Assembly (NCBI RefSeq): GCF_025725725.1
Contig: NZ_CP107020.1
Location: 1,240,001-1,304,000, forward strand
Length of the DNA stretch: 64,000 nucleotides
DNA from: Brachybacterium huguangmaarense
GTDB taxonomy: Bacteria > Actinomycetota > Actinomycetes > Actinomycetales > Dermabacteraceae
Direction: 5' to 3'
Shown here: one piece after another, positions 1 through 64,000 of the stretch
Position numbering within the stretch: the stretch's first letter is position 1
Layout: each line of letters starts with the position of its first letter
Notes under the pieces: generated by a model
What the model saw: only the letters and a program-made list of their open reading frames with translations
Told to the model about the DNA's origin: nothing
Database searches by the model: none
Position numbers and translations under genes: made by a program

Positions 1-1375
1 CGTCGTCGCGCACACCCTCCATGTGGCCGCCGATGTCGTGGCTCCACCAGCCGTAGCCGATGTTCGCCCCGGCCGCCGTGAAGCGCGGCTGGAAGGCGAG
101 GGAGTCCCAGCTGATGATCGAGTCTCCCGAGAAGCCCACCGGGTAGCGGTGGCTGCCCGGCCCGGCGTAGCGCGAGAACGTCAGCGGCCGCCGACCCCCG
201 CGCGCGCTGTCCTCGAAGTGCCCGTGGTTGAGCACCCACAGGGGGTCCAGTCCGTCGCGCCGCGAGTACGGCCCGCTCTGCCAGTCGACCCACCAGAAGT
301 CGGTGCCCAGCTCCTCGAGCCCGCGATGCAGGACCTCGAAGTAGGCGTCCATGAACCGCGGATCCGCGGCGTCGAACTCGATCGGCTCCCCGTCGGCCGG
401 ACGGCCCAGCGCCCGGCACATGGCCTCGTAGGAGTCCTCGAAGGCACGCACCCCGTCGGCCGGATGCACGTTGAGGGTCACCGCCATCCCGCGCTCGTGC
501 AGCTCGCACTGGAAGCGCGCGGGGTCCGCGAACAGCTCGCGGTTCCACGTGTAGCCCGTCCAGCCCGAGCCGTGCACGGGGTCGATGTCGGTCAGATGCC
601 AGTCCATGTCGACCACGGCCACGGAGAAGGGGATCCGGTGGGACCGGAAGCGGTCCATGAGCTCGAGGTAGGAGGCCTCGGAGTAGCGGTGGAAGCGGGA
701 CCACCAGTTGCCGAGCGCGAACCGCGGCAGCAGCGGCTGGGGCCCGCTGATCTCGTAGAGGTCCGCGAGCCCGGCGACATGGTCGCGCCCCTGGGCGAAG
801 ACGTAGAGATCCCTCGCGCCCTCGGGCGCCTCGCGGGGCCCGAGGCGGCCGCCGTCGAACACCATCGAGCCGGAGTCGTCGATCACCGCGTAGCCGACCG
901 TCGAGCTGATGCCGGGCTCGAGCGGGATCGCGCCGTCCGCCTCGTCGAGGGTACGGGCGGCCCCGCCGAGGTTGCCGTCGAGAGCACGCACCGGAGCGCC
1001 CCGGCGTCTGCCCTCGCGGTGCGCCGGGAGCGAGAGGTCCTGCCTGTAGCGCCACACCGAGTGGTACGCCGAGACGCCACCGCCCACCTGCAGCTGGAGC
1101 CCGTTGGTGCTGAAGGGCCCCTCGTCGTACTCGAGCCGGTAGGCGTCGGTGACGACGTGGAGGCGGCCATGGGCGCGGTGGACCCGCACGCCCTCGCGCT
1201 GGACGGGGCGCTGCGTCGCGAACACCGAGGGGCGGTCCTCGAAGCGGCCCGTGGTGGACCACTCGAGGCGCACCACGCGGGGGGTCAGCGGCGTGATCCG
1301 GTAGTTCTCGCCCTGGACGGAGCCGTCCGCGGCGCGGGCCACGGCGGCGGCAGCTGTCTCGGTCACGGCCCTCAC
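1..1375 (-). CDS. Glycoside hydrolase family 31 (alpha-glucosidase/alpha-xylosidase type), 3' end cut off by window
   Basis: Open frame on the minus strand from a GTG at 1375 to the window edge, about 458 residues seen. GH31 enzymes hydrolyse alpha-glycosidic bonds with a two-aspartate retaining mechanism. The N-terminal beta-sandwich region is followed by a (beta/alpha)8 barrel with FALGNWWSR, VVDMDWH, WWVDWQ (candidate nucleophile Asp about residue 364) and GFSGDS (candidate acid/base Asp about 418), then GANIGYGWWSHDIGGH. The GTG overlaps the TGA of the upstream permease gene (GTGA), so it is the last visible gene of the sugar ABC operon and probably degrades the imported oligosaccharide in the cytoplasm; no signal peptide is visible. 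Substrate (alpha-glucoside or alpha-xyloside) cannot be decided because the C-terminal part is missing. Confidence 0.9.
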   Translation of the reverse strand, partial: MRAVTETAAAAVARAADGSVQGENYRITPLTPRVVRLEWSTTGRFEDRPSVFATQRPVQREGVRVHRAHGRLHVVTDAYRLEYDEGPFSTNGLQLQVGGGVSAYHSVWRYRQDLSLPAHREGRRRGAPVRALDGNLGGAARTLDEADGAIPLEPGISSTVGYAVIDDSGSMVFDGGRLGPREAPEGARDLYVFAQGRDHVAGLADLYEISGPQPLLPRFALGNWWSRFHRYSEASYLELMDRFRSHRIPFSVAVVDMDWHLTDIDPVHGSGWTGYTWNRELFADPARFQCELHERGMAVTLNVHPADGVRAFEDSYEAMCRALGRPADGEPIEFDAADPRFMDAYFEVLHRGLEELGTDFWWVDWQSGPYSRRDGLDPLWVLNHGHFEDSARGGRRPLTFSRYAGPGSHRYPVGFSGDSIISWDSLAFQPRFTAAGANIGYGWWSHDIGGHMEGVRDD

Positions 1376-2190
1376 CCCTTGACCGCGGCGCTCGCCGCAC
1401 CGGCGATGAAGCGCCGCTGGAAGACGAGATAGACGACGAGGACCGGCAGGATCGACAGGGTGGTGGCCGCGAACAGCCCTCCGAAGTCCGTCGAGTAGCG
1501 GCCGCTGAAGGTGGTCAGGCCGACCGCGAGCACCTGCTTGGAGTCGTCCTCGATCATGAGGTACGGCCACAGGTAGTCCTCCCAGACCCACAGGAACTGG
1601 AAGATCGCGAGCGCGCTGATCGAGTTCGTGCTCATCGGCAGCACGATCCGATGGAAGATGTAGAGCTCCGAGGCGCCGTCCATGCGGGCGGCCTCGAGGA
1701 TCTCGTCGGGGATGCCGTCCATCGACTGCTTCATCATGAAGATGCCGAATCCCGAGAAGATCACCGGGATGATGATCGACAGCCACGAGCCCTTGAGGCC
1801 CACCTCGGAGAACATCGTGTAGCGCGGGATGATCGTGACCGCCCACGGGATCATCATGGTGGCGAGGATGAACCCGAACAGGGCACCCCGGCCGCGGAAG
1901 ACGTACTTGCCCAGCACGAAGCCCGCGAGCACGCTCGTGTAGATCGAGATCGCCGTGATCGTGACGGACAGGAACACCGAGTTCCCGAAGAGCCGGATGA
2001 AGTCGAAGTTCTGCTGGATGTTCAGGAAGTTGTCGAACGTCCATTCACGGGGCAGGAAGGTCTGGTCGAGCGCGCGGATCTCGCTGTTGGGCTTGAAGGC
2101 GCTCAGCACCATCCACACGAACGGGAAGACCGTGATGACCCCGATCGCGAGAAGGCCGACGTGGAGCACGGCGGACTGGAACCGGCGCAT
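1372..2190 (-). CDS. Carbohydrate ABC transporter permease, MalG type
   Basis: 272 residues, about six membrane segments, normal length for the MalG/CUT1 class of sugar permeases in the cytoplasmic membrane. The EAA loop that docks on the ATPase is visible as EAARMDGASELYIFHRIVLP. It starts two bases after the stop of the MalF-type gene and overlaps the GH31 gene by four bases, so the three are translationally coupled. No ATPase gene is present in the window; CUT1 importers of actinobacteria commonly share a single MsiK-type ATPase encoded elsewhere, which is the likely explanation here (inference). Confidence 0.95.
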   Translation of the reverse strand: MRRFQSAVLHVGLLAIGVITVFPFVWMVLSAFKPNSEIRALDQTFLPREWTFDNFLNIQQNFDFIRLFGNSVFLSVTITAISIYTSVLAGFVLGKYVFRGRGALFGFILATMMIPWAVTIIPRYTMFSEVGLKGSWLSIIIPVIFSGFGIFMMKQSMDGIPDEILEAARMDGASELYIFHRIVLPMSTNSISALAIFQFLWVWEDYLWPYLMIEDDSKQVLAVGLTTFSGRYSTDFGGLFAATTLSILPVLVVYLVFQRRFIAGAASAAVKG

Positions 2191-2191
2191 G

Positions 2192-3142
2192 TCACACCGC
2201 CTTCCGGCCGGAGCGGACGCGACGGGGGCGGGCCCCGGTGCGGGTGCCGATCCCGGTGACCCAGAAGGACAGGATCGTGAGCACCGCGGTCGCCAGGAAC
2301 AGGGCGAACGCGATCGCGGAGGCGTAGCCGAAGTTGTACTTGACGAACGCCTCGTCGTAGATCAGGTACGAGAGCAGGTAGGTCTTGAACCCGGGCCCGC
2401 CCTTGGTCAGCACGAGCACCTGGATGAAGGTCTGCAGATACGAGATCAGCGAGGTGATGACGACGAAGATCATCATCGGCCGCAGCAACGGGAGCGTCAC
2501 GTGCACGAAGCGCTTCCATGCGCCCGCGCCGTCGACCTGGGCCGCCTCCATGACGTCCTCGGGCAGGGAGTAGAGCCCCGCCAGGAACAGGATGACGGCG
2601 TAGCCGAAGTCCTTCCAGATCGTCATCAGCATGATCGCCGGCAGCGCCCAGTGGCTGTCGAACAGCCAGTTCACGTCGGTGCCCAGGAAGGAGTTGACGG
2701 CCCCGACCTGCGGGTCGTACATCATCTTCCACACGTAGGCGACGGCCACGAGCGGGGTCACGGTCGGCATGTAGAACAGGGCCCGGAAGAACGTCTTGAA
2801 CCGGGTCATGCGCGAGAAGATCGCGAGCGCGAGGGCGAGCCCGAGGACCACCCGGGCGGCGATCACCACGAGCCCGAACACGGTCGTGTTGACCACCGAG
2901 GTGACCAGGCGCGGGTCGGCGAACATGCGCGTGTAGTTGTCGATCCCGACGGGGTCGAACCGGCCGTTCAGCGGGTTCCAGTCGTGGAAGCTGCCCGTGA
3001 GCGCGATCGCGACGGGCACGACGAGCAGGACGAGGTTGAAGACGATGAGCAGGATGACCACGGAGTTGCGGATCCCGCGCTCGCCCTTGTAGACGATCCG
3101 ACGCTTGGCGGGGCGCGTGCGCCCCATGGCAAGGGAGTTCAT
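2192..3142 (-). CDS. Carbohydrate ABC transporter permease, MalF type
   Basis: 316 residues with a basic N-terminal tail (GRTRPAKRR) and about six membrane segments. The EAA motif reads EAAQVDGAGAWKRFVHVTLP. It forms the heterodimeric channel with the following MalG-type protein. The ATG at 3142 is preceded by a GGAG five bases upstream, which supports this start over the internal ATG at MGRTRP. Located 43 bases downstream of the binding-protein gene in the same direction. Confidence 0.95.
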   Translation of the reverse strand: MNSLAMGRTRPAKRRIVYKGERGIRNSVVILLIVFNLVLLVVPVAIALTGSFHDWNPLNGRFDPVGIDNYTRMFADPRLVTSVVNTTVFGLVVIAARVVLGLALALAIFSRMTRFKTFFRALFYMPTVTPLVAVAYVWKMMYDPQVGAVNSFLGTDVNWLFDSHWALPAIMLMTIWKDFGYAVILFLAGLYSLPEDVMEAAQVDGAGAWKRFVHVTLPLLRPMMIFVVITSLISYLQTFIQVLVLTKGGPGFKTYLLSYLIYDEAFVKYNFGYASAIAFALFLATAVLTILSFWVTGIGTRTGARPRRVRSGRKAV

Positions 3143-3185
3143 GGTGGCTCCAGACGGGCCCGGCGCGCGGCCGGGCCCGTTCCGA

Positions 3186-4562
3186 TCAGTGGGAGGGCTG
3201 GTAGAACGCGTACTTGTCCTCGACGGCGGCGAAGTCCGCGGAGGTGAGGTCCTTCTCGATGCCCGCCTGGGCGGCCTTCATCGCGTCGTCGGGGCTCGTG
3301 CCGTTGAAGAGGATGTCCTGCCACATCGTCTTGGCGTTCTCCTCGATGGTCGCGGGCATCGGCCCGGGCCAGATGTAGTGCTCGATGCCGTCGGCGAGCG
3401 ACGACAGCTGGGGGTCGGCCGTGATGTCGGCGTCCTCGGCGAGCGGCTTGTACATCGGGAAGACGTGGTAGTTCAGGCAGAGCGCCTTCAGGTTCTCCTC
3501 GCTCGTGAGGTAGAACTTCAGGAAGTCCTGGGCGACCGCCTTGGCGGCGTCGTCGGCGTTCTTGTTGATGCCGAGGGTGGACTCGCCGTTGTAGCGGTCG
3601 AAGGCGTACGGCTGCTGCCCGGCCTCCGGCACCGGCGTGCGGAAGGTGTTGTACTTCGCGTCCGGGAAGTCCTGGGCGAGCGTGCCGCCCAGGTGGGTCC
3701 ACGAGTAGACCATCGCGGACTGGCCCTGGCCGAAGGACTCGCCCGAGTCGTTGCCGAAGTCTTTCGAGCCGACCTTGTCGGTGTCGTAGAACCCGGTGAA
3801 CATCGCGATCAGGTCGCTCATCGCGTCCGACGCGAAGGTCGGGGTCTTCTGGTCCTCGGCGAAGAGGTTCTGGCCGTGCTGGTAGGGCAGGCCCGGCGTG
3901 AAGGCGTTGAACTGGCTGTTGAAGTTGAAGCCCGCCTGCGTGATCGTGTCGCCCTCAGCGACCGTGAGCTTCGTGGCCACCTCGCGCAGCTGGTCCCAGG
4001 TCTGGGGGATGTCGGCGTCGCCGAGGCCCGCCTTCTCCCACAGCTCGGTGTTGTAGTAGATGACCCCGCTCATGAGCCCGTAGTCGGTGTAGTAGAGCTT
4101 GCCGTCGATCACGTGGGCGTCGGCGCCCGTGTAGTCGGCCGAGAGCTGCTCGAGATCGACGTTGTACGGCTCGAGGTACGGGAAGAGGTTGGCGTGGTAG
4201 CTGTTGTGGATGTTGAAGATGGCGGGGTTGCCGCCGTCCTTGAGCGCGAGGGGGAGCTTCGTCCAGTAGTCCTCCCACGGCTGCTTGACGACCTTGATCT
4301 TCACGTTGGTGTGGATCGCGGAATACGCCTCAGCGAACTTCCCGAAGATCGTGTCGCCGTCCCACAGCCACCACTCGAGCGTGATCGGCTCGCCGTCGTT
4401 GACGAGGTGGTTGGGGTCGTACGTGAGGGTCTTGCCCTGCACCGGGTGACCGCTCGGCGCGGACTCCATCTTCTCGGGCCCGTCGCTCGAGCACGCCGTG
4501 AGGGAGGCCGCGCCGGCCAGGCCGATCGCGGAGGCTGAGAGGAATGAGCGTCGACTGAACAT
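3186..4562 (-). CDS. Sugar-binding lipoprotein of the ABC importer
   Basis: 458 residues, family-typical length for CUT1 extracellular solute-binding proteins. The N-terminus has a twin-arginine-like start (FSRRSFLSASAIG) followed by a lipobox (SLTAC), so it is predicted to be exported, possibly folded through Tat, cleaved before Cys24 and lipid anchored on the outer face of the membrane. Aromatic-rich stretches such as LEWWLWDGDTIFGKF are usual for oligosaccharide binders. It is the first gene of the operon that continues with two permeases and the GH31 enzyme. The LacI-type operator lies about 80 bases upstream, so expression is probably induced by the imported sugar. Confidence 0.93.
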   Translation of the reverse strand: MFSRRSFLSASAIGLAGAASLTACSSDGPEKMESAPSGHPVQGKTLTYDPNHLVNDGEPITLEWWLWDGDTIFGKFAEAYSAIHTNVKIKVVKQPWEDYWTKLPLALKDGGNPAIFNIHNSYHANLFPYLEPYNVDLEQLSADYTGADAHVIDGKLYYTDYGLMSGVIYYNTELWEKAGLGDADIPQTWDQLREVATKLTVAEGDTITQAGFNFNSQFNAFTPGLPYQHGQNLFAEDQKTPTFASDAMSDLIAMFTGFYDTDKVGSKDFGNDSGESFGQGQSAMVYSWTHLGGTLAQDFPDAKYNTFRTPVPEAGQQPYAFDRYNGESTLGINKNADDAAKAVAQDFLKFYLTSEENLKALCLNYHVFPMYKPLAEDADITADPQLSSLADGIEHYIWPGPMPATIEENAKTMWQDILFNGTSPDDAMKAAQAGIEKDLTSADFAAVEDKYAFYQPSH

Positions 4563-4640
4563 GATCCACCGTCCTTGCCAGAGAGTTCAGCGCCCGGGGA
4601 TGCCAGGCTGGTCCAGCGTCCGCCATCCCGAGTGGCGAGG

Positions 4641-4652
4641 TTTAACGCTAAA
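4641..4652. promoter_or_regulatory. Candidate LacI-family operator
   Basis: TTTAACGCTAAA is a near-palindrome centred on CG, the usual layout of LacI/GalR-family operators. It sits in the 160-base divergent gap between the sugar-binding protein gene (minus) and the lacI gene (plus), so one bound repressor could control both directions. It is markedly AT-rich against its surroundings. Confidence 0.65.
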
Positions 4653-4722
4653 CTGAAGGTAACGTAGCCCATACGGTGGCGATGTACAAGAAATCGGCGC
4701 CTACTCGCTCGAGGAGGCCCGG

Positions 4723-5799
4723 ATGACGACGCTCGCCGATGTCGCGAAGGCCGCCGGTGTCAGCACGATGACCGTGTCGAACGTGCTCGCGGGACGCTCG
4801 AGCAAGGTCTCGGCGACGACCGCCGCGCGCGTGCTCGAAGCGGTCGCGGCGACCGGCTACGTGCCCAGCGGGGCCGCCCGGTCGCTCTCGGGCCGCCGTT
4901 CCCGCATCGTGGCGCTCGTGATCAACGGCCACGGCGAGGTCATGACCTCCACGCACGACGCCCGCTACGTGGGCGAGCTCGCCCTCGCGCTCCAGAACCG
5001 CGGGTACTTCTCGATGCTCGTGACCGCGACGGACCTCGGCGAGACCGTCGCGAGCCTGAAGTCCTGGAACGTCGACGGGGCAATCCTCATCAACACGATG
5101 GCGATGGAGATCGACGAGCTGCGCGAGGCGCACGACGTGCCCATGCTGTTCTCGGACAACTACTCCGAGGATCCGACGATCCTGACGGTGCGCGCGGACG
5201 ACGCGGCCGGCGGCAGGCTCGCGGCCGAACACCTCCTCGAGCGCGGGCACCGCGAGGCCACGTTCATCGGGCCGGTGCACTACAGCGTGAGCGTCGACGA
5301 CGAGCGCTGGCGCGGATTCCGGGGGCCCTTCGAGCGGGCCGGGCTTCGCGCCCCCGACGCGATCCAGGTCGCGACCACGAACGTGGTCTCGGGGATCGCG
5401 CTGGCCGAGCAGCTCGTCCGGGAGGACAGGGTCCCCGCCGCCGCCCTGTGCTCGGCCGACGACCTGGCGGCCGGCTTCCTGATCGGGCTCACCCGAGCAG
5501 GCATCCGCGTGCCCGAGGACGTGTCGCTCATCGGCTACGACGGCTTCGACATCAGCCGGGTGACGGCGCCCGGCCTCACCACGATCGCCCAGGACATCGG
5601 CGCCAAGGCCGCGCGGAGCGTCGACTCCCTGCTCGCGGCGATCACCGGAGCGGCCGAGCCGGACCGCGCCGCGCCGCTCTCGGTCTCGCTCGTGGAGCGC
5701 GAGTCCGTGCGCCGCGTCGGGCCGGCGCTCGCTGTGCCGGGCTCCGGCGGCGCACCGAGCGGAACGGCCGATGACGGGCCCGGCCCGGCTGTCGCCTGA
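4723..5799 (+). CDS. LacI-family transcriptional regulator
   Basis: 358 residues, usual length 330-350. The N-terminal helix-turn-helix and hinge are plain: LADVAKAAGVSTMTVSNVLA, then a hinge helix ending GAARSLSGRRS. The rest is a periplasmic-binding-protein-like sugar-sensing domain with the family ending motif SLIGYDGFDISR and TTIAQDIGAKA. Start ATG at 4723 has GAGGAGG five bases upstream. It is divergent from the sugar importer operon and very probably represses it until the sugar ligand binds. The C-terminal 20 residues are low-complexity and Gly/Pro rich. Confidence 0.95.
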   Translation: MTTLADVAKAAGVSTMTVSNVLAGRSSKVSATTAARVLEAVAATGYVPSGAARSLSGRRSRIVALVINGHGEVMTSTHDARYVGELALALQNRGYFSMLVTATDLGETVASLKSWNVDGAILINTMAMEIDELREAHDVPMLFSDNYSEDPTILTVRADDAAGGRLAAEHLLERGHREATFIGPVHYSVSVDDERWRGFRGPFERAGLRAPDAIQVATTNVVSGIALAEQLVREDRVPAAALCSADDLAAGFLIGLTRAGIRVPEDVSLIGYDGFDISRVTAPGLTTIAQDIGAKAARSVDSLLAAITGAAEPDRAAPLSVSLVERESVRRVGPALAVPGSGGAPSGTADDGPGPAVA

Positions 5800-5890
5800 C
5801 GGCACGCATCGGGAGCCCCGGGTGCCGCACGCGGGCGCTGCGCCGGACCGGCGGCCGGGAAATCCATGCGACGCCGCCGTGCCGACGGTC

Positions 5891-5896
5891 TACCGT
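5891..5896 (+). promoter_or_regulatory. -10 hexamer of probable leaderless promoter (FBP gene)
   Basis: TACCGT seven bases before the ATG at 5904, with no Shine-Dalgarno sequence between them. The spacing would place the transcription start at or next to the start codon. Confidence 0.5.
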
Positions 5897-5903
5897 GGTG
5901 CCA

Positions 5904-6407
5904 ATGAGACCGCTCAGCGAGGACCAGATCCGCGACTCGTTCATCAACACCACGGTGCGTGAGGCACGTCAGGTCACGGTGCCCGACCTCGACGCCGTGC
6001 GCTGGGACGATGTCGAGTACCTCGGATGGCGCGACCCCAAGCGCGACCTGCTCTCCTACGTCGTGCTCGAGCTCGACGACGAGGCCGTCGGCATCATGCT
6101 GCGCACCCAGCCGCCCAGCCCACACCGGCGCAAGATGATGTGCGCGTGGTGCCAGGACGTCACGATCGCCGACCCGGCCGTGCTCTACGTGGCTCGCCGG
6201 GCAGGGGCGCCGGGCCGCAAGGGCGGCACCATCGGCACCGCGATCTGTGCGGGCTTCCGCTGCTCGGCCAACGTGCGCCGGGCGCCGTCGCTGACCGAGA
6301 TGAGCGGCGGCTCCGACGAGGAGAAGCAGTACTGGATCGACCTGCGTATCCAGGAGCTCCGGGACCGTTCGGCGTCGTTCGTGCGCGAGGTCGCGCGGAC
6401 GGCGTGA
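5904..6407 (+). CDS. FBP-domain treble-clef zinc-finger protein (EF-G-binding type)
   Basis: 167 residues. The C-terminal half carries a four-cysteine treble-clef zinc site: CAWCQD and, about 30 residues later, CAGFRCSANV. This matches the family named for fusidic-acid resistance FusB-like EF-G-binding proteins, which rescue EF-G stalled on ribosomes; chromosomal actinobacterial members are common and their physiological role is not settled. Two in-frame GTG codons (5895, 5898) lie just upstream, but 5895 falls inside the TACCGT hexamer, so the ATG is preferred. Convergent with the UvrA-like gene. Confidence 0.85.
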   Translation: MRPLSEDQIRDSFINTTVREARQVTVPDLDAVRWDDVEYLGWRDPKRDLLSYVVLELDDEAVGIMLRTQPPSPHRRKMMCAWCQDVTIADPAVLYVARRAGAPGRKGGTIGTAICAGFRCSANVRRAPSLTEMSGGSDEEKQYWIDLRIQELRDRSASFVREVARTA

Positions 6408-6453
6408 CGGCCCTGCCCCGCGGAACGTCGCACACCGGCCAGGGCGCTGCCGC

Positions 6454-9033
6454 TCAGCTCCGGTCCAGGTGGCGCGCGAGATAGGTGCCGGTCGAGGACT
6501 CCGTCGCGGCGCTCACTTGCTCGGGCGTGCCGGTGGCCACGATCCGGCCTCCCGCCTCGCCGCCGCCGGGTCCCATGTCGATGATCCAGTCGGCGTCGGC
6601 GATCATGTCGAGGTCGTGCTCGATGACGACGAGGGTCGCGCCGTGGTCGACGAGCCGGTCGAGCACACGCAGCAGGGTGCGCACGTCGAGCGGGTGCAGC
6701 CCCACGCTGGGCTCGTCGAACACGAACACGGAGTCGGTCTGCGTGCGATCGACCTGCCCGGCGAGCTTGAGCCGCTGGGCCTCGCCGCCCGAGAGCGCGG
6801 GCGTGTCCTCGCCGAGCGTCAGGTAGCCGAGCCCGAGGTCGACGAGCGTCGTGAGCCGGCGGCGCACGGGCGGGATGTCTCCCACCAGGTCGATCGCCTC
6901 GCTCACGGTCGTGCCCATCAGCTCCGGCAGGGAGACCCCGCGACCCTCCGCGTCGTCGTGGGGCCCGCCCTCCTGCGCCTCCTCGCCCGCGCCGTCGTGC
7001 TCCGCGGAGCGCCCGGGCACCGCGCGGCGGATCTCGTCGGCCTCGGGCGCATAGCGCCGGCCGTCGCACTCGGGGCAGTCGATGTCGATGTCGGGCAGGA
7101 ACTGCACGTCGAGCGACACGCGGCCCGTCCCCTCGCAGCGAGGGCAGCGCAGCGAGCCGGTGTTGTAGGAGAAGTCGCCGAGCGTGAGCCCGCGCGCGAC
7201 GGCCTCGTCGGTGCGGGCGAAGGCGCGTCGCAGGTCGTCGAGCACACCGGAGTAGGTGGCGACGGTCGAGCGCACGTTGACGCCGATCGGCGTCGCGTCG
7301 ATCTGGTGGATCCGGGCGATGCCGTCGGCCTCGAGCGAGGCCACGTGCGACGGCAGGCCACGGTCCTCGACCGCGGCCCGGACCGCCGGGACGAGCGACT
7401 CGAGCACCATCGTCGTCTTGCCCGAGCCGGACACGCCGGTCACCGCGGTCAGGCGGCCGCGCGGGATCTCCACGTCGAGCGCGCGGACGGTGTGCAGCGG
7501 CGCTGTCCGCAGCCGGATCGTGCCGGAGGCGAACACGTCGTCGGCCTCCGCGCGACGGCGTGCCGCGACCTGCTCGGCACCCGACAGGAACGGTCCGAGC
7601 CGCGATGCCGGGTCGGCCGCGACGTGCGCGACCTCGCCCTGGGCGATCACGGTGCCGCCGTCGCGGCCGGAGCCGGGCCCGATCTCGATCAGATGGTCGG
7701 CCTCGCGGAGCACCTGCACGTCGTGGTCCACGAGCAGCACGGAGTTGCCGTCGCCCAGCAGGTCGCCCACGAGCTCGAGCAGGCCGTCGATGTTGGAGGG
7801 GTGCAGGCCGATGCTCGGCTCGTCCAGCACGTACAGCACGCCCGTCGTGCGGTTGCGCACGGCACGCGCGAGCTGGACGCGCTGGCGCTCGCCGGTCGAG
7901 AGCGTCGAGCCGGCGCGGTCGAGGCTCAGGTACCCGAGGCCCAGGTGCACGAGGCGCGCGGCCATCTGCGTGAACTGGTCCACGAGCCCGCGCGCCATCG
8001 GATGCATGGGCTCGGGCAGCGGGTCGGTGATCGTCCGCGCCCACGCGATCACGTCGTCGAGGGTCTTGGCGGTCGCGTCCGCGAGGGTGATCCCGTCGAT
8101 CTCGGGGCGGCGCGCGGCCTCCGACAGGCGGCTGCCGTGGCAGTCGGGGCACGTGCGCTCGCTCAGGAAGCGGCTCACCCGTGCGAGGCGCTTCTCGTCC
8201 TTGGCACGCCGCAGCTCCTCGGTGACGGTCAGACGGGCGTTGCGGAAGGTGAAGTCGAGGTCGTGCACGCCCTTCTTCGAGGTGACGGTGATGTGCTTCT
8301 TCTCGGCCGGCCCGCCGAGCACGATCTCCCGCTCATGGGCGGTCAGGTCGCGCCAGGGCACGTCGGTGCGCACCCCGAACTCGCGCACGATGTCGGGCTG
8401 CACGTTGAAGCCGAACATGTTCCAGGGCACGACGGCCCCGCCGTCGAGCGTCTTGGACGGGTCGGGGACGAGCGAGGCGTCGTCGACGTCGCGCACGATC
8501 CCGGTGCCCTCGCACCGGGGGCACGCTCCCTCGGAGTTGAAGGCGAGCGCCTCCGCCCCGGGCGCGTGCACCTCGGCCCCGCACGTCGGACACGTGAACG
8601 GCACCTCCGCGGCGACGTCGATCGTCGGGGGCACCCGATGCCCGTTCGGGCACACGTGCGAGGCCAGGCGGGAGAACATCAGCCGCAGCACGTTCAGCAG
8701 CTCCGTCGAGGTGCCGAAGGTCGAGCGCACCCCGGGCACGCCCGGCCGCTGGCGCAGCGCGAGCGCCGCGGGCACGTGGGTCACGGCGTCCACGTCGGCG
8801 CGCGGGGCCTGGGCCATGCGCCGCCGTGTGTAGGTCGACAGGGCCTCGACGTAGCGGCGCGACCCCTCGGCGTACAGCACCCCCATCGCGAGCGACGACT
8901 TGCCGGAGCCGGACACGCCGGCGATCCCGACCAGGCGGTTCAGGGGGACGTCGACGTCGATGTCCCGGAGGTTGTGCACGCGGGCGCCGCGCACGGACAC
9001 ATGATCGGGCTGGGGGCGGTCGGCGGGAGGCAC
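6454..9033 (-). CDS. UvrA-like ABC-class ATPase (UvrA paralogue, excinuclease/drug-resistance type)
   Basis: 859 residues from a GTG at 9033, shorter than housekeeping UvrA (about 950). Two ABC ATPase halves are visible: Walker A GVSGSGKSSLAMG near residue 45 with signature LSTGERQRVQLARAV, then GVSGSGKTTMVLE near 535 with LSGGEAQRLKLAG. Cysteine pairs for zinc modules are kept (CPNGH...CPTCG...CPRCEGTG in the first half, CPRCEGTG and CPECDG in the second). UvrA recognises DNA damage with UvrB; shorter class II paralogues have been linked to self-resistance against DNA-binding drugs, and this looks like one of those. It stands alone with no uvrB beside it. A longer start at 9090 is possible but lies upstream of the promoter hexamer. 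Confidence 0.9.
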   Translation of the reverse strand: MPPADRPQPDHVSVRGARVHNLRDIDVDVPLNRLVGIAGVSGSGKSSLAMGVLYAEGSRRYVEALSTYTRRRMAQAPRADVDAVTHVPAALALRQRPGVPGVRSTFGTSTELLNVLRLMFSRLASHVCPNGHRVPPTIDVAAEVPFTCPTCGAEVHAPGAEALAFNSEGACPRCEGTGIVRDVDDASLVPDPSKTLDGGAVVPWNMFGFNVQPDIVREFGVRTDVPWRDLTAHEREIVLGGPAEKKHITVTSKKGVHDLDFTFRNARLTVTEELRRAKDEKRLARVSRFLSERTCPDCHGSRLSEAARRPEIDGITLADATAKTLDDVIAWARTITDPLPEPMHPMARGLVDQFTQMAARLVHLGLGYLSLDRAGSTLSTGERQRVQLARAVRNRTTGVLYVLDEPSIGLHPSNIDGLLELVGDLLGDGNSVLLVDHDVQVLREADHLIEIGPGSGRDGGTVIAQGEVAHVAADPASRLGPFLSGAEQVAARRRAEADDVFASGTIRLRTAPLHTVRALDVEIPRGRLTAVTGVSGSGKTTMVLESLVPAVRAAVEDRGLPSHVASLEADGIARIHQIDATPIGVNVRSTVATYSGVLDDLRRAFARTDEAVARGLTLGDFSYNTGSLRCPRCEGTGRVSLDVQFLPDIDIDCPECDGRRYAPEADEIRRAVPGRSAEHDGAGEEAQEGGPHDDAEGRGVSLPELMGTTVSEAIDLVGDIPPVRRRLTTLVDLGLGYLTLGEDTPALSGGEAQRLKLAGQVDRTQTDSVFVFDEPSVGLHPLDVRTLLRVLDRLVDHGATLVVIEHDLDMIADADWIIDMGPGGGEAGGRIVATGTPEQVSAATESSTGTYLARHLDRS

Positions 9034-9039
9034 GCGCCC

Positions 9040-9045
9040 ACCGTA
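9040..9045 (-). promoter_or_regulatory. -10 hexamer of probable leaderless promoter (UvrA-like gene)
   Basis: TACGGT on the minus strand, exactly six bases before the GTG at 9033. It argues for that start codon rather than the upstream ATG at 9090. Confidence 0.5.
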
Positions 9046-9086
9046 GCCCGCAGGGGCGACAGCCGGCCGAGCAGGGCCGGGACCGT

Positions 9087-10595
9087 TCACGTGCCGCAGA
9101 AGGTGACGAAGGGCGCCCCGGGCTCCGCCCCGGGCCCCTCGAGCTCCTCGAGCCCCTCACGGCGGGTGAACGGCGAGGTGACGGCCTCGAGCAGCCGCTC
9201 GTACGGCGCCAGGTCCCCGAGCTCCGCGGCGCGCAGAGCCGCCTCGAGATGGTGGTTGCGGGGGATGTAGACGGGGTTGGCGGCGGCCATGCGGGCGCGC
9301 GCCGTCGCGGCCCGCTCGCCGTGCCCGGCGAGGTCCGCACGACGCTCGTCCCACGCGGCGAAGGCCGCGCGGGCCTCGCCCGGCAGCAGCTCGGACGTCC
9401 GGTCCTCGGTGAGCGCGCGGAAGAACCCCGTGTGGTCGACGCGGTGGCGCTCGAGCAGGTGCAGCGCGTCCTCGGCGAGCGAGCGCGCGGGGGCGAGATC
9501 CTCGTCCGAGCCGCCGTCTGCGAGCGGCACGCCCAGGCGCGCGGCCATGCTCTGGGTCCACGTGCGCACGTAGGCCGGCTCGAAGCCGCCGAGCACCTCG
9601 GTCGCAGCGGCGACCGCCGTCTCCGGGTCCTCGTCGATCACGGGCAGGAGCGCCTCGGCGAAGCGCGCGAGGTTCCACAGCGCGATCGCCCCCTGGCGGC
9701 CGTAGGCGTACCGGCCCTGGGCGTCGATCGAGCTGAAGCACGCCGACGGCGAGAAGACGTCGAGGAATGCGCACGGCCCGTAGTCGATCGTCTCCCCGGA
9801 GATCGCCATGTTGTCGGTGTTCATGACCCCGTGCACGAAGCCGACGCTCATCCAGCGGGCCACGAGCTCGGCCTGCGCTCGCGTCACGCAGCGCAGCAGG
9901 GCGAGGGGCTCGTCGGCCTCCTCGCGTGCCGCGGGCCAGTGCCGGTCGATCGCCCAGCGGGTCAGGGACCGCAGCAGGTCGGGGCCGCCGTGCCACGCCG
10001 CGTACTCGAAGGTGCCCACGCGCACATGGCTCGCGGCGACCCGCGTGAGCATCGCGCCGGGCTAGGGCACGGGCCCGCGGCGGAGCACGCCCGCTCCTGT
10101 CGCGGTGACCGCGAGCGCGCGCGTGGTCGGGATCCCGAGGGCGTGCATGGCCTCGCCCACGAGGTGCTCGCGCAGCATCGGACCGAGCGGCGCCCTGCCG
10201 TCGCCGGCACGCGCGAACGGCGTCGGCCCCGACCCCTTGAGGTGCAGGTCCCGCCGCCGCCCACGGGCATCGACGAGGTCGCCGAGCAGCACGGCGCGGC
10301 CGTCGCCCAGCAGCGGGTTGGGCCGGCCGAACTGGTGGCCCGCGTAGACCTGGGCCGTGGTGAAGGGATGGGAGACCTCGCGCGCGCCGGGGCGGCCCTC
10401 GGCGTCGAGACCGCCGGTCAGCAGTGCGAGCCCCTCGGGCCCCCGCAGCCAGGCGCGGTCGTAGCCGAGCTCGCGGGCGAGCTCCTCGTTGAGCACGACG
10501 AGTCGCGGCTCCGGCGGCGCCTCGGCGGCCTGGGGGATCGACAGCTCGGGGATCGCCGCGGCGTAGCTCTGGTGCAGACGGGGGATCGTCGTCAT
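9087..10595 (-). pseudogene. selO: SelO/YdiU-family protein AMPylase, interrupted by an in-frame TAG
   Basis: Reading straight through gives about 502 codons, the normal SelO length. The 5' part (10595-10062) holds YAGHQFG.P.LGDGRA, LHLKGSG.TPFAR.GDGR and the [20 protein letters not shown] region; the 3' part (from 10061) continues without frame change into AMLTRVAASHVRVGTFEYAA, MNTDNM and DYGPCAFLD, ending TFCGT. SelO proteins are pseudokinases that transfer AMP to proteins. The stop at 10064-10062 (TAG) splits the family's most conserved core, so neither half should be active. The start ATG at 10595 has AGGAG six bases upstream. A sequencing error, a recent nonsense mutation (for example CAG or GAG to TAG) or readthrough would all look the same here. 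Confidence 0.85.
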
Positions 10596-10697
10596 CTGCT
10601 CTCCTCTCGTCCAGCACCTCTCGTCCGGCATGGGCCGCTCCCCACGCTACCGGGCGCCTCCAGCGCCGCCCCAGCGCTCCGTGCCACCATCGTCGAC

Positions 10698-11408
10698 GTG
10701 AGTCTGGAGACCCTGCGCCACGCGATCGGCGAGCGCATCGTGCCGACGGCCGACCCCGCGGCCGGCTGGTGGACCCTGCTCGCCGTCGCGGTCGCCCTCG
10801 TTCTCGTGGCCGTGCCGGCCGCGTGGAGGCCGGCACGGCTCGCGGTCACGATCGTGCACGAGCTCGGGCACGCCGTCGTCGGGATCCTGGTCGGCCGCCG
10901 CTTCACCGGATTCGTGGTGAGCGCCGACATGTCGGGGCATGCCGTCACGGTGGGACGCAGCCGCGGTTTCGGCCGCGTCGTGTCGACGTGGGCGGGCTAC
11001 CCGGCGCCCGCGGTCGTGGGCGCGGTGCTGACTCACATCGCCTTCGGCGGCTTCTCGCGCACGACGCTGTTCGCCGACCTCGTGATCCTGGTGGTGTCGC
11101 TCGTCTTCGTGCGCTCGGCCCACACGCTCGCGACCGTGCTCGTCGCCGTCGTGGCGATCGGCGCCCTGTGGTGGTGGGGGAGCGCGGCGCTCGCCGCGGC
11201 GGTCGTGCTCGGCGCGGGCGTGTTCCTGCTGCTCGGCGCGTGGCGCCACTTCGGCGCCGTCATGGCTCACGGGCGACGCCAGGACGACCCCCAGCAGCTC
11301 GCCCAGCTCACGGGCGTCCCCACCGCGGTGTGGGTCGCAAGCTACGTGCTCGTGCTCGCCGCCTGCACGTGGTGGGGGTGGCGGGCGCTCGCCCCGCACG
11401 TGCTGTGA
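10698..11408 (+). CDS. M50B-like (site-2 protease fold) membrane protein
   Basis: 236 residues from a GTG at 10698. The zinc motif HELGHAVVG stands near residue 55 inside the second hydrophobic segment and a later GAW region is followed by more membrane helices, about six in total. This matches the bacterial Peptidase_M50B-like family, which has the metalloprotease HExxH-type motif but unproven substrates. No PDZ domain or partner anti-sigma factor is visible nearby. Whether it is proteolytic is uncertain; the glutamate of HELGH is intact. Confidence 0.8.
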   Translation: MSLETLRHAIGERIVPTADPAAGWWTLLAVAVALVLVAVPAAWRPARLAVTIVHELGHAVVGILVGRRFTGFVVSADMSGHAVTVGRSRGFGRVVSTWAGYPAPAVVGAVLTHIAFGGFSRTTLFADLVILVVSLVFVRSAHTLATVLVAVVAIGALWWWGSAALAAAVVLGAGVFLLLGAWRHFGAVMAHGRRQDDPQQLAQLTGVPTAVWVASYVLVLAACTWWGWRALAPHVL

Positions 11409-11475
11409 CAACCGTGGGGACGGAGGTCGGGGGCAGGTGGCGCCGGCCCCGACGATGCGGGCCCGGCGGAGCGGC

Positions 11476-11796
11476 TCAGGCCTGCTGTGAGCTCCCGGCC
11501 TCGGCGATCTGCCGCTCGCGCGCCTCGAGGAGGTAGGTCGCGATCGACGACGCACGATCGGCGTCGACGGCCCCGTCGGCGAGCAGCATCACCTCGGCGG
11601 CGACCTCGATCTCGTCGTCCTCGCCGGCCACGATGAACGCCCACGCGCCGTCGCGGACGGGCTGCTCGTGCGCCGCATCGATCAGCCGCGAGGGGATCTG
11701 CAGACCCTCGGGCTGGGCGCCGGGCACGCGCGGCGCGTCGTCGCGGTCGTCGGCGGGGTGGAACTCGTGGGCACTCGGCGTCTCGAAGCTCGTCAT
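11476..11796 (-). CDS. Small acidic conserved hypothetical protein
   Basis: 106 residues, acidic, soluble. I recognise no domain. A core such as IPSRLIDAAHEQPVRDGAWAF followed by a helical segment ATYLLEARERQIAEA suggests a folded small protein. The ATG at 11796 is preceded by the hexamer TACTGT with six bases between, so translation is probably leaderless; a longer frame to 11949 runs over the start of the divergent peroxiredoxin gene and is rejected. Divergently arranged with that gene. Confidence 0.7.
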   Translation of the reverse strand: MTSFETPSAHEFHPADDRDDAPRVPGAQPEGLQIPSRLIDAAHEQPVRDGAWAFIVAGEDDEIEVAAEVMLLADGAVDADRASSIATYLLEARERQIAEAGSSQQA

Positions 11797-11802
11797 ACCC
11801 CC

Positions 11803-11808
11803 ACAGTA
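11803..11808 (-). promoter_or_regulatory. -10 hexamer of probable leaderless promoter
   Basis: TACTGT on the minus strand, six bases before the ATG at 11796, no Shine-Dalgarno sequence in between. Confidence 0.5.
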
Positions 11809-11875
11809 GGGTGGCGGGCGTCCGCGCGTCATGCCGACGCGAGGGCCCGCCGACCGCCTGAGCGCAAGGAGACCG

Positions 11876-12346
11876 ATGTCCGACGTGAAGCTCGCCGTGG
11901 GGGACCGCGCCCCGGACTTCGACCTGCCCGCCGCGGGCGGCGGCCGCATCGGCCTCGAGGACCTGCGCGGGGCGCCGGCCGTGATCTGGTTCTACCCGGC
12001 GGCGGGCACGAGCCTGTGCACGAAGCAGGCGTGCGGGCTGCGTGACGACTACGCGCTGTTCGCCGACGCCGGCTACCGCATCCTGGGGATCTCCCCGGAC
12101 CCGGTGCCCGACCTCGAGCGGTTCATCGCGGACCAGCAGCTGCCCTACGACCTCGCGTCCGACCCCTCCCACGAGACCATGGCCGCGTACGGCGCCTGGG
12201 GCACCAAGAACATGTACGGCCGACTCGTCGAGGGCACGATCCGCTCGACCCTCGCGATCGACGCCGACGGCGTCCTCACCCTCGTGAAGTACCGCGTGGG
12301 CACGCCCACGCACATCGCCCTGCTGCGCGACCGCCTGGGGCTGTGA
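11876..12346 (+). CDS. Peroxiredoxin, BCP/PrxQ type
   Basis: 156 residues, typical for thioredoxin-dependent BCP/PrxQ peroxidases that reduce hydroperoxides in the cytosol. VGDRAPDFDLP opens the fold, and the catalytic segment reads FYPAAGTSLCTKQACGLRD: Cys48 would be the peroxidatic residue and Cys53 the resolving one, the same five-residue spacing as in BCP. The usual Pro-Gly before the first cysteine is replaced by Ser-Leu, a small deviation. ATG at 11876 has AAGGAG five bases upstream. Confidence 0.92.
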   Translation: MSDVKLAVGDRAPDFDLPAAGGGRIGLEDLRGAPAVIWFYPAAGTSLCTKQACGLRDDYALFADAGYRILGISPDPVPDLERFIADQQLPYDLASDPSHETMAAYGAWGTKNMYGRLVEGTIRSTLAIDADGVLTLVKYRVGTPTHIALLRDRLGL

Positions 12347-12422
12347 GACGGCCCGGACGGGGCTGCCGGCCGGCGTCGCGCAGGTGCGGGCGACGTGCTC
12401 GCGTGACCTCCGTCCGGTCCTT

Positions 12423-12451
12423 TTGTGCGACCCGGCGCCCTCCGGTAGTCT
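12423..12451 (+). promoter_or_regulatory. Promoter of tRNA-Ser
   Basis: TTGTGC at 12423-12428, exactly 17 bases, then TAGTCT at 12446-12451. The tRNA begins 63 bases downstream of the -10 box. Confidence 0.6.
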
Positions 12452-12513
12452 GGCCGCCGTTGCGCGCACGCAAGCGATTGCGCCCGCACAGCACACCATG
12501 CGCACGCGCATGA

Positions 12514-12602
12514 GGAGACGTGGCAGAGCGGCCGAATGCGCTCCCCTGCTAAGGGAGTAGGCGACCAAAATCGCCTCGGAGGTTCAAATCCTCTCGTCTC
12601 CG
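12514..12602 (+). tRNA. tRNA-Ser (anticodon GCT)
   Basis: Class II tRNA of 89 bases. Acceptor arms GGAGACG and CGTCTCC pair fully, followed by discriminator G. Anticodon stem CTCCC/GGGAG encloses loop CTGCTAA with anticodon GCT at 12548-12550, reading AGC and AGU. A long variable arm (GGCGA...TCGCC) and the T-loop GGTTCAAATCC are present. CCA is not encoded. Confidence 0.97.
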
Positions 12603-12789
12603 CATCGACCTGAGGGTCGCTGACCGGGAAGACCTCCTGGGAAGCGGCCCTCTCGTCACTTCTGCGGCTCGTCTCATGGTCGTTCAACGGTCGACCTCAG
12701 ACGGCGCTGGAACTCACGCGGCACGCCGCGCACGCGCCGGGCGGGGCACGAGGTGCAATGTCTAGGCAGGTTGTTCTCGATCCGACCGA
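12603..12789. other. Intergenic, tRNA-Ser to toxin-like gene
   Basis: 187 bases between the tRNA 3' end and the convergent toxin-like gene. It is less GC-rich than the neighbours from about 12740 onward. I see no integrase remnant, and no convincing direct repeat of the tRNA 3' end. Confidence 0.5.
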
Positions 12790-13578
12790 TCATGGCCTCG
12801 CGACATGCTGCGTGATCAAGGCGGCCATGCGATGTCGTGCCACATGGCCAGGCACGGGCATGGTGCTGGTCCTTCGGGGCAACGTCCCCGCGAGCTCGTG
12901 GAGGAGCACTGCAGCATCCCGGCGGCGACCGCTGAGCGGCGCCTGGTCAAGCTTCCAGCTCGTCTCAGGATAGGCCTGGCGGATCTCCAAGAGGGAATGC
13001 AGGTCTGTCAGGTCCTTGGGGTCTGAGAGACCGCGAGCTTTCCAGCTATGTGCCTTCAGCACCACGGCGGCCTCGAGCCGCGGGACCCGCGTGCGGAATT
13101 CGATCACTGAGCCGTCCAGAAGCTCCGCAGCCACCTCCAGGGTGATCCCTGACCCCGCGAAAGCGAAGGTGAGCTCGGGCAGGGTGTCGACCCATCCGAG
13201 GCCGGGCACGTCCGTCGCGCGGATTCCGTGCGAACTCCCGCTGCGCGACATCAGCACGTTGATCTCGATCTCCTGGCCTCCGTCGGTCTGTCGTGCGAAG
13301 AGGTTCCCGCCCTTCTTGGCGAAGTGCAGAATCTGCAACCTCTCAGCGATCGGACCGACCACCTCGACGTCATCGACGGCGGCATCGGCGTCACGGGTTG
13401 ATCGGTGGACAGCGTTCGGCGTCGGGTAGACGAGCTGGAGCATGCGCACCATGTACCCGCCGATGATCATGTACTCCGTCTCGCCTGCAGCCTCGGCAAC
13501 GGCCTGGAGTCCGAGCAGCCCCAGCGAGTCGGCGTTGCTCGTCGCCCGAGTACTGATCGAGAACATCTCGTCCTTCAC
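12790..13578 (-). CDS. Nucleotidyltransferase-fold protein, AbiEii-like toxin candidate
   Basis: 262 residues. It has the signature of a small nucleotidyltransferase: a glycine pair in YMIIGGYMVRM near residue 40, then RSTRDADAAVDD about 20 residues later providing two metal-binding aspartates, and a possible third acidic site in GQEIEINVLMS. AbiEii-type toxins of type IV systems share this fold and act as nucleotidyltransferases. The GTG start overlaps the stop of the upstream HTH protein by four bases (GTGA), the usual order antitoxin then toxin. Codon usage is less GC-biased than that of neighbouring genes, suggesting acquisition. It could instead be a housekeeping-type nucleotidyltransferase-like protein; toxicity is inference. 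Confidence 0.7.
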   Translation of the reverse strand: MKDEMFSISTRATSNADSLGLLGLQAVAEAAGETEYMIIGGYMVRMLQLVYPTPNAVHRSTRDADAAVDDVEVVGPIAERLQILHFAKKGGNLFARQTDGGQEIEINVLMSRSGSSHGIRATDVPGLGWVDTLPELTFAFAGSGITLEVAAELLDGSVIEFRTRVPRLEAAVVLKAHSWKARGLSDPKDLTDLHSLLEIRQAYPETSWKLDQAPLSGRRRDAAVLLHELAGTLPRRTSTMPVPGHVARHRMAALITQHVARP

Positions 13579-14558
13579 TCGCCGGCACCGACGATGAGCG
13601 CCGCGACCTTCTCTGCCGCGGCGTCACTGTCGACGTCGGAGCTGTTCAGCAGGTCCCACAGCACGATCGGGGGATCCGCCAGGGGAAGGGACCCAGGTGC
13701 GCCGCGCTCTACTTCCGCATCGATCAGTCGCCACAGGGTCGGGTCCCGCGGCACGCAGGTGATGAGGGTGGCGTCCTCGAGCGGGGCGGGCACGAAGCCG
13801 TCTCCTGCGAGGTCGACGGGCTTCCGTACGTAGATCCGCCCTCGTGCCGGGAGCTTCCATGGCGCGATCACGTCGGCGGCGACGTCTCCGCTGACCAGCG
13901 GCTGCGCGTCGAGCGAGGCGGCGACCGTGGCAGCCGCTCTGGCCTGCTCTCGGGTGTCGGCAAGCCCGTACCAGCCGAACTGGTGACCTCCGGGGCCTGC
14001 GTACTCCGCCGTCCAGTGCGCGAGGAGCGCACGCCGGTCGCGTGTGATCACGCCGCCGCCGTGGTCGGTCACGAGGTCCTTGAGCTTGCGCACGGCGGCG
14101 GAGATCGCCTGCTGACTCGTGCCCAGCTGTGCCGCGATCGCAGGCTGCCGCACCGGGCCCTTCGCCAGCAGGAGGTACCTCTCGAGCGCCCAGCGGATCC
14201 ACGCCGGCCGGCCGCGCGGCGTCCCCTGCCTGCTCGTCTCGCTGCTCGCCGGCTCGTCGGCTTCGTACGTTCGTCCCTGATAGATGAGGCGGATGGGCCT
14301 CTCGGTGAGGATGTCGACCTCGCCGGCCTGAGCTCGTGCGACCGTCGTCGGGGTGGCGGATGCGCCCACCAACAGGGGCCTGCGGCCGTGCGCCAGGGCC
14401 CCACGTACGTGCTGGGCGTCCATGCGTTCCACGGCGGGCGCGGGAGTCACCTCGATGCGGGTGCCGTCGGGTGCGTGCAGGAGCCACGATCCGACCGTGG
14501 ATCCGCCTGTGACTGCGACATCGAGCTCGCGCAGAAGAGTTGCCACGTCGACAGCCAT
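13575..14558 (-). CDS. HTH protein, AbiEi-like antitoxin/autoregulator candidate
   Basis: 327 residues. A winged-helix-like segment lies near residue 150 (LAKGPVRQPAIAAQLGTSQQAISAAVRKLK), where the QQAIS helix would be the recognition helix. The C-terminal half contains a beta-rich region (ARGRIYVRKPVDLAGDGFVP) followed by TLITCVPRDPTLW. The N-terminus includes a restriction-like IRLIYQGRTYE segment. AbiEi antitoxins pair a winged helix with a C-terminal domain and repress their own operon. The ATG at 14558 is chosen because GGAGG stands six bases upstream; a second ATG at 14573 has none. It precedes and overlaps the nucleotidyltransferase gene. Confidence 0.65.
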   Translation of the reverse strand: MAVDVATLLRELDVAVTGGSTVGSWLLHAPDGTRIEVTPAPAVERMDAQHVRGALAHGRRPLLVGASATPTTVARAQAGEVDILTERPIRLIYQGRTYEADEPASSETSRQGTPRGRPAWIRWALERYLLLAKGPVRQPAIAAQLGTSQQAISAAVRKLKDLVTDHGGGVITRDRRALLAHWTAEYAGPGGHQFGWYGLADTREQARAAATVAASLDAQPLVSGDVAADVIAPWKLPARGRIYVRKPVDLAGDGFVPAPLEDATLITCVPRDPTLWRLIDAEVERGAPGSLPLADPPIVLWDLLNSSDVDSDAAAEKVAALIVGAGE

Positions 14559-14660
14559 GAGCACCTCCGACAAAAATATACACGACGTCCCTGTAGTTGT
14601 TTGTTGGACAACGATAGCTCATGCGGAGTGTGAGAACCGGTTGTCAAGGCAACATCGAGA
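14559..14660. promoter_or_regulatory. AT-rich promoter region of the toxin-antitoxin-like operon
   Basis: The most AT-rich stretch in this part of the window. On the minus strand TATATT (14575-14580) can serve as -10. Short inverted repeats surround it: GTTGT at 14596-14600 with ACAAC at 14608-14612, and AACCGGTT further upstream. They could be the binding site of the HTH protein; no clear -35 box is seen. Confidence 0.4.
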
Positions 14661-14821
14661 GGGACCTGGTTGGAGCCGGGGAGCACGACCCGCGGACCCC
14701 ATGACGACGATGCGGAGGCTCCCCTCGGCACCTCACGACCCACCGCCTTCACGGCGAGTGCTCACGGGGTCGATGAAGTGTTCACGCACATGCTGGCGTC
14801 ACGCCCCGTACCTCGCGCGGC

Positions 14822-15721
14822 TCACACGGCCCGGGACACGGCCCGCGGACGCACCGGCGCGGTGAGCCGCGCGAGGCGGCGGCCCGCACGGGTGTCCCGC
14901 AGTCGTTCGACGGGCACGAACGCCGCCCAGCACACGGCCGTGGGCAGGAAGTGGATGCCCAGCAGGAGAAACGTGCTGAGGTGGAAGCCGAGGAACACCG
15001 CGATCAGCACGTACAGCGCCCGGCCCCGCAGGAACAGGGCGAGCGGCGAGCTCAGCTCCATCGCGACCGCCGCCCACTGGGCGGGCACGAAGACCCACGG
15101 CACGTGGAGCAGCCACGCCGCCCACGGGGTGCCGCGCCGGATGATCGCCCACGCGAGGATCGCGCTGTCGGCCCACGCGGCGACCGACCCCGAGGCGAGG
15201 AACTTGGCCAGCACCGAGAGGAAGTAGGTCGCGACCACGGCGAGCTGGATGCAGCGCAGCGCCCAGCCGGCCGCCTCCGACGGGGTGTCGTCGCGCCACG
15301 AGGCCGCAGGCACCGTGGGCAGCACCCAGACCGCGACCATGAGCGCGAGGTGGTCGTGGGCGATGTACCCGTAGCTGTTGGAGTACAGCATCCACACGCC
15401 GAACGCGACCCCCACGACCGCACCCGTCAGGCGCGGCCGCCATCCGAGCAGTCCGAGCACGCATCCCAGCACGATCACCGTCTGCAGCACGTGCGCCCCG
15501 GCCTCGGTCACGGGCGGCAGGTGCAGGAGCCGCGCGAGCAGCATCGGGCGGAAGTACTCGGCGTTGGCGGCATGCCCCGGCACGTCGCCGTCGATCACGA
15601 CGATGTCCACGAGCACGAAGACGGCGACGATCGCGCGCAGCGCCGCGACCCGGGAGGCGGGGAGCGCCGGGAGCAGCGTGCGGCGCAGCACGGAGGAGCC
15701 CACGGGATCGCGGCCGGTCAC
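14822..15721 (-). CDS. HTTM-like multi-pass membrane protein
   Basis: 299 residues from a GTG at 15721 with six to eight hydrophobic segments. Features such as SRVAALRAIVAVFVLVDIVV at the start, YIAHDHLALMVAVWVLP, LRCIQLAVVATYFLSVLAKF and FHLSTFLLLGIHFLPTAVCW fit the HTTM/vitamin-K-carboxylase-like membrane family (histidine pair, lysine in LSVLAKF). The function of bacterial stand-alone members is unknown. The start codon overlaps the stop of the preceding small membrane protein gene by four bases, so the two probably work together. Confidence 0.75.
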   Translation of the reverse strand: MTGRDPVGSSVLRRTLLPALPASRVAALRAIVAVFVLVDIVVIDGDVPGHAANAEYFRPMLLARLLHLPPVTEAGAHVLQTVIVLGCVLGLLGWRPRLTGAVVGVAFGVWMLYSNSYGYIAHDHLALMVAVWVLPTVPAASWRDDTPSEAAGWALRCIQLAVVATYFLSVLAKFLASGSVAAWADSAILAWAIIRRGTPWAAWLLHVPWVFVPAQWAAVAMELSSPLALFLRGRALYVLIAVFLGFHLSTFLLLGIHFLPTAVCWAAFVPVERLRDTRAGRRLARLTAPVRPRAVSRAV

Positions 15722-16194
15722 GGCGCCGCCCAGCGCACGATCTGCACCGTCTCGGGCGGACCGGCGGGTGCGCCGTGGCGCAGCGTCGTCACCCGCTGGC
15801 ACACGACGAGCGCCGTGAGCGGGGCGAGGCCCGGGTGCTCCCGGTCGTAGTGCTCGGCGAGGGGCGCGAGCAGCGACGGGTCCGCGCGCATCGCCGTCAG
15901 ATGGTTCTCGACGTCGGCCCTCTCGATGCCGACGCTGCGCGGGCCGAAGCCGATGTCGACGACCTGGCCGTCGCGCTCGCCGAGCAGGCACGTGCTGCGG
16001 ACCTGCCCGTCGGGGTCCTCGGCCTGCGCGTACTGCTCGAGGGTGCCGAAGGGGAAGTACTCGTTGGTGCGCTGCAGCTGACCGGCGAGGAGCACGGCGG
16101 CGAGCGCGAGCATGACCGTCACCCGCCACAGCACCGAGCCGCTGCCCAGTCGGCGCACGCCGGCGCGCGCGGGGACGGGGCGCTCGGGCGGCAT
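15718..16194 (-). CDS. Membrane-anchored hypothetical protein, partner of the HTTM-like protein
   Basis: 158 residues. One N-terminal membrane segment (VTVMLALAAVLLAGQ, residues about 25-40) leads to an outside domain of about 115 residues with two cysteines (STCLLGER, VVCQRVTTL) that could form a disulfide. I recognise no family. Such small exported partners often sit next to HTTM proteins. Start ATG at 16194 follows TAGGCT by six bases. Confidence 0.7.
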   Translation of the reverse strand: MPPERPVPARAGVRRLGSGSVLWRVTVMLALAAVLLAGQLQRTNEYFPFGTLEQYAQAEDPDGQVRSTCLLGERDGQVVDIGFGPRSVGIERADVENHLTAMRADPSLLAPLAEHYDREHPGLAPLTALVVCQRVTTLRHGAPAGPPETVQIVRWAAP

Positions 16195-16200
16195 GGGGGG

Positions 16201-16206
16201 AGCCTA
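16201..16206 (-). promoter_or_regulatory. -10 hexamer of probable leaderless promoter
   Basis: TAGGCT on the minus strand, six bases (all C) before the ATG at 16194. Confidence 0.45.
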
Positions 16207-16398
16207 GACTCCTCCGCCGCCCGGGCGGACCGGCAGGCCGCGCCGTGCGCACGCGAGGTCCGCGGCCGGTCCGGATGCAGGACCCGAGGCGGGAGCTGTC
16301 GGCCGTCGCCTGTACAGTGACGCTCGTCCGCTCAGCGCCGTCGCGGCCAGCGCAGCCCCCGGCGCAGGTCGCACGGTGCCGTTCCCACAGGAGGTCCC

Positions 16399-19221
<2,823 letters not shown>

Positions 19222-19271
19222 GACACGCACGTCCGGAGCTCGGGCGCGGTGGCTGGGATGCCGCCGCGCGG

Positions 19272-19321
19272 GTGCCCCGGTGCGGACCGTCGCCTCGCCG
19301 GCACGGTCCGCACCGGGGCGC
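19272..19321 (+). terminator. Strong hairpin terminator after ppc
   Basis: A perfect 17-bp inverted repeat (19274-19290 with 19303-19319, outer part GCCCCGGTGCGG) enclosing a 12-base loop, extendable by a G-T and a G-C pair. It lies 50 bases after the ppc stop. No U-tract follows, as is usual in high-GC actinobacteria. Confidence 0.8.
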
Positions 19322-19358
19322 GAGCGTGTGCGGCCGGTCCGGGCCGACGGGAGGCGCC

Positions 19359-19910
19359 GTGACGCCGGGGCCGGTGGATCCGGGGCGGGGGCGGCGCCGG
19401 GCCACCTCGGCCGTGGTGGGCGCGATCGGCGTCCTGCTGCTGATCGGCGCCTGGGCGACGGTGGGCCCCCGCCATCCGGTGTTCGCGCTCGTCGTCACGA
19501 TGACGAGCTTCGGGCTCGTGCCCTTCCTCGGTCGTCCCCTCGCGCCGCATCTGCCGCGATGGCTGCTCGACGTGCCGCCCGGTGAGCGGGTGCTGCACCG
19601 GCTGCTGGGGATCGGCCTCGTGATGCGGGTGCTCGACGCCGTGCGCTGGAACGCGTCGCTCGGCCGTGGCCGCGGGACCGCCGGCACCCGGGCGGGGTTG
19701 CGCGCGGTCGACCGGCATACGCGCGAGAGCCTCGCCGCGCACGGCGTCGGCGCCCTCGTGCACGCCGGCGCGGCGGTCGCCCCCGCGGCCGCGGGGGCCT
19801 GGGGCGTCGCGGGCCTCGTGCTGTTCGGCGGGCTCGCCGCCCACGTCTACCCCGTGCTGATCCAGCGGGCGGTGCGCCTGCGCCTGGCGCCGCTGCTCGC
19901 GCGGCTGTGA
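19359..19910 (+). CDS. Small membrane protein, CrtO-like (glycosyl-diaponeurosporenoate acyltransferase family)
   Basis: 183 residues, about four hydrophobic segments. The C-terminal motif HVYPVLIQRAVRLRLAPLL matches the NVYPVMLQRYNR ending of the CrtO-like acyltransferase family of staphyloxanthin synthesis, and VLHRLLGIGLVMRVLDAVRWN and TRESLAAHGVGALVH are also family-like. No carotenoid gene is near, so a carotenoid role is not supported; it might instead modify a lipid, given the lipid genes that follow. GTG at 19359 has GGGAGG four bases upstream; a longer frame from 19272 begins inside the ppc terminator and is rejected. Convergent with the acyl-CoA reductase gene, 28 bases apart. Confidence 0.65.
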   Translation: MTPGPVDPGRGRRRATSAVVGAIGVLLLIGAWATVGPRHPVFALVVTMTSFGLVPFLGRPLAPHLPRWLLDVPPGERVLHRLLGIGLVMRVLDAVRWNASLGRGRGTAGTRAGLRAVDRHTRESLAAHGVGALVHAGAAVAPAAAGAWGVAGLVLFGGLAAHVYPVLIQRAVRLRLAPLLARL

Positions 19911-19938
19911 CTGCGAGGCCGACACCCGCGCCGCGCCG

Positions 19939-22266
19939 TCACCACTCGAGGATGGCCCAGCGCTTCTTCTTGGCGATCGAGTAGAGGCCGAGGTCCGGCG
20001 AGACCGCCGACGGCGTGCCCACGAGCTCGAGCCACGAGGCGTCGGCGAGCGAGTCGCCGTAGCCGTAGGACTTCTTGAGATCGGCGCCGACCCGGCCGGC
20101 GTACTTGCGCAGCCAGTTCGCGCGCGCCTCGTCGACGACCGGGGGAGTGGCGAGGTAGCCGGTCATCACGCCGTTCGCGTCGACGTCCATGTGGGTCGCG
20201 ACGACCTCGTCGAAGAGGTCGGCGAGCGGCTCCACGAGCACGTCGAGCGCGCCCGTGACCAGGACGGTGCGATGGCCGGCCTGCTGATGCCGCTCGATGA
20301 GCTCGAGCGCCTCGGGACGGATCGACGCCCGGATCCGGCGGCCGAGCTGGCCCTGCATGAGGGCGCGCAGCTCGTCGGCGCGGAAGCCGCGGTAGCGGCG
20401 GTTGACCGAGCGGATGAACTCCGAGCGGTCGCGCCGCTCGGTGCGCAGGTAGCCCGGGAGGGCCCCCAGCAGGTTGCCGATCTCGCCCGGCCACTGGCGC
20501 TTGGACCGCGTGGCGCGCATGACCTCGAGGTACTGCTGGACGATGTTGGTGGCCACCACGGTGCCGTCGAGGTCGAACACCGCCAGGATGTCCGAGCCCT
20601 CCTTCATGGGCGGCGCGGGACGGCCTGCGCGGCGGTCGAGCGTGGCCTTGCGACGCGAGTACGCCTTGGTCAGCTCCGTCACGGCGGGCAGGTGCAGCTC
20701 GCGGAAGTAGCGCAGCCAGTCCAGCTCGGCGATGTCGAAGTCCAGCTCGGCCCGCTCGACGCCCTCGAGCGCACCGGCCACGCCCTCCGTCGAGGTGCCG
20801 CCGCGCAGGAAGGCCTCGGGCAGCTCCTCGCGCAGGGCGCGCGTGTTGGCGTCGTCGAAGACCATCTCGGTCTTCGTGTACTGCCGGTACAGCTCGGTGT
20901 ACTTGCGCAGGGTCTCGAGGCCCGACGCGTTGCGGTGCAGCGTCGAGGTCCACTCGCGGGTCCGCCGGGTCGCGGGAAGGCGGGACACCGCCACCTGGCC
21001 CGCCTTGGTCGCGAGCTCCTTGAGGCGGAAGCGCACGTCGACCGCCTCGACCGCGGGGAAGTCCCACTCGGGCACCTCGATCGGCCGGCCCTTCTCGTCC
21101 TCGAGGGGCTGCTCGACGAAATAGCCGCGCACGGCCGTGACCATCTCGTGGAACGGCAGCGGGTTGGTCGCGCCCGAGACCACCTGGAAGTACGCCTCGT
21201 CGCCCCGACGGTCGACCTTCTGGGTCGCGAGCGCCACGATCACGTTGACCACGAAGTCGACGGGGATGATGTCGAGGATCGAGTCGGCCAGGCCCGGGAA
21301 CTCGGGCAGCAGCCCGCGCCCGTAGGCCATGATGAGCGGATCGGCGACCTTGTAGCCGTCGATCCAGCCCGGGTAGGGGCGCCGCAGCGCCGACTCGATG
21401 ATCGACGGGCGCACGAACGACACGCGGTGCCCGGCGGAGGCCCACAGGTCCTCGGCCACCCGCTCGGCCATGGCCTTGGTGAACGTGTAGATGTCGGTCC
21501 AGCCGACCGACTGGGCGCGCGTGCGCCCGTAGTCGACGAGACGGTCGTGGACCCACGTGGTGCGCAGCTCCTCGGCGGCCGCGGCGACGGCCTTGGGGCC
21601 CATCTTGCCCTGGCGCACACGCGCGGCGAGCATCTGGGAGCGCAGGGTCTCGGGCGTGCGGGACTGCGCCTCGACCCGGTGGTGGGCGGCGAGCGCGGCC
21701 TCGTGCTCGGCGCGCCAGTCGACGTCGTGCGCGAGCGAGCCCTCCTGACGCAGGCCCTTGGAGATGCCGCCCACGTACGCGGTGGAGACGTGGATGACGT
21801 GCGGATCCTGCCCGGACGCGAGGAGCGCCTCGTAGAGGTTGCGGGCGCCGCCGACGTTGGTGCGGAAGGCCTCGTCGATGGGCGGGTCGAAGGACACCGA
21901 GGACGCCGAGTGGATGACGGTGTCGATGCGCTGCTCGATCGCGGGCATGTCCGTGAGGTCGCCCTCGAGGATGTCGACGCGCTCGTCGAAGGCACGACGG
22001 ACCTCGTCGGCGCCGACGCGCTCGCCCCAGGACGTGAACACGGGCTTGCGCAGCAGTCCCTCGAGACGCTTGCGGCCCGTCTGCACGCCCTTGGGGCGGA
22101 CGAGGGCGGTGACGCGCACGGCGGGGAAGTTCTCGAGAAGGGACTGCAGCACGGCCTGGCCGAGGAACCCCGTGACCCCGGTGAGCAGGATCTGCTGGTC
22201 GGCGCGGGGAGCCGTGCTCGGCTCGGTGCTCGGATCCGTGCTCGACGAGGCGGGCGTGTTCGGCAT
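19939..22266 (-). CDS. Fatty acyl-CoA reductase fused to a HAD-IB phosphatase-like domain
   Basis: 775 residues. The N-terminal domain (about 24-540) is a fatty acyl-CoA/ACP reductase of the extended SDR class: NADP loop TGVTGFLG at 29-36, HVSTAYVGG near 160, and active site Tyr260/Lys264 (YTFTK). It would reduce activated fatty acids to fatty alcohol. The C-terminal 220 residues form a HAD-IB domain: nucleophile FDLDGTVV near 565, and YGYGDSLADASWLE near 735, all catalytic aspartates present. Divergent, 198 bases apart, from the SDR-PlsC-alkylglycerone-phosphate-synthase operon, where fatty alcohol is a substrate. Role of the HAD half is unknown; a lipid phosphate phosphatase is one inference. 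Confidence 0.9.
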   Translation of the reverse strand: MPNTPASSSTDPSTEPSTAPRADQQILLTGVTGFLGQAVLQSLLENFPAVRVTALVRPKGVQTGRKRLEGLLRKPVFTSWGERVGADEVRRAFDERVDILEGDLTDMPAIEQRIDTVIHSASSVSFDPPIDEAFRTNVGGARNLYEALLASGQDPHVIHVSTAYVGGISKGLRQEGSLAHDVDWRAEHEAALAAHHRVEAQSRTPETLRSQMLAARVRQGKMGPKAVAAAAEELRTTWVHDRLVDYGRTRAQSVGWTDIYTFTKAMAERVAEDLWASAGHRVSFVRPSIIESALRRPYPGWIDGYKVADPLIMAYGRGLLPEFPGLADSILDIIPVDFVVNVIVALATQKVDRRGDEAYFQVVSGATNPLPFHEMVTAVRGYFVEQPLEDEKGRPIEVPEWDFPAVEAVDVRFRLKELATKAGQVAVSRLPATRRTREWTSTLHRNASGLETLRKYTELYRQYTKTEMVFDDANTRALREELPEAFLRGGTSTEGVAGALEGVERAELDFDIAELDWLRYFRELHLPAVTELTKAYSRRKATLDRRAGRPAPPMKEGSDILAVFDLDGTVVATNIVQQYLEVMRATRSKRQWPGEIGNLLGALPGYLRTERRDRSEFIRSVNRRYRGFRADELRALMQGQLGRRIRASIRPEALELIERHQQAGHRTVLVTGALDVLVEPLADLFDEVVATHMDVDANGVMTGYLATPPVVDEARANWLRKYAGRVGADLKKSYGYGDSLADASWLELVGTPSAVSPDLGLYSIAKKKRWAILEW

Positions 22267-22464
22267 GCTGGGCTTCCCCTGGGGACGGCGGCGGTGGACG
22301 GGGCCCCGTGCCGCGGTCGCGCCCGTCCGCCTCGATGCCTGCGTCGTCGCAGGTGGGACGCAGGTTCCGGGGGTGAGGAGGGGCGGTCTTCGCAGGGCTC
22401 GGAGCCCGGCGGGACGAGGGTCGTCCCGACGCTGGTCAGCGCCTCGCTAGTGTACCGTAGGCCC
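22267..22464. promoter_or_regulatory. Divergent promoter region of the ether-lipid locus
   Basis: 198 bases without a gene. Rightward, TACCGT at 22453-22458 lies six bases before the ATG of the SDR gene. Leftward I see a purine-rich ribosome site (AGGGGAAG) before the reductase start but no clear promoter. No operator palindrome stands out. Confidence 0.45.
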
Positions 22465-23256
22465 ATGCACAGGGCCCTGATCACCGGTGGCACATCCGGC
22501 ATCGGAGCAGCATTCGCGACGGCGCTCGCACGGCGGGGGGTTGACCTCGTCCTGGTCGCCCGCAACGCCGCGCGGCTCGAGGAGACCGCCGAGCAGCTGC
22601 GTCGCGACTTCGGCATCGGCGTCGAGACCGTCGCCGCCGACCTCTCCGACCGCGACGACCAGCAGCGCGTCGCCGACCGTCTCGAGGCCGACGACACCGC
22701 CGAGGGGACCCCGCCGATCGACATGCTCGTCAACAACGCCGGCTTCTCGGTGCGCACGGAGCTGACCGATCCCGACATGAGCGAGCACGACCTCGGCTAC
22801 GAGGTCATGATGCGCTCGGTCATCGTGCTCTCGGGCGCCGCCGCCCGCGCGATGGAGCGGCGCGGCGAGGGATGGATCGTCAACGTCGGCTCCGTGAGCG
22901 CCTTCGTCACCCAGAACAACTACTCGGCCATCAAGTCGTGGGTGAACTCGTACACCGAGGCCCTGCACGTGCAGCTCCACGACCGCGGCATCCACGTCAC
23001 GCTGCTCGCGCCCGGCTGGGTGCGCACCGAGTTCCACTCGCGCGCCGGCATCAAGGGCTCGTCGATTCCCGGGTTCCTGTGGCTCAGCCCGCAGCGCCTC
23101 GTCGAGGAGTGCCTCAAGGACATGGCGCGCGACAAGGTCATCTCGATCCCGTCCACGCGCTTCAAGGTGATCGTGGTGCTCGCGCGGATCGCCCCGCGCA
23201 ACCTCATCCACCGGCTGAGCGGACTGCTCAGCTCGCGCCGCAGCAAGGAGGGCTGA
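22465..23256 (+). CDS. Short-chain dehydrogenase, candidate acyl/alkyl-dihydroxyacetone-phosphate reductase
   Basis: 263 residues, classical SDR. Visible are TGGTSGIG (cofactor loop, residues 7-14), ADLSD, NNAG, VGSVSAF (serine) and YSAIK (catalytic Tyr and Lys). The C-terminal extension with FKVIVVLARIAPRNLIHRL is basic and hydrophobic and could hold it to the membrane. It opens the operon with plsC (five-base gap) and the alkylglycerone-phosphate-synthase gene. In animals an SDR (DHRS7B/PexRAP) reduces alkyl-DHAP after that synthase; by context this SDR is the prime candidate for that step. SDR substrate specificity cannot be read from sequence alone. Confidence 0.85.
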   Translation: MHRALITGGTSGIGAAFATALARRGVDLVLVARNAARLEETAEQLRRDFGIGVETVAADLSDRDDQQRVADRLEADDTAEGTPPIDMLVNNAGFSVRTELTDPDMSEHDLGYEVMMRSVIVLSGAAARAMERRGEGWIVNVGSVSAFVTQNNYSAIKSWVNSYTEALHVQLHDRGIHVTLLAPGWVRTEFHSRAGIKGSSIPGFLWLSPQRLVEECLKDMARDKVISIPSTRFKVIVVLARIAPRNLIHRLSGLLSSRRSKEG

Positions 23257-23261
23257 GCGCC

Positions 23262-24083
23262 GTGTCCCCGTCCCCCGACCCCTCCGCGTCCGGCTCGTCC
23301 CGCCAGCGCCGGCCCTCGCTGTCCTCGCGCTCGCGCGCCGAGGGCTTCGACTACTCCGACGAGCAGCTCGCCATGTACCGGTCGCGCTGGCGCGCCGTCG
23401 TGCGCCGCGTCCTGCAGCGCGGCATCTTCCGCCTCGTCGTGCGCTCGGCCGTCACTCCGAGCGTCGAGGTCAACCGCCGCGTGCGCTCGATCCGCGGCCC
23501 GTTCGTGCTGGTCGCCAACCACACGAGCCATGTCGACGCCCCGCTGCTCGCGATGAGCCTGCCCTGGACCCAGGCGCGGCTGCTCTCGACCGGCGTCGCC
23601 GCGGACTACTGGCACCCCGTCTGGTACCGCCGCCTGTTCGTGCGCTGGATGATGAACGCGTACTTCATCGACCGTGACGGCTCGCGCAAGAACGCCGGGG
23701 TCTCCCGGCGCCTGCTGCGCGGCGGCGTGCCGATCCTCGTGTTCCCCGAGGGCGGTCGCCAGCAGACCGGTGTGCTGGGGGCGTTCAACCCCGGCGCTGC
23801 CGCGCTCGCGGCGAGCGGCGGCGTGCCCGTCGTGCCGGCCGCGATCGTGGGCGGCTACGAGGCGATGCCCAAGGGCCGCTACTGGCCGCGGCCCGGCCGC
23901 CCGCCGGTCGGGGTCATCTTCGGCGAGCCGCTCATGGCCGACCCCGACGAGACCGTCACGGACTTCACCGCCCGCATCCGCGCGAGCGTGCAGGACCTGT
24001 ACCAGACCCATCACGATCAGATCCTCGGGGCCTCCGACGGCCCCGAGCCCCCGGACCAGGAGAAGAAGGCGAGCACTCGATGA
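23262..24083 (+). CDS. PlsC-type 1-acyl-glycerol-phosphate/DHAP acyltransferase
   Basis: 273 residues from a GTG at 23262 (AAGGAGG about ten bases upstream). The acyltransferase blocks are clear: NHTSHVDAP (HX4D), FIDRDGSRK, FPEGGRQQTG and VPAAIVGGYEAMPKG. Such enzymes put an acyl chain on a glycerol-phosphate-type acceptor at the membrane. Lying between the SDR and the alkylglycerone-phosphate synthase, with a four-base ATGA overlap to the latter, it may acylate DHAP to supply acyl-DHAP, or acylate the alkyl-glycerol-phosphate product at sn-2. Which of the two is undecided. Confidence 0.88.
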   Translation: MSPSPDPSASGSSRQRRPSLSSRSRAEGFDYSDEQLAMYRSRWRAVVRRVLQRGIFRLVVRSAVTPSVEVNRRVRSIRGPFVLVANHTSHVDAPLLAMSLPWTQARLLSTGVAADYWHPVWYRRLFVRWMMNAYFIDRDGSRKNAGVSRRLLRGGVPILVFPEGGRQQTGVLGAFNPGAAALAASGGVPVVPAAIVGGYEAMPKGRYWPRPGRPPVGVIFGEPLMADPDETVTDFTARIRASVQDLYQTHHDQILGASDGPEPPDQEKKASTR

Positions 24084-25798
24084 CGACAGCGGCGACCCCG
24101 GGCAGCGCACGAGAGGTCAAGCGCCACAAGTGGTGGGGGTGGGGTCTCGACGACGTCACCTTCCGCTGGGACAACAAGCCCGCGTTCGCCCCGTTCGCGT
24201 ACGACAAGATCGGCATCGACCTGCCGTCGCTGCCGCCGGCCGTCGAGCCGCAGCTCTCGGACTTCGAGGTGCCCGCCTCGATCCTGCCCGGCGACGTGCG
24301 CGCCCGCCTCGTCGAGGTGCTCGGCGAGGACAACGTCGCGACCGACGACGAGTACCGCGTCGTGCACTCCTTCGGCCGCTCGGTCCGCGACCTCTACCGC
24401 GTGCGCACGGGCGACTTCGTCCGCCTCGTCGACGCGGTCGTGTACCCGGGGACCGAGGAGGAGGTCCAGCGGGTCCTCGAGATCGTGCTGGACGCGGACC
24501 TCGTGCTGATCCCCTACGGCGGCGGCTCGTGCATCTCCGGCTCCGTCACCCCCGACGTCGACGAGAAGCGCCCCGTCGTCACGCTCAACCTGGGCCGGAT
24601 GCGCCGCGTGCTGTCGATCGACGACACCGCCGGCCTCGCGGTCGTCGAGGCGGGGGTCTACGGGCCCGACCTCGAGGAGCAGCTCAACGCCGACGGGTGG
24701 ACGCTGGGCCATTTCCCGGACTCCTTCGCCTACTCGACGCTCGGCGGATGGACGGCGACCCGCTCGACGGGCATGCAGAGCGACAAGTACGGCGACATCG
24801 CCGACATCGTGCGCGGGCTGCACCTCGTCCATCCCCGCGGGGTGCTGCGCATCAAGGGTCTCCCGAGCCAGTCGACCGGGCCGAGCCTGCGCGAGATCGT
24901 GGTGGGCTCCGAGGGGCGCCTCGGCGTGATCACCCAGGTCACCGTGCAGGTGCACCGTCTGGCCCCCGAGCGTCAGGTGATCGCGTACATGTTCCCCGAC
25001 TGGGAGCACGGGATCCGCACGATGCACGCGATCACGCGCAACACCGACATCCACACGACCTTCGCGCGGCTGTCCGACGGCGACGAGACCGCGTTCTCCC
25101 TGTCCATGCTCAAGGAGCCGACGACGCTCAAGTCGAAGGTGACCGCGACCGTGCAGGACAAGCTCTTCGCGTACCTCGCCTCGAAGGGCTGGGACACGGA
25201 GCGGGGGATGTGCATCGGCTACGTGTGCTTCGAGGGCTCGAAGGAGGCGGTGGCGCGCCAGCAGGGCGTGGTCAAGAAGATCGTCAAGGCCAACGACGGC
25301 GTCTCGCTCGGCGCGGGCGCCGGCAAGATCTACGACCAGAAGAAGTTCGACACGCCCTACCTGCGCGACTTCCTGCTCGACTACGGGGTGTTCGGCGACG
25401 TCTCGGAGACCGCCGCCCCGTGGTCGCGGCTGAACGAGGTGCACGCCGAGGTCACGGCGGCGGTCCACCGGGCGCTCGACGAGATCGGCCGCCCCGGCTT
25501 CGTGTTCTGCCACATGTCGCACAGCTACCACTCCGGGGCGTGCCTCTACTTCACCTTCGCCTTCCCGTTCACGGACGACGATCGGGCTCTCGCGGAGTAC
25601 GACACGGTCAAGCGCACGATGCAGCAGGCGTTCATCGACCACGGCGCGACCCTGTCGCACCACCACGCGGTGGGCACCGAGCATCAGCCGTGGATGGAGC
25701 AGGACGTCACCGCGGTGGGCGTGAGCATCCTGCAGGACCTGTTCACGACCTCCGATCCCGGTCGGAACCTCAACCCGGGCAAGATCGTCACGCCCTGA
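24080..25798 (+). CDS. Alkylglycerone-phosphate synthase homologue (FAD enzyme of ether-lipid synthesis)
   Basis: 572 residues. This family exchanges the acyl chain of acyl-DHAP for a fatty alcohol, creating the ether bond. The match runs over the full length: start KWWGWG, FAD loop PYGGGSCISG, then GHFPDSFAYSTLGGW and RSTGMQSDKYGDI, GSEGRLGVITQ, and a C-terminal catalytic part with ARLSDG, YLRDFLLDYGVFGDVSET, SYHSGACLYFTFAF (the tyrosine shown to be catalytic in the mammalian enzyme, here about residue 482) and LSHHHAVG (His triplet, about 527; the mammalian form has HHHGVG). It is the last gene of the SDR-plsC operon, overlapping plsC by four bases. A D-lactate-dehydrogenase-like FAD oxidase is the alternative, but the HHH and YHSGAC blocks favour the synthase. 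Confidence 0.9.
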   Translation: MTTAATPGSAREVKRHKWWGWGLDDVTFRWDNKPAFAPFAYDKIGIDLPSLPPAVEPQLSDFEVPASILPGDVRARLVEVLGEDNVATDDEYRVVHSFGRSVRDLYRVRTGDFVRLVDAVVYPGTEEEVQRVLEIVLDADLVLIPYGGGSCISGSVTPDVDEKRPVVTLNLGRMRRVLSIDDTAGLAVVEAGVYGPDLEEQLNADGWTLGHFPDSFAYSTLGGWTATRSTGMQSDKYGDIADIVRGLHLVHPRGVLRIKGLPSQSTGPSLREIVVGSEGRLGVITQVTVQVHRLAPERQVIAYMFPDWEHGIRTMHAITRNTDIHTTFARLSDGDETAFSLSMLKEPTTLKSKVTATVQDKLFAYLASKGWDTERGMCIGYVCFEGSKEAVARQQGVVKKIVKANDGVSLGAGAGKIYDQKKFDTPYLRDFLLDYGVFGDVSETAAPWSRLNEVHAEVTAAVHRALDEIGRPGFVFCHMSHSYHSGACLYFTFAFPFTDDDRALAEYDTVKRTMQQAFIDHGATLSHHHAVGTEHQPWMEQDVTAVGVSILQDLFTTSDPGRNLNPGKIVTP

Positions 25799-25810
25799 GC
25801 GACCGGCCCC

Positions 25811-25853
25811 CCGCTGACCGACCCTCCGCTGACCGACCCTCCGGCCGCTGACC
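25811..25853. repeat. Short tandem repeat, 15 bp
   Basis: CCGCTGACCGACCCT occurs twice back to back (25811-25825, 25826-25840), followed by a third degenerate copy. It fills the start of the gap between two convergent genes. Confidence 0.75.
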
Positions 25854-25884
25854 GATCGTCCACCCGCTGGGCGGTCGATCGCGC

Positions 25885-25907
25885 TCGCCGGCCGTCCGGG
25901 CCGGCGA
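25885..25907. terminator. Hairpin terminator between convergent genes
   Basis: Nine-bp perfect stem TCGCCGGCC/GGCCGGCGA with a five-base loop GTCCG, placed between the alkylglycerone-phosphate-synthase stop (25798) and the stop of the convergent SDR gene (25931). It could serve both directions. Confidence 0.6.
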
Positions 25908-25930
25908 CCAGGGCAGGGGCCCCACGTACG

Positions 25931-26608
25931 TCAGTACGCGATGCGCCCCTCGCGGTCGTGGAACTCGCCCGTCGGCCCGTCCGGGCCGACGCACGCGAGC
26001 GCGACCGTCGCGTCCGTCCCCTCGGTCACCGTCTGGTGTCCGCGGTGGCCGTTGAAGTCGGTGGCGGTGAAGCCCGGATCGCTCACGTTGACGCGGAACC
26101 CGGGCAGGCTGCGGGCGTACTGCACCGTGAGCGCGATGACCGCCGCCTTGGACGCCGGGTAGGGCACCGCGAGGACGTGCTGGGCGTCGGGGTGCCCGAG
26201 CAGGAACCGCGGCCAGCCGAGCCCGGAGGCGACGTTGACGATCACCGGGTTCGCCGACGCGCGCAGCAGCGGCAGCGCCGACTGGGTGACGCGCACGATC
26301 CCGACGACGTTCGTCTCGAGCGTCGTCCGCATGATCTCGGGCGTGAGGTCGTCGATGTCCGCGGCGCCGCCGATGATGCCGGCGTTGTTGACGAGCACGT
26401 CGAGCTCTGGCAGGCGAGCGATCGCCGAGGCGACGGACCCGTCGTCCGTCACGTCGAGCTGGACGGGGACGGCGCCGAGCTCGCGGGCGGCCTCCCCGGT
26501 GGTCAGGTCGCGCATGCCGGCGTAGACGGTGTGTCCGGCTGCGACGAGGCGACGGGCGGTCTCGAGTCCGAGGCTCTTGTTGGCGCCGGTGATGAGTGTC
26601 GTGGTCAT
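25931..26608 (-). CDS. Short-chain dehydrogenase/reductase
   Basis: 225 residues, short classical SDR. TGANKSLG cofactor loop at the start, LDVTDDGS, NNAGIIGG, VNVASGLG and the active-site YPASK are present. The ending GPDGPTGEFHDREGRIAY is common in small stress- or aldehyde-related SDRs of unknown substrate. The ATG at 26608 is used because the cofactor motif begins seven residues later; the frame stays open upstream into the promoter of the divergent regulator. That divergent HTH gene probably controls it. Confidence 0.88.
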   Translation of the reverse strand: MTTTLITGANKSLGLETARRLVAAGHTVYAGMRDLTTGEAARELGAVPVQLDVTDDGSVASAIARLPELDVLVNNAGIIGGAADIDDLTPEIMRTTLETNVVGIVRVTQSALPLLRASANPVIVNVASGLGWPRFLLGHPDAQHVLAVPYPASKAAVIALTVQYARSLPGFRVNVSDPGFTATDFNGHRGHQTVTEGTDATVALACVGPDGPTGEFHDREGRIAY

Positions 26609-26702
26609 GGAATCCAGTCTGCGCCGGGGCACGCGACCGCTCCAGGCACGGCGCGTCGGTAGGACCGCCCGTACCAGGATCCGTCGGCGTCGGGGGCGCG
26701 CC

Positions 26703-27545
26703 ATGGGTGTCATGAGCGAGTTCGGGAACGTCCTCATGTCGTGGCGGCAGCGTGTCTCGCCTGCCGAGGTGGGGCTGCCGGCAGGCGGCGTGCGCCGGAC
26801 CCGGGGGCTGCGCCGGGAGGAGCTCGCCGCGCTGGCCGGCATGAGCGTCGACGACGTCGTGCGGCTCGAGCAGGGGCGTGCGCGGCATCCGTCGCCGCAA
26901 CTGCTCGGCGCCCTCTCGCGTGCGCTGCGCCTGAGCGAGCAGGAGCGCGACCATCTCTACCTGATGGCGGGTGCAGCTCCTCCGCCGCGCACGGACGTGC
27001 CGCGTCACATCCCTCCGGGCGTGCAGCGGATGACGGACCGCCTGGGGGACGTCCCCGTCGCGGTCTACTCGGCGGCCTGGGACATCCTGCAGTGGAACCC
27101 GCTCTGGGCCGCGCTGCTCGGGGACCCCTCGTCGTACCGCGGGGACGACGCCAACCTCGTCTGGCGCCACTTCATGCACGGTCACGCGACCATCGAGTTC
27201 TCCCCGGCGCACGAGGAGGAGTTCGCGAGCGACCTGGCCGCGGACCTCCGCTCGGCCCACGCCCGGTATGTCACGGACGCCGCGCTCACGGCTCTCGTGG
27301 CGCGGCTGCGCTCGGCGTCACCGGCCTTCGCCGCGCACTGGGACTCGGGGCGGATCGCGCAGCACCGGTCGTCGCGCAAGACGGTGACGGGATCGGCGGC
27401 GGGACCGATCACCGTCGACTGCGACGTGCTGACCGTGCCCGGCAACGATCTGCGGATGGTCGTCTACACCGCCGTGCCCGGCTCGGGGGACGCGTCGCGG
27501 CTCGCCCTGCTCCGGGTCGCGGCCCTGCAGGCCTCGCCCGGCTGA
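26703..27545 (+). CDS. XRE-type HTH regulator with MmyB-like ligand-binding domain
   Basis: 280 residues. The N-terminal XRE helix-turn-helix (RRTRGLRREELAALAGMSVD, VVRLEQGRARHPSPQLL) is followed by a MmyB-like PAS-related domain (YSAAWDILQWNPLWAALLG, NLVWRHFMH, AHWDSGRIAQHRSSRK, LRMVVYTA). Such regulators in actinobacteria are typically divergent from a single SDR or oxidoreductase gene, as here. An alternative ATG at 26712 (MSEFGN) would remove three residues. Confidence 0.9.
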   Translation: MGVMSEFGNVLMSWRQRVSPAEVGLPAGGVRRTRGLRREELAALAGMSVDDVVRLEQGRARHPSPQLLGALSRALRLSEQERDHLYLMAGAAPPPRTDVPRHIPPGVQRMTDRLGDVPVAVYSAAWDILQWNPLWAALLGDPSSYRGDDANLVWRHFMHGHATIEFSPAHEEEFASDLAADLRSAHARYVTDAALTALVARLRSASPAFAAHWDSGRIAQHRSSRKTVTGSAAGPITVDCDVLTVPGNDLRMVVYTAVPGSGDASRLALLRVAALQASPG

Positions 27546-27609
27546 CATCTCGGCCCGCGGCCGATGCGGGAGGCGCTCGGCGCGGATCCCCGCGTGCACC
27601 GACGACGAC

Positions 27610-27642
27610 GAAGCCCCGCGATCGATGAGATCGCGGGGCTTC
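27610..27642 (-). terminator. Hairpin terminator of tRNA-Arg
   Basis: A perfect 14-bp stem (GAAGCCCCGCGATC and its complement) with loop GATGA, six bases downstream of the tRNA-Arg 3' end. It is also 65 bases after the stop of the HTH regulator on the other strand, so it may work in both directions. Confidence 0.85.
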
Positions 27643-27647
27643 TGCGG

Positions 27648-27720
27648 TGCGCCCGGAGGGATTCGAACCCCCAACCTTCTGATCCGTAGTCAGATGCTCT
27701 ATCCGTTAAGCTACGGGCGC
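27648..27720 (-). tRNA. tRNA-Arg (anticodon ACG)
   Basis: 73 bases. Acceptor GCGCCCG/CGGGCGC pairs fully with discriminator A; anticodon arm CTGAC TACGG ATCAG gives anticodon ACG; T-loop GGTTCGAATCC present. An ACG anticodon is normally deaminated to ICG, reading CGU, CGC and CGA. CCA is not encoded. Confidence 0.97.
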
Positions 27721-27745
27721 TCGCCGGCTCAGGCCGACCTCATCG

Positions 27746-27775
27746 ATAGTAGTCGTCCGTGCCCGAGGGCGCCAA
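27746..27775 (-). promoter_or_regulatory. Promoter of tRNA-Arg
   Basis: On the minus strand TTGGCG (27775-27770), 18 bases, then TACTAT (27751-27746), 25 bases before the tRNA. Confidence 0.55.
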
Positions 27776-27844
27776 TCCGGGCCGCATGAAGAAGCTCACA
27801 CGGCCCGGATCGACGGCCTGGATCGACGGCCCTGGGCGCCGCGC

Positions 27845-29134
27845 TCAGCCGCGCTCGTCCGGGCGGGACCAGGGCTGCTGGCCGGAGGCCGGCGGCTGCT
27901 CGCCGGACGGCTCGTGCGGAGCCGGCGGCTGGGCCCACGGCTGGTCCTCGGCCGCATTCTGCGACGCCTCCTGCCCGCTCGGAGCGGCCGGGGCGCGCGA
28001 GCCCTGGGGCCCCGACGCGCTCTGGCCGGGGAACGGGGCGGGCGAGCCGTGATGCGGCGGCTGGACCGGCGCCTGCGGGCCGGGCGAGGCCCAGGATGAC
28101 GACGACGCAGGAGGCTGGCCGCCCGGGCCCGGCAGCGGCGGCTGACCGGCAGGCGGCGGGGTGGGGGAACCGTAGGACGGCGACCCGTAGGCCGGCGTGC
28201 TCGGGGCCGGGAAGCCGTAGCCCTGCGGCGCGGACGCGTCGACGGGGGAGCCGTAGCCCTGGCCCTGCGGCGACCCGTAGCCCTGCGGCGCCGGGGAGGT
28301 GCCGCCGCTCGGGGGCACGTAGGCCGGCGGGACGCCCTGGCCGGGCGCGCTCGGCCCCTGCCCGTTCGGGCCCGGTGCCGCGGATCCCGGACCGCCGTAC
28401 GCGTTCGGCGCGGGCGGGGCGGAGGCGGTGCCCGACGGGCCGGCGTAGCCGCCGGGGACCGGGGGCACCGTGCTCCCGTCGCGCTTGCGGCGGCGCAGCA
28501 GCAGCACGACGGCCACGACCGCGGCCGCGATGATCACGAGCACGACGAGCAGGGCGATGCCGCCGACGATGGCCCACACGAGGCCGCTGCCGCCCGTCTT
28601 GGCGCGGATGTCGATGCCCGTGCTCGCGAACTCGTTCAGATCGGTGTAGGTCACGGTCTTGCCGTCGACGGTGCCGCCCGAGGACTCGATGACGTCGCCG
28701 GGGAACTCGACCGTCAGCTGGAAGTCGATGTCGCCGAAGGCGTCGGTCCCCTCCAGGCCCGCGTCGGCCGGGGTGACGACGAGGTGGTACTCGCCGTTGT
28801 CCTCGCTGAGCTGGAAGTCGCCGTTGAAGTTCTCGCGCGCGATGGTCCCGGCCACCGTGCACACGTACATGTCGTCGGTCTCGCTCGGATCGGCCTTGTC
28901 GGGGCCCGTGACCCCGCCGTCCTCGGAGGAGAACTCGTCGCACAGCGCCTGCGCGGAGGAGATGCCGCTCATCGAGGCGATGTCCTTCTCGATGCCGAGC
29001 TCGAAGTTCACGTAGAGGGTCTCGACGTCCTGCACCTCGAGGGAGCCCTTGAAGCTGCCGCACGCGGCGAGGACGACGAGGAGGGGGAGGAGGAGCACGG
29101 CCCGCAGCCGCCGCGCCCAGGTGGTGGAGTGCAT
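27845..29134 (-). CDS. LppM-domain lipoprotein with transmembrane segment and Gly/Pro-rich tail
   Basis: 429 residues. N-terminal signal with lipobox (LLVVLAACGSFKG, lipidated Cys near residue 22), an extracytoplasmic domain of about 150 residues resembling mycobacterial LppM, then a membrane helix (VWAIVGGIALLVVLVIIAAAVVAVV, residues about 175-205 by position), a basic stop RRRKRD and a 220-residue cytoplasmic tail rich in Pro, Gly, Ser and Gln with QGYGSP-type repeats. Dual anchoring by lipid and helix is unusual but found in this family. Start at 29134 has GAGGG seven bases upstream; a longer frame to 29248 lacks a signal. Role in the envelope unknown. Confidence 0.8.
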   Translation of the reverse strand: MHSTTWARRLRAVLLLPLLVVLAACGSFKGSLEVQDVETLYVNFELGIEKDIASMSGISSAQALCDEFSSEDGGVTGPDKADPSETDDMYVCTVAGTIARENFNGDFQLSEDNGEYHLVVTPADAGLEGTDAFGDIDFQLTVEFPGDVIESSGGTVDGKTVTYTDLNEFASTGIDIRAKTGGSGLVWAIVGGIALLVVLVIIAAAVVAVVLLLRRRKRDGSTVPPVPGGYAGPSGTASAPPAPNAYGGPGSAAPGPNGQGPSAPGQGVPPAYVPPSGGTSPAPQGYGSPQGQGYGSPVDASAPQGYGFPAPSTPAYGSPSYGSPTPPPAGQPPLPGPGGQPPASSSSWASPGPQAPVQPPHHGSPAPFPGQSASGPQGSRAPAAPSGQEASQNAAEDQPWAQPPAPHEPSGEQPPASGQQPWSRPDERG

Positions 29135-29275
29135 GGTTGTCCCTCGGTGGGTGGTCCCGTCGTGGGCGGCGGCGCCGCCGGGGCCCACGCTACCGTGCAC
29201 CCGCCCGTCCCCGCCGTGGGGACAACTCCCCACGCATCGCACGGGCACCCCGGGCGAGCGCGGACCGGCGCCGGC

Positions 29276-30133
29276 TCAGTCCTGCTCGGGGGCGGGGGAG
29301 GCGGCCGATCCGGGCGGCATGCCCTTGCCGAAGACGGGCGCCGCCTGGGGGCGCTTGGGCACCAGGTCGTCGCCGGAGGACTGGTGGCGCAGGCGTCGCA
29401 GCACCCAGGGGCCGAAGTGCGAGCGCGCCCACTGCAGGTCTCCCTGGCGTGCGGCGCGCCAGGTGAGCAGCGGTGCGTCCTCGGGGTCGGCCGGGTGCAG
29501 GTGGTGGGGGACGTGCAGGGTGTCGAGGACCTCGGCCGCGATCGTCTGGTGCCCGCGCGCCGAGAAGTGCAGGCGGTCCTCGGCCCACATCGACTCGTGG
29601 GTGAGCGCCCGCAGCGCCCACAGGTCCACCACGGCGGCGTCGTGGCGGGACGCGATCGTGCGCAGGTTCTCGTTGTAGATCGCGGCGCGGCCGCGGATCA
29701 GGTTGAGCACCGGCGTCGAGCCGACGTCCGGCGCGGTGAACAGGACGACGGTGGCGCCGGTGTCCGCGAGCCGCCCGACCGTCTCGTCGATCTCGACGGC
29801 GATCGCATCGGGATCGGCGAGCCGCAGCACGTCGTTGCCGCCGGCCATGAAGTTCACCAGTTCGGGCTCGAGGGCGAGCGCCGGCTCGAGCTGCTCGTCG
29901 ATGATCTGCCGGAAGAGACGGCCCCGGATCGCGAGGTTGGCGTACGAGAAGCCGTCGACGTCGCTGCCCAGCTCCTCGGCGACCCGGTCGGCCCAGCCGC
30001 GGTGGCCGCCCGGCACGGTCGGGTCGGGATCGCCGATCCCCTCGGTGAAGGAGTCGCCGATCGCGACGAAGCGGGTCCAGGGGTGGCGGGCGGGCTCGCC
30101 GTCGGGGAGCGGGGGCACCTCCGTCGAGGACAT
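29276..30133 (-). CDS. SGNH/GDSL-type esterase
   Basis: 285 residues. The four SGNH blocks are present: FVAIGDSFTEG (catalytic Ser, near residue 27), NLAIRG, FMAGGNDVL and DRLHFSARGH (Asp and His of the triad). No signal peptide, so a cytoplasmic lipase/esterase acting on an unknown ester. The start is eight bases from the upstream crgA stop with CGGGG between, so it is probably the last gene of the cell-division/kinase operon. The C-terminal 60 residues are proline-rich. Confidence 0.9.
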   Translation of the reverse strand: MSSTEVPPLPDGEPARHPWTRFVAIGDSFTEGIGDPDPTVPGGHRGWADRVAEELGSDVDGFSYANLAIRGRLFRQIIDEQLEPALALEPELVNFMAGGNDVLRLADPDAIAVEIDETVGRLADTGATVVLFTAPDVGSTPVLNLIRGRAAIYNENLRTIASRHDAAVVDLWALRALTHESMWAEDRLHFSARGHQTIAAEVLDTLHVPHHLHPADPEDAPLLTWRAARQGDLQWARSHFGPWVLRRLRHQSSGDDLVPKRPQAAPVFGKGMPPGSAASPAPEQD

Positions 30134-30138
30134 CCCCG

Positions 30139-30711
30139 TCACTTCCAGCGCATGAGCAGCCCGCCGCCGACGACCATGATCCCGAACCCCACGAGCAGGT
30201 TCCAGTCCTGGATCGGGAGCGGCAGCTGACCGCCCGAGAGGTAGAAGGCGACGAGGTAGACGAGGCCCACGATCAGCAGCGTGACCGCGGTCGGGGCCAG
30301 CCACGCGGGGTTCGGCGCGGTCGCGGCGACCCGTCGACGCGTGGTCGTGGTGCGCGTGCGCTCGGCCTCGGCGCTGCGGCGGGCGCGCGCGGTGCCGGTG
30401 GCTGAGGAGTCCTTGGCCTCGTCGGGGACCTCGAGGCGGGCCGGGGCGCGGCGCTTCGAGGGCTCGGCGCGGCGCTTCGACGGCTCGGAGGCCCGCTTCG
30501 CGGCCCGCCGGCGGGGAGCGATCGTGTCGCCGAAGCCGTCGAAGTCGTCGTCGGACGCCTCCTCCGCGCCGTCCGCCGCGGCCTCCTCGGCCTCGGCGGT
30601 GCCATCGGTTGCGGGCGACTCGACGGTCGTGTCGTCGGGCTGCTCGACGAGGGCCTCGTCCGTCTCGGCGGGGCGGGTGGTGGCCGTCGGTGTGCGCTTC
30701 CTGCGCGCCAT
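30139..30711 (-). CDS. crgA: Cell division protein CrgA with long charged N-terminal extension
   Basis: 190 residues; usual CrgA is about 85-95. The C-terminal 75 residues are the CrgA core: NPAWLAPTAVTLLIVGLVYL, a short loop with QDWNLLVGFGIMVVGG and the end LLMRWK, giving two membrane helices. CrgA recruits FtsZ-ring partners and PBPs during septation and growth in actinobacteria. The first 115 residues are disordered: an acidic block (EAEEAAADGAEEASDDDFD) and then a basic block with a repeated EPSKRRA. It follows pknB, the same neighbourhood as in mycobacteria, and could be a substrate of the kinases (inference). Confidence 0.9.
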   Translation of the reverse strand: MARRKRTPTATTRPAETDEALVEQPDDTTVESPATDGTAEAEEAAADGAEEASDDDFDGFGDTIAPRRRAAKRASEPSKRRAEPSKRRAPARLEVPDEAKDSSATGTARARRSAEAERTRTTTTRRRVAATAPNPAWLAPTAVTLLIVGLVYLVAFYLSGGQLPLPIQDWNLLVGFGIMVVGGGLLMRWK

Positions 30712-30738
30712 GCGTTCTCCGTTCAGCGGTGCGGAGGA

Positions 30739-32814
30739 TCAGCCCTGGGGCTGGTCCTCGTCGGTGGGCGTCCCGGTCTCGGTCGGGGTCGGGGACGTCG
30801 ACTCGGTGGGCGAGGCCGGTGCCGAGGTGGTCGGGGTGGGCTCCGGCCCGTCGGACACCACGATCGTGACGGTCGACCCCGCGTCGACGGGGGAGTTGGC
30901 CTCCGGGTCGGTGCGGATCACGGAGCCCTTGGGCACGTCGCTCGAGTGCTCGGTGGTGCGCTTGACGCCGAGGCCGAGGTCGCCCAGCTTCGTGGCCGCG
31001 GCGTCCGCGGTCTGCCCGGTCAGGTTCGGCACGGTCACGGGGCCGGGGGCCGTGGCCACGACGATCTGCACGGTCGAGCCCTTCTCGGCCGTCTGGGTGC
31101 CGTCGCTCGCGGGATTCTGCGAGGTCACGGTGTCGGGATCGACGGTGTCGCTCTCGGCCTCGGTCACCTCGGCCTTGAGACCCGCCTCCTCGATCGCCTT
31201 CACGGCGTCGTCCTTCTTCATGTCGACCACGGCGGGCACGGTCACGTCGCCCGAGGCGGTCCACACCTCGATGGTGTCGCCCTCGCTCGCGGTCGTGCCC
31301 GCGGCCGGCTTGCTGCGCGTGATCTGCCCCTTGTCGACGTCCTTGGAGTCCTCGGAGTCCACGACCTTCAGGCCCAGGCCCTGCGCATCGAGGATCTGCT
31401 CGGCCTCGTCGGGGGTCTTGCCCGTGAGGTCGGGGACGTCGACGGTGCCCGGCCCGCTCGAGACCACGACGGTGACGGTCGAGGCCGTGGCGACCTCCTT
31501 GCCCGAGGTCGGGTCCGTCGAGATCACGCGGCCCTTCTCGACGTCGGCGTCCGCCTTCGGCGTGAACGCGGGCTTGAGGCCCGCGTCCTTGAGCTTCGCG
31601 GAGGCCTCGGCCTGGGTGTCGCCCACGAGATCGGGCACGGTCGCGGTGTCGGCGCCCCCGAAGGGGTTGAAGTACGCCAGGGCGGCCGCCGCGATCGCGA
31701 GGACCGCCAGGATGATCAGCACGAACAGCCACACCGGCCGCCGATGCCGCTTCTCGGCCGCGTCGTCGCCGGGCGGCGTGGCGCCGGGCCCCGTCGGCGC
31801 GGGCGCCGAGGCGACCGGGGCGACGGCGTGGCCGCCCTGGGTCGGGATCAGCTGGGTCTCGCCCTCGGGCAGCACCTGGGTGGCGCCGACGGGGGAGAGC
31901 ACCGTCGTGGTCTGACCGTCGGCGCCCGTGAGGGTGCCGCCCGCGACGAGCTGCGGGGGACGCCCCGCGACGACCGCCGCGATGTCGCGCGAGAAGGCGA
32001 CCGCGCTCGGATAGCGCTCGTCGCGGTCTTTCGCGAGCCCCGTGAGGATCACGGCGTCCATGGGTGGCGGGATCGTGGGGTTGTACGTCGACGGCGGGAC
32101 CGGGTTCTCCCGCACGTGCTGGTAGGCGATCGAGACGGGCGAGTCGCCCGTGAACGGCGGGCGCCCGGTGAGCATCTCGTACAGCACGCACGCGGCGGAG
32201 TAGATGTCCGAGCGGGCGTCGACGAGCTGGCCGCGCGCCTGCTCGGGCGAGAGGTACTGGGCGGTCCCCATGACTGCCTGGGTCTGCGTCATCGCGCTCG
32301 TCGCGTCCGCGACCGCGCGGGCGATCCCGAAGTCCATCACCTTCACGGCGCCGTGCTCGGTGATCATGATGTTGCCGGGCTTGATGTCGCGGTGCACGAT
32401 GCCGCGCTCGTGCGAGTACTCGAGCGCCGACAGCACGCCGGCCATGATCTCGGCGGCCTGGCGCATCTCCATCGGCCGGTCCTCGTGGATGAACGCGCGC
32501 AGGGTGCGGCCCTCGACGTACTCCATGACGATGTACGGGATCGAGATCTCGTGGCCGCGCTCGGTGCGGTGGTCCTCGCCCGTGTCGTAGACGGACACGA
32601 TCGCGGGATGGTTGAGGCCCGCGGCGCTCTGGGCCTCCCGGCGGAAGCGCTCCTGGAAGGAGTCGTCGCGGGCGAGGTCGGAGCGCAGCACCTTGACGGC
32701 GACCGTGCGATGCAGGCGCGTGTCGGTCGCGAGGTACACCTCGGCCATGCCGCCACGTCCGATGACGTGGCCCAGCTCGTACCGGCCGCCCAGGACCACG
32801 GGTTTCTCGCTCAC
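30739..32814 (-). CDS. pknB: Serine/threonine protein kinase PknB with four PASTA domains
   Basis: 691 residues. Kinase domain 12-275: GRGGMAEVY loop at 19-27, HRDIKPGN, MDFGIAR, activation loop with TQTQAVMGTAQYLSPEQ. A juxtamembrane region leads to one membrane helix (about 356-383), then four extracellular PASTA repeats beginning VPDLVGDT, VPDLTGKT, VPAVVDMK and VPNLTGQT, and a Thr/Ser/Pro tail. PASTA modules bind muropeptides/lipid II, so the kinase couples wall state to growth. Follows pknA, in the standard fhaA-to-pknB order; PstP is the cognate phosphatase. Confidence 0.97.
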   Translation of the reverse strand: MSEKPVVLGGRYELGHVIGRGGMAEVYLATDTRLHRTVAVKVLRSDLARDDSFQERFRREAQSAAGLNHPAIVSVYDTGEDHRTERGHEISIPYIVMEYVEGRTLRAFIHEDRPMEMRQAAEIMAGVLSALEYSHERGIVHRDIKPGNIMITEHGAVKVMDFGIARAVADATSAMTQTQAVMGTAQYLSPEQARGQLVDARSDIYSAACVLYEMLTGRPPFTGDSPVSIAYQHVRENPVPPSTYNPTIPPPMDAVILTGLAKDRDERYPSAVAFSRDIAAVVAGRPPQLVAGGTLTGADGQTTTVLSPVGATQVLPEGETQLIPTQGGHAVAPVASAPAPTGPGATPPGDDAAEKRHRRPVWLFVLIILAVLAIAAAALAYFNPFGGADTATVPDLVGDTQAEASAKLKDAGLKPAFTPKADADVEKGRVISTDPTSGKEVATASTVTVVVSSGPGTVDVPDLTGKTPDEAEQILDAQGLGLKVVDSEDSKDVDKGQITRSKPAAGTTASEGDTIEVWTASGDVTVPAVVDMKKDDAVKAIEEAGLKAEVTEAESDTVDPDTVTSQNPASDGTQTAEKGSTVQIVVATAPGPVTVPNLTGQTADAAATKLGDLGLGVKRTTEHSSDVPKGSVIRTDPEANSPVDAGSTVTIVVSDGPEPTPTTSAPASPTESTSPTPTETGTPTDEDQPQG

Positions 32815-32827
32815 AGTCCAACCGTCC

Positions 32828-34192
32828 TCATGACATGACCGGGCCGTCTGCGGCCCATCCGACCATCGTAGGTGACGCCCCGGCCAGCGCGAACAGATGC
32901 CCGGTGCCGCCCAGCACGGCGACCACGACCACCACGAGCAGCAGCAGGATCAGCAGCAGCCCGGGCACCGAGAAGGGCCCCAGGCGCCGCCCCGTCGACG
33001 TGCCGCGGGTGGTCCGCTCGGTGCGACCGGAGTCGCCCGACGTGCCCTCCGGGCCGGCGGCCGCCGCATCGGCGGGGCGCCAGGCCCCGCTCGGCGAGAC
33101 CTGCGCCGCACGGCGCGCCTCGGAGCCCGGTGCGGGCTGCGGGCTCGAGGCCGAGAGCCCCGAGGGGGCCGACAGGCCCGAGCTCGCCGAGGGCCCCGAG
33201 CGGTGACGGATGCCGCGCCGGCCCGAGGTGCGCGGCAGCGGCATCGCCGCGGTGCGCGTGCCCGTGGGGCTCGTCGCCACGCCGCCGGGGCTCGCCGACG
33301 TCGAGGCGGGCTGCTCGCCCGTGCTGCGGACCGAGGGGATCGCGCCCGTCGTGAAGCGGGGGTGCTCGCCGCGCTGGATGGACTCCAGGATGCGCGCGAC
33401 GGCCGAGGCGGACCGCGGACGGTTCGCGGGGGCCTTGGCGAGCGTCATCGAGACGAGCTGGCGCAGGTCCGGGTCGATCGACGCGGGCAGCTCGGGTGCC
33501 GGCTGCTTGACCTGCGCCATCGCGATGTCGACCTGGCTCGCGCCGGTGAAGGGCCGGTGTCCCGTCAGCATCTCGAAGGCCACGATCCCGAGCGCGTACA
33601 CGTCCGAGAGCGAGGTGGCCTGCTTGCCCATGGCCTGCTCGGGGGAGAGGTACTGGGCGGTGCCCATCACGAGCCCCGTCTTGGTCAGCCGCGCCTGGTC
33701 GGTGCTGCGGGCGATCCCGAAGTCCGTGATCTTCATGCGCCAGTCGTGGTCCTCGTCGACGAGGATGTTCTCGGGCTTGACGTCGCGGTGCACGACGCCC
33801 TTGGAGTGGGCGGCGTCGAGAGCGCGCGCGAGGTCGATGAGCACCGAGATGACGCGGCGCTCGGGCAGGCCCCCGGGGTTCTCCTCGATGATCTCCGAGA
33901 GCGGGCGGCCCGTGCACAGCTCCATCACGATGTAGGCGCGCCCGTCGAGCTCGCCGTAGTCGTAGAGCGCGGCGATCGCGTCGTGCGAGAGGGCCGCGGT
34001 GTGGCGCGCCTCGGCGCGGAAGCGCTTGAGGAAGCCCTCGTCGCCCGCGTACTCCTCGCGCAGCACCTTGACCGCCACGTCGCGGTCGAGGTCCTGGTCG
34101 CGTCCCTTCCAGACCTGGCCCATGCCGCCCGTCGCGATCAGCTCGACGAGCTCGTAGCGGCCCTCGAGCACCAGTCCCGGCTGCGTCCTCAC
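32828..34192 (-). CDS. pknA: Serine/threonine protein kinase PknA
   Basis: 454 residues from a GTG at 34192, which overlaps the pbpA stop (GTGA). Kinase domain 1-270: GRYELVELIATGGMGQVWKG, AVKVL, HRDVKPEN, TDFGIAR, GTAQYLSPEQ. A Ser/Pro/Arg-rich linker follows, with one membrane helix near the C-terminus (VPGLLLILLLLVVVVVAVLG) and a short outside tail; no PASTA domains. It is the classical partner kinase of PknB in control of cell shape and division. Confidence 0.95.
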   Translation of the reverse strand: MRTQPGLVLEGRYELVELIATGGMGQVWKGRDQDLDRDVAVKVLREEYAGDEGFLKRFRAEARHTAALSHDAIAALYDYGELDGRAYIVMELCTGRPLSEIIEENPGGLPERRVISVLIDLARALDAAHSKGVVHRDVKPENILVDEDHDWRMKITDFGIARSTDQARLTKTGLVMGTAQYLSPEQAMGKQATSLSDVYALGIVAFEMLTGHRPFTGASQVDIAMAQVKQPAPELPASIDPDLRQLVSMTLAKAPANRPRSASAVARILESIQRGEHPRFTTGAIPSVRSTGEQPASTSASPGGVATSPTGTRTAAMPLPRTSGRRGIRHRSGPSASSGLSAPSGLSASSPQPAPGSEARRAAQVSPSGAWRPADAAAAGPEGTSGDSGRTERTTRGTSTGRRLGPFSVPGLLLILLLLVVVVVAVLGGTGHLFALAGASPTMVGWAADGPVMS

Positions 34193-35634
34193 GGCGAGAC
34201 CACCGCCTCCATGATGTCGCGCGCGATCGGGGCGGCGGCACGGGCGCCGTAGCCGCCCTCCTCGACCACGACCGCGACGGCCACCTTGCGGTCGCCGGCG
34301 TTGGCGTAGCCCACGAACCAGGCGTGGGGGGTGCGGCCCGAGCCCCACTGGGCGGTGCCCGTCTTGCCGCCCACCTCGGCGCCGTCGATCTGCGCGGCCG
34401 TGCCGGTGCCGTCCTCGACGGTCGCGACCATCATGTCGCGCATCTGCGCGGCGTTGGAGGCCGAGAGCGGCTGGGAGAGCTTGGTGGAGGTGAGCGAGGA
34501 GATCTCCTTGAGGTCGCTCGTGCGGACCGACTGCACGAGCTGCGGCTCCATGACGACGCCGTCGTTGTCGAAGGACGCGGCGACCATCGCCATCTGCAGC
34601 GGGGTGACGCGGTCCTCGTACTGGCCGATCGAGGTGGTCGCGAGCTGGGCGCCGTCGAGGTCGTCGCCGATGCTCGAGGGCGTGACCCGCATCGGGATCG
34701 ACATCTTGGTGCCGAAGCCGTACTCCGCGGTGATGTCCTGCAGCGCCTTCTGCCCGAGCGCCGTGCCCAGGAGCGCGAACGACGTGTTGCACGACTGGCG
34801 CAGGGCGTCCTGCAGGCTCGACTGGTCGCCGTCGCCGCACGGGGTGGTGTCGCCCTCGGAGTGGTTGTTCATGACGTTGGAGGAGCCCGGCAGCTGGTAC
34901 GTGCCGGGGCCCGGGATCACGGAGTCCTTCGTGTACTGGCCCGAGTCGAGCGCGGCGGCGGCCACGAGCAGCTTGAACGTCGACCCCGGCGGGTACAGGT
35001 CGCCGCCGATCGCCCGGTTGGTCATCGGCTTGGAGGAGTCCTTGGACAGCGACTGCCAGGTCTCGGTCACGGCGCTGCGGCTGTGGCTGGCCATGTCGTT
35101 GGGGTCGTACGACGGGGTCGAGGCCATCGCGAGGATCGCCCCGGTCTCCGGGTCGAGCGCGACGGCCGCCCCCCGATGGCCCTGCAGGCCGTCCCACGCG
35201 GCCTTCTGCGCCGCGGGGTCGATCGTGAGCTCGACGGTCGCGCCCTGCGGGGTGCGGCCCGAGACGATGTCGGAGATGCGCTGGTAGAACAGCGAGTCCG
35301 CCTCGCCCGAGAGCGTGTCGTTGAGGGAGTTCTCGAGGCCCGTGAAGCCGTAGACGACCGAGTAGTAGCCCGTCACGGGCGCGTACATCGGCCCGTCGGC
35401 GTAGGTGCGCTGGTAGCCGTAGGTGTCGTCGGTCTTGACCGAGTCGGCGATCGGGTCGCCCGCGACCACGATGGGCCCGCGGTCCCGACCGAACTCCGCG
35501 TACAGGGTGCGGTGGTTGCGCGAGTCGTCGTTGAGCGACTTGGCCTGGATGGCCTGGATGTACGTGGTCGAGCCGAACAGGAACACGAACAGGATCCCGA
35601 CGACGAGGGCGACGTGGCGCAGCGGCTTGTTCAT
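34189..35634 (-). CDS. pbpA: Class B penicillin-binding protein (PbpA type transpeptidase)
   Basis: 481 residues. One N-terminal membrane anchor (residues 7-28) followed by a dimerisation domain and the transpeptidase domain with SxxK PPGSTFK, SxN SCN (RQSCNTSF) and KTG GGKTGTAQ. It cross-links peptidoglycan outside the membrane and normally pairs with the SEDS protein RodA, encoded directly upstream. Gap to rodA is one base. Confidence 0.96.
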   Translation of the reverse strand: MNKPLRHVALVVGILFVFLFGSTTYIQAIQAKSLNDDSRNHRTLYAEFGRDRGPIVVAGDPIADSVKTDDTYGYQRTYADGPMYAPVTGYYSVVYGFTGLENSLNDTLSGEADSLFYQRISDIVSGRTPQGATVELTIDPAAQKAAWDGLQGHRGAAVALDPETGAILAMASTPSYDPNDMASHSRSAVTETWQSLSKDSSKPMTNRAIGGDLYPPGSTFKLLVAAAALDSGQYTKDSVIPGPGTYQLPGSSNVMNNHSEGDTTPCGDGDQSSLQDALRQSCNTSFALLGTALGQKALQDITAEYGFGTKMSIPMRVTPSSIGDDLDGAQLATTSIGQYEDRVTPLQMAMVAASFDNDGVVMEPQLVQSVRTSDLKEISSLTSTKLSQPLSASNAAQMRDMMVATVEDGTGTAAQIDGAEVGGKTGTAQWGSGRTPHAWFVGYANAGDRKVAVAVVVEEGGYGARAAAPIARDIMEAVVSP

Positions 35635-35635
35635 G

Positions 35636-37012
35636 TCAGCCCACCTCCGCCGGGGCCGGTGCGGTCTCGGGGGCGATGCGGCGCGCGGCGGGACGCCGGG
35701 CCGCGTCCGAGAGCCGCACGAGGATGCCCACGATGATCCAGTTGGCCACGAGGGAGGATCCGCCCGCGGCGAGGAAGGGGAGCGTGAGGCCGGTCAGCGG
35801 GAGCACCCGGGTCACGCCCCCGACGACGACGAAGACCTGCAGCGCGATGACGAAGCCGAGCCCCCCGGCGAGCAGGGTCCCGAAGCCGTCGGAGATGCCC
35901 ACGGCCGCGCGCAGCGAGCGCTGGACCAGCAGCAGGTACAGGACGAGCACGGCGAAGGCGCCGACCATGCCCATCTCCTCGGCGAGGCCCGCGTAGATGA
36001 AGTCGCTCTGGCCGAACGGCACCATGTTGGGGCGCCCGTTGCCCAGGCCCGAGCCGAGCACGCCGCCGCTGCCCATGCCGAACAGCCCCTCGTTGATCTG
36101 GCCGCAGCGGGAGAAGTTCGCCGAGCTCATCGGGTCGAGCCAGCAGGTCAGGCGGGTGCGCACGTGGCTGACCTGGGTGACCGCGAAGATCGCGGGCGGC
36201 AGGAACATGACCGCCCCGATGATGAGCCAGCTCAGGCGGTCGGTCGCGATATACAGCATCGCGACGAACAGGCCGAAGAACATGAGGGACGTGCCCAGGT
36301 CGGTCTCGAACACGAGCACCGCGACGGCGAAGGCCCACGCCACCAGGATCGGCCCGAAGTCCGACCAGCGCGGCAGATGGATGCCGAGCACCTTGGGGCC
36401 GGCCAGGGCGAGCGTGTCGCGCCGGGAGACCAGGTATCCCGCGAAGAACACGGCGAAGCAGATCTTGGCGATCTCCGCGGGCTGGAAGCTGTAGCTGCCG
36501 ACCGCGATCCAGATCCGCGCCCCATACACGCTGCGCCCGAGGCCGGGCACGAGCGGCAGCAGCAGGAACACGGCGCCGACGAGCGCGCTGACCCACGTGT
36601 AGCGGCGCAGCAGGCGGTGGTCGCGCAGGAGCGCGAGCACCACGAGCGCGAGCACCACGCCGACGACCGTCCAGATCAGCTGACGGTCCGCGTAGTGCGT
36701 GGCCTTGGACGCGTACAGCGCCTTGGCGGAGTCGAAGCTCGAGATGGCCGACAGCCCGATCAGGTTCAGCAGCAGCACAAGCGGCAGGATGACCGGGTCC
36801 GCGTAGGGGGCGCGCCACATGACGACCGCCTGCAGGGCGACCGCGAGCACGGTCACCACGATCGCGGTGGTCGGCAGCGAGGGAGGGATCTCCCCGGTGC
36901 GCCCGAGGCCCACGAGGGCGTACGCGCCCAGCCCGATGACCAGTGCGAAGAGGAGCAGCAGGGCATGGGTGAACCGGCGCGTGCGCGCGGTGTACGAGAC
37001 GACGGTCGTCAC
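35636..37012 (-). CDS. rodA: SEDS-family peptidoglycan glycosyltransferase RodA/FtsW
   Basis: 458 residues with about twelve membrane helices. Family blocks include IWIAVGSYSFQPAEIAKI, ETDLGTSLMFFGLF, FGMGSGGVLGSGLGNG, FAEEMG-type FIYAGLAEEMGMVGAF and GVTRVLPLTGLTLPFLAAGGSS. It polymerises lipid II into glycan strands and works with the adjacent PbpA. The GTG start at 37012 directly follows the TAA of pstP. Confidence 0.96.
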   Translation of the reverse strand: MTTVVSYTARTRRFTHALLLLFALVIGLGAYALVGLGRTGEIPPSLPTTAIVVTVLAVALQAVVMWRAPYADPVILPLVLLLNLIGLSAISSFDSAKALYASKATHYADRQLIWTVVGVVLALVVLALLRDHRLLRRYTWVSALVGAVFLLLPLVPGLGRSVYGARIWIAVGSYSFQPAEIAKICFAVFFAGYLVSRRDTLALAGPKVLGIHLPRWSDFGPILVAWAFAVAVLVFETDLGTSLMFFGLFVAMLYIATDRLSWLIIGAVMFLPPAIFAVTQVSHVRTRLTCWLDPMSSANFSRCGQINEGLFGMGSGGVLGSGLGNGRPNMVPFGQSDFIYAGLAEEMGMVGAFAVLVLYLLLVQRSLRAAVGISDGFGTLLAGGLGFVIALQVFVVVGGVTRVLPLTGLTLPFLAAGGSSLVANWIIVGILVRLSDAARRPAARRIAPETAPAPAEVG

Positions 37013-38356
37013 TTACCCCCCTGCGCTCTCGGTCGTGGTCGGCGCGGGCTCGGACGGCACGGCGCCGGGCTGGGCCGACTGCTCGGCCGCCTGCTGCTCG
37101 GCCTGGGCGGCCTCCTCCTGGGCGCGCCGCGCCTCCTGGGTGCGGCTCGCCTCGTCGCGGAGCGTCGCGACGACCTCGTCGGCGGCCTCGCGCGAGTCGG
37201 CGGGGATCGTGTCCCGGACCTGCTCGAGCGTCACCGACGAGAGGTCGTCGGTGCTGATGCCCGTCGACTCGATGCGATGGGACAGGTGCACGGGCCCGAG
37301 GTCCTGGGAGACGCCCTGGTAGACGACGATCTCGTCGTCCTGCGCCGCCACGTAGTACTGGCCCTGGGTCCACGCGTACCCGGCCCACAGGCCGCCCGCG
37401 AGCACCGCGGCGATCAGCAGGGTCACGACCACGGCGGGCCAGTGGCTGCGCCGCGGGGCGTCCTCCTCGGCGAAGTCCTCGTCCTCGAAGGGGGTCGGGC
37501 GCTCAGGGCGGGTGAGCGCCGCGGCCTTCGCGGCAGGCCCCGACGCCGCCGTGGGCTGGTGGCGCGAACGCCCCGCCGAGCCCACGATCTCGGGGCTCGA
37601 GGACGGGGCGCCCATGCCCTTGGGCAGGGCGTCGAGGTCGACCACGTCGGCGATCACGCACGTGATGTTGTCGGGTCCGCCGCCGCGCAGGGCGAGCTGG
37701 ACGAGGGCGTCGGCGCACTCGCCGGGATCGTCGATCTCCCGCAGGGTGCGGCCGATGGTCTCGAGCGAGACCAGGCCGGAGAGCCCGTCGGAGCACAGCA
37801 TCCAGCGGTCGCCCGCGCGCGCGGGGCGCAGCGACAGGTCGAGCTCGGGGTCGGAGTCGACGTCGCCGAGCACGCGCATGAGCACGCTGCGCTGGGGGTG
37901 GCGCTCCGCCTCCTCGGGCGTCAGGCGGCCCTCGTCCATGAGGCGCTGGACGAAGGTGTGGTCCTTGGTGATCTGCGTGCACTCGCCGTCGCGCAGCAGG
38001 TAGGCGCGCGAGTCGCCGATGTGGGCGAGGGCGAACTTGCCCTCGGCGCGCAGGAGCGCGGTGACGGTGGTGCCCAGGCCCGCGAGCTGGGGCTCGTCGC
38101 GGGCGCGCCGAAGGATCGACTGGTTGGCGTCGAGGATCGCGTCCTCGAGCGCCGCGACGATCTCGGTCGCCGGGGTGTCGGAGTCGAGCTGCGAGAGGCG
38201 ACCGATCACGATCGACGAGGCGACGTCGCCGCCGGCGTGGCCGCCCATGCCGTCGGCGACGGCCACGAGGTGGCTTCCGGCGTAGCCCGAGTCCTGGTTG
38301 TTGGACCGGACCAGGCCCACGTCGGACCGGGCCGCGTAGCGCAGGGCGAAGCTCAT
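37013..38356 (-). CDS. pstP: PP2C-family Ser/Thr protein phosphatase PstP
   Basis: 447 residues. Catalytic PP2C domain (1-235) with metal ligands in RSNNQDSG, VADGMGGHAGG, IGDSRAYLL, SDGLSG and GGGPDNIT. A Pro/acid-rich linker, one membrane helix (residues about 325-345) and an outside domain of about 100 residues ending in an Ala/Gln-rich coiled stretch complete it. It reverses the action of PknA and PknB. ATG at 38356 overlaps the fhaB stop by four bases. Confidence 0.96.
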   Translation of the reverse strand: MSFALRYAARSDVGLVRSNNQDSGYAGSHLVAVADGMGGHAGGDVASSIVIGRLSQLDSDTPATEIVAALEDAILDANQSILRRARDEPQLAGLGTTVTALLRAEGKFALAHIGDSRAYLLRDGECTQITKDHTFVQRLMDEGRLTPEEAERHPQRSVLMRVLGDVDSDPELDLSLRPARAGDRWMLCSDGLSGLVSLETIGRTLREIDDPGECADALVQLALRGGGPDNITCVIADVVDLDALPKGMGAPSSSPEIVGSAGRSRHQPTAASGPAAKAAALTRPERPTPFEDEDFAEEDAPRRSHWPAVVVTLLIAAVLAGGLWAGYAWTQGQYYVAAQDDEIVVYQGVSQDLGPVHLSHRIESTGISTDDLSSVTLEQVRDTIPADSREAADEVVATLRDEASRTQEARRAQEEAAQAEQQAAEQSAQPGAVPSEPAPTTTESAGG

Positions 38357-38856
38357 CGGGGTCCTCGTCTCAGCTCGACCTCGGTGCGGCCGATGCGCAC
38401 CCGGGCGCCCGACTTGAACGGCACCGTGCCCTCGATCTTCTTGCCCGACAGCGTGGTCCCGTTCGTGGAGCCGAGGTCCTCGACCCACCACTGGCCGTCG
38501 CGCTGGAACACCCGGGCGTGCCGGTTGGAGGCGTAGTCGTCGTCGAGCACGAGGGTGCACTCGGGGGCGCGGCCGATCAGCACGGGCGTCGACCCCAGGG
38601 TGAGGGTGGTCCCGCGCAGCGGGCCGGCCGTCACCACGAGCGTGGTCGCGGTGACGGCGGGATCGGTGCGCAGGGCCGCCGCCGCGGCCGGATCGGCCGA
38701 GGGCCTCTGCTCGCGGCGCGGGTCCGGCTTCGAGGCCCGCGTGACCACGGTCGTGCCGAAGAGGTCGTTGCGCAGCACGAGCAGCACGGCGATCACGAAG
38801 ACCCACAGGGCGACGACGAAGCCGATCCGCAGGACGACGATGGTCAGTTCGCTCAC
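38353..38856 (-). CDS. fhaB: FHA-domain membrane protein FhaB (FipA)
   Basis: 167 residues. N-terminal membrane helix (residues 6-28), a linker, then an FHA domain with LIGRAPECTLVLDDDYASNRHA and VEDLGSTNGT, the phosphothreonine-binding loops. In mycobacteria FhaB/FipA links kinase signals with the divisome and CrgA. Position between pstP and fhaA is canonical. Confidence 0.95.
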   Translation of the reverse strand: MSELTIVVLRIGFVVALWVFVIAVLLVLRNDLFGTTVVTRASKPDPRREQRPSADPAAAAALRTDPAVTATTLVVTAGPLRGTTLTLGSTPVLIGRAPECTLVLDDDYASNRHARVFQRDGQWWVEDLGSTNGTTLSGKKIEGTVPFKSGARVRIGRTEVELRRGPR

Positions 38857-38863
38857 GGACGCC

Positions 38864-39577
38864 TCACCAGTCCGCCGTCGTCGAGCGGTCGGGCAGGATC
38901 ACCGTCATGCGCGTGCGCCCCACCGTGACGAGCGAGCGGTCGCCCAGGCGCACGGGGGTCGAGATCCGCTCCCCGTCCACGAACGTGCCGTTGGTCGAGC
39001 CGAGGTCGGTCGCGACCACGCCCCCGTCGCCCTGGCTCGAGAGCTCGACGTGGTGACGCGAGACGCCCGTGTCGTCGAGGATGATGTCGGCGTCGCCGCC
39101 GCGCCCGATCACCGTGACGCGGCCCGTGAGCAGGTACTGCTGGCCGTCGATCTCGAGGATCGGGTCGGTCCCGCCGGCGCGGGCGCTGCCGGTCGCGGGC
39201 GCCACGGCGCCCCGCTCGGTGCGGGACTCGGTCTCGAAACGCCCCTGCCGCACCTCGTCGTCGGTCTGCAGGGAGACGGAGACCGCGCCGACGAACATGT
39301 AGGACTGCTTCTCGGCGTGCTCGACGATCACGCGCTCGAGCTCCTCGAGGAGCGTGTCCTCCCACGAGGCGAAGCGCTCGTGGTCGGCGCTGCTCAGATA
39401 GACGGCGTAGACGTTCGGCGCGAGGGTGCGCGTGCGGTCGAGGACCTGGATCTGGTCGTCGCACTCGCGCTTGAGGCCCTGCGCCAGGTCGAGCGGCTTG
39501 ATGTGGCCGCGGCCCGGCGAGAAGACGCTCGTCACCCCGCGGTCGAGGCCGCGTTCGATGCGCTCCAAGATCCCCAC
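38864..39577 (-). CDS. fhaA: DUF3662/FHA-domain protein FhaA
   Basis: 237 residues, shorter than mycobacterial FhaA because the linker is brief. N-terminal DUF3662 domain (1-115: GILERIERGLDRGVTSVF, LDLAQGLKRECD, VYLSSADHERF) and C-terminal FHA domain with VIGRGGDADIILDDTGVSRHH and TDLGSTNGT. It binds phosphorylated partners such as the MviN pseudokinase in mycobacteria. It is the first gene of the minus-strand envelope operon; TACGAT at 39653-39658 (minus) is a candidate -10 box 75 bases upstream. Confidence 0.95.
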   Translation of the reverse strand: MGILERIERGLDRGVTSVFSPGRGHIKPLDLAQGLKRECDDQIQVLDRTRTLAPNVYAVYLSSADHERFASWEDTLLEELERVIVEHAEKQSYMFVGAVSVSLQTDDEVRQGRFETESRTERGAVAPATGSARAGGTDPILEIDGQQYLLTGRVTVIGRGGDADIILDDTGVSRHHVELSSQGDGGVVATDLGSTNGTFVDGERISTPVRLGDRSLVTVGRTRMTVILPDRSTTADW

Positions 39578-39775
39578 GTGTGGTCCTCCGGTCCTCTGCT
39601 GGTCGGGGTCGGCGGCGCTCCCGGCCCGTTCGACGGGGCACGCACCTGCCCGATCGTACCGTGCAGGTCCCGCGCACCCCCGGCCGACGGCCGCAGATCC
39701 TGTGCAGCATTCGTGCAGACCAGACTCGGGACCGGGCTCGGCCGGTGCGGGTGGGCCCTGTGGGATCCTGGGCCG

Positions 39776-40597
39776 GTGGACGACTCGCCGCTACCTCTCC
39801 CGGACTCCCTCGCCTTCCCCTGCACGGTGGGCCTGACCGACGCCGACGGCACCCTGCTCCTCCAGGGCGCCCCCGACGTGCCGCGTCCGCTCGCGAGCGT
39901 CTCCAAGCCGATCGCCGCCCTCGGCGTGCTCGTCGCCGTCTCCCGCGGCCTCGTCGACCTCGACGAGCCGGCCGGCCCCGAGGGCTCGACGGTGCGCCAC
40001 CTGCTCGCCCACGCCGCGGGCTACTCCTTCGACGGGGACCGCGACACGCTGCTCGCCGCGCCCGGCACGCGCCGCATCTACTCCAACACCGGCTTCGAGG
40101 TGCTCGGCGACCACCTCGCCGAGGCGACCGGCTACTCGACCGCCGAGTGGCTCGAGGAGCGCCTGGTCGCCCCGCTCGGCCTGGGCGACATCGACGTCGA
40201 CGGCTCTCCCGCCGCGGGGTACGGCGCCACGGTCGCCGATCTGCTCGCCGTGGGACGCGAGCTGCTGCGGCCCACCCTCATCCCCCAGGACCTGTGGAAG
40301 GAGGCCACGACCGTGCAGTTCCCGGGGCTGTCGGGGGTGCTGCCCGGCTACGGCCGCCAGCGTCCCAACGACTGGGGGCTCGGCGTCGAGATCCGCGACG
40401 GCAAGTCGCCGCACTGGACGGGCACCCGCAGCTCGCCCGCGACCTTCGGCCACTTCGGGCAGTCCGGCTCGTTCCTGTGGGTCGATCCCGATCGCGGCCT
40501 CGCGGCCGCCTTCCTGGGCGACGAGCCCTTCTCCCCGGCCCACGTCGAGGCGTGGCCCGCGCTGACCGACGAGCTGCTCGCCCGCGCCGGGGCCTGA
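39776..40597 (+). CDS. Beta-lactamase-like serine hydrolase (class C fold), copy 1
   Basis: 273 residues from a GTG at 39776. The class C/esterase fold is shown by the SxxK motif SVSK near residue 42, RIYSNTGFEVLG (Tyr-Ser-Asn), and the third motif GHFGQSGSF. No signal peptide, so likely cytoplasmic; substrates of this small actinobacterial family are unknown and antibiotic hydrolysis is not implied. It is followed after three bases by a paralogue of similar length with the same three motifs. Confidence 0.85.
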   Translation: MDDSPLPLPDSLAFPCTVGLTDADGTLLLQGAPDVPRPLASVSKPIAALGVLVAVSRGLVDLDEPAGPEGSTVRHLLAHAAGYSFDGDRDTLLAAPGTRRIYSNTGFEVLGDHLAEATGYSTAEWLEERLVAPLGLGDIDVDGSPAAGYGATVADLLAVGRELLRPTLIPQDLWKEATTVQFPGLSGVLPGYGRQRPNDWGLGVEIRDGKSPHWTGTRSSPATFGHFGQSGSFLWVDPDRGLAAAFLGDEPFSPAHVEAWPALTDELLARAGA

Positions 40598-40600
40598 GAG

Positions 40601-41482
40601 ATGGCGGACGAGGCGGCGCACGAGGCCGGGCGCCCGCGCGCCGGCGCCTCGCCGCTCGACGTGCTCGACGAGCTGCCCTTCGAGGGCGCCGCGATCGTGA
40701 TCGGGCCCGAGGGCGTCCGCGAACGGCGCGGCGACGTGCGGCGCGAGCGGGCCTGGCGCAGCGTCACCAAGCCGCTGACCGGCTACGCGGCCGCCGTCGC
40801 GCTCGACCGCGGTCTGATCGACCTCGAGGCGCCGTGCGGCCCCGAGGGCTCGACCCTGCGTCACGTGCTCGCCCACGCCTCCGGCCTGTTCTACGGATCC
40901 GACCGGACCCTGATGGCGCCCGGGCGGCGACGCCACTACTCCAATCGCGGCATCGACCTGGGCGGGGAGCACGTGGCCGCCGCCGTCGGGCGCGACCTCG
41001 AGGACTGGGTGAGGGAGCAGGTGCTCGACCCGCTCGGCATGGACGGCGTGCGCTGGACCGGCTCCCCGTCGGTCGGCGCCTTCGGCACCCTCGAGGACCT
41101 CGCCCTGCTGTGCGGCGAGCTGCTGCGCCCCACCCTCGTGGGCCCCGAGGCGTTCGCCGCCGTCACGACGCCCCAGCTCCCCGAGCTGGTGGGCATCATG
41201 CCGGGCTTCGGGCAGCAGAGCCCCAACCCCTTCGGGCTCGGCTTCGAGGTGCGGGGGGACAAGAGCCCCCACTGGACGGGGCACGGCAACGACCCCGCCA
41301 CGTTCGGGCACTTCGGGATGGCGGGCACCGCGTTCTGGGTGGACCCCGTGGCCGACGTGGCCCTCGCGGTCGGGACCGGCCACGAGTTCTGCGACGCCCA
41401 CCGCGAGCTGCTGCCGCGCCTCGCGGACGCCGTGCTGACCGTCCACCGGCGCCGCGACCGGGCGGCGCAGCGGCCGATGTGA
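40601..41482 (+). CDS. Beta-lactamase-like serine hydrolase, copy 2
   Basis: 293 residues, paralogous to the upstream gene: shared blocks include SVTKP, LRHVLAHASG, HYSNRGIDLGG, TLEDLALLCGELLRPTL, KSPHWTG and ATFGHFGMAGT. The C-terminal end is basic (HRRRDRAAQRP). The two genes probably arose by tandem duplication and are cotranscribed; they may form a heteromer or differ in substrate. The next gene is a 5'-truncated iron permease. Confidence 0.85.
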   Translation: MADEAAHEAGRPRAGASPLDVLDELPFEGAAIVIGPEGVRERRGDVRRERAWRSVTKPLTGYAAAVALDRGLIDLEAPCGPEGSTLRHVLAHASGLFYGSDRTLMAPGRRRHYSNRGIDLGGEHVAAAVGRDLEDWVREQVLDPLGMDGVRWTGSPSVGAFGTLEDLALLCGELLRPTLVGPEAFAAVTTPQLPELVGIMPGFGQQSPNPFGLGFEVRGDKSPHWTGHGNDPATFGHFGMAGTAFWVDPVADVALAVGTGHEFCDAHRELLPRLADAVLTVHRRRDRAAQRPM

Positions 41483-41522
41483 TCTGGTCGGTCCCGCCTG
41501 CCCGACCGCGATCGGCTCGTGC

Positions 41523-42146
41523 TTGATCACCGCCGTGCTCGTCTACGCGATGGGGTCCCTCGGCCGCGGCGGGGCCACCCCGCTCAAGCTCGCCCTCGCC
41601 GGAGCGGCGACGACCGCCGCCCTCAGCTCGCTCACGACCGCGGTCGTGCTGCCGCGCGGCAACCTCGCCGAGGGCTTCCGCTCCTGGCAGATCGGCGGCG
41701 TCGGCGGCGCCACCTGGGACGCGCTCGCCCAAGGCGCCCCCTACCTGGCCGCCGGGCTCGTCCTGTGCCTGCTCTCGGCCGGCGGCCTCAACGCCCTGGC
41801 CCTCGGGGACGAGATGGCCGCGGGCCTCGGCACCCGGGTCGGGCTCGCGCGCGCCGTCTCCGCCCTCGGCGCGGTGCTGCTCGCGGCCGTCTGCACCGCC
41901 GTGTGCGGCCCGATCGGCTTCGTCGGGCTCGTCGTCCCCCACGTCTGCCGCCTGCTGGGCGGCTCCGACCATCGCTGGCTGCTGCCCTTCTCCGCGCTCG
42001 GGGGCGCCGTCCTGCTCACCGTCGCGGACGTCGTCGGGCGCGTCCTCACCCCGCCCACCGAGATCCAGGCCGGCATCATCACGGCCGTCGTGGGCGCCCC
42101 CTTCTTCATCTCGATCGTGCGCCGACAGAAGGTGCGCGAGCTGTGA
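41523..42146 (+). pseudogene. FecCD-type iron-siderophore ABC permease, N-terminal part missing
   Basis: About 207 codons can be read, against 330-360 in complete FecCD permeases. The sequence begins abruptly at a point matching the middle of the family (VYAMGSLGRGGATPLKLALAGAA) and then runs normally to the end: GDEMAAGLGTRVG, CGPIGFVGLVVPHVCRLLGG, and GVVGAPFF-type TAVVGAPFFISIVRRQK. The only start is a TTG without ribosome site, and the first 120-130 residues, including the first helices, are absent. The upstream neighbour is a serine hydrolase and there is no binding-protein gene, so a deletion probably joined the two. It overlaps the next, intact permease by four bases. Confidence 0.8.
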
Positions 42147-43231
42147 GCGCGACCGTCGAGGTCCCCGAGACCGCCCCCGCCGGCGGCGCGCCCGCCCCCC
42201 GGCCCTCGACCGTGGCCCGCCTGCGACGCGCCCGCCGGGCCCAGACCGTGCGCCGCACCGTGGTCCTGCTCGTGCTCGCCGCGCTCGTCGTCGTGCTCGC
42301 CGCGGCCTCGCTCATGTACGGCCACACCACCTACTCGCTCGGCGACGTGGGACGCGTGATCCTGGGCCGCACGGTGCCCGGCGCGTCGTTCACGGTCGGG
42401 GAGCTGCGCCTGCCGCGCACCGTGCTCGGCATCGTCGCGGGGCTCGCCTTCGGTCTGGCCGGATCGACCTTCCAGACGATGCTGCGCAACCCCCTCGCGA
42501 GCCCCGACGTGATCGGCATCAGCACCGGCGCGGGCACGGGCGCCGCCTTCGCGATCATCGTGCTCGGGCTCGGCTCCATCGGCACCTCGGTGTTCGCGAT
42601 CGTGTGCGCGCTCGCGGTGGCGGCCACCGTGTACGCCCTGTCGTACCGCTCGGGGGTCTCGGGCACCCGCCTCATCCTCATCGGCATCGGCGTCGCCGCG
42701 ATGCTCGAGTCCGTGACCACCTACCTGCTCTCCCGCGCCTCCCAGTGGGACCTGCAGGAGGCGATGCGCTGGCTGACGGGCTCCCTCAACGGCGCCGCGT
42801 GGCTCACGACCGTGCCGGCGCTGATCGCGCTGCTCGTGCTCGGGCCGCTGCTGCTGGGCGCCGGGCGCCACCTCGAGGCGCTGCAGCTCGGCGAGGACGC
42901 CGCCGCGGCGCTCGGCGTCCGGGTCGAGGCCACCCGGATCGTGATGATCGTGTCCGCCGTCGCCCTCATCGCCTTCGCGACCGCCGCCTCGGGCCCCATC
43001 GCCTTCGTCGCCTTCCTCGCCGGCCCGATCGCCGCCCGCCTGACCGGCGGCGGCCGCCCCGTGCTCGTGCCCGCGGCCCTCGTGGGCGCCGTCCTCGTGC
43101 TCGCCTCGGACTTCGCGGGGCAGTGGCTCGTCGGCACCCGCTACCCGGTCGGCGTCATCACGGGCGTGCTCGGCGCCCCGTACCTCATCTACCTCATCAT
43201 CCGCACCAACCGCAGCGGGGGCTCGCTGTGA
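42143..43231 (+). CDS. FecCD-type iron-siderophore ABC transporter permease
   Basis: 362 residues, complete. A basic N-terminal tail leads to about nine to ten membrane helices. Family motifs: LRLPRTVLGIVAGLAFGLAG, FQTMLRNPLASPDVIGI, GEDAAAALGVRV, and GPIAFVAFLAGPIAARL. GTG at 42143 overlaps the stop of the truncated permease. It would need a second permease subunit and a binding protein for uptake of a ferric siderophore; one is damaged and the other absent here. Confidence 0.93.
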   Translation: MSATVEVPETAPAGGAPAPRPSTVARLRRARRAQTVRRTVVLLVLAALVVVLAAASLMYGHTTYSLGDVGRVILGRTVPGASFTVGELRLPRTVLGIVAGLAFGLAGSTFQTMLRNPLASPDVIGISTGAGTGAAFAIIVLGLGSIGTSVFAIVCALAVAATVYALSYRSGVSGTRLILIGIGVAAMLESVTTYLLSRASQWDLQEAMRWLTGSLNGAAWLTTVPALIALLVLGPLLLGAGRHLEALQLGEDAAAALGVRVEATRIVMIVSAVALIAFATAASGPIAFVAFLAGPIAARLTGGGRPVLVPAALVGAVLVLASDFAGQWLVGTRYPVGVITGVLGAPYLIYLIIRTNRSGGSL

Positions 43232-43244
43232 GGGAAGGAGGGTC

Positions 43245-44138
43245 GTGACCCAGGACCACGCCCTGAGGCTCGGCGCGCTCGAGGCCGGCTACCGCGACCG
43301 CACGGTCATCCACGGGCTCGACCTCGAGCCCGTGCCCGGCGCTATCACCGCGATCGTCGGCGCCAACGCCTGCGGCAAGTCGACCCTGCTGCGCACCATG
43401 TCGCGCCTGCTGCGCCCCTCGGGCGGGCAGGTGCTGCTGGACGGCCGCGACCTGCACCGCTACGGGGCGCGCGAGCTTGCACGGACCCTCGGCCTGCTGC
43501 CGCAGACGCCGCTCGCGCCGGACGGCATCTCCGTGGTCGACCTCGTCGCACGCGGCCGCCATCCCCACCACGGCCTCGTGCAGCGCTGGACCTCCGAGGA
43601 CGACGCCGCGGTCGCCGAGGCGCTCGAGGCCACGGCCGTCGTCGACCTCGCCGAGCGCAGCGTCGACGAGCTGTCCGGCGGCCAGCGCCAGCGGGTGTGG
43701 ATCGCGATGGCCCTCGCCCAGCGCACGGACGTGCTGCTGCTGGACGAGCCCACCACCTTCCTCGACGTCAACCATCAGGTCGAGGTGCTCGACCTGCTCG
43801 TCGACCTCAACCGCTCGCGCGGCACGACCATCGTCATGGTGCTCCACGACCTCAACCTCGCCGCCCGCTACGCCGACAGCCTGGTCGCGATGCGCGACGG
43901 CCGCGTGCACGCCCACGGCGCCCCCGGCGGCGTGCTCACCGAGGAGACGATCGAGGCGGTCTTCGGGATCCCCTCGCGCGTCATCACCGACCCCGTCTCC
44001 GGACGGCCGCTGATGCTGCCCATCGGCCGCCATGGCGTCCACGACGACGTCCGCCGGCCCGGTCGCGCGGGCGCCGACGTGACGAGCGGGCGACGGGACG
44101 CCGAACAGACGGTCGGATCCCCGTCGCCGCGGAGCTGA
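43245..44138 (+). CDS. Iron-siderophore ABC transporter ATP-binding protein (FecE type)
   Basis: 297 residues. Walker A GANACGKST, Q-loop LLPQTP, signature LSGGQRQRVWIAMALAQ, Walker B VLLLDEPTTFLD and switch His VLHDLN are all intact. The C-terminal TDPVSGRPLMLPI is typical for siderophore importers. GTG start at 43245 has AAGGAGG close upstream. Last gene of the importer operon; the last 35 residues are a charged extension. Confidence 0.95.
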   Translation: MTQDHALRLGALEAGYRDRTVIHGLDLEPVPGAITAIVGANACGKSTLLRTMSRLLRPSGGQVLLDGRDLHRYGARELARTLGLLPQTPLAPDGISVVDLVARGRHPHHGLVQRWTSEDDAAVAEALEATAVVDLAERSVDELSGGQRQRVWIAMALAQRTDVLLLDEPTTFLDVNHQVEVLDLLVDLNRSRGTTIVMVLHDLNLAARYADSLVAMRDGRVHAHGAPGGVLTEETIEAVFGIPSRVITDPVSGRPLMLPIGRHGVHDDVRRPGRAGADVTSGRRDAEQTVGSPSPRS

Positions 44139-44195
44139 CGTGCAGGTCCCCCCGATAGCGTGGGGGCATCACCCGAGCATCAGGAGGAGTTCTCG

Positions 44196-45344
44196 ATGAA
44201 GATCGTCGTCGCCGGCGGAGACGGATTCTGCGGCTGGCCCACCGCCCTCTACCTGTCCGACCGCGGTCACGACGTCACCATCGTCGACAGCCTCGTGCGC
44301 CGCGACATCGACACCGAGCTCGGCTCGAACTCGATGACCCCGATCCTGCCGCTCGCCGAGCGCGTCGCCGCCTGGAAGGAGGTGTCGGGCCGGGACATCG
44401 CCGTCCGCATCGGCGACCTGACCGACTACGACGTCGTCTCCTCGATCTTCCAGGACCTCGAGCCCGAGGCGTTCGTGCACTTCGCCGAGCACCGCAGCGC
44501 GCCCTACTCGATGATCGACCGCGAGCACGCGATCGAGAACCACCGCAACAACGTGACCGGCACCCTCAACGTGCTCTGGGCGATCAAGGACTTCGCCCCG
44601 GACTGCCATCTCGTCAAGCTCGGCACGATGGGGGAGTACGGCCAGCCCGACATCGACATCGAGGAGGGCTGGATCGAGATCGAGCACAAGGGCCGCAAGG
44701 ACCGCCTGCCGTTCCCCAAGCAGCCCGGCTCCTTCTACCACCTGACCAAGGTGCACGACAGCGACAACATCATGTTCACGTGCCGCATCTGGGGCGTCCG
44801 CGCGACCGACCTCAACCAGGGCGTCGTGTACGGGCTCGAGACCGAGCAGACCCGCCGCGACCCGCGCCTCGTGAACCGCTTCGACTACGACGCCGTGTTC
44901 GGGACCGCGCTGAACCGCTTCCTCATCCAGGCCGCCATCGGCCACGACCTGACCGTGTACGGCGGCGGCTCGCAGACCCGCGGCTACCTCAACATCGCCG
45001 ACACCGTGCGCTGCATCGAGATCGCGTGCGAGAACCCCGCCGAGCGCGGCGAGTTCCGCGTGTTCAACCAGTTCACCGAGTCCTTCTCCGTCAATGAGCT
45101 CGCCGAGAAGGTGCAGCGGGTCGCGCGCGACCAGGGCCTCGAGGTCGCCATCTCGCACCTGGACAACCCGCGGGTCGAGAAGTACGACCACTACTACCAC
45201 GCGGTCAACACCAACCTGCTCGACCTCGGCCTCGAGCCGCACCTCCTGACCGACGACGTGCTCGCCGAGATCCTCGCGGTCAGCCGCGAGAACACCGACC
45301 GGGTGCGGCGCGAGCTGGTGCTGCCGACGGTCACCTGGGCGTGA
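44196..45344 (+). CDS. sqdB: UDP-sulfoquinovose synthase (SQD1/SqdB type)
   Basis: 382 residues. This extended SDR makes UDP-sulfoquinovose from UDP-glucose and sulfite, the head group donor of sulfolipid SQDG. The identity is close: GGDGFCGWPTALYLSDRGHD at the NAD site, LVRRDIDTELGSNSMTPI, FAEHRSAPYSMID, KLGTMGEYG, YHLTKVHDS, TDLNQGVVYG and NQFTESFSV. Thr144, Tyr181 and Lys185 fall one position from the catalytic Thr145/Tyr182/Lys186 of the Arabidopsis enzyme. ATG at 44196 has AGGAGGAG upstream. A small G-C hairpin (44147-44166) separates it from the iron operon. Coupled to the following glycosyltransferase by a GTGA overlap. Confidence 0.93.
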   Translation: MKIVVAGGDGFCGWPTALYLSDRGHDVTIVDSLVRRDIDTELGSNSMTPILPLAERVAAWKEVSGRDIAVRIGDLTDYDVVSSIFQDLEPEAFVHFAEHRSAPYSMIDREHAIENHRNNVTGTLNVLWAIKDFAPDCHLVKLGTMGEYGQPDIDIEEGWIEIEHKGRKDRLPFPKQPGSFYHLTKVHDSDNIMFTCRIWGVRATDLNQGVVYGLETEQTRRDPRLVNRFDYDAVFGTALNRFLIQAAIGHDLTVYGGGSQTRGYLNIADTVRCIEIACENPAERGEFRVFNQFTESFSVNELAEKVQRVARDQGLEVAISHLDNPRVEKYDHYYHAVNTNLLDLGLEPHLLTDDVLAEILAVSRENTDRVRRELVLPTVTWA

Positions 45345-46465
45345 AGATCGCGCTCGTCACCGAGACCTACCTGCCCAGCGTCGACGGGGTCGTGACCCGT
45401 CTGTCGCACGCCGTCGAGCGCTTCACCGCGCTCGGGCACGAGGTCATGGTGATCGCACCGGACCTGGGCGTCTACGAGCACGCGGGGGCGCGCGTGGTCG
45501 GCATCCGGCCCGTGACCCTGCCGTTCTACAAGCACCGGCGCTTCACCCTGCCCAGCCCCACCGTGGACGGCATCATCCGCGGGTTCCACCCCGACGTGGT
45601 GCACGCGGCCCAGCCGATCCTGCTCGCCTCGTCCGGGGCCTTCGCCGCCCACCGCCAGGACATCCCGCTCGTCGCGAGCTATCACACGCACATCCCGCGC
45701 TACCTCGACCTGTACCGGGCGTGGAAGTGGTCCAAGCCGCTCATCTGGTGGCAGATCGACCGCAACCACGCGCTCGCCGACGTGAACCTCGCGACGTCCG
45801 AGACCCTGCGCGCCGAGCTCGCCGTGCGCGGCATGCCGAACCTGCACGTCCTGCGGCGCGGCGTCGACACCGTCGCCCACCACCCCCGCTTCGCGTCGCG
45901 CGCCATGCGCGAGCGCCTGAGCGGCGGGACCCCGGACGCCAAGCTGCTGGTCTTCGTCGGACGCCTCGCGGCCGAGAAGGAGATCCAGTCTCTGCGCCCG
46001 ATGCTGGACCGCCGCGACGACGTCGCCCTCGCGATCGTCGGCGACGGGCCCTTCCGCGCCGAGCTCGAGCGGACCTTCGCCGGGACGCGCACCGTGTTCC
46101 CGGGCTTCCTGTCGGGCCGGGAGCTCGCCGAGGCGTTCGCGAGCGCGGACGCCTTCGTCTTCCCCTCGGTCACCGAGACCCTCGGGCTCGTGATCCTCGA
46201 GGGCATGGCCTCGGGCCTGCCGGTCGTCGCCGCCCGCTCCGGCCCCACGCTCGAGCAGGTCACCGACGGGGTCGACGGGCTGCTCTACGACGCGGGCGAC
46301 GAGGCCTCGCTCGACCGGGCGATCGACCGGCTCGGCGACCCCGGGCTCGTGGAGGGGATCCGCACGGCCGCGCGTACCGAGGCCGAGGCCTGCTCGTGGG
46401 ACGCCGCGAGCGACGACCTGCTGCGCTACTACGAGATGGCGATCGCCCGGCACGAACATCGCTGA
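45341..46465 (+). CDS. sqdX: GT4 glycosyltransferase, sulfoquinovosyl-diacylglycerol synthase-like (SqdX)
   Basis: 374 residues, GT-B fold. N-terminal VTETYLPSVDGVVTRL, then HAAQPILLASSGAFAAH, SYHTHIPRYL, a donor-site region VGRLAAEKEIQSLRP and the E-x7-E block SVTETLGLVILEGMASGLP. SqdX transfers sulfoquinovose from UDP to diacylglycerol at the membrane. GT4 enzymes such as PimB-type mannosyltransferases look similar, but the four-base overlap with sqdB makes SqdX the best call. Confidence 0.85.
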   Translation: MKIALVTETYLPSVDGVVTRLSHAVERFTALGHEVMVIAPDLGVYEHAGARVVGIRPVTLPFYKHRRFTLPSPTVDGIIRGFHPDVVHAAQPILLASSGAFAAHRQDIPLVASYHTHIPRYLDLYRAWKWSKPLIWWQIDRNHALADVNLATSETLRAELAVRGMPNLHVLRRGVDTVAHHPRFASRAMRERLSGGTPDAKLLVFVGRLAAEKEIQSLRPMLDRRDDVALAIVGDGPFRAELERTFAGTRTVFPGFLSGRELAEAFASADAFVFPSVTETLGLVILEGMASGLPVVAARSGPTLEQVTDGVDGLLYDAGDEASLDRAIDRLGDPGLVEGIRTAARTEAEACSWDAASDDLLRYYEMAIARHEHR

Positions 46466-46483
46466 CCGGGGTGAGCCGTGCCG

Positions 46484-46489
46484 TACGGT
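46484..46489 (+). promoter_or_regulatory. -10 hexamer of probable leaderless promoter (DUF3253 gene)
   Basis: TACGGT, six bases before the ATG at 46496. Confidence 0.5.
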
Positions 46490-46495
46490 TCTCAG

Positions 46496-46777
46496 ATGGC
46501 CTGCCGCTCCGCTGCGATCGACCCCTCGGTGCTCGCCGAGGAGATCGTCCGCCTGCTCGGACAGCGCGCGCCGGGCGCGTCGATCTGCCCGTCCGACGTC
46601 GCACGCAGCGTCGGCGACGCGTCGTGGCGTGCCCTCATGGACGATGTCCGGGCCGCTGCGGGAGCCCTCGCCGATGACGGAACGATCGTGGTGACGCAGG
46701 GGCAGAGGGTCGTCGACATCACGGCCGCGCGGGGCCCGGTCCGGCTGCGCCGGGGGCCCGCCTGGTCGGTCCTCTGA
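46496..46777 (+). CDS. DUF3253-family protein
   Basis: 93 residues. The signature of this small family is seen: APGASICPSDVARSVGDASWRAL, then DDGTIVVTQGQRVVDI and RGPVRLRRG. It looks like a winged-helix-type fold; no function is known. The start was set at 46496 from the promoter hexamer; an upstream in-frame start at 46478 would place the hexamer inside the gene. It is followed after 14 bases by another small conserved gene often found with it. Confidence 0.82.
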   Translation: MACRSAAIDPSVLAEEIVRLLGQRAPGASICPSDVARSVGDASWRALMDDVRAAAGALADDGTIVVTQGQRVVDITAARGPVRLRRGPAWSVL

Positions 46778-46791
46778 ACGGCGGTGGCGGC

Positions 46792-47112
46792 ATGAGCAGA
46801 TCCCGTGACGTCGACCGGACGCCCGACGGCCGCTACCTCGTGATCGACGGCCGTCGATGGCGCGCCGCCGACCCCGAGCTGCCGGACGACCTGCGCGCGT
46901 CCCTGCAGTCCGCGCTCGGCCGGGCGCGGTCGGCGGTGCGCACCGCCGACGACGCCGCACGCCCCGGCGCGCGTCGCCGCGTCCAGCTCGCCAAGGAGGG
47001 GCTCGGTGAAAGAGGAGATCCGTGGTGGGAGCTGGCCCGGGCCGAGCGGGTGAGCCGGGCCCGGCAACGGCTCGCGGCGATCGTCGAGCTCGAGGAGTCC
47101 GCCGGACGATGA
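46792..47112 (+). CDS. Small conserved actinobacterial protein (often labelled biopolymer transporter Tol)
   Basis: 106 residues, basic and helical. GRYLVIDGRRWRAADPELP followed by a helical hairpin (LRASLQSALGRARSAVR, RRVQLAKEGLGERGDPWWE) matches a widespread small family. The database name referring to Tol has no functional support; no membrane segment is present. Probably cotranscribed with the DUF3253 gene. Confidence 0.78.
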   Translation: MSRSRDVDRTPDGRYLVIDGRRWRAADPELPDDLRASLQSALGRARSAVRTADDAARPGARRRVQLAKEGLGERGDPWWELARAERVSRARQRLAAIVELEESAGR

Positions 47113-47173
47113 CGCCGCATACCCGAGCGCGGGGCGGGACGGTGCCGCCCTGGGCATCGATCGGCCCTGGCGG

Positions 47174-47179
47174 TACCCT
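47174..47179 (+). promoter_or_regulatory. -10 hexamer of probable leaderless promoter
   Basis: TACCCT, six bases before the ATG at 47186. Confidence 0.5.
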
Positions 47180-47185
47180 CCCGAC

Positions 47186-47731
47186 ATGAGACCCCTGCGG
47201 TATTCGATCAACGTGACGCTCGACGGCTGTGTGGACCATCGCGAGGGGATCGCCGACGAGGAGCTGCACCACCGCGCCGCCGAGAACCTCGAGCGGTCCG
47301 ACGCGCTGCTGCTGGGCCGGGTCACCTATCAGATGATGGAGAGCGCTTGGCGTCTGCCGCTGGCACCGGAGATGCCCGACTGGACCCTCCCGTTCGCCCG
47401 CACGATCGACGCCATGAGCAAGCACGTCGTCTCGAGCACGCTCGATCATGTCGACTGGAACGCCGAGCTCGTGCACGGCGATCTGGCGGCGGCCGTCCAG
47501 CAGCTCAAGGACGCCCCCGGCCGGGGCATCGCGCTGGGCGGGGTGCAGCTGCCGCTCGCGCTCGCCGAGCTGGGCCTGATCGACGAGTACGAGTTCGTCG
47601 TGCACCCGCGCGTGGTGGGCCACGGGCCCGCCCTGTTCGCGGGGCTCTCGAGGCCGCTCGACCTCACGCTCGTCGATCGCACCGAGTACGCCTCGGGCGC
47701 CGTGGCGCTGCAGTACGTGCCGCGGAGGTAG
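47186..47731 (+). CDS. Dihydrofolate reductase-like/RibD C-terminal domain protein
   Basis: 181 residues. Opens with YSINVTLDGCVDH, then LLLGRVTYQMME, KHVVSSTLDHVDWNAELV, GIALGGVQLPLALAELGLIDEYEFVVHPRVVGHGPALF split over the domain, as in RibD-like reductases. These bind NADPH; stand-alone members are mostly uncharacterised and are neither true folate nor riboflavin enzymes. Single gene. Confidence 0.9.
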   Translation: MRPLRYSINVTLDGCVDHREGIADEELHHRAAENLERSDALLLGRVTYQMMESAWRLPLAPEMPDWTLPFARTIDAMSKHVVSSTLDHVDWNAELVHGDLAAAVQQLKDAPGRGIALGGVQLPLALAELGLIDEYEFVVHPRVVGHGPALFAGLSRPLDLTLVDRTEYASGAVALQYVPRR

Positions 47732-47749
47732 CCGAGGGACCGGTCAGCG

Positions 47750-47827
47750 GCTGCGGGGTGGCGACGGGTCAAATGGCTGCCGGTCGGAGGCGACGAGGTC
47801 AAGCTGCTGCCGGTCCGCGGCGACAGG
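47750..47827. repeat. Degenerate tandem repeat, about 29-30 bp
   Basis: Three to four imperfect units each ending in GGCGAC and containing GGTCAA(A/G)..GCTGCCGGTC (for example 47770-47798 and 47799-47828). It occupies the gap between two convergent genes and runs into the last codons of the small protein on the minus strand. Confidence 0.55.
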
Positions 47828-48175
47828 TCAGCGGCGGCGCCGACGGAACAGGCCCCGGCGGCGCGGGGGCGCCGTGCTCGCCTGCTGGTCCTCGACGGGT
47901 TCCTCGACCTCGACCCATTCGTCGGTCCAGCCGATGTCCTCGGCGTCCCGCGGCCGGTACTCGGCGCGCTCGGGGAGCTGATCGGCGACGTCGGCGAGCT
48001 CGATCTCCCGGGGCGCGTCGACGTTCTCGGCACGATGGGGCACCGGGCAGGACCAGAAGTACGGGCAGCCCGGGCAGCCGGCGAGCTCGTCGTCGGGCGC
48101 CGCCTCGCGCTGCATCTGCACGCTGTCCTGCTGTTCGAGGATGCGCAGGCGCGCCAGGGAAGGGTTGATCTCCAT
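47828..48175 (-). CDS. Small cysteine-motif protein, unknown
   Basis: 115 residues. A compact motif GCPGCPYFWSCPVPH (residues about 33-47) contains three cysteines and a histidine and could bind zinc or an Fe-S cluster. The rest is acidic (DEWVEVEEPVEDQQ) ending in a strongly basic tail (RRRGLFRRRRR). I recognise no family. TAGCCT on the minus strand lies nine bases before the ATG. Confidence 0.55.
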   Translation of the reverse strand: MEINPSLARLRILEQQDSVQMQREAAPDDELAGCPGCPYFWSCPVPHRAENVDAPREIELADVADQLPERAEYRPRDAEDIGWTDEWVEVEEPVEDQQASTAPPRRRGLFRRRRR

Positions 48176-48314
48176 CGTGAGGGAAGGCTACTCGTGTGGG
48201 CTGCGCGGGCGGCACCCGCGGAGGTGAGCCGTCCACCCCGCTCGGCGCGGACGCCGCCCAGGGGAGAGTCCCGGCCCGCGCGGGTGGGTGCCCTTCGCGG
48301 AGGGGCCCTCGACG

Positions 48315-48375
48315 ATCGAGATCGCCTTGTCCGGCGGAATTCCTGCTGGATTCCGCCGGAAAAGGCGATCTCGAT
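48315..48375. repeat. Long imperfect inverted repeat (hairpin)
   Basis: Outer arms 48315-48328 and 48362-48375 (ATCGAGATCGCCTT and complement, 14 bp), a 2x2 internal loop, inner arms 48331-48340 and 48350-48359 (CCGGCGGAAT and complement, 10 bp), loop of nine. A third unit in the orientation of the right half follows at 48390-48415. It could be a terminator-like hairpin or a dispersed repeat element. Confidence 0.85.
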
Positions 48376-48389
48376 CAGTGGCCACCCCG

Positions 48390-48415
48390 CCGTTCCGCCC
48401 GAGACGGCGATCTCG
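48390..48415 (+). repeat. Third copy of the 26-bp repeat unit
   Basis: GTTCCGCCCGAGACGGCGAT with the following TCTCGA matches the right half of the inverted repeat at 48350-48375 in about 21 of 26 positions. Confidence 0.6.
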
Positions 48416-48503
48416 AGGGCGGGGCGTCCGTCCGTGGCCTGAGCCCGAGCCCGCTTCCGGGGCGCATGCCCGGGCAATCCCCCCCGGTGTGCGAGGCGGG
48501 AGG

Positions 48504-50696
48504 TCAGCGCCGACGGGCGATCCGGGCCGGCCACCACACCCGGTCCCCGAGCGCGTACGTCAGGGCGGGCACGAGGAGGGTGCGCACGATCAGGGCGTCC
48601 ATCATGACCCCGAGGGAGACGATGATGGCCAGCTGCAGCAGGAACTGGATGGGGATCACCGCGAGAGCCGCGAAGGTGGAGGCGAGGACCACCCCGGCCG
48701 AGGTGATGACGCCGCCCGTGATGGTCAGCCCGCGCAGCACGCCCGTCCGGGTGCCGTGGAGCAGCGACTCCTCGCGCACCCGGGTCATGAGGAAGATGTT
48801 GTAGTCGATGCCGAGGGCCACGAGGAACACGAAGCCGTAGAGAGGGACCGACGGATCGGAGTCGGGCTGGCCGATCAGGGTGAAGATCCACGCGCTCACA
48901 CCGAGCGCGGCGCCGAAGCTCAGCACGGTCGTGGCCAGCAGCATGAGGGGCGCGAGAACCGAGCGCAGGAGCAGTGCGAGCATGAGGGTGATCGCCGCGA
49001 GCACGACGGGGATGATCAGCGTGCGGTCGGCGACCGAGGTGTCGTTGGTGTCGAGATCCACGGCTGTCGACCCTCCGACCTCGGCGCCGAGCGGATCGAC
49101 CGCCGCCCGCAGCTCGCGGACCGTCTGCTCCGCCTCGAGCGAGTCCGCGGGCGCCGTGAGCGTCACCGAGAACAGCAGCCGGGAGTCGACGACGGTGGGC
49201 TCGACGCCCGCGAAGGGGCCGCGGGCCGTGCTCGGATCCGCGTTCCCGCTCGCGTCGACCGGCAGCGAACCGGAGGGTGAGTCCTGGGCCGTCAGCGCGA
49301 GGCCGCCGTCGGCGTCGACCCCCGTGACGCCCGAGATCGCCGCGGCGACCTCGGCGCGCGCGGACGCGGGCGCGAGCACGTAGGTGGGGGAGCCGGAGCC
49401 GCCGGGGAAGTGGCGGTCGAGCGCCGCCTGGCCGTCGCGGGCCTGGCTCGCGCCGAGCACGAACTGGCTCTGGGGCACCCCGTCCGCGTGCAGCTGGGTC
49501 AACCCGATGCAGCCCACGGCGAGGAGGAGCGCCACGCCGGCGGCGAGCCGCCGCGGGGCGCGGGCCACGAGGCCGCCCACCCGGTCCCACGGGCCGAGGC
49601 GGGGGGAGGGCCCCGGCGCGGCCCCGCCGGGCACGGCCGTCGTCCCCGGGCGCGGGATGCGAGGCCAGAACGCGGCACGGCCGACGAGCACCAGGAGAGC
49701 CGGCAGGAACGTGAGCGAGGTGAGGACCGCGCACACGATGCCGATGGAGGCGACGGGTCCGAGCGCCGCGTTGGAGGTGAGGTCCGACAGCAGCAGGCAC
49801 AGGAGCCCGGCGATCACCGTTCCTCCCGACGCGGCGATCGGCTCGAGGACGCCCCGCAGCGCCGCCCAGGTCGCACGGGCAGGTGAGCGATGAGCATGCA
49901 GCGCCTCGCGGTAGCGGGCGATGTAGAGCAGCGAGTAGTCGGTCGCCGCGCCAATCACCAGGATGAACAGGATCCCCTGGACCTGCCCGTTGATGACGAC
50001 GATCCCGGCCCGGGCGAGGGAGACGTTCACGAGGACCGCGCCGCACAGCGCCGTGAGCGAGCTGAGGAGCACGAGGACGGGGAGCAGGGGCGAGCGATAG
50101 ACGACCACGAGGATCACGAACACGACGGCGAGCGCGACCACGAGCAGGATCCCGTCGATCCCGGCGAAGGCCTCCTGGAGATCGGCGGTGAACCCTGCGG
50201 GACCGGCGACCCACGCGTGCGCACCCGGGGGCAGGGCGTCCGCGGCCGCAGCTCGCAGGGCCTCGACCTGCTCACCGGCATCGAGCGTCGACGGGATGGT
50301 GACGACGATCTGGGCCGCGTCGCCGTCCTCGGCGGGGATCGGCGGGGACGACGCGGCGCCGGGGACGAGGTCGGGGGCAGCCGCCGCGAGGGTCTCGAGC
50401 GCGGCGCGGTCCTGCGCGGTGAGGCCGTCGGTGCGCTCGACCACCACGATGGCCGGGATCGCGTCGGATCCCAGGAATGCGGGCAGCGCGTCCTGGACCT
50501 CCGTGGACTCGGCGCTCGCGGGGAGGAACGAGGAGCGATCGGTGGAGGCGAGGTCGCTGATCTTGGCGAAGCTCATCCCGCCGATCGCGAAGACGACGAA
50601 CCAGATGCCGGCGAGGACGAGAGGCAGGACGAGGCGCAGCAGGACGGGCGGGCGGCCGTCCTCCTGGGCGTCGTGAGTCGCAGCGGCGGGAAGCAT
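48504..50696 (-). CDS. MMPL/RND-family membrane transporter
   Basis: 730 residues, two halves each with one helix, a large outside domain and five helices, as in actinobacterial MMPL proteins. Key membrane motifs are GAATDYSLLYIARYRE in the first half and ALGIDYNIFLMTRVREE in the second, holding the Asp-Tyr pair used for proton coupling. Substrates of such proteins are lipids or drugs; no substrate gene is adjacent. The C-terminal end is short and basic. Single gene, directly downstream of the haem cluster terminators. Confidence 0.93.
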   Translation of the reverse strand: MLPAAATHDAQEDGRPPVLLRLVLPLVLAGIWFVVFAIGGMSFAKISDLASTDRSSFLPASAESTEVQDALPAFLGSDAIPAIVVVERTDGLTAQDRAALETLAAAAPDLVPGAASSPPIPAEDGDAAQIVVTIPSTLDAGEQVEALRAAAADALPPGAHAWVAGPAGFTADLQEAFAGIDGILLVVALAVVFVILVVVYRSPLLPVLVLLSSLTALCGAVLVNVSLARAGIVVINGQVQGILFILVIGAATDYSLLYIARYREALHAHRSPARATWAALRGVLEPIAASGGTVIAGLLCLLLSDLTSNAALGPVASIGIVCAVLTSLTFLPALLVLVGRAAFWPRIPRPGTTAVPGGAAPGPSPRLGPWDRVGGLVARAPRRLAAGVALLLAVGCIGLTQLHADGVPQSQFVLGASQARDGQAALDRHFPGGSGSPTYVLAPASARAEVAAAISGVTGVDADGGLALTAQDSPSGSLPVDASGNADPSTARGPFAGVEPTVVDSRLLFSVTLTAPADSLEAEQTVRELRAAVDPLGAEVGGSTAVDLDTNDTSVADRTLIIPVVLAAITLMLALLLRSVLAPLMLLATTVLSFGAALGVSAWIFTLIGQPDSDPSVPLYGFVFLVALGIDYNIFLMTRVREESLLHGTRTGVLRGLTITGGVITSAGVVLASTFAALAVIPIQFLLQLAIIVSLGVMMDALIVRTLLVPALTYALGDRVWWPARIARRR

Positions 50697-50707
50697 GCTC
50701 TCAGTAT

Positions 50708-50742
50708 CCCTGCCGGCGTCCGGACCGCGGACGCCGGCAGGG
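50708..50742 (-). terminator. Hairpin between hemL and the MMPL gene
   Basis: Perfect 15-bp stem CCCTGCCGGCGTCCG and its complement with loop GACCG. It lies after hemL in the direction of transcription and 12 bases upstream of the MMPL start, so it probably ends the haem operon. Confidence 0.75.
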
Positions 50743-50782
50743 TCGGGTCGGATCCTCGAGGATCAGCGGGGTCCCCGCGATA

Positions 50783-50813
50783 CCACGGATCCGACGATCT
50801 CGGTGATCCGTGG
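50783..50813 (-). terminator. First hairpin after hemL
   Basis: Nine-bp stem CCACGGATC/GATCCGTGG with a 13-base loop, 37 bases after the hemL stop. It stands in series with the stronger hairpin at 50708-50742; a short GCGGGG/CCCCGC palindrome lies between. Confidence 0.55.
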
Positions 50814-50849
50814 CCCTCTGGCTCCGTGGCTCCCTGCCGGCCCTCCGGC

Positions 50850-52235
50850 TCAGCCCTGCGCGGCCGCCTTCGCGGCGCCGGGGAGCGCCTCGGCGATGCG
50901 GTCGAGCGTCTCGTCGTCGTGGGCCGTCGAGACGAACCAGGCCTCGAAGGCCGACGGCGGCAGGTAGACCCCCGCGTCGAGCATCGCGTGGAAGAACCGG
51001 GCGAACGCGCCGGTGTCCTGCGCCTTGGCGTCGGCGTAGGTGCGCACGGGCGCGTCCCGGAAGAACACCGAGAACAGCGTCCCCGCGGTCTGCACGACGT
51101 GCGGGACGCCCGCGGCGGTGAGCGCGTCCGCGACGAGCTGCTGCAGGGTCGAGGACGCCCGGCCGATGGCCTTGTAGGCGTGCTCGTCGAGCTGGGCGAA
51201 GGTCGCGAGCCCGGCCGCCGTCGCGAGCGGGTTCCCCGACAGCGTCCCGGCCTGGTAGACGGGTCCGCCGGGCGCGAGCAGCGCCATCAGGTCGGCCCGC
51301 CCGCCGAAGGCGCCCACGGGCAGGCCGCCGCCGATCACCTTGCCGAAGGTCATGAGGTCCGGCGCCCACGCCCCGTCGCCCGAGACGGCGCCGTCGATGC
51401 CGTAGTAGCCCTCGCGCGAGGCGCGGAAGCCGGTGAGCACCTCGTCGGTGATGAGCAGGGCGCCCGCGGCGTGCGCGGTCTCGGCGAGGAAGCGGTTGAA
51501 GCCGACGCCGTCGCCCCTCTCGCCGCCGCTCGGCGGCACCACGCCCATGTTCGCGGGCGCGGCCTCGGTGATGACGGCGGCGATCTCGTGGCCGCGCTCG
51601 GCGAACAGCGCGCGGATCGCGGCCCGGTCGCCGTAGGGCACGACGACGGTGTCGCGCGCGGTCGACGCGGTGACGCCGGCGCTCCCGGGCATCGCGAAGG
51701 TCGCCACGCCGCTTCCGGCCTCGGCGAGCAGCGCGTCGACGTGCCCGTGGTAGCAGCCCGCGAACTTCACGATCACGTCGCGGCCGGTCGCGGCGCGCGC
51801 GACGCGCAGCGCGCTCATGGTGGCCTCGGTGCCGGAGTTGACCAGCCGCAGGGACTCGACGGGGCCGATGCGGGAGATCACCTCCTCGGCGAGCGTGACC
51901 TCGCCCGGCTGGGGCGCGCCGAAGGACAGGCCCCTCCCGGCGGCCTCGCGCACCGCGTCGACGACGAGGGAGTTGGCGTGGCCCAGGATCATCGGCCCCC
52001 ACGAGCCGACGAGATCGACGTACTCGCGGCCGTCGACGTCGCGCAGCAGGGCGCCCGCCGCGGAGTCGATGAAGGGCGGGGTGCCGCCCACGGAGCCGAA
52101 GGCGCGCACGGGGGAGTTGACCCCCGAGGGGATGACGCGGCGGGCGCGCGCGAAGAGCTCCTCGGAGAGCGCGCCGTCGGTCGGGTCGGCGTCGGGGTCG
52201 AGCGGAGCGGGGACGGCGGTCTGGTCGTTGGTCAT
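50850..52235 (-). CDS. hemL: Glutamate-1-semialdehyde 2,1-aminomutase
   Basis: 461 residues from the ATG at 52235. It converts glutamate-1-semialdehyde to 5-aminolevulinate using PLP. Motifs: [54 protein letters not shown] and the PLP lysine in [18 protein letters not shown] (about residue 296). An in-frame ATG at 52256 is possible but has no ribosome site; GGGAAG precedes the chosen one. Last gene of the leftward haem operon, 151 bases after hemB. Confidence 0.97.
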
Positions 52236-52386
52236 GGGATCTTCCCGGGTCGACATCAGGGGGGTGGGGCGACGGGTGGGTGGCCGGGGACGAGCCCCGG
52301 GCCGGCGGCAGCGGGGGCTGTCGCCGTCGGGGGCGAGCTGAGCGCGGCGCGGGGCGCCGCGGGCTCGGCTCGCCCGGCGGTCGGGG

Positions 52387-53394
52387 TCAGGCGAACTCGC
52401 GCAGGTGCTCGGGCAGGCCGCGCTGCAGCCAGAGGGCGACCTCGCTCGCGTAGTAGGTCAGGACGCTCGTCGCGCCGGCGCGGCGGAAGGCGAGCAGGGA
52501 CTCGAGCACGGTGCGCTCCCGGTCGAGCCAGCCGTGCGCGCACGCGGCCTCGATCATCGCGTACTCGCCGGAGACCTGGTAGGCGCCCACGGGCACGGGG
52601 GAGGCCTGCGCGACGTCCCGCAGCACGTCGAGGTAGGGCAGGCCGGGCTTGACCATCACCAGATCGGCGCCCTCGGCGACGTCGAGCGCGAGCTCCCGCA
52701 GCGCCTCGCGGCCGTTGGCGGGATCCTGCTGGTAGGTGCGGCGGTCGCCCTGGAGCGACGAGTCGACCGCCTCGCGGAACGGACCGAAGAACGCCGACGC
52801 GTACTTCGCGGTGTAGGCGAACAGGCCCACGTCGGTGAAGCCCTCGGCGTCCAGGGCGTCGCGGATCGCCGCGATCTGGCCGTCCATCATGCCCGATGGG
52901 CCGAGCATGTGCGCGCCGGCGCGGGCCTGGGCGAGGGCCATCTCGCGATACCGCACGAGGGTCGCGTCGTTGTCGACGCGACCGGAATCGTCGAGCACGC
53001 CGCAGTGGCCGTGGTCGGTGAACTCGTCGAGGCACAGGTCGGCCATGAGCACGGTCGCCTCACCGAGCTCGGCGCGGAGGGAGGCGAGCCCGCGGTTGAG
53101 CACCCCGTCGGGGTCGGTGGCCCCGGAGCCGACGGCGTCCTTGGTCTCGGGCACGCCGAAGAGCATGAGCCCGCCGACGCCGCGGTCGACGGCCTCGCGG
53201 CCGGCCGCGACCAGGGAGTCCTCGGTGTGCTGGAGGACGCCTGGCATCGAGGCGATCTCGCGCGGCGCGTCGAGGCCCTCGCGCACGAACATCGGCAGGA
53301 TCAGGTCGCCGGCGCGCAGGGTGTTCTCGCGGACGAGCGAGCGGACGGCGCCGGTGGTGCGCAGACGACGGGGACGGATAAGAGGATCGGACAT
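52387..53394 (-). CDS. hemB: Delta-aminolevulinic acid dehydratase (porphobilinogen synthase)
   Basis: 335 residues. It condenses two 5-aminolevulinates. [24 protein letters not shown], the metal loop region [15 protein letters not shown], the two active-site lysines in [11 protein letters not shown] and [11 protein letters not shown], and [12 protein letters not shown] are present. The [14 protein letters not shown] form is the magnesium-type/zinc-poor variant. Its ATG shares one base with the hemD stop. Confidence 0.97.
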
Positions 53395-54152
53395 CACGCT
53401 TCCAGGGTAGGTCTCAGGGCCTCGGCCACGGCTGTGACGAGGGCCTCGGTGGTGGGGGCTGCCGCCTGCACGTCGACGCGCAGCCCGGCGTCGCGGGCGG
53501 CCGCGCTCGTGGGGGTGCCGATGGTCACGACGCGGGTGCGGGCGGCGAGTCCGAGGGCCGCGGCGCGGCGCGCGATCATCGAGCTCGTGAGCACCATCAC
53601 GTCGTAGGCGCCGGCGCGCACATCGTCGACGACGCGGTCGTCGAGCACGGTCTCGACGGGTCGGTAGGCGGTCTCGCGCCGTACGCGGTATCCGCGTGCG
53701 GCCAGGCCGTCGGGGACGGTGGGGGCGGCGGCGGCCGAGAGGGGCAGCAGCACGGCCTCGGAACCCGAGGGGTCGGGCATCTCGGCGACGAGGCTCGCTC
53801 CCGATCCGCGCGCCACGAGGTCCGCCGCGACACAGCGGGCGCGCAGGGCGGCGGCCGTGCCCGGGCCGACGACAGCCGTGCGCGTGGTGACCGGCACGAC
53901 GAGGCGTCCCGCGTTCGACGTGTCCGCCGTGCCGAGCCGGCTCAGGGCGTCGACCGCGACGGCGCTCGTGAGCACGAGCCAGGCGAAGCGGCCCGCGGCG
54001 AGCTCGTCGACGGCCTCGCGCAGGGAGTCCCCGTCCTCGGGCACGAGCTCGAGGAAGGGGACGTGGTCCACGGCGTGCCCGTCGGCGCCCAGGCGCTCGG
54101 CGAGGGCGTCGCCGCTGCCCGCCGGGCGGGCCACGAGCACGCGGGAGCTCAC
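53394..54152 (-). CDS. hemD: Uroporphyrinogen-III synthase
   Basis: 252 residues. The two-lobed HemD fold has low sequence conservation; here SSRVLVARPAGSGDALAERL, FAWLVLTSAVAV, VVGPGTAAAL, YRVRRETAYRPV and YDVMVLTSSMIARR plus VVTIGTPTSAAARDAGL are typical. It closes hydroxymethylbilane to uroporphyrinogen III. GTG start overlaps the hemC stop by four bases; position between hemC and hemB fits. Confidence 0.93.
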   Translation of the reverse strand: MSSRVLVARPAGSGDALAERLGADGHAVDHVPFLELVPEDGDSLREAVDELAAGRFAWLVLTSAVAVDALSRLGTADTSNAGRLVVPVTTRTAVVGPGTAAALRARCVAADLVARGSGASLVAEMPDPSGSEAVLLPLSAAAAPTVPDGLAARGYRVRRETAYRPVETVLDDRVVDDVRAGAYDVMVLTSSMIARRAAALGLAARTRVVTIGTPTSAAARDAGLRVDVQAAAPTTEALVTAVAEALRPTLEA

Positions 54153-55180
54153 GCGGGCTCGCCCGGGTTCTCGACGGCGGCGCCCTCCTGGGCGGCGACG
54201 GCGTCGGCGGTCGTGGGCGGTGCGGCCAGCACCTCCGCGGCACCCTGCTCGAGGAGCGAGGCAGCCAGGCGCGTCCCGAGGTCGGCGGCGATCACGGTGA
54301 ACGCCTCGCGCGGTGCGTCCAGGTCGATCGCGGCCACGAGGGTGTCCTCGAACACGTGCGCGGCGTCGGGGGAGATGGCGAGCGCGCGCAACTCGAGCTG
54401 ACCGTCGCGCACGGTGCCGAGGGCCGCGACGGGGGCGCTGCAGCCCGCTTCGAGCGCGCGCAGCAGGGCGCGCTCGGCGGTGACGGCGGCCCGCGTCGCG
54501 GGATCATCCTCGGCATCGGCGGCCCGGGCGAGATCGCCGCCGAGGGCGAGGTCGCTCGCGCGGCACTCGACGGCGAGCGCCCCCTGCGCGGGCGCGGGGA
54601 GCATCACGTCGACGTCGAGCAGCTCGGTGATCGCGTCGGCCCGGTCCAGGCGGCGCAGTCCGGCGGCGGCCAGCACGACCGCGTCGAGGTCGGCGGTCGG
54701 TCCCAGCGCCCGGGCGAGGCGGGTCTCGACGTTGCCGCGCACCCCCACCACGTGGAGGTCCGGGCGCGCGCGCAGCAGCTGAGCGGCGCGGCGCGGGGAT
54801 CCCGTCCCCACGCGGGCCCCGGTGGGGAGCTCGGCGAGGGTGAGCCCATCGCGCGCGCACAGGGCGTCGCGCACGTCCTCGCGGGCGGGCATGCATGCGA
54901 TGGCGATCCCGTCGGCCGGCTGGGTCGGGAGGTCCTTGGCGGAGTGCACGATCGCGTCGACCTCGCCCGCGAGCAACGCCTCGCGCACGGCGGTGACGAA
55001 CACGCCCGTCCCGCCGATCTGCGCGAGCGGGCTGATCCGGTCGCGATCGCCGTGGGTCGACACGTGCACGAGCTCCGCCTCGCCGTCGCCCGGCAGCCGG
55101 GCCGCGATCTCCCGGCCGATCTGGGCGGACTGGGCGAGCGCGAGTGCCGATGCGCGCGTGCCGATGCGCAGTGTGCTCAT
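54149..55180 (-). CDS. hemC: Porphobilinogen deaminase (hydroxymethylbilane synthase)
   Basis: 343 residues. RIGTRASALALAQS, VHSAKDLPT (catalytic Asp), GTGSPRRAAQL, VRGNVETRL and the dipyrromethane-cofactor cysteine in LEAGCSAPVAALG (about residue 246). It links four porphobilinogens. The ATG overlaps the hemH stop (ATGA). Confidence 0.97.
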   Translation of the reverse strand: MSTLRIGTRASALALAQSAQIGREIAARLPGDGEAELVHVSTHGDRDRISPLAQIGGTGVFVTAVREALLAGEVDAIVHSAKDLPTQPADGIAIACMPAREDVRDALCARDGLTLAELPTGARVGTGSPRRAAQLLRARPDLHVVGVRGNVETRLARALGPTADLDAVVLAAAGLRRLDRADAITELLDVDVMLPAPAQGALAVECRASDLALGGDLARAADAEDDPATRAAVTAERALLRALEAGCSAPVAALGTVRDGQLELRALAISPDAAHVFEDTLVAAIDLDAPREAFTVIAADLGTRLAASLLEQGAAEVLAAPPTTADAVAAQEGAAVENPGEPA

Positions 55181-56538
55181 GCGGGGCGGGCCTCCGAGGC
55201 GGCCGCCGCCTGCGCGGCCGTCGCCGCTCGCAGCCCGGCCGCGATGTCCTCGAGGGGCTGGGCGGTGGGATCCGGTCGGGCGTCGGCGCTGCGCGCCGCC
55301 TGGCAGCAGGTGCGCCCGCACGTGCCGACGGGCACCCCGCAGCCGACGGCCGGCACCCGGGTGGTGCCGGGGACGAGGTGCTGCTCGATGAGGTCGGCCA
55401 GCATCGCGATGAACCGAGGGTCCGTCCCAGAGGTCGCGACCCGGCGGAACCCGAGGTGGTGCTCGGCAGCCGTCTCCTTCGCCTCGGTGTCGAGGTCCCA
55501 GATGACCTCGACGTGGTCGGTCACGAAGCCGATCGGCACGACGATGACTGCCGTCTTCCCACCGTCGGCGGCCAAGGTCCCGATGACGTCGTTGATGTCG
55601 GGCTCGAGCCACGGGATGTGCGGTGCCCCGGAACGGGACTGGTAGACGAGCTGCCACGAGGGCACGGCGGTGGTCTCGGCGTCGACGACGTCCGCGCTCG
55701 CTGCGTCGTCGTCATCAGCGGCCAGCTGCTCGATCACCCAGCGGCAGGCGGTGAGGTGCTGGGCGACGTACCACCCGCCCTCGGCGACCTGCGGGTCGGT
55801 GGACCCGCTCATCGGCGGGCCGGACGTCCGGGACATCGTCAGCGGGATCGAGTGCGTCGAGAACAGGATCTCGATGTGCTCGGGCGCGTGCCCCTCGGCG
55901 CGCAGCTCGGCGATCGCGGTGCGCACGCCGTCGGCGACGGGCTCGAGGAAGCCCCGCTGGTCGAAGTAGGACGGGACCTTGTCGACGGTGACCTCGCCGA
56001 ACAGGCCGTGCTGCTCGAGTCCGAGGGCGAAGTCCTCGCGATACTGGCGGCACCCGGAGTACGAGGAGTAGGCGCTCGTGACGAGCGCGAGCACGCGGCG
56101 GTGGCCGTCGGCGTGGAGGGAGGCGATCGCATCGCCCGTGTAGGGCTCCCAGTTGCGGTTGCCCCAGTACACGGGCAGGTCGATCAGGCGGCCCTCGAGC
56201 TCCTTCTCCAGTGCCGCGATCATCGCGCGGTTCTGGTCGTTGATGGGCGAGCGGCCCCCGAGGGCGCGGTAGTGGCCCGCGACCTCCTCGAGGCGCTCGT
56301 CGGGGATCCCGCGGCCGCGGGTGACGTTGCGCAGGAAGGGCAGCACGTCGTCCTGCCCCTCGGGGCCCCCGAAGGACGCGAACAGGATCGCGTCGTACGG
56401 CGCCGGGGCGGGCGTGCGCGCGATCGACGCGACGGCCTCGGCCGTGCCGCTCTCGCTCGACGTGGCCTCGAGGGACTCGGCCTCGATCGGTTCGGGGTCT
56501 GCGGATGCGGTGGCCTGGGCTGCGGTATGGATGCTCAT
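55177..56538 (-). CDS. hemH: Coproporphyrin ferrochelatase
   Basis: 453 residues. Blocks LFASFGGPEG, VYWGNRNWEPY, SAYSSYSGCRQY, FSTHSIP (metal-binding His), LVYQSRSG and VPIGFVTDHVEV define ferrochelatase. The C-terminal part has four cysteines in GCGVPVGTCGRTCCQ, the 2Fe-2S site of actinobacterial enzymes. With HemQ downstream it inserts iron into coproporphyrin III rather than protoporphyrin (also called CpfC). The first 45 residues are an Ala/Glu/Ser-rich extension. Start by ATG with AAGGACA upstream. Confidence 0.96.
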   Translation of the reverse strand: MSIHTAAQATASADPEPIEAESLEATSSESGTAEAVASIARTPAPAPYDAILFASFGGPEGQDDVLPFLRNVTRGRGIPDERLEEVAGHYRALGGRSPINDQNRAMIAALEKELEGRLIDLPVYWGNRNWEPYTGDAIASLHADGHRRVLALVTSAYSSYSGCRQYREDFALGLEQHGLFGEVTVDKVPSYFDQRGFLEPVADGVRTAIAELRAEGHAPEHIEILFSTHSIPLTMSRTSGPPMSGSTDPQVAEGGWYVAQHLTACRWVIEQLAADDDDAASADVVDAETTAVPSWQLVYQSRSGAPHIPWLEPDINDVIGTLAADGGKTAVIVVPIGFVTDHVEVIWDLDTEAKETAAEHHLGFRRVATSGTDPRFIAMLADLIEQHLVPGTTRVPAVGCGVPVGTCGRTCCQAARSADARPDPTAQPLEDIAAGLRAATAAQAAAASEARPA

Positions 56539-56575
56539 GGTGTCCTTTTCTTCGGCGACGGGGACGGGGTCGGGC

Positions 56576-57307
56576 TCAGGCGAGCAGCGCGGCGACCTCG
56601 GCGGAGGTGGCGAGGCGGCGTCCGACGTGGAAGGGCAGCTCGTCGCGCACGTGCAGGCGGGCCCGGGAGTAGCGGAGATGGCGCATCATGTCGACCAGGT
56701 CGTGGAGGTCGTCGGCCTCGAACGAGAGCAGCCACTCCCAGTCGCCGAGTGCGAAGGCCGCCACGGTGTTGGCGTTGACCTGCGGGAAGTCGCGGCCCAG
56801 CCGTCCGTGCTCGATGAGCATCTCGCGACGCTCCTCCTCGGGCAGCAGGTACCACTCGTAGGAGCGGGTGAAGGGGTACACCGTGAGCCACTCGCGCGCC
56901 GTGCGGGAGGGGGACATGAACGCGGGGGCATGGGTGCGGGAGAACTCGGCCTGGCGGTGCACGCCGACCGCGCTCCAGGCGCGCCCGAGGCCGTCGGCGC
57001 TCCACGAGCGCTCGAGGACCCGCAGGGCGTGCTGGAGGCTCTCGGGGCGCTCCGCGATCAGCCACACCAGGAGGTCGTCCTCGGGGCGGAAGCCGGAGGC
57101 GTCGTAGAAACCGCGCACGGTCACGTCGAGGCCCTCGATCGCGGCCACGACGCGGTCGATCTCCGCGGCGAGCTGCTGGGGCGCCGCGGCCTCACCGCCG
57201 GGCGCGCCCGTGCGGGTGAAGACGGTGTACGAGGTGTAGCGCAGGATCTCGCGCCCCTCACCGCCCTCGCCGGCGGGAGCGGTCGGGGCTGCGTGCTGGT
57301 CGGTCAT
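56576..57307 (-). CDS. hemQ: Coproheme decarboxylase HemQ (ChdC)
   Basis: 243 residues, chlorite-dismutase-like fold. It decarboxylates coproheme III twice with peroxide to yield haem b. Conserved parts: YTSYTVF at the start, YPFTRSYEWYLLP with the reactive tyrosine, EERREMLIEHGRLGRDF (haem-ligand His) and FALGDWEWLLSFEAD. It sits between hemY and hemH, the order of the coproporphyrin-dependent pathway. A longer frame upstream has no support. Confidence 0.96.
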   Translation of the reverse strand: MTDQHAAPTAPAGEGGEGREILRYTSYTVFTRTGAPGGEAAAPQQLAAEIDRVVAAIEGLDVTVRGFYDASGFRPEDDLLVWLIAERPESLQHALRVLERSWSADGLGRAWSAVGVHRQAEFSRTHAPAFMSPSRTAREWLTVYPFTRSYEWYLLPEEERREMLIEHGRLGRDFPQVNANTVAAFALGDWEWLLSFEADDLHDLVDMMRHLRYSRARLHVRDELPFHVGRRLATSAEVAALLA

Positions 57308-58800
57308 CGTGGACGTCCTTCCGAGGCGGGTGAGGCGGTGGTGGATGGGTCGGTGGGGCCGGACGAGCCCGGGTCGGGCCGCCGGCGACGTCGCTCCGCG
57401 GCGGCCATCGCGTCGAGCCCGGTGCCGTCGCGCCACGAGCCGACGAGCTCGAGGGTGTCGTCGCCCTCGGCGAGCAGCTCGGCGAGGCGGTCGAGGGCCT
57501 CCCGATGTCCGGGCAGCGCCTGGCGCATGGCGTCGGGCCAGGTGACGACGGCGGCGCCGCGCAGCTGCGTGCGGTCCAGGTCGCGGGTGAGGATCGCGGA
57601 GGCGTCGGCCAGGGCGCGGTCGACGATCGTGCTCGCGCCGCCGTCTGCCTCGAGGGCGCTGTCGTCGGCGGGCAGCGCCTCGCCGGGCCGCCCGTAGGAC
57701 AGGCGCACGACGTGCAGGCCGTGCGCGGCCTCGCGCACGTGGTCCCACTTCGCGCTCGCATGGGTGAGCGCCTTGGCGCGCACGCCGCGCGTGCCCGGGG
57801 CCACGAGGGCGCCTGTGCCCGAGGGGGCGGCGTCGAGGGCGGGGGCGTCGAGCACGAGGACGACGAGGCGCACCGGGGAGGAGGGGGCCTCGGGGATCGC
57901 GCGGGCGAGGTCCGGGGCGGCGTCGGTGAGCAGGGCGCGCGCCGCGTCGGGCGGCACGGCGAGCACGAGGCAGTCCGCCTCGAGGAGCTCGGGGGCCGCG
58001 CCGGGCGTCGAGCCCGCCGTCTCGAGGCGGGCGCGCCAGGTGGAGCCGTCCCGCTCGAGGCCCGTGACCCGCACGCCCGTGCGCACGACCGCGCCGGCCG
58101 CCTCGAGCTCGCGGCGCAGCGCGCGCGGCAGCTCGGCCATCGTCGGGGTCACCGAGCGCACCGCGGTGCCCGCACTCGACCGGCGCGGACGCAGGGCGCG
58201 CACGGCCCCGGCGAGCGAGCCGTGCTCGCGCACCGCGGCGGGCAGGCGCGGCTGGATGGCGGCGAGCTCGAGGGTCTCCGGATCCGAGGAGTGCACGCCG
58301 CCCACGACGGGGGCCACGAGGCGCTCGGCGACGCGACGGCCCATGCGGCGGCGCACGTAGGCGCCGATGGTCACGCCGTCGGCGAGCCCCCAGCGGGAGG
58401 GCAGGGCGCGGTCGGCGGCCGCGCGCAGGGCGCCCGCGGTGCCGAGCACGGCGCGGGCCTCGCGGGACAGCGGTCGTCCTGGGATGCCGAGCAGGCCGCC
58501 GCGGGGGGAGGGCAGGGAGCCGGCGTCGGAGACGAGACGGCTTCCGCGACCCGCGGCGGGGGCCGCGATCTGGGCGGCGAGGCCCAGCTCGCCCAGCAGG
58601 TCCTCGACGGCGCCCGAGGTCACGGAGAAGGCCTCGGCGCCGGCGTTGACCTCGAGGCCGCCGACCTCGACGGCGCGCACGGCGCCGCCGACCTGGTCCG
58701 AGGCCTCGAGCACGGTGACCGTGTCGCCGCGCGCGGCACGGCGGCGCGCCGCGAGCAGTCCCGCGATGCCGCCGCCGACGACGAGGGTGCGTGCGGTCAT
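57304..58800 (-). CDS. hemY: Coproporphyrinogen III oxidase, HemY/CgoX type flavoprotein
   Basis: 498 residues. FAD site VVGGGIAGLLAARRRA at the N-terminus, VLEASDQVGGAVRAV, then GADAF-like NAGAEAFSV, RLVAPVVGGVHSSDPETL and LVGSWRDGTGLDA (end of the fold). It oxidises coproporphyrinogen III (actinobacterial enzymes prefer it over protoporphyrinogen). Overlaps both neighbours by four bases. The C-terminal 30 residues are low complexity and partly read into the hemQ ribosome site. Confidence 0.93.
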   Translation of the reverse strand: MTARTLVVGGGIAGLLAARRRAARGDTVTVLEASDQVGGAVRAVEVGGLEVNAGAEAFSVTSGAVEDLLGELGLAAQIAAPAAGRGSRLVSDAGSLPSPRGGLLGIPGRPLSREARAVLGTAGALRAAADRALPSRWGLADGVTIGAYVRRRMGRRVAERLVAPVVGGVHSSDPETLELAAIQPRLPAAVREHGSLAGAVRALRPRRSSAGTAVRSVTPTMAELPRALRRELEAAGAVVRTGVRVTGLERDGSTWRARLETAGSTPGAAPELLEADCLVLAVPPDAARALLTDAAPDLARAIPEAPSSPVRLVVLVLDAPALDAAPSGTGALVAPGTRGVRAKALTHASAKWDHVREAAHGLHVVRLSYGRPGEALPADDSALEADGGASTIVDRALADASAILTRDLDRTQLRGAAVVTWPDAMRQALPGHREALDRLAELLAEGDDTLELVGSWRDGTGLDAMAAAERRRRRPDPGSSGPTDPSTTASPASEGRPR

Positions 58801-59972
58801 GAGCGGGCGGGCTCCGCGTGGAGGAAGGAGACGAGGTCCGTGAGCACGTGCGGGTCGGTCTCGGGGGGCACGCCGTGGCCGAGGTTCACGACGTGGCCGG
58901 GCGCGCCGGCGCCCGCGTCGAGCACGGCCCGGGCCTCGGCGTACCGGGCGGCCTCGGACGTGAACAGCACGGCGGGATCGATGTTGCCCTGGACGGGGAC
59001 GCCCGGCCCGAGCAGGTCGAGCGCGCGGTCGAGCCGCAGCCGGTGGTCGACGCCCACGACCGTCGCGCCCGCGTCGTGCAGGGCCCTCAGGAGGTGGGCG
59101 GCGCCCACCCCGAAGTGGACGCGCGGGACCGGGAGGTCGGCGACGGTGTCCAGCACGGCGGCCGAATGGGACAGCACGTGGCGGCGGTAGACGTCCTCGG
59201 ACAGCGAGCCGACCCACGAGTCGAACAGCTGGACCGCGCTCGCGCCGGCCAGGACCTGCGCGCGCAGGAAGCGGCCGGAGGCCTCGGCGACCCACGCGGC
59301 CAGGCGCGCCCACACCTCGGGGCGCTCGCGCATGAGGGCGCGGGTGCGCAGGTGGTCACGGCTCGGGCCGCCCTCGACCATGTAGGAGGCGACCGTGAAG
59401 GGGGCGCCGCAGAAGCCGATCAGGGGCACCGGGCCCAGCTCCGCGGTCGTGAGGCGCACGGCCTCGCGGATCGGCTCGAGGGCGGCCTCGTAGTCGTCGC
59501 CGAGCGATGGGAGGGCCCGCACGTCCTCCTCGGTGCGGATCGGATGGGCGAAGACGGGACCGCGGCCCGGCTGAATCTCGACGTCGAGGCCCGCGAGGCG
59601 GGCGGGCACGACGATGTCGGAGAAGAAGATGCCGGCATCCACCCGGTGCCGGCGGACGGGCTGCACGGTGATCTCGGCGACGAGGTCGGGGCGCCGGCAG
59701 GCCTCGAGCATGCCGGTGCCCTCGCGGGCACGCCGGTACTCGGGCAGGGAGCGTCCGGCCTGGCGCATGAACCACACGCTCGGCGCGGCCTCGACGGCCT
59801 CGCCGCGGTAGCGGCGCAGGAGGGGGGCGTCGGCCGTGCCGCCGGCGCTCGCGGGGCGCTGCAGCGGGTGGTCGGCGGGCAGGACGGAGGGCCGGGACGA
59901 CGGCATGACGGCGACGCCAGTTTCTGACGCCCCGTCGTCAAAAGTGGCCTCTGACGTGCGGTTTGTTTCCAT
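58797..59972 (-). CDS. hemE: Uroporphyrinogen decarboxylase
   Basis: 391 residues from the ATG at 59972; the extra N-terminal 40 residues are poorly conserved, so a start nearer MPSSRPS (59905) is possible. FMRQAGRSLPEYR, FSDIVVPA, GFCGAPFTVASYM, FDSWVGSLS and VQGNIDPAVL are classical. It turns uroporphyrinogen III into coproporphyrinogen III. First gene of the leftward haem operon, sharing a 121-base promoter region with divergent hemA; CACAAT on the minus strand at 59982-59987 is a candidate -10. Confidence 0.95.
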   Translation of the reverse strand: METNRTSEATFDDGASETGVAVMPSSRPSVLPADHPLQRPASAGGTADAPLLRRYRGEAVEAAPSVWFMRQAGRSLPEYRRAREGTGMLEACRRPDLVAEITVQPVRRHRVDAGIFFSDIVVPARLAGLDVEIQPGRGPVFAHPIRTEEDVRALPSLGDDYEAALEPIREAVRLTTAELGPVPLIGFCGAPFTVASYMVEGGPSRDHLRTRALMRERPEVWARLAAWVAEASGRFLRAQVLAGASAVQLFDSWVGSLSEDVYRRHVLSHSAAVLDTVADLPVPRVHFGVGAAHLLRALHDAGATVVGVDHRLRLDRALDLLGPGVPVQGNIDPAVLFTSEAARYAEARAVLDAGAGAPGHVVNLGHGVPPETDPHVLTDLVSFLHAEPARS

Positions 59973-60082
59973 CGTCCGTCCATTGTGCACGCCCCGGCGG
60001 CGGAGTGCGCGCACATGTCGCGGAGCGTGTGGGACGCCTCACCCGGGTCGTCCCGCCGGATCCGCCGAAGGTCCCGGGTGCC

Positions 60083-60088
60083 TACCAT
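60083..60088 (+). promoter_or_regulatory. -10 hexamer of probable leaderless promoter (hemA)
   Basis: TACCAT, five bases before the ATG of hemA at 60094. Confidence 0.5.
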
Positions 60089-60093
60089 GAGGC

Positions 60094-61611
60094 ATGCTCG
60101 TCGCCCTCCGCGCCACCCACGAGCACCTCGATCTCGGGGTGCTCGATGCCCTCACCCGGGGATCCGAGCACCTCGGGCACGTCATCGAGAAGCTCAACGC
60201 CCAGGCCGCGGGGGAGGCCGTCGAGGCCGTCGACGTCGCTGCTCTCGAATCCGGCGCCCCCGAGCCCGACACCGTCGAGGCCGCCGAGGACGCGACGCCA
60301 CCGCTCGCGGGCTGGGTCGTCGTCTCCACCTGCAACCGTCTGGAGATCTACCTCGACGCGCACCGCTTCCACGACGGCGTGGATCTCGCCGCGCGCGCCG
60401 TGGCCGCGACGAGCTCCCTGAGCGCCGAGCAGGTCTCGCTGTGCCTCGAGGCCGCGATGGGCGCCCCCGTCGCCGAGCACCTGTACGAGGTGACCGCGGG
60501 GCTGCGCTCGATCGTGCTCGGCGAGGCCGAGATCGCAGGGCAGGTCCATGCGGCGTTCGAGCGGGCGCATGCGGCGGGCTACACCTCGCCCATGCTCAAC
60601 GACCTGTTCCAGATCGGCTTCCGGTACGCCAAGCGGGTCGCCGCGCGCACGCCCGTCGGCGCCGCCGGTCGCAGCGGCGTCGCGATCGCGCTCGACCGCG
60701 CGGCCGACATCCTGGGGCCCCTCGAGCACCGCAGCGTGCTCGTGATCGGCACCGGCGCGTACGCGCGCCTGGGCGTGGCCGAGCTGACGCGGCGCGGCGT
60801 GCGCGACGTGCACGTGCACTCCGCCTCGGGGCGTGCGGTCGCCTTCGCCGAGCGGCAGGGGGTCGCCGCGATCGAGGCGGCCCAGCTGCCCGAGCGGCTA
60901 CGGGAGGCCGACCTCGTGCTGGCCTGCTCGGGCCGCGGCACGAGCCTGTTCCCCGAGCTGTTCCTGCAGGTCGGGCCGACGCTCATCCTCGACCTCGCGC
61001 TGCACTCCGATCTGCACCCGCTCGTCCGGCACCTGGCCGACGTGCAGGTCCTGGACCTGACCGACCTCACGATCGAGGCCGACGACAGCGCGGCGCCCGC
61101 GCTCGCCGCGGCCCGCGAGATCGTCGCCGAGGGCGTCGAGAGCTTCCGCTCGCGCCAGGAGTTCCGGCGCGTGGACCCCGCGATGGCGGCGCTGCGGCGC
61201 AGCGTCAACGAGGCCGCCGACGCCGAGATCGCCCGGCTGCGCCGCGGACGGGCCCAGGACGAGGCGGACGCGCTCGCGGCCGATGTCGAGCGCTCGATCC
61301 GCCGCATCCTGGCCAAGGTGATGCACTCGCCGGCCACGCGCGCGCGACGGCTCGCCCAGGAGGGCAACGCGGGGGAGTTCGTCGACGCCTTCCACACGAT
61401 CTTCGGGATCGACATCTCCGCGCCCGACGGCGAGGTGACGGCGGGACGCGAGGGCGCCCCGGCCGGATGGATGCGCCTGGACCAGACCGTGCCCCCGGCG
61501 CTCGACGGCGCGGGGCTCCCGGCCCCCGACCGCACGGCGCTCGCCGCCGAGCTCGTGCGGGCGGCCGCCCAGCGAGAAGGAGGGGCCGCGTGCCCGATCG
61601 AGACCCCGTGA
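60094..61611 (+). CDS. hemA: Glutamyl-tRNA reductase
   Basis: 505 residues, longer than the usual 420-460. STCNRLEIYLD carries the catalytic cysteine (about residue 82), and LRSIVLGEAEIAGQVHAAFE, RSGVAIALDRAA, VIGTGAYARLGVAEL (NADPH site) and the C-terminal dimer part RRILAKVMHSPATRAR follow. An acidic Ala/Glu-rich insert of about 40 residues stands before the catalytic cysteine, and the usual SHRxAP start motif is changed to ATHEHLDLG. It makes glutamate-1-semialdehyde, the first committed step, and is divergent from the rest of the haem operon. Confidence 0.94.
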   Translation: MLVALRATHEHLDLGVLDALTRGSEHLGHVIEKLNAQAAGEAVEAVDVAALESGAPEPDTVEAAEDATPPLAGWVVVSTCNRLEIYLDAHRFHDGVDLAARAVAATSSLSAEQVSLCLEAAMGAPVAEHLYEVTAGLRSIVLGEAEIAGQVHAAFERAHAAGYTSPMLNDLFQIGFRYAKRVAARTPVGAAGRSGVAIALDRAADILGPLEHRSVLVIGTGAYARLGVAELTRRGVRDVHVHSASGRAVAFAERQGVAAIEAAQLPERLREADLVLACSGRGTSLFPELFLQVGPTLILDLALHSDLHPLVRHLADVQVLDLTDLTIEADDSAAPALAAAREIVAEGVESFRSRQEFRRVDPAMAALRRSVNEAADAEIARLRRGRAQDEADALAADVERSIRRILAKVMHSPATRARRLAQEGNAGEFVDAFHTIFGIDISAPDGEVTAGREGAPAGWMRLDQTVPPALDGAGLPAPDRTALAAELVRAAAQREGGAACPIETP

Positions 61612-61901
61612 CCGAGCAGTCGTCCTCCGCCGTCGAGCCGGGGGAGCGCATGCGCCGCGCCTACGCCGCGCTGCCCGCCCTGCTCGAGCGGCATGAGCCG
61701 ACCGACGCCGTCGTGATGGCCGCGCGCATGGAGCTCGCGGAGGCGTGCGCCGAGGCCGGTGAGCTCGAGAGCGCGCTCTACCAGGCCGACGAGCTGGTCA
61801 AGGACGCCGAGCGCGCCGTCGGCCCCGAGCACGGGACGACCGCGCAGGCCCGGGAGGTCGTGCGGCGCATCCGGCGGCTGGCAGGGGCCGACGAGGTCTG
61901 A
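61590..61901 (+). CDS. Small helical protein of unknown function, cotranscribed with hemA
   Basis: 103 residues. The GTG at 61590 has AAGGAGG six bases upstream and lies inside the 3' end of hemA; a second GTG at 61608 overlaps the hemA stop but has no ribosome site. The sequence is helix-rich (RRAYAALPALLERHEPTDAV, ELAEACAEAGELESALYQAD, QAREVVRRIRRLAG), like a small TPR hairpin pair. I recognise no family. Confidence 0.65.
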   Translation: MPDRDPVTEQSSSAVEPGERMRRAYAALPALLERHEPTDAVVMAARMELAEACAEAGELESALYQADELVKDAERAVGPEHGTTAQAREVVRRIRRLAGADEV

Positions 61902-62068
61902 CGGCCGGGGGCCGACAGCAGGGTGCGCGTCGACCGCGGTGGTCGCGCCCTGCCCTCGATCCCATCGCCGAGGAGGCCACAGGACTGCGGCGCCGCGCGG
62001 AGTCCCGGCGGCGCCCGGGCTCGCGACGGTGCCCGGGCGCGGCCCTGCCCTCATCGAGTTCTGCGTTT

Positions 62069-62107
62069 CGGTCGCTATCAGCGCGAGATAGCGACCAGAA
62101 CGTCGAT
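62069..62107. repeat. Inverted repeat at the head of the 31-bp array
   Basis: CGTTTCGGTCGCTATC and GATAGCGACCAGAACG form a 16-bp stem with two mismatches and a short loop (AGCGCGA). The left arm is the reverse complement of the array unit's GCGACCGAAACGCAGA core. Confidence 0.75.
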
Positions 62108-62231
62108 GTCGATGTCGGGTGGCGACCGAAACGCAGATGTCGATGTCGGGTGGCGACCGAAACGTAGATATCGATGTCGGGTGGCGACCGAAACGCAGAT
62201 GTCGATGTCACGTCGCGACCAGAACGCAGAA
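62108..62231 (+). repeat. 31-bp tandem repeat, four units
   Basis: Units at 62108-62138, 62139-62169, 62170-62200 and 62201-62231. Consensus opens GTCGATGTCGGGTGGCGACC and ends GAAACGCAGAT; the first three differ by one or two bases, the last is more diverged. Period 31 is not a multiple of three and there are no spacers. Confidence 0.92.
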
Positions 62232-62284
62232 CTCAAGATGGGGGCGACGGGCGCGGGCCTGTGCGGAGCGGCGTGGCGCAGAGC

Positions 62285-62417
62285 GAGCCCGGGAGCTGGA
62301 ACCCAGGAAGCCCGAGGTCAGAGTCCCACAGAGCCCGGGAGCTGGAGCCCAGGAGGCACGAGGCCAGAGTCCGATAGAGCCCGACGTCCCCTGGAGCCCA
62401 GGAAGCCGGAGCCGAGG
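62285..62417 (+). repeat. 46-bp tandem repeat, 2.8 units
   Basis: Units at 62285-62330 and 62331-62376 begin GAGCCCGGGAGCTGGA(A/G)CCC and agree in all but about seven positions; a shorter third unit runs to about 62417. Unrelated in sequence to the 31-bp array next to it. Confidence 0.85.
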
Positions 62418-62495
62418 GGATCGGGAGAGCCCTCGCACCGGGAGGCTCGGCGCCGGATTGGCGCCGAAAGGATCGGCGTCGGGTCCCCGCCGGGT

Positions 62496-63824
62496 TCAGG
62501 GGCGGCCGATGGACTGGTAGGTCCATCCCGCGTCGCGCCAGCGCTGCGGGTCGAGGGCGTTGCGGCCGTCGATGATCCAGGGCGTGGCGACGACCTCGCG
62601 CAGCGCGACGGGGTCCAGGGCGCGGAACTGGGCCCACTCGGTGAGCAGGAGCACGATGTCGGCGCCCTGGGCGGCGGTGAGGGCATCGGGGGCGATGGCC
62701 AGGTTGGGGCGCTGGGCATGGACGTTGTCGGCGGCCGCGGGGTCGGTCACGACCACGTCGGCTCCGCGTCCGGAGAGCTTGGAGGCGATGTACAGGGCCG
62801 GGGACTGGCGGATGTCGTCGGAGTCGGGTTTGAAGGCGGCGCCGAGCACCGCGATCCGCTTGTGGGTGAACGTCCCGCCGAGCGCTCGATGGGTCATGTT
62901 GACGACCCGGTCGCGCTGACGGTTGTTGAGGGTGTCGACCTCCCGCAGGAACGACAGGGCGTCGGTGACGCCGAGTTCTCCGGCCCGAGCCATGAACGCC
63001 CGGATGTCCTTGGGCAGGCATCCGCCGCCGAAGCCGATGCCGGCGCGGAGGAACTTCGGACCGATCCGGTCGTCGTAGCCGATCGCGCGGGCGATCGTGG
63101 ACACGTCTGCGCCGCTGGCCTCGCACACCTCCGCGATCGCGTTGATGAACGAGATCTTCGTGGCCAGGAACGAGTTGGCCGATACCTTGACCAGCTCGGC
63201 GGTCGCGTAGTTCCCGACCACGAGGGGGGTGCCTTCCGCCAGCGGCGACGCGTAGACCGCGTCGAGGATCTCCCGGGCCCGGCGGGCCTCGTCGGGGTCC
63301 TCGGGCAGGCCGTAGACGATCCGGTCGGGCCGCAGCGTGTCCTCGACGGCGAAGCCCTCGCGGAGGAACTCGGGGTTCCAGGCGAGCAGGGCCGCAGAGC
63401 TCGCGGCGGCCAGACGCTCGCGCAGACGGGTCGCGGTGCCCACCGGCACGGTCGAGCGGCCCACCACGAGGCTGGGACCGTCCGGGGACCGATCGAGGTG
63501 GGGCGCGAGGGCGTCCAGGGCCGCGTCGACGTACCGCAGGTCCGCGCCAGGCCCGTCGATCTGCTGGGGCGTGCCCACGCAGATCACATGGACCTGCTGG
63601 GTGGCCGCCTGGGCGTAGTCGGTCGAGAAGCGCAGACGTCCCGTGCGCAGGGACTCGGCGATCAGGTCGTCCAGGGCGGGCTCGTAGAACGGTGCCCTGC
63701 CCTCGTTGAGGGCCGCGACCTTGGCCTCGTCGACGTCCAGACCGACCACGTCATGCCCGAGCGACGCCATCGCCGCCGCGTACACCGCGCCGAGATACCC
63801 GCATCCGATGGTTGTGAGTTTCAC
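62496..63824 (-). CDS. ugd: UDP-glucose 6-dehydrogenase
   Basis: 442 residues from the GTG at 63824 (VKLTTIGCGYLGAVYA begins directly with the NAD site). It oxidises UDP-glucose to UDP-glucuronate for surface polysaccharide. STVPVGTATRLRE, NPEFLREGFAVEDTLRPDRI, catalytic cysteine in GIGFGGGCLPKDIRA (about 267) and LGAAFKPDSDDIRQSPA are intact. The frame is open to 63923, but that extension has no homology; TAGAGT on the minus strand (63833-63838) eight bases before the GTG supports this start. No other polysaccharide genes are in view. Confidence 0.95.
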   Translation of the reverse strand: MKLTTIGCGYLGAVYAAAMASLGHDVVGLDVDEAKVAALNEGRAPFYEPALDDLIAESLRTGRLRFSTDYAQAATQQVHVICVGTPQQIDGPGADLRYVDAALDALAPHLDRSPDGPSLVVGRSTVPVGTATRLRERLAAASSAALLAWNPEFLREGFAVEDTLRPDRIVYGLPEDPDEARRAREILDAVYASPLAEGTPLVVGNYATAELVKVSANSFLATKISFINAIAEVCEASGADVSTIARAIGYDDRIGPKFLRAGIGFGGGCLPKDIRAFMARAGELGVTDALSFLREVDTLNNRQRDRVVNMTHRALGGTFTHKRIAVLGAAFKPDSDDIRQSPALYIASKLSGRGADVVVTDPAAADNVHAQRPNLAIAPDALTAAQGADIVLLLTEWAQFRALDPVALREVVATPWIIDGRNALDPQRWRDAGWTYQSIGRP

Positions 63825-63914
63825 AGCGCGGCACTCTATCGTGGATGCCTCGGCTCCACCGTCCCCTCGGGCCCCGTCCGCGGCCCGTGACCCGCACCCG
63901 ACTCCCAGGCGAGG

Positions 63915-64000
63915 ATGATGCACGCCAGATTCACTGTCCGAGGGCGAGTCCTCGACCTCCTCGCCCTCGTGCTCGGCCTGTTCCTCATCGTCATCGCGTG
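63915..64000 (+). CDS. Start of a membrane protein, cut by the window edge
   Basis: About 28 residues visible from ATG ATG at 63915/63918: a basic start (HARFTVRGRV) and the beginning of a hydrophobic helix (LDLLALVLGLFLIVIA). AGGCGAGG precedes it. Too short to name; divergent from ugd. Confidence 0.45.
   Translation, partial: MMHARFTVRGRVLDLLALVLGLFLIVIA

Follow-up and report, generated by a model that had tools for sequence, protein, structure and literature searches.

A four-gene locus of the actinobacterium Brachybacterium huguangmaarense, found in a window of 64,000 nucleotides (contig NZ_CP107020.1, positions 1,240,001 to 1,304,000), very probably encodes the committed part of an aerobic alkyl-ether glycerolipid pathway starting from dihydroxyacetone phosphate (DHAP), a reading to which we assign a probability of roughly 85%. 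All four genes named in a preliminary description of this DNA are present, for a fatty acyl-CoA reductase (FAR), an SDR-family reductase, a PlsC-family acyltransferase and an alkylglycerone-phosphate synthase (AGPS) homologue (Table 1). The alkyl-ether glycerolipid reading offered there is supported, with the product in B. huguangmaarense predicted from sequence.

Organization of the locus

The gene content of the preliminary description stands, yet its picture of the four-gene set has to be amended: the FAR gene lies on the minus strand, divergent from SDR-PlsC-AGPS with 198 bp between the start codons, and its product carries a HAD-IB fusion domain that had been overlooked. The last three genes had been described as overlapping, which holds for PlsC and AGPS (4 bp, ATGA) but not for SDR and PlsC, as the PlsC gene begins with a GTG start after a gap of 5 bp. 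A promoter and terminator scan of the 198-bp divergent region returned nothing, including no match to the sigma-70 consensus.

Table 1 Features of the proposed ether-lipid locus (positions in the window)
Feature	Position	Strand	Length	Basis or role
FAR-HAD fusion protein	19939-22266	-	775 aa	
FAR part, N-terminal (residues ~1-530)	20676..22266	-		NAD_binding_4 match
HAD-IB phosphatase-like domain, C-terminal (residues 561-775)	19939..20586	-		Pfam HAD, TIGR01490
Intergenic region FAR-HAD/SDR, divergent	22267..22464		198 bp	Sequence and ORF starts
SDR-family reductase, proposed alkyl-DHAP (alkylglycerone-phosphate) reductase	22465-23256	+	263 aa	adh_short
PlsC-family acyltransferase, proposed DHAP acyltransferase	23262-24083	+	273 aa	PF01553
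Alkylglycerone-phosphate (alkyl-DHAP) synthase (AGPS) homologue	24080-25798	+	572 aa	Predicted ether bond formation

The encoded proteins

The AGPS homologue contains the domains PF01565 and PF02913, and its homology spans the FAD-binding and cap domains and is full-length. It scores 346 bits against Dictyostelium ADPS (2uuu, residues 83-570), 279 bits against 4bby (residues 15-560) and 74 bits against D-lactate dehydrogenase, leaving a gap of 272 bits to ADPS. Both motifs quoted in the preliminary description were found in the protein: SYHSGACLYF, whose Tyr is residue 490, and LSHHHAVG, whose HHH spans residues 527-529. Mutagenesis of Dictyostelium ADPS has demonstrated that R352, R447 and Y508 matter (PMC3509576), and in the alignment these correspond to R330, R429 and Y490 of the homologue, with the HHH also kept. 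The catalytic R/R/Y residues are 100% conserved in 80 homologues, and in a tree the protein groups with Dictyostelium ADPS. By sequence, the FAD enzyme is thus a genuine homologue of AGPS, and its earlier identification as such is borne out by the retained catalytic residues and the score to ADPS.

The FAR part of the fusion protein, the proposed source of fatty alcohol, matches Pfam NAD_binding_4 (4.8e-46, residues 28-343) as well as the solved fatty acyl-CoA reductase 7eoz (6e-37, phmmer), and all of 82 homologues retain GxxGxxG together with both the Tyr and the Lys of Y-x3-K. The C-terminal Sterile/FAR_C domain (PF03015) reaches 24.6 bits against a cut-off of 35.4. In the HAD-IB domain (residues ~561-758; Pfam HAD, 6e-36; TIGR01490, 108 bits, above cut-off), the first Asp (D565), T569, and the GD and D of GDSxxD are 100% conserved. 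The SDR (adh_short, 3e-38) is a classical SDR in which TGxxxGIG, NNAG and the Tyr and Lys of YxxxK are conserved across 83 homologues; its best NCBIfam model is the mycolate reductase CmrA (174 bits, under the cut-off of 380), and its structure matches are generic SDR structures. The genome encodes four PF01553 proteins including PlsC (1.5e-18), in which HX4D and FPEGxR are conserved across 68 homologues. From their context, the SDR is proposed to be the alkyl-DHAP reductase and PlsC the DHAP acyltransferase. PlsC and SDR proteins form large families whose substrates are not readable from sequence.

Conservation of the gene set

The preliminary description had named conservation of the neighbourhood as a point on which its reading could fall, and the neighbourhood proved to be conserved. 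The four-gene set is kept in all 37 congeners sampled, and across 47 Dermabacteraceae genomes FAR-HAD and AGPS are both present in 44 and both absent from 3, with no genome carrying one alone; the three family members without them have lost the entire set. Orientation differs between families: FAR-HAD is divergent from the other three genes in Dermabacteraceae, and all four are co-directional in Ruaniaceae. The set also occurs in Microbacteriaceae, in Jiangellaceae and on a Streptomyces plasmid. This spread over families, with altered orientation and on a plasmid, fits selection and transfer as a unit. The four-gene arrangement, which persists in all sampled congeners and, with changed orientation, in further families, is far beyond chance. 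FAR-HAD relatives are also found in clusters that lack AGPS and contain ADH, LarAH and PlsC, and in genomes without AGPS, so FAR-HAD does not always go with ether lipids. Sequence identity alone does not separate cluster from non-cluster FAR-HAD proteins: in two Jiangellaceae genomes (G183 and G252), a 52%-identical FAR-HAD lies near PlsC with no AGPS, in G183 together with LarAH and ADH.

These data bear on two other readings of the locus. In one, the locus would be a random grouping of genes for general lipid or redox enzymes, and its FAD enzyme would oxidize a 2-hydroxyacid or D-lactate. This is very improbable: generic NCBIfam GlcD and D-lactate dehydrogenase models do match the enzyme, yet all far under cut-off, and the bit scores clearly favour AGPS. 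Moreover, R/R/Y and HHH are present in the cluster homologues and absent from the genome's other FAD-oxidase_C protein, in which both Arg positions are gapped, the Tyr is replaced by His and the HHH by AEH, and the four genes are conserved as a unit. For the FAD enzyme itself, we reject the 2-hydroxyacid oxidase reading on the score gap and the catalytic residues. It is improbable, too, that the fatty alcohol made by FAR-HAD is destined for wax esters or some other lipid, with AGPS, PlsC and SDR acting on a different substrate. Such a role would suit the AGPS-less homologues adjoining ADH, LarAH and PlsC, but it sits poorly with the joint presence or absence of FAR-HAD and AGPS throughout the family and with the finding of SDR-PlsC-AGPS and FAR-HAD together in four families, in differing gene order.

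Proposed pathway

For the alkyl-ether pathway, the gene content, the catalytic residues, the conservation as a unit and the joint loss are observed, and we infer the substrates, the order of the steps and the product. The FAR part of FAR-HAD would reduce long acyl thioesters, probably iso and anteiso, to fatty alcohol, and PlsC would acylate dihydroxyacetone phosphate. The AGPS homologue would then exchange the acyl chain for the fatty alcohol via a flavin adduct, giving 1-O-alkyl-DHAP, which the SDR would reduce to 1-O-alkyl-glycerol-3-phosphate. This product may enter normal phospholipid or glycolipid synthesis via the other PlsC proteins of the genome. It could be guessed that the HAD domain dephosphorylates an alkyl intermediate. 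Further downstream, an unlinked ferritin-like diiron pair may desaturate the alkyl chain. A published lipid profile of Brachybacterium counts against the pathway, as it reports no ether lipids, although alkyl ethers would escape standard fatty acid profiling. Literature searches on Brachybacterium and Dermabacter found no report of ether lipids or dimethyl acetals.

A diiron pair and the plasmalogen question

Outside Dermabacteraceae, the cluster also includes tandem genes for two ferritin-like diiron proteins with the fold of soluble desaturases; this is the case in Ruaniaceae, in most Microbacteriaceae, in several Jiangellaceae and on a Streptomyces plasmid. We propose this pair as a candidate aerobic plasmalogen desaturase, in which diiron B with its degenerate partner A would introduce the 1'-double bond into the alkyl chain, replacing CarF/PEDS1. 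The cluster and the pair together would thereby make vinyl-ether lipids (plasmalogens), a tentative proposal with slightly less than even odds that extends the alkyl-ether reading and does not exclude it. Besides the location of the pair within the cluster in several families, it is supported by the occurrence of the diiron B gene in 21 of 22 cluster genomes and only 4 of 275 others in a class sample, a count that ignores shared ancestry. All six diiron ligands (E45, E77xxH80, E141 and E171xxH174, L104 numbering) are invariant in 86 homologues, and an AlphaFold model of diiron B (pLDDT 83) places its predicted fold nearer to soluble acyl-ACP desaturases (Z 18-19) than to R2-like oxidases (15-16). 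Against Pfam PF03405 (cut-off 22.7), the homologues score 19.5 to 24.5 bits or give no hit, depending on the homologue.

Dimethyl acetals are a marker of plasmalogens, and Subtercola possesses a six-gene cluster, with carriers including S. lobariae, S. vilae and S. boreus genomes. For four tabulated Subtercola species, branched dimethyl acetals, derivatives of vinyl-ether lipids, sum to about 21-29%, and the fatty acids are nearly all saturated, with a-15:1 found only as a trace in one species (PMC5945732). CarF/PEDS1 (PF10520, Lipid_desat) was detected in none of 32 genomes, six of them Subtercola, at E 0.1, in a search that gave no true positive among the control genomes, and the B. huguangmaarense genome had no match at E 1. 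The domain DUF2229 (PF09989), a part of PlsA, was likewise detected in none of 32 genomes, six of them Subtercola, with the control genomes positive. No CarF/PEDS1 or PlsA was found in this or the related genomes searched. For Subtercola, this result and the abundant dimethyl acetals count in favour of the plasmalogen proposal, and the dimethyl acetals of cluster carriers support the alkyl-ether reading as well.

Several observations count against the plasmalogen proposal. In B. huguangmaarense the pair is unlinked, 0.6 Mb from the locus, and it is absent from 5 of 37 congeners, from a sister species that is the closest relative (G013) and from all six cluster-bearing genomes of other Dermabacteraceae genera. 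AGPS is missing from two of the 42 named diiron-bearing genomes, its presence in the other 40 being in favour of the ether-lipid reading, and dimethyl acetals were not found reported for Brachybacterium. The pair could instead desaturate or hydroxylate ordinary acyl chains, or deformylate fatty aldehyde to alkane, and be merely co-regulated with the cluster, which we regard as unlikely, though less so than the oxidase and wax-ester readings above. The modelled resemblance to acyl-ACP desaturases agrees with this, as does one AGPS-less genome (L084) in which the pair adjoins FAR-HAD and PlsC. However, Subtercola acyl chains are nearly all saturated despite the diiron genes, and aldehyde deformylation would not need the AGPS, SDR and PlsC of the cluster. 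Taken with the plasmalogen proposal, it is possible, at odds rather below even, that aerobic actinobacteria possess a complete plasmalogen route, FAR-HAD/PlsC/AGPS/SDR plus diiron B/A, unlike the known ones and with all parts in this genome. If true, diiron B would represent a second, independently evolved O2-dependent plasmalogen desaturase unrelated to CarF/PEDS1.

Comparison with known systems

In bacteria, alkyl ethers and plasmalogens are generally associated with anaerobes, through PlsA/PlsR, and with myxobacteria, through ElbD, AGPS and CarF. The locus resembles the mammalian and Dictyostelium peroxisomal pathway (FAR1, GNPAT, AGPS and PexRAP/DHRS7B) in its homologous AGPS catalytic part with the essential residues kept, and in having a FAR1-like FAR, an acyltransferase and an SDR, although PlsC and SDR are set beside GNPAT and PexRAP by family only and not as orthologues. 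It differs in the fusion of FAR to a HAD phosphatase, in being one compact bacterial locus, and in that no CarF/PEDS1 was found here. CarF/TMEM189 (PEDS1) performs the O2-dependent step from alkyl to vinyl ether, whereas the candidate proposed in this work, a soluble protein of the ferritin-like type, has an unrelated fold. The closest folds to diiron B are soluble acyl-ACP desaturases such as those of castor and M. tuberculosis DesA2 (Z 16-19), with a similar ligand pattern, but diiron B shares only ~15-20% identity with them, is shorter (264 aa), has a degenerate tandem partner and is linked to ether-lipid genes.

Among bacterial systems, Myxococcus xanthus MXAN_1674-1676 encodes an AGPS, a FAR-GNPAT fusion and a NAD-dependent protein, and so likewise unites an AGPS homologue, FAR, acyltransferase and NAD-dependent protein in one aerobic locus (PMC9131029). 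There, FAR is fused to a GNPAT-like domain, whereas here it is fused to HAD and divergent, and PlsC is separate. The myxobacterial elb cluster (elbA-E) shares FAR, AGPAT-like acyltransferase, HAD (ElbB) and NAD-dependent epimerase/dehydratase functions, but ElbD is one multidomain protein (FAR, ACS, ACP and acyltransferase) and AGPS is missing from the elb operon as described; Pfam detected no ACS or ACP domain in the four locus proteins, none of which is of ElbD type. The anaerobic plsA/plsR pathway accounts for bacterial plasmalogens, including those of some Actinobacteria (PMC9702350), and starts from diacyl lipids, in contrast to the proposed route from DHAP. The preliminary description knew of no account of this locus, and indeed no literature on an actinobacterial AGPS locus was found; a four-gene ether-lipid locus is nevertheless not wholly new, with MXAN_1674-1676 as precedent and Agps homologues in Actinobacteria reported from metagenomes (PMC11868695).

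The presence of dimethyl acetals in Subtercola and Kineococcus, which are aerobes, has been described as surprising (PMC7472656); the open-access papers searched offered no genetic explanation for it. The locus and its relatives provide a concrete gene set across several actinobacterial families, and diiron B a named candidate for the desaturation that is missing from it. The locus also suggests that taxonomic descriptions of actinobacteria under-report ether lipids: routine profiles take one dimethyl acetal for C14:0 2-OH (PMC7472656), and alkylglycerols do not belong to the fatty acid methyl esters at all.

Cluster layout and identity of the AGPS homologue

The four genes on which the preliminary description based its reading of an alkyl-ether glycerolipid locus are all present within 19939-25798, encoding a fatty acyl-CoA reductase (FAR), an SDR, a PlsC acyltransferase, and an alkylglycerone-phosphate synthase (AGPS) homologue. 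The last three had been described as overlapping, which holds for PlsC and AGPS (4 bp), while SDR and PlsC lie 5 bp apart. Overlooked was a second, C-terminal domain of the FAR protein, a HAD-IB phosphatase (Pfam HAD, 6e-36; TIGR01490 over cut-off), making it a FAR-HAD fusion.

Coordinates of the cluster and related features (no prefix, window positions; G000:C1, contig of the window's own genome; L numbers, loci read)
Feature	Position	Strand	Remark
FAR-HAD	19939-22266	-	Divergent from SDR, 198 bp between start codons
SDR	22465-23256	+	
PlsC	23262-24083	+	
AGPS	24080-25798	+	
Other FAD-oxidase_C protein	G000:C1:1217574-1218314 (L001)		~22 kb before window; in 936-codon open frame
Diiron pair, window's genome	G000:C1:674297-676226 approx. 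(L091:8297-10229)		Outside window, 0.6 Mb from cluster
Second FAR-HAD cluster	L073:2980-9104; L074:6988-13379; L075:7519-13548; L084:4959-11026		
Plasmid six-gene set (diiron A, FAR-HAD, diiron B, SDR, PlsC, AGPS)	L186:3674-11656		NZ_CP109481.1

Compared with solved structures, the window AGPS scores 346 bits against Dictyostelium ADPS (35% identity, 488 aligned columns), 279 against guinea pig AGPS, and 74 against D-lactate dehydrogenase. Mutagenesis has established the importance of R352, R447, and Y508 in Dictyostelium ADPS (PMC3509576), and the aligned counterparts are R330, R429, and Y490 (PDB chain numbering offset of 3). These R/R/Y residues and the HHH motif are retained across cluster AGPS homologues, while the only other FAD-oxidase_C protein of the genome is without these residues and is not AGPS-like at the catalytic positions. 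In a maximum-likelihood tree, cluster-type AGPS joins Dictyostelium ADPS, a placement made less sure by the long Dictyostelium branch, and a second actinobacterial AGPS-like group (32-37% identical) is separate from it. Together, the scores, catalytic residues, HHH motif, and tree grouping make AGPS chemistry a well-supported prediction for the window enzyme. Several genomes of family f36, such as G133 (L066, L067), carry two AGPS-like genes, one cluster-type (51-55%) and one distant (35-40%), neither adjoining FAR-HAD in the loci read.

There are precedents: in Myxococcus xanthus, genetic work implicates both the elb cluster and an AGPS operon, MXAN_1674-1676, in ether lipids (PMC9131029), and a metagenomic study has tallied Agps homologues of Actinobacteria (PMC11868695); the window locus is thus not a wholly new kind of system. 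In the open-access literature searched, no description was found of FAR fused to HAD, of the compact arrangement in actinobacteria, of the diiron protein pair treated below, or of the proposed link to aerobic plasmalogens.

Accompanying enzymes

The FAR domain has a match at 6e-37 to 7eoz, a fatty acyl-CoA reductase of known structure, and its catalytic Tyr and Lys are retained in 82/82 homologues. The HAD domain keeps an invariant first catalytic Asp and the GDSxxD motif, while at the second catalytic position (D567, window 20566-20568) Asp is confined to the window's family, Dermabacteraceae; most other cluster holders have Glu, and nine, e.g., Occultella, have His. As FAR-HAD relatives also occur in other clusters lacking AGPS, FAR-HAD alone is no predictor of ether lipids. 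The family motifs are intact in both SDR and PlsC, but they point to the family rather than the substrate; the best curated model for SDR is mycolate reductase, at a score under cut-off. Besides the cluster PlsC, the genome encodes three further PF01553 acyltransferases, which would serve housekeeping steps. A second conserved actinobacterial cluster combines FAR-HAD with a zinc alcohol dehydrogenase, a LarAH14/15/16 NPN-dependent hydroxyacid isomerase, and PlsC, and in L084 a LarE-like and more Lar-like reading frames lie nearby.

A diiron protein as candidate plasmalogen desaturase

In other families, two extra genes of ~265 codons each, diiron A and diiron B, adjoin the cluster. All six metal ligands of diiron B (E45, E77xxH80, E141, E171xxH174) are found in 86/86 homologues. 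Diiron A has Trp for the first His and mostly Lys for the last Glu, and because of these substitutions it is probably unable to hold a full metal site. The nearest folds to the AlphaFold model of diiron B (mean pLDDT 83) are those of soluble acyl-ACP desaturases, with Z 18-19 against 15-16 for R2-like oxidases. In the class sample, diiron B (identity of at least 55%) occurs in 21/22 cluster-bearing genomes and 4/275 others (Fisher 3e-27, shared ancestry ignored). Conversely, AGPS is present in 40/42 named diiron B genomes, the holders including Subtercola, Agreia, Plantibacter, Herbiconiux, Salinibacterium, Rhodoglobus, Ruania, Occultella, and Jiangellaceae. Diiron B is absent from 5/37 congeners and from all six cluster-bearing genomes of the family's other genera, which is the pattern that an optional tailoring step would give.

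Vinyl ethers yield dimethyl acetals in acid methanol. In four tabulated Subtercola species, branched dimethyl acetals make up ~21-29% of the profile (i-16:0, 7-17%; a-15:0, 3-11%), with unsaturated fatty acids absent or in trace, while little or no dimethyl acetal is stated for Agreia (PMC5945732). A search of 32 genomes, among them the window's own, six of Subtercola, and one of Agreia, found neither CarF/PEDS1, the known aerobic plasmalogen desaturase, nor the DUF2229 protein of the anaerobic route; some other desaturase is therefore required for the vinyl ethers of Subtercola. The leading candidate, from correlation across few taxa, is the diiron enzyme, owing to its desaturase fold, its place inside an ether-lipid cluster, and cells nearly free of unsaturated acyl chains. 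An a-15:0 dimethyl acetal was confirmed by GC-MS in Kineococcus rubinsiae, whose authors called it surprising, at first sight, in an aerobe and noted that the routine database mistakes it for C14:0 2-OH (PMC7472656). A published Brachybacterium fatty acid profile relied on the TSBA6 database (PMC10581053), which by the former account is unable to identify dimethyl acetals (PMC7472656).

Conservation and possible transfer

FAR-HAD and AGPS occur together in 44/47 family genomes, including 37/37 congeners; three lack both, and in no genome does either occur without the other. The four-gene neighbourhood, whose conservation had been proposed as a check, is kept both in this family sample and in other families (AGPS identity 50-57%), as one co-directional run in Ruaniaceae and mostly in divergent form in Microbacteriaceae and Jiangellaceae. 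In the tree, Jiangellaceae AGPS sequences nest with those of Microbacteriaceae or of Ruaniaceae, and a mobilizable 2.35-Mb plasmid of Streptomyces sp. NBC_01450 has all of the genes, arranged as in Microbacteriaceae; both fit a functional unit moved between families. The genome collection used has zero annotated genes at this plasmid site.

Upstream of the cluster, window 16399-19221 holds what we take to be a phosphoenolpyruvate carboxylase gene, homologues of which occupy the equivalent site in several of the family genomes read; this suggests that the cluster position is stable. At ~29276-39577, a minus-strand gene run including serine/threonine-kinase-like proteins (protein starts only read) looks like the common actinobacterial block of kinase and cell-wall genes.

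Follow-up and report, generated by a model that had tools for sequence, protein, structure and literature searches.

Our analysis places the 31-bp tandem array of the window, by which we mean the whole 64,000-nucleotide stretch of Brachybacterium DNA that was analyzed, in a family of palindromes that is dispersed through the host genome and recurs, with other sequences, in further actinobacteria. In 14 genomes, such palindromes stand beside a gene for a predicted AbiEi-Vsr nuclease, and this shared neighborhood suggests a previously unnoticed partnership between a repeat and an enzyme. On balance, we think it probable that a repeat-enzyme system exists and that the array is one of its chromosomal satellites. 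The palindrome family is apparently undescribed: in the open-licence literature that we searched, we found no description of it and no link between a DUF559/AbiEi-type nuclease and palindromic repeats.

The array in the window

The array occupies positions 62053-62237, between two convergent genes (Table 1). On its left, an ORF of 97 aa ends at 61901, leaving 151 bp to the palindrome; on its right, the stop of a UDP-glucose dehydrogenase gene is at 62496. Tandem Repeats Finder reported a repeat of period 31 at 62091-62230 (4.5 copies, 88% matches), and its score of 203 was the highest among 47 rows for the window. The core GACNNNAACGNNNNNNTCGAT is perfect at 62093, 62124, 62155, and 62186, carries two mismatches at 62217, with steps of 31 bp throughout, and stands inverted and perfect at 62053-62073. 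With one further conserved C added to the core, the arm measures 22 bp, and each 31-bp unit consists of this conserved arm and a 9-bp spacer whose sequence is locus-specific. The layout is one inverted arm followed by five direct arms at 31-bp steps. When up to two mismatches were allowed, the window held 24 occurrences of the core where 6.26 were expected, a count that none of 100 shuffles reached.

The initial annotation was right about the reality of the array, its place between convergent genes, and its noncoding nature, since 31 is not a multiple of 3. Its borders have to be moved, as the feature begins 16 bp earlier and finishes 6 bp later than proposed, and the units that it described as lacking spacers contain one of 9 bp between conserved arms. 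The inverted repeat that it saw is present, but the length of 16 bp was wrong: the repeat is one arm of a 61-bp palindrome (62053-62113).

This palindrome scored 63.8 bits with the R1 covariance model (E 6.6e-16) and 51.9 bits with R3, the window copy belonging to the training sets of both models, and its fold has an energy of -31.9 kcal/mol. In several other CAGA-type copies the inner stem is CCATC/GATGG. The RNA fold lies 5.7 sd below shuffles on the + strand and 2.0 sd below on the - strand. The idea that the outermost arm is the best partner of the head was rejected on identities to the head of 17, 21, 20, 21, and 19 of 23 for copies 1-5. A coding repeat was rejected on its period, overlapping ORFs being mechanical, and a CRISPR-like array was rejected because the 9-bp spacers are common to all units within a locus. 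Rfam searches of window positions 61800-62600 and of 10 further loci returned only sub-threshold miRNA-type matches. No nuclease gene adjoins the window array, and 29 loci holding the neighboring genes in other genomes of the genus contained no clear palindrome, with two marginal matches. The same gap also holds a second tandem repeat, unlike the array in sequence, at 62285-62411 (period 46, 2.7 copies, 81% matches).

Table 1. Features of the array and its neighboring genes in the window
Feature	Positions	Strand	Remarks
ORF of 97 aa with no match in Pfam, lying downstream of the gene for glutamyl-tRNA reductase; left neighbor, convergent	61608..61901	+	
Palindrome of 61 bp, composed of an inverted arm, a loop of 7 nt, and a direct arm; modelled with 27 positions on each side	62053..62113	.	
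Inverted arm ("head"), CGACCGAAACGCAGAACTCGAT on - strand, CAGA-type word	62053..62074	-	
Palindrome loop, within CTATC/GATAG inner stem	62080..62086	.	
Direct arm 1, the palindrome's right arm	62092..62113	+	
Tandem arm 2, +31 bp	62123..62144	+	
Tandem arm 3, +31 bp	62154..62175	+	
Tandem arm 4, +31 bp	62185..62206	+	
Tandem arm 5, +31 bp, degenerate end AACTCAAG	62216..62237	+	2 mismatches
UDP-glucose/GDP-mannose dehydrogenase, convergent right neighbor	62496..63824	-	Pfam PF03721, PF00984, PF03720

The palindrome family in the host genome

A consensus search, as the initial annotation had advised, found 67 exact copies of the core and none of its reversed pattern in the 3.26-Mb host genome, along with 0-4 exact copies in each of 37 other genomes of the genus. 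A single occurrence, named there as grounds for refutation, does not apply to a core that is repeated throughout the genome. Pairs of an inverted and then a direct arm were detected automatically in the host clusters with offsets of 37-41 bp allowed. Among 50 such pairs, 32 were at 38 bp, mostly with the word AACGTGC, 16 at 39 bp, mostly with the word AACGCAGA, and 2 at 41 bp. Four pairs (601946, 628386, 2055034, and 3227673) were discarded by eye as spurious, which left at least 46 palindromes with two sequence words, and R1 gave 92 both-strand matches. The number of extra arms per palindrome ranges from 0 to 11; they follow at steps of mostly 31 bp and sometimes 30 bp, and the spacers between tandem arms vary in sequence among loci, hardly in length. 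A hairpin inside the single GTGC-word unit seemed by eye to covary; it misfits the CAGA word and was left uncounted.

One host cluster (L033, C1:3145166-3145743) carries four palindromes within macro-repeats, 161-164 bp long, that follow one another in tandem, and another (L021, C1:600270-601293) has macro-copies 347-348 bp apart. The counterpart of the latter in B. nesterenkovii (L092) is shorter; since it lies where a draft contig ends, assembly collapse is a possible cause of its shortness. The two regions are 91% identical, the hemA region only 75%, which hints at exchange between lineages. In addition, two 1248-bp elements, IS3-like by their ORFs and 99.9% identical (C1:361672-362919 and 1331987-1333234; L019 and L028), each have a palindrome cluster no more than about 1 kb away, and the first sits inside an 8-bp tandem repeat, (GAGGCACT)n.

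Pairing between the arms

The two arms change together. In an alignment of the 46 host palindromes with five from three other genomes, 73.2% of cells were paired; shuffles gave 66.1%, and slid pairings no more than 41.4%. The covariation score was 0.250 against at most 0.097. RNAalifold predicted only 7 pairs (-0.95 kcal/mol) for this alignment; together with the 73.2% pairing, this indicates that the host copies are imperfect palindromes. Two wider alignments were built from copies selected by stem-expecting models, which biases the following pairing figures toward a stem. With 56 copies (48 from other genomes of the genus and 8 from the host), 89.9% of cells were paired, 23 of 26 pairs showed compensatory change, and covariation was 0.609 against at most 0.141 for slid pairings. 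With 55 copies, 29 of them from outside the genus, the corresponding values were 92.1%, 24 of 26, and 0.712 against at most 0.142. Over the alignments, slid pairings were at most 45% paired. Orthologous pairs agree with the covariation: one double change from C-G to T-A distinguishes L147 from L153, and the orthologous 60-mers of L140 and L148 are identical. Compensatory changes in palindromes can also come from template switching, without selection.

The RNA-level tests used 44 oriented hairpins, none of them from the host genome. Only 12% of the 12 nt that follow them are T, so the U-tract expected after the hairpin of a rho-independent terminator is absent, and G.U pairs did not significantly exceed A.C mismatches (30 versus 25, p=0.30). 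These results speak against a classic terminator and offer no support for a constraint at the RNA level.

Distribution and dispersal

R1 matches with E of 1e-3 or better occur in 28 of 38 genomes of the genus, although some matches (L119, L120, L122, and L123) are probably false positives in coding sequence. A sample of 40 copies, drawn from the best matches listed for eight further genomes of the genus, pairs at 19-27 of 27 positions; 26 are 60 bp long and 14 are 61 bp, in a check that allowed 56-65 bp with a finding model trained on the 60/61-bp length. The words of these lineages include GAGAGGTACGAAACGG, GAGATCTGCGTTCGGG, and GAGGTGTACGTG. The same 60/61-bp geometry with other words is found genus-wide and patchily in other Micrococcales. 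When 297 genomes from the order were scanned more strictly, at E 1e-7 and with 18 scored candidates per genome, 22 genomes in 8 of 94 genera gave a match. When 137 candidates were scored at E 1e-4 in each of 40 chosen genomes, a sample that included known carriers, 17 had matches and 23 had none, and both-strand matches reached 106, 88, and 86 per genome. Presence is patchy and copy number is high in carriers. All copies that we analyzed beyond the host genome are among the best-scoring matches.

The palindrome is dispersed as a self-contained unit. Copies from three groups outside the genus have sharp information borders and average identities of 75, 82, and 77% (maxima 98, 97, and 90%), and their 60-nt flanks average 27-34% (maxima 43-53%), apart from one left-flank pair in the genus g11 at 80%. 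Furthermore, the two arms of one orthologous palindrome (L137/L154) are swapped relative to conserved flanks, which indicates that palindromes can apparently flip.

Tandem arms repeat head-to-tail at a fixed period that is specific to the lineage, namely 22, 31, or 41 bp, values near two, three, and four helical turns. A search for arm copies at 15 to 74 bp beside palindromes found 24 at 31 bp, 1 at 30, 5 at 62, and 5 at 72-73 in the host genome, 7 at 41 bp in G007, and 7 at 22 bp in G261/G299. Copies at 31 bp also occurred in G034 (two), G012, and G009 (one each), the last with another at 62 bp. The sampled copies of G139, g11, G011, G014, G023, and G033 had no tandem arms with this probe; G011 has a 31-bp copy by a separate scan. 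Shuffled probes, five for each and on the left side only, gave 1 match in all.

A nuclease gene beside the palindromes

The first clue to an enzyme came from four loci outside the genus, where genes between two palindromes matched MTES_1575 at E 5e-7 to 8e-5. We then queried every ORF of at least 60 aa in the collected loci with these proteins and the host homologue, and found the nuclease gene in 14 genomes, at hairpin loci only. Across the 129 hairpin loci, which total 462 kb, a profile of the 14 recovered those 14 genes; it recovered none in 580 kb of other sequence. The latter comprised a 464-kb control, consisting of the window and 20 regions of 20 kb chosen at round coordinates in the host and five other genomes, and 116 kb from 36 loci fetched for other reasons. 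A palindrome of the family lies upstream of the nuclease gene in 14/14 cases and on both sides in 11/14; in G012, G034, and G023 it is upstream only, even with longer flanks. Palindrome-gene-palindrome units span 1.0-1.7 kb. The upstream gap is 53-54 bp in G051, G069, G071, G139, and G217, which represent two families and for which start codons were chosen by hand.

In the host loci examined, the CAGA word of the array had no nuclease beside it; the only nuclease gene found near host clusters is flanked by the GTGC word. Its three palindromes are weak with R3 (E 4.5e-6, 8e-5, and 0.015, the last of which escaped a second scan) and clear only with R1, a model that was trained on them. Across genomes, protein distance was correlated with palindrome distance (Mantel r 0.31, 38 of 5000), a relationship that is confounded by ancestry.

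The nuclease proteins are 288-342 aa long (n=14). In a Pfam scan of 13 of them, the MTES_1575 matches (five proteins) all fell below Pfam's curated cut-off, one protein only (L185) passed that of DUF559, and the host protein had no match; NCBIfam, searched with 6 of the 14, and PHROGs, with 4, gave none. PADLOC AbiEi profiles matched the first half of all four proteins scanned (best E 3.9e-9 to 3.4e-5). Comparisons with a structure model of the host protein (pLDDT 90.7) point to two domains. Residues 205-308 match I-Bth0305I (3r3p; Z 12.4, 2.2 A, 95 aligned) and Vsr (1cw0; Z 9.9, 99 aligned), and residues 3-200 match the AbiEi structure 6y8q (5.8 A, 168 aligned) with a Z of 7.8, a middling value by the tool's own grading. 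Rv2827c is also matched (Z 6.1). The best Foldseek E was 0.04, and the best PDB match by sequence was 3hrl, an endonuclease-like protein (E 0.038). E208, D240, H257, and D266 are invariant in the 14 sequences and fit an EDxHD-type site. The model describes a two-domain protein, with an AbiEi-antitoxin-like part followed by a Vsr-type nuclease part. A passage in PMC3710099 assigns MTES_1575 to the Vsr-family REases. For the other part, PMC3985639 reports that the AbiEi protein from Streptococcus agalactiae binds its own promoter at inverted repeats that extend to 23 bp, and PMC7319586 reports binding of Rv2827c to two sets of inverted repeats.

The association was also seen at loci that had been picked by protein alone. 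A tblastn search with one g11 nuclease returned seven records from a plasmid collection and one from a phage collection, of which six were examined and two further Tsukamurella records omitted. Five of the six loci have a palindrome within 200 bp of the nuclease homologue, by a criterion fixed after a first look and with a background of 0.075 per kb in a 400-kb control. Palindromes lie on both sides of the homologue in Arthrobacter sp. ERGS1:01 and StoSoilB13-2, and downstream of it in "Bacteriophage sp." MT837503. In Arthrobacter sp. StoSoilB13-1 the palindrome is downstream and an imperfect one is visible in the upstream sequence; in Tsukamurella tyrosinosolvens it is upstream, and inspection by eye shows another, imperfect palindrome at the stop. 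The Nonomuraea locus, a partial protein match, has none within 200 bp. R3 recognized only MT837503 among the six (E 6.4e-13), because the words of the other loci differ. Upstream of the nuclease gene, ERGS1:01 has three arms exactly 31 bp apart. Since Tsukamurella belongs to another order, the pairing of palindrome and nuclease may extend beyond Micrococcales.

Gene ends and alternative origins

Palindromes stand mostly at the 3' ends of genes, often within 25 nt of stop codons. With genes called by a simple codon-usage script, the gaps that hold them were 9 convergent, 7 tandem, and 3 divergent in the host genome (n=19) and 28, 14, and 6 in the genus (n=48), against a background of 6, 9, and 8 for gaps of at least 62 bp in the window (n=23). 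Outside the genus, 57 copies were divided into 24 convergent, 30 tandem, 2 divergent, and 1 at a contig edge, and nine more from further genera (counted with four of the 57) were convergent or tandem. The median distance to the nearest stop was 6, 18, and 22 nt in the three groups outside the genus, 86 nt in the genus, and 248 nt in the host genome. At two g11 loci (L181 and L184) a palindrome also stands between the nuclease gene and a small gene, which in L184 is DUF503. This arrangement indicates that neighboring genes can each end in a palindrome. At L289 (G023 C1:2910000-2916000), palindromes at 2454 and 3422 bracket a gene that is methyltransferase-like by sequence, not the nuclease.

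Such placement is what a functional gene-end hairpin would show, be it a bidirectional terminator or a 3'-end stabilizer of mRNA, with the nuclease gene incidental and the tandem arms due to slippage. The strong + strand fold and the bracketing of the small gene of L181 and of the gene at L289 agree with this explanation, as does the report, in part of PMC6060812, that E. coli inverted repeats beside stop codons mostly belong to intrinsic terminators as parts of them. Yet we regard it as unlikely, given the missing U-tract and G.U excess, the near-identical 60-mers at unrelated sites, and the palindrome upstream of one gene family in 14 of 14 cases. To our knowledge, one would not expect a near-identical 60-mer to recur in ordinary terminators at unrelated sites, nor such terminators to mark one gene family so regularly.

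The near-identical copies at unrelated sites, the sharp borders, and the compact palindrome-gene-palindrome units could also be read as MITE-like relics of an ordinary insertion sequence, with the arms as terminal inverted repeats and the nuclease as a passenger. This we find improbable. We noticed no transposase between palindromes in a nonsystematic look at inspected loci, the host IS3-like element was rejected as mover since its ends are unrelated to the arms, and PF01797 (Y1 transposase) had no match in the host genome and matched 5 of 14 control genomes. Furthermore, blastn of an Arthrobacter-type palindrome matched nothing in plasmids or phages, that of the window array nothing in plasmids, and two generic patterns had no exact match in viral contigs. 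Least probable of all are sites for a chromosome-organizing or regulatory protein of which the AbiEi-nuclease is a mere local user: periods near whole helical turns and spacers that vary in sequence, hardly in length, would suit them, but only three periods are known, and a lack of matches in 23 of 40 chosen genomes at equal search depth would be unusual for the sites of a core chromosome protein.

A proposed model for the repeat and the linked enzyme

We favor a model in which the palindromes are the DNA sites of the linked protein and the dispersed copies its REP- or MITE-like satellites. The steps of the model differ in how far we trust them. It is likely that the AbiEi-like part binds arms or palindromes; the presence of such a part, together with a palindrome upstream of the gene in all 14 cases, makes arm recognition the simplest reading. 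The arms would serve it as half-sites in inverted orientation, in line with the binding of AbiEi antitoxins to long inverted repeats, and the upstream palindrome would be an operator through which the protein controls its own gene. The four extra arms of the window, at 31 bp or about three helical turns, would bring several half-sites together on the same face of the DNA.

More doubtful is the step in which the nuclease mobilizes palindromes. It might act at palindromes that are extruded as cruciforms or as single-strand hairpins, and copy or fix them at new sites, as RAYT proteins supposedly do for REPs. Insertions would survive where promoters and genes are unharmed; if they are tolerated only there, palindromes would come to lie between convergent genes and just after stops, where the hairpin may secondarily insulate converging transcription. 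We tentatively entertain a new actinobacterial selfish element, in which an AbiEi-Vsr nuclease bracketed by palindromic sites spreads 60-bp, non-autonomous palindromes toward the ends of genes and amplifies half-sites into arrays with helical phasing, and in which each lineage may carry its own word.

The initial annotation had offered three possibilities for the array. As a variable-number locus, it is borne out between loci, which differ in their extra arms, and one common locus is shorter in B. nesterenkovii. As a structured RNA, it has a stem that covaries, but without G.U excess over A.C or a T-rich tail an RNA role is not supported. A protein-binding array is the best supported of the three, given the fixed periods, the free spacer sequence, and the linked gene for an AbiEi-like nuclease.

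Comparison with known systems

Several known systems resemble parts of what we describe. The AbiEi-like N-terminal part and the long inverted repeats upstream of the gene recall AbiEi and the abiE operator; unlike there, the protein is fused to a nuclease, and the repeats also occur downstream and at dozens of other sites. The catalytic domain has, in the model, the fold of Vsr, of I-Bth0305I homing endonucleases, and of MTES_1575/DUF559 REases, and the four residues invariant in the 14 sequences are a further resemblance. It differs from the Vsr/I-Bth0305I group in being encoded by a free-standing gene beside palindromes, in its AbiEi-like DNA-binding part, and in MTES_1575 scores below the Pfam cut-off. 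If the link is true, it would offer a DNA target for at least some AbiEi/DUF559-type nucleases now annotated "hypothetical protein" or "DUF559 domain-containing protein," and a candidate partner protein for dispersed actinobacterial palindromes. Because nature provides many pairs of protein and site with different words, recognition, mobility, and effects on gene ends are directly testable.

Among repeats, the BOX elements of Streptococcus pneumoniae, as outlined in part of PMC3049150, are interspersed, form stem-loops, and have a variable tandem module, boxA-boxB(n)-boxC. The palindromes described here are likewise modular, with between 0 and 11 extra arms in tandem. They differ from BOX elements in that the arm of the palindrome itself is what is repeated, with a fixed period, and in having a linked nuclease gene.

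A parallel in organization comes from REP/REPIN sequences and their RAYT proteins. RAYTs are encoded by a single gene that is flanked by REPs, with words specific to the lineage, and REP hairpins are GTAG-headed, with the GTAG foot at the base. Here, too, intergenic palindromes are dispersed, units form inverted pairs, one gene is flanked, sequences are lineage-specific, and one genome holds many copies (46 kept of 50 pairs; 92 R1 matches). Unlike in REPs, the stems are about 26 bp long and the base is of TCGAG type, mostly nTCGA(G/C) in the alignments, with no GTAG foot. Roles of REPs are discussed in part of PMC12306157. Unlike a RAYT, the enzyme here is an AbiEi-Vsr nuclease, and the host genome has no Y1_Tnp (PF01797). 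If its mobility is true, the system would represent an analogue of REP/RAYT built on an unrelated enzyme.
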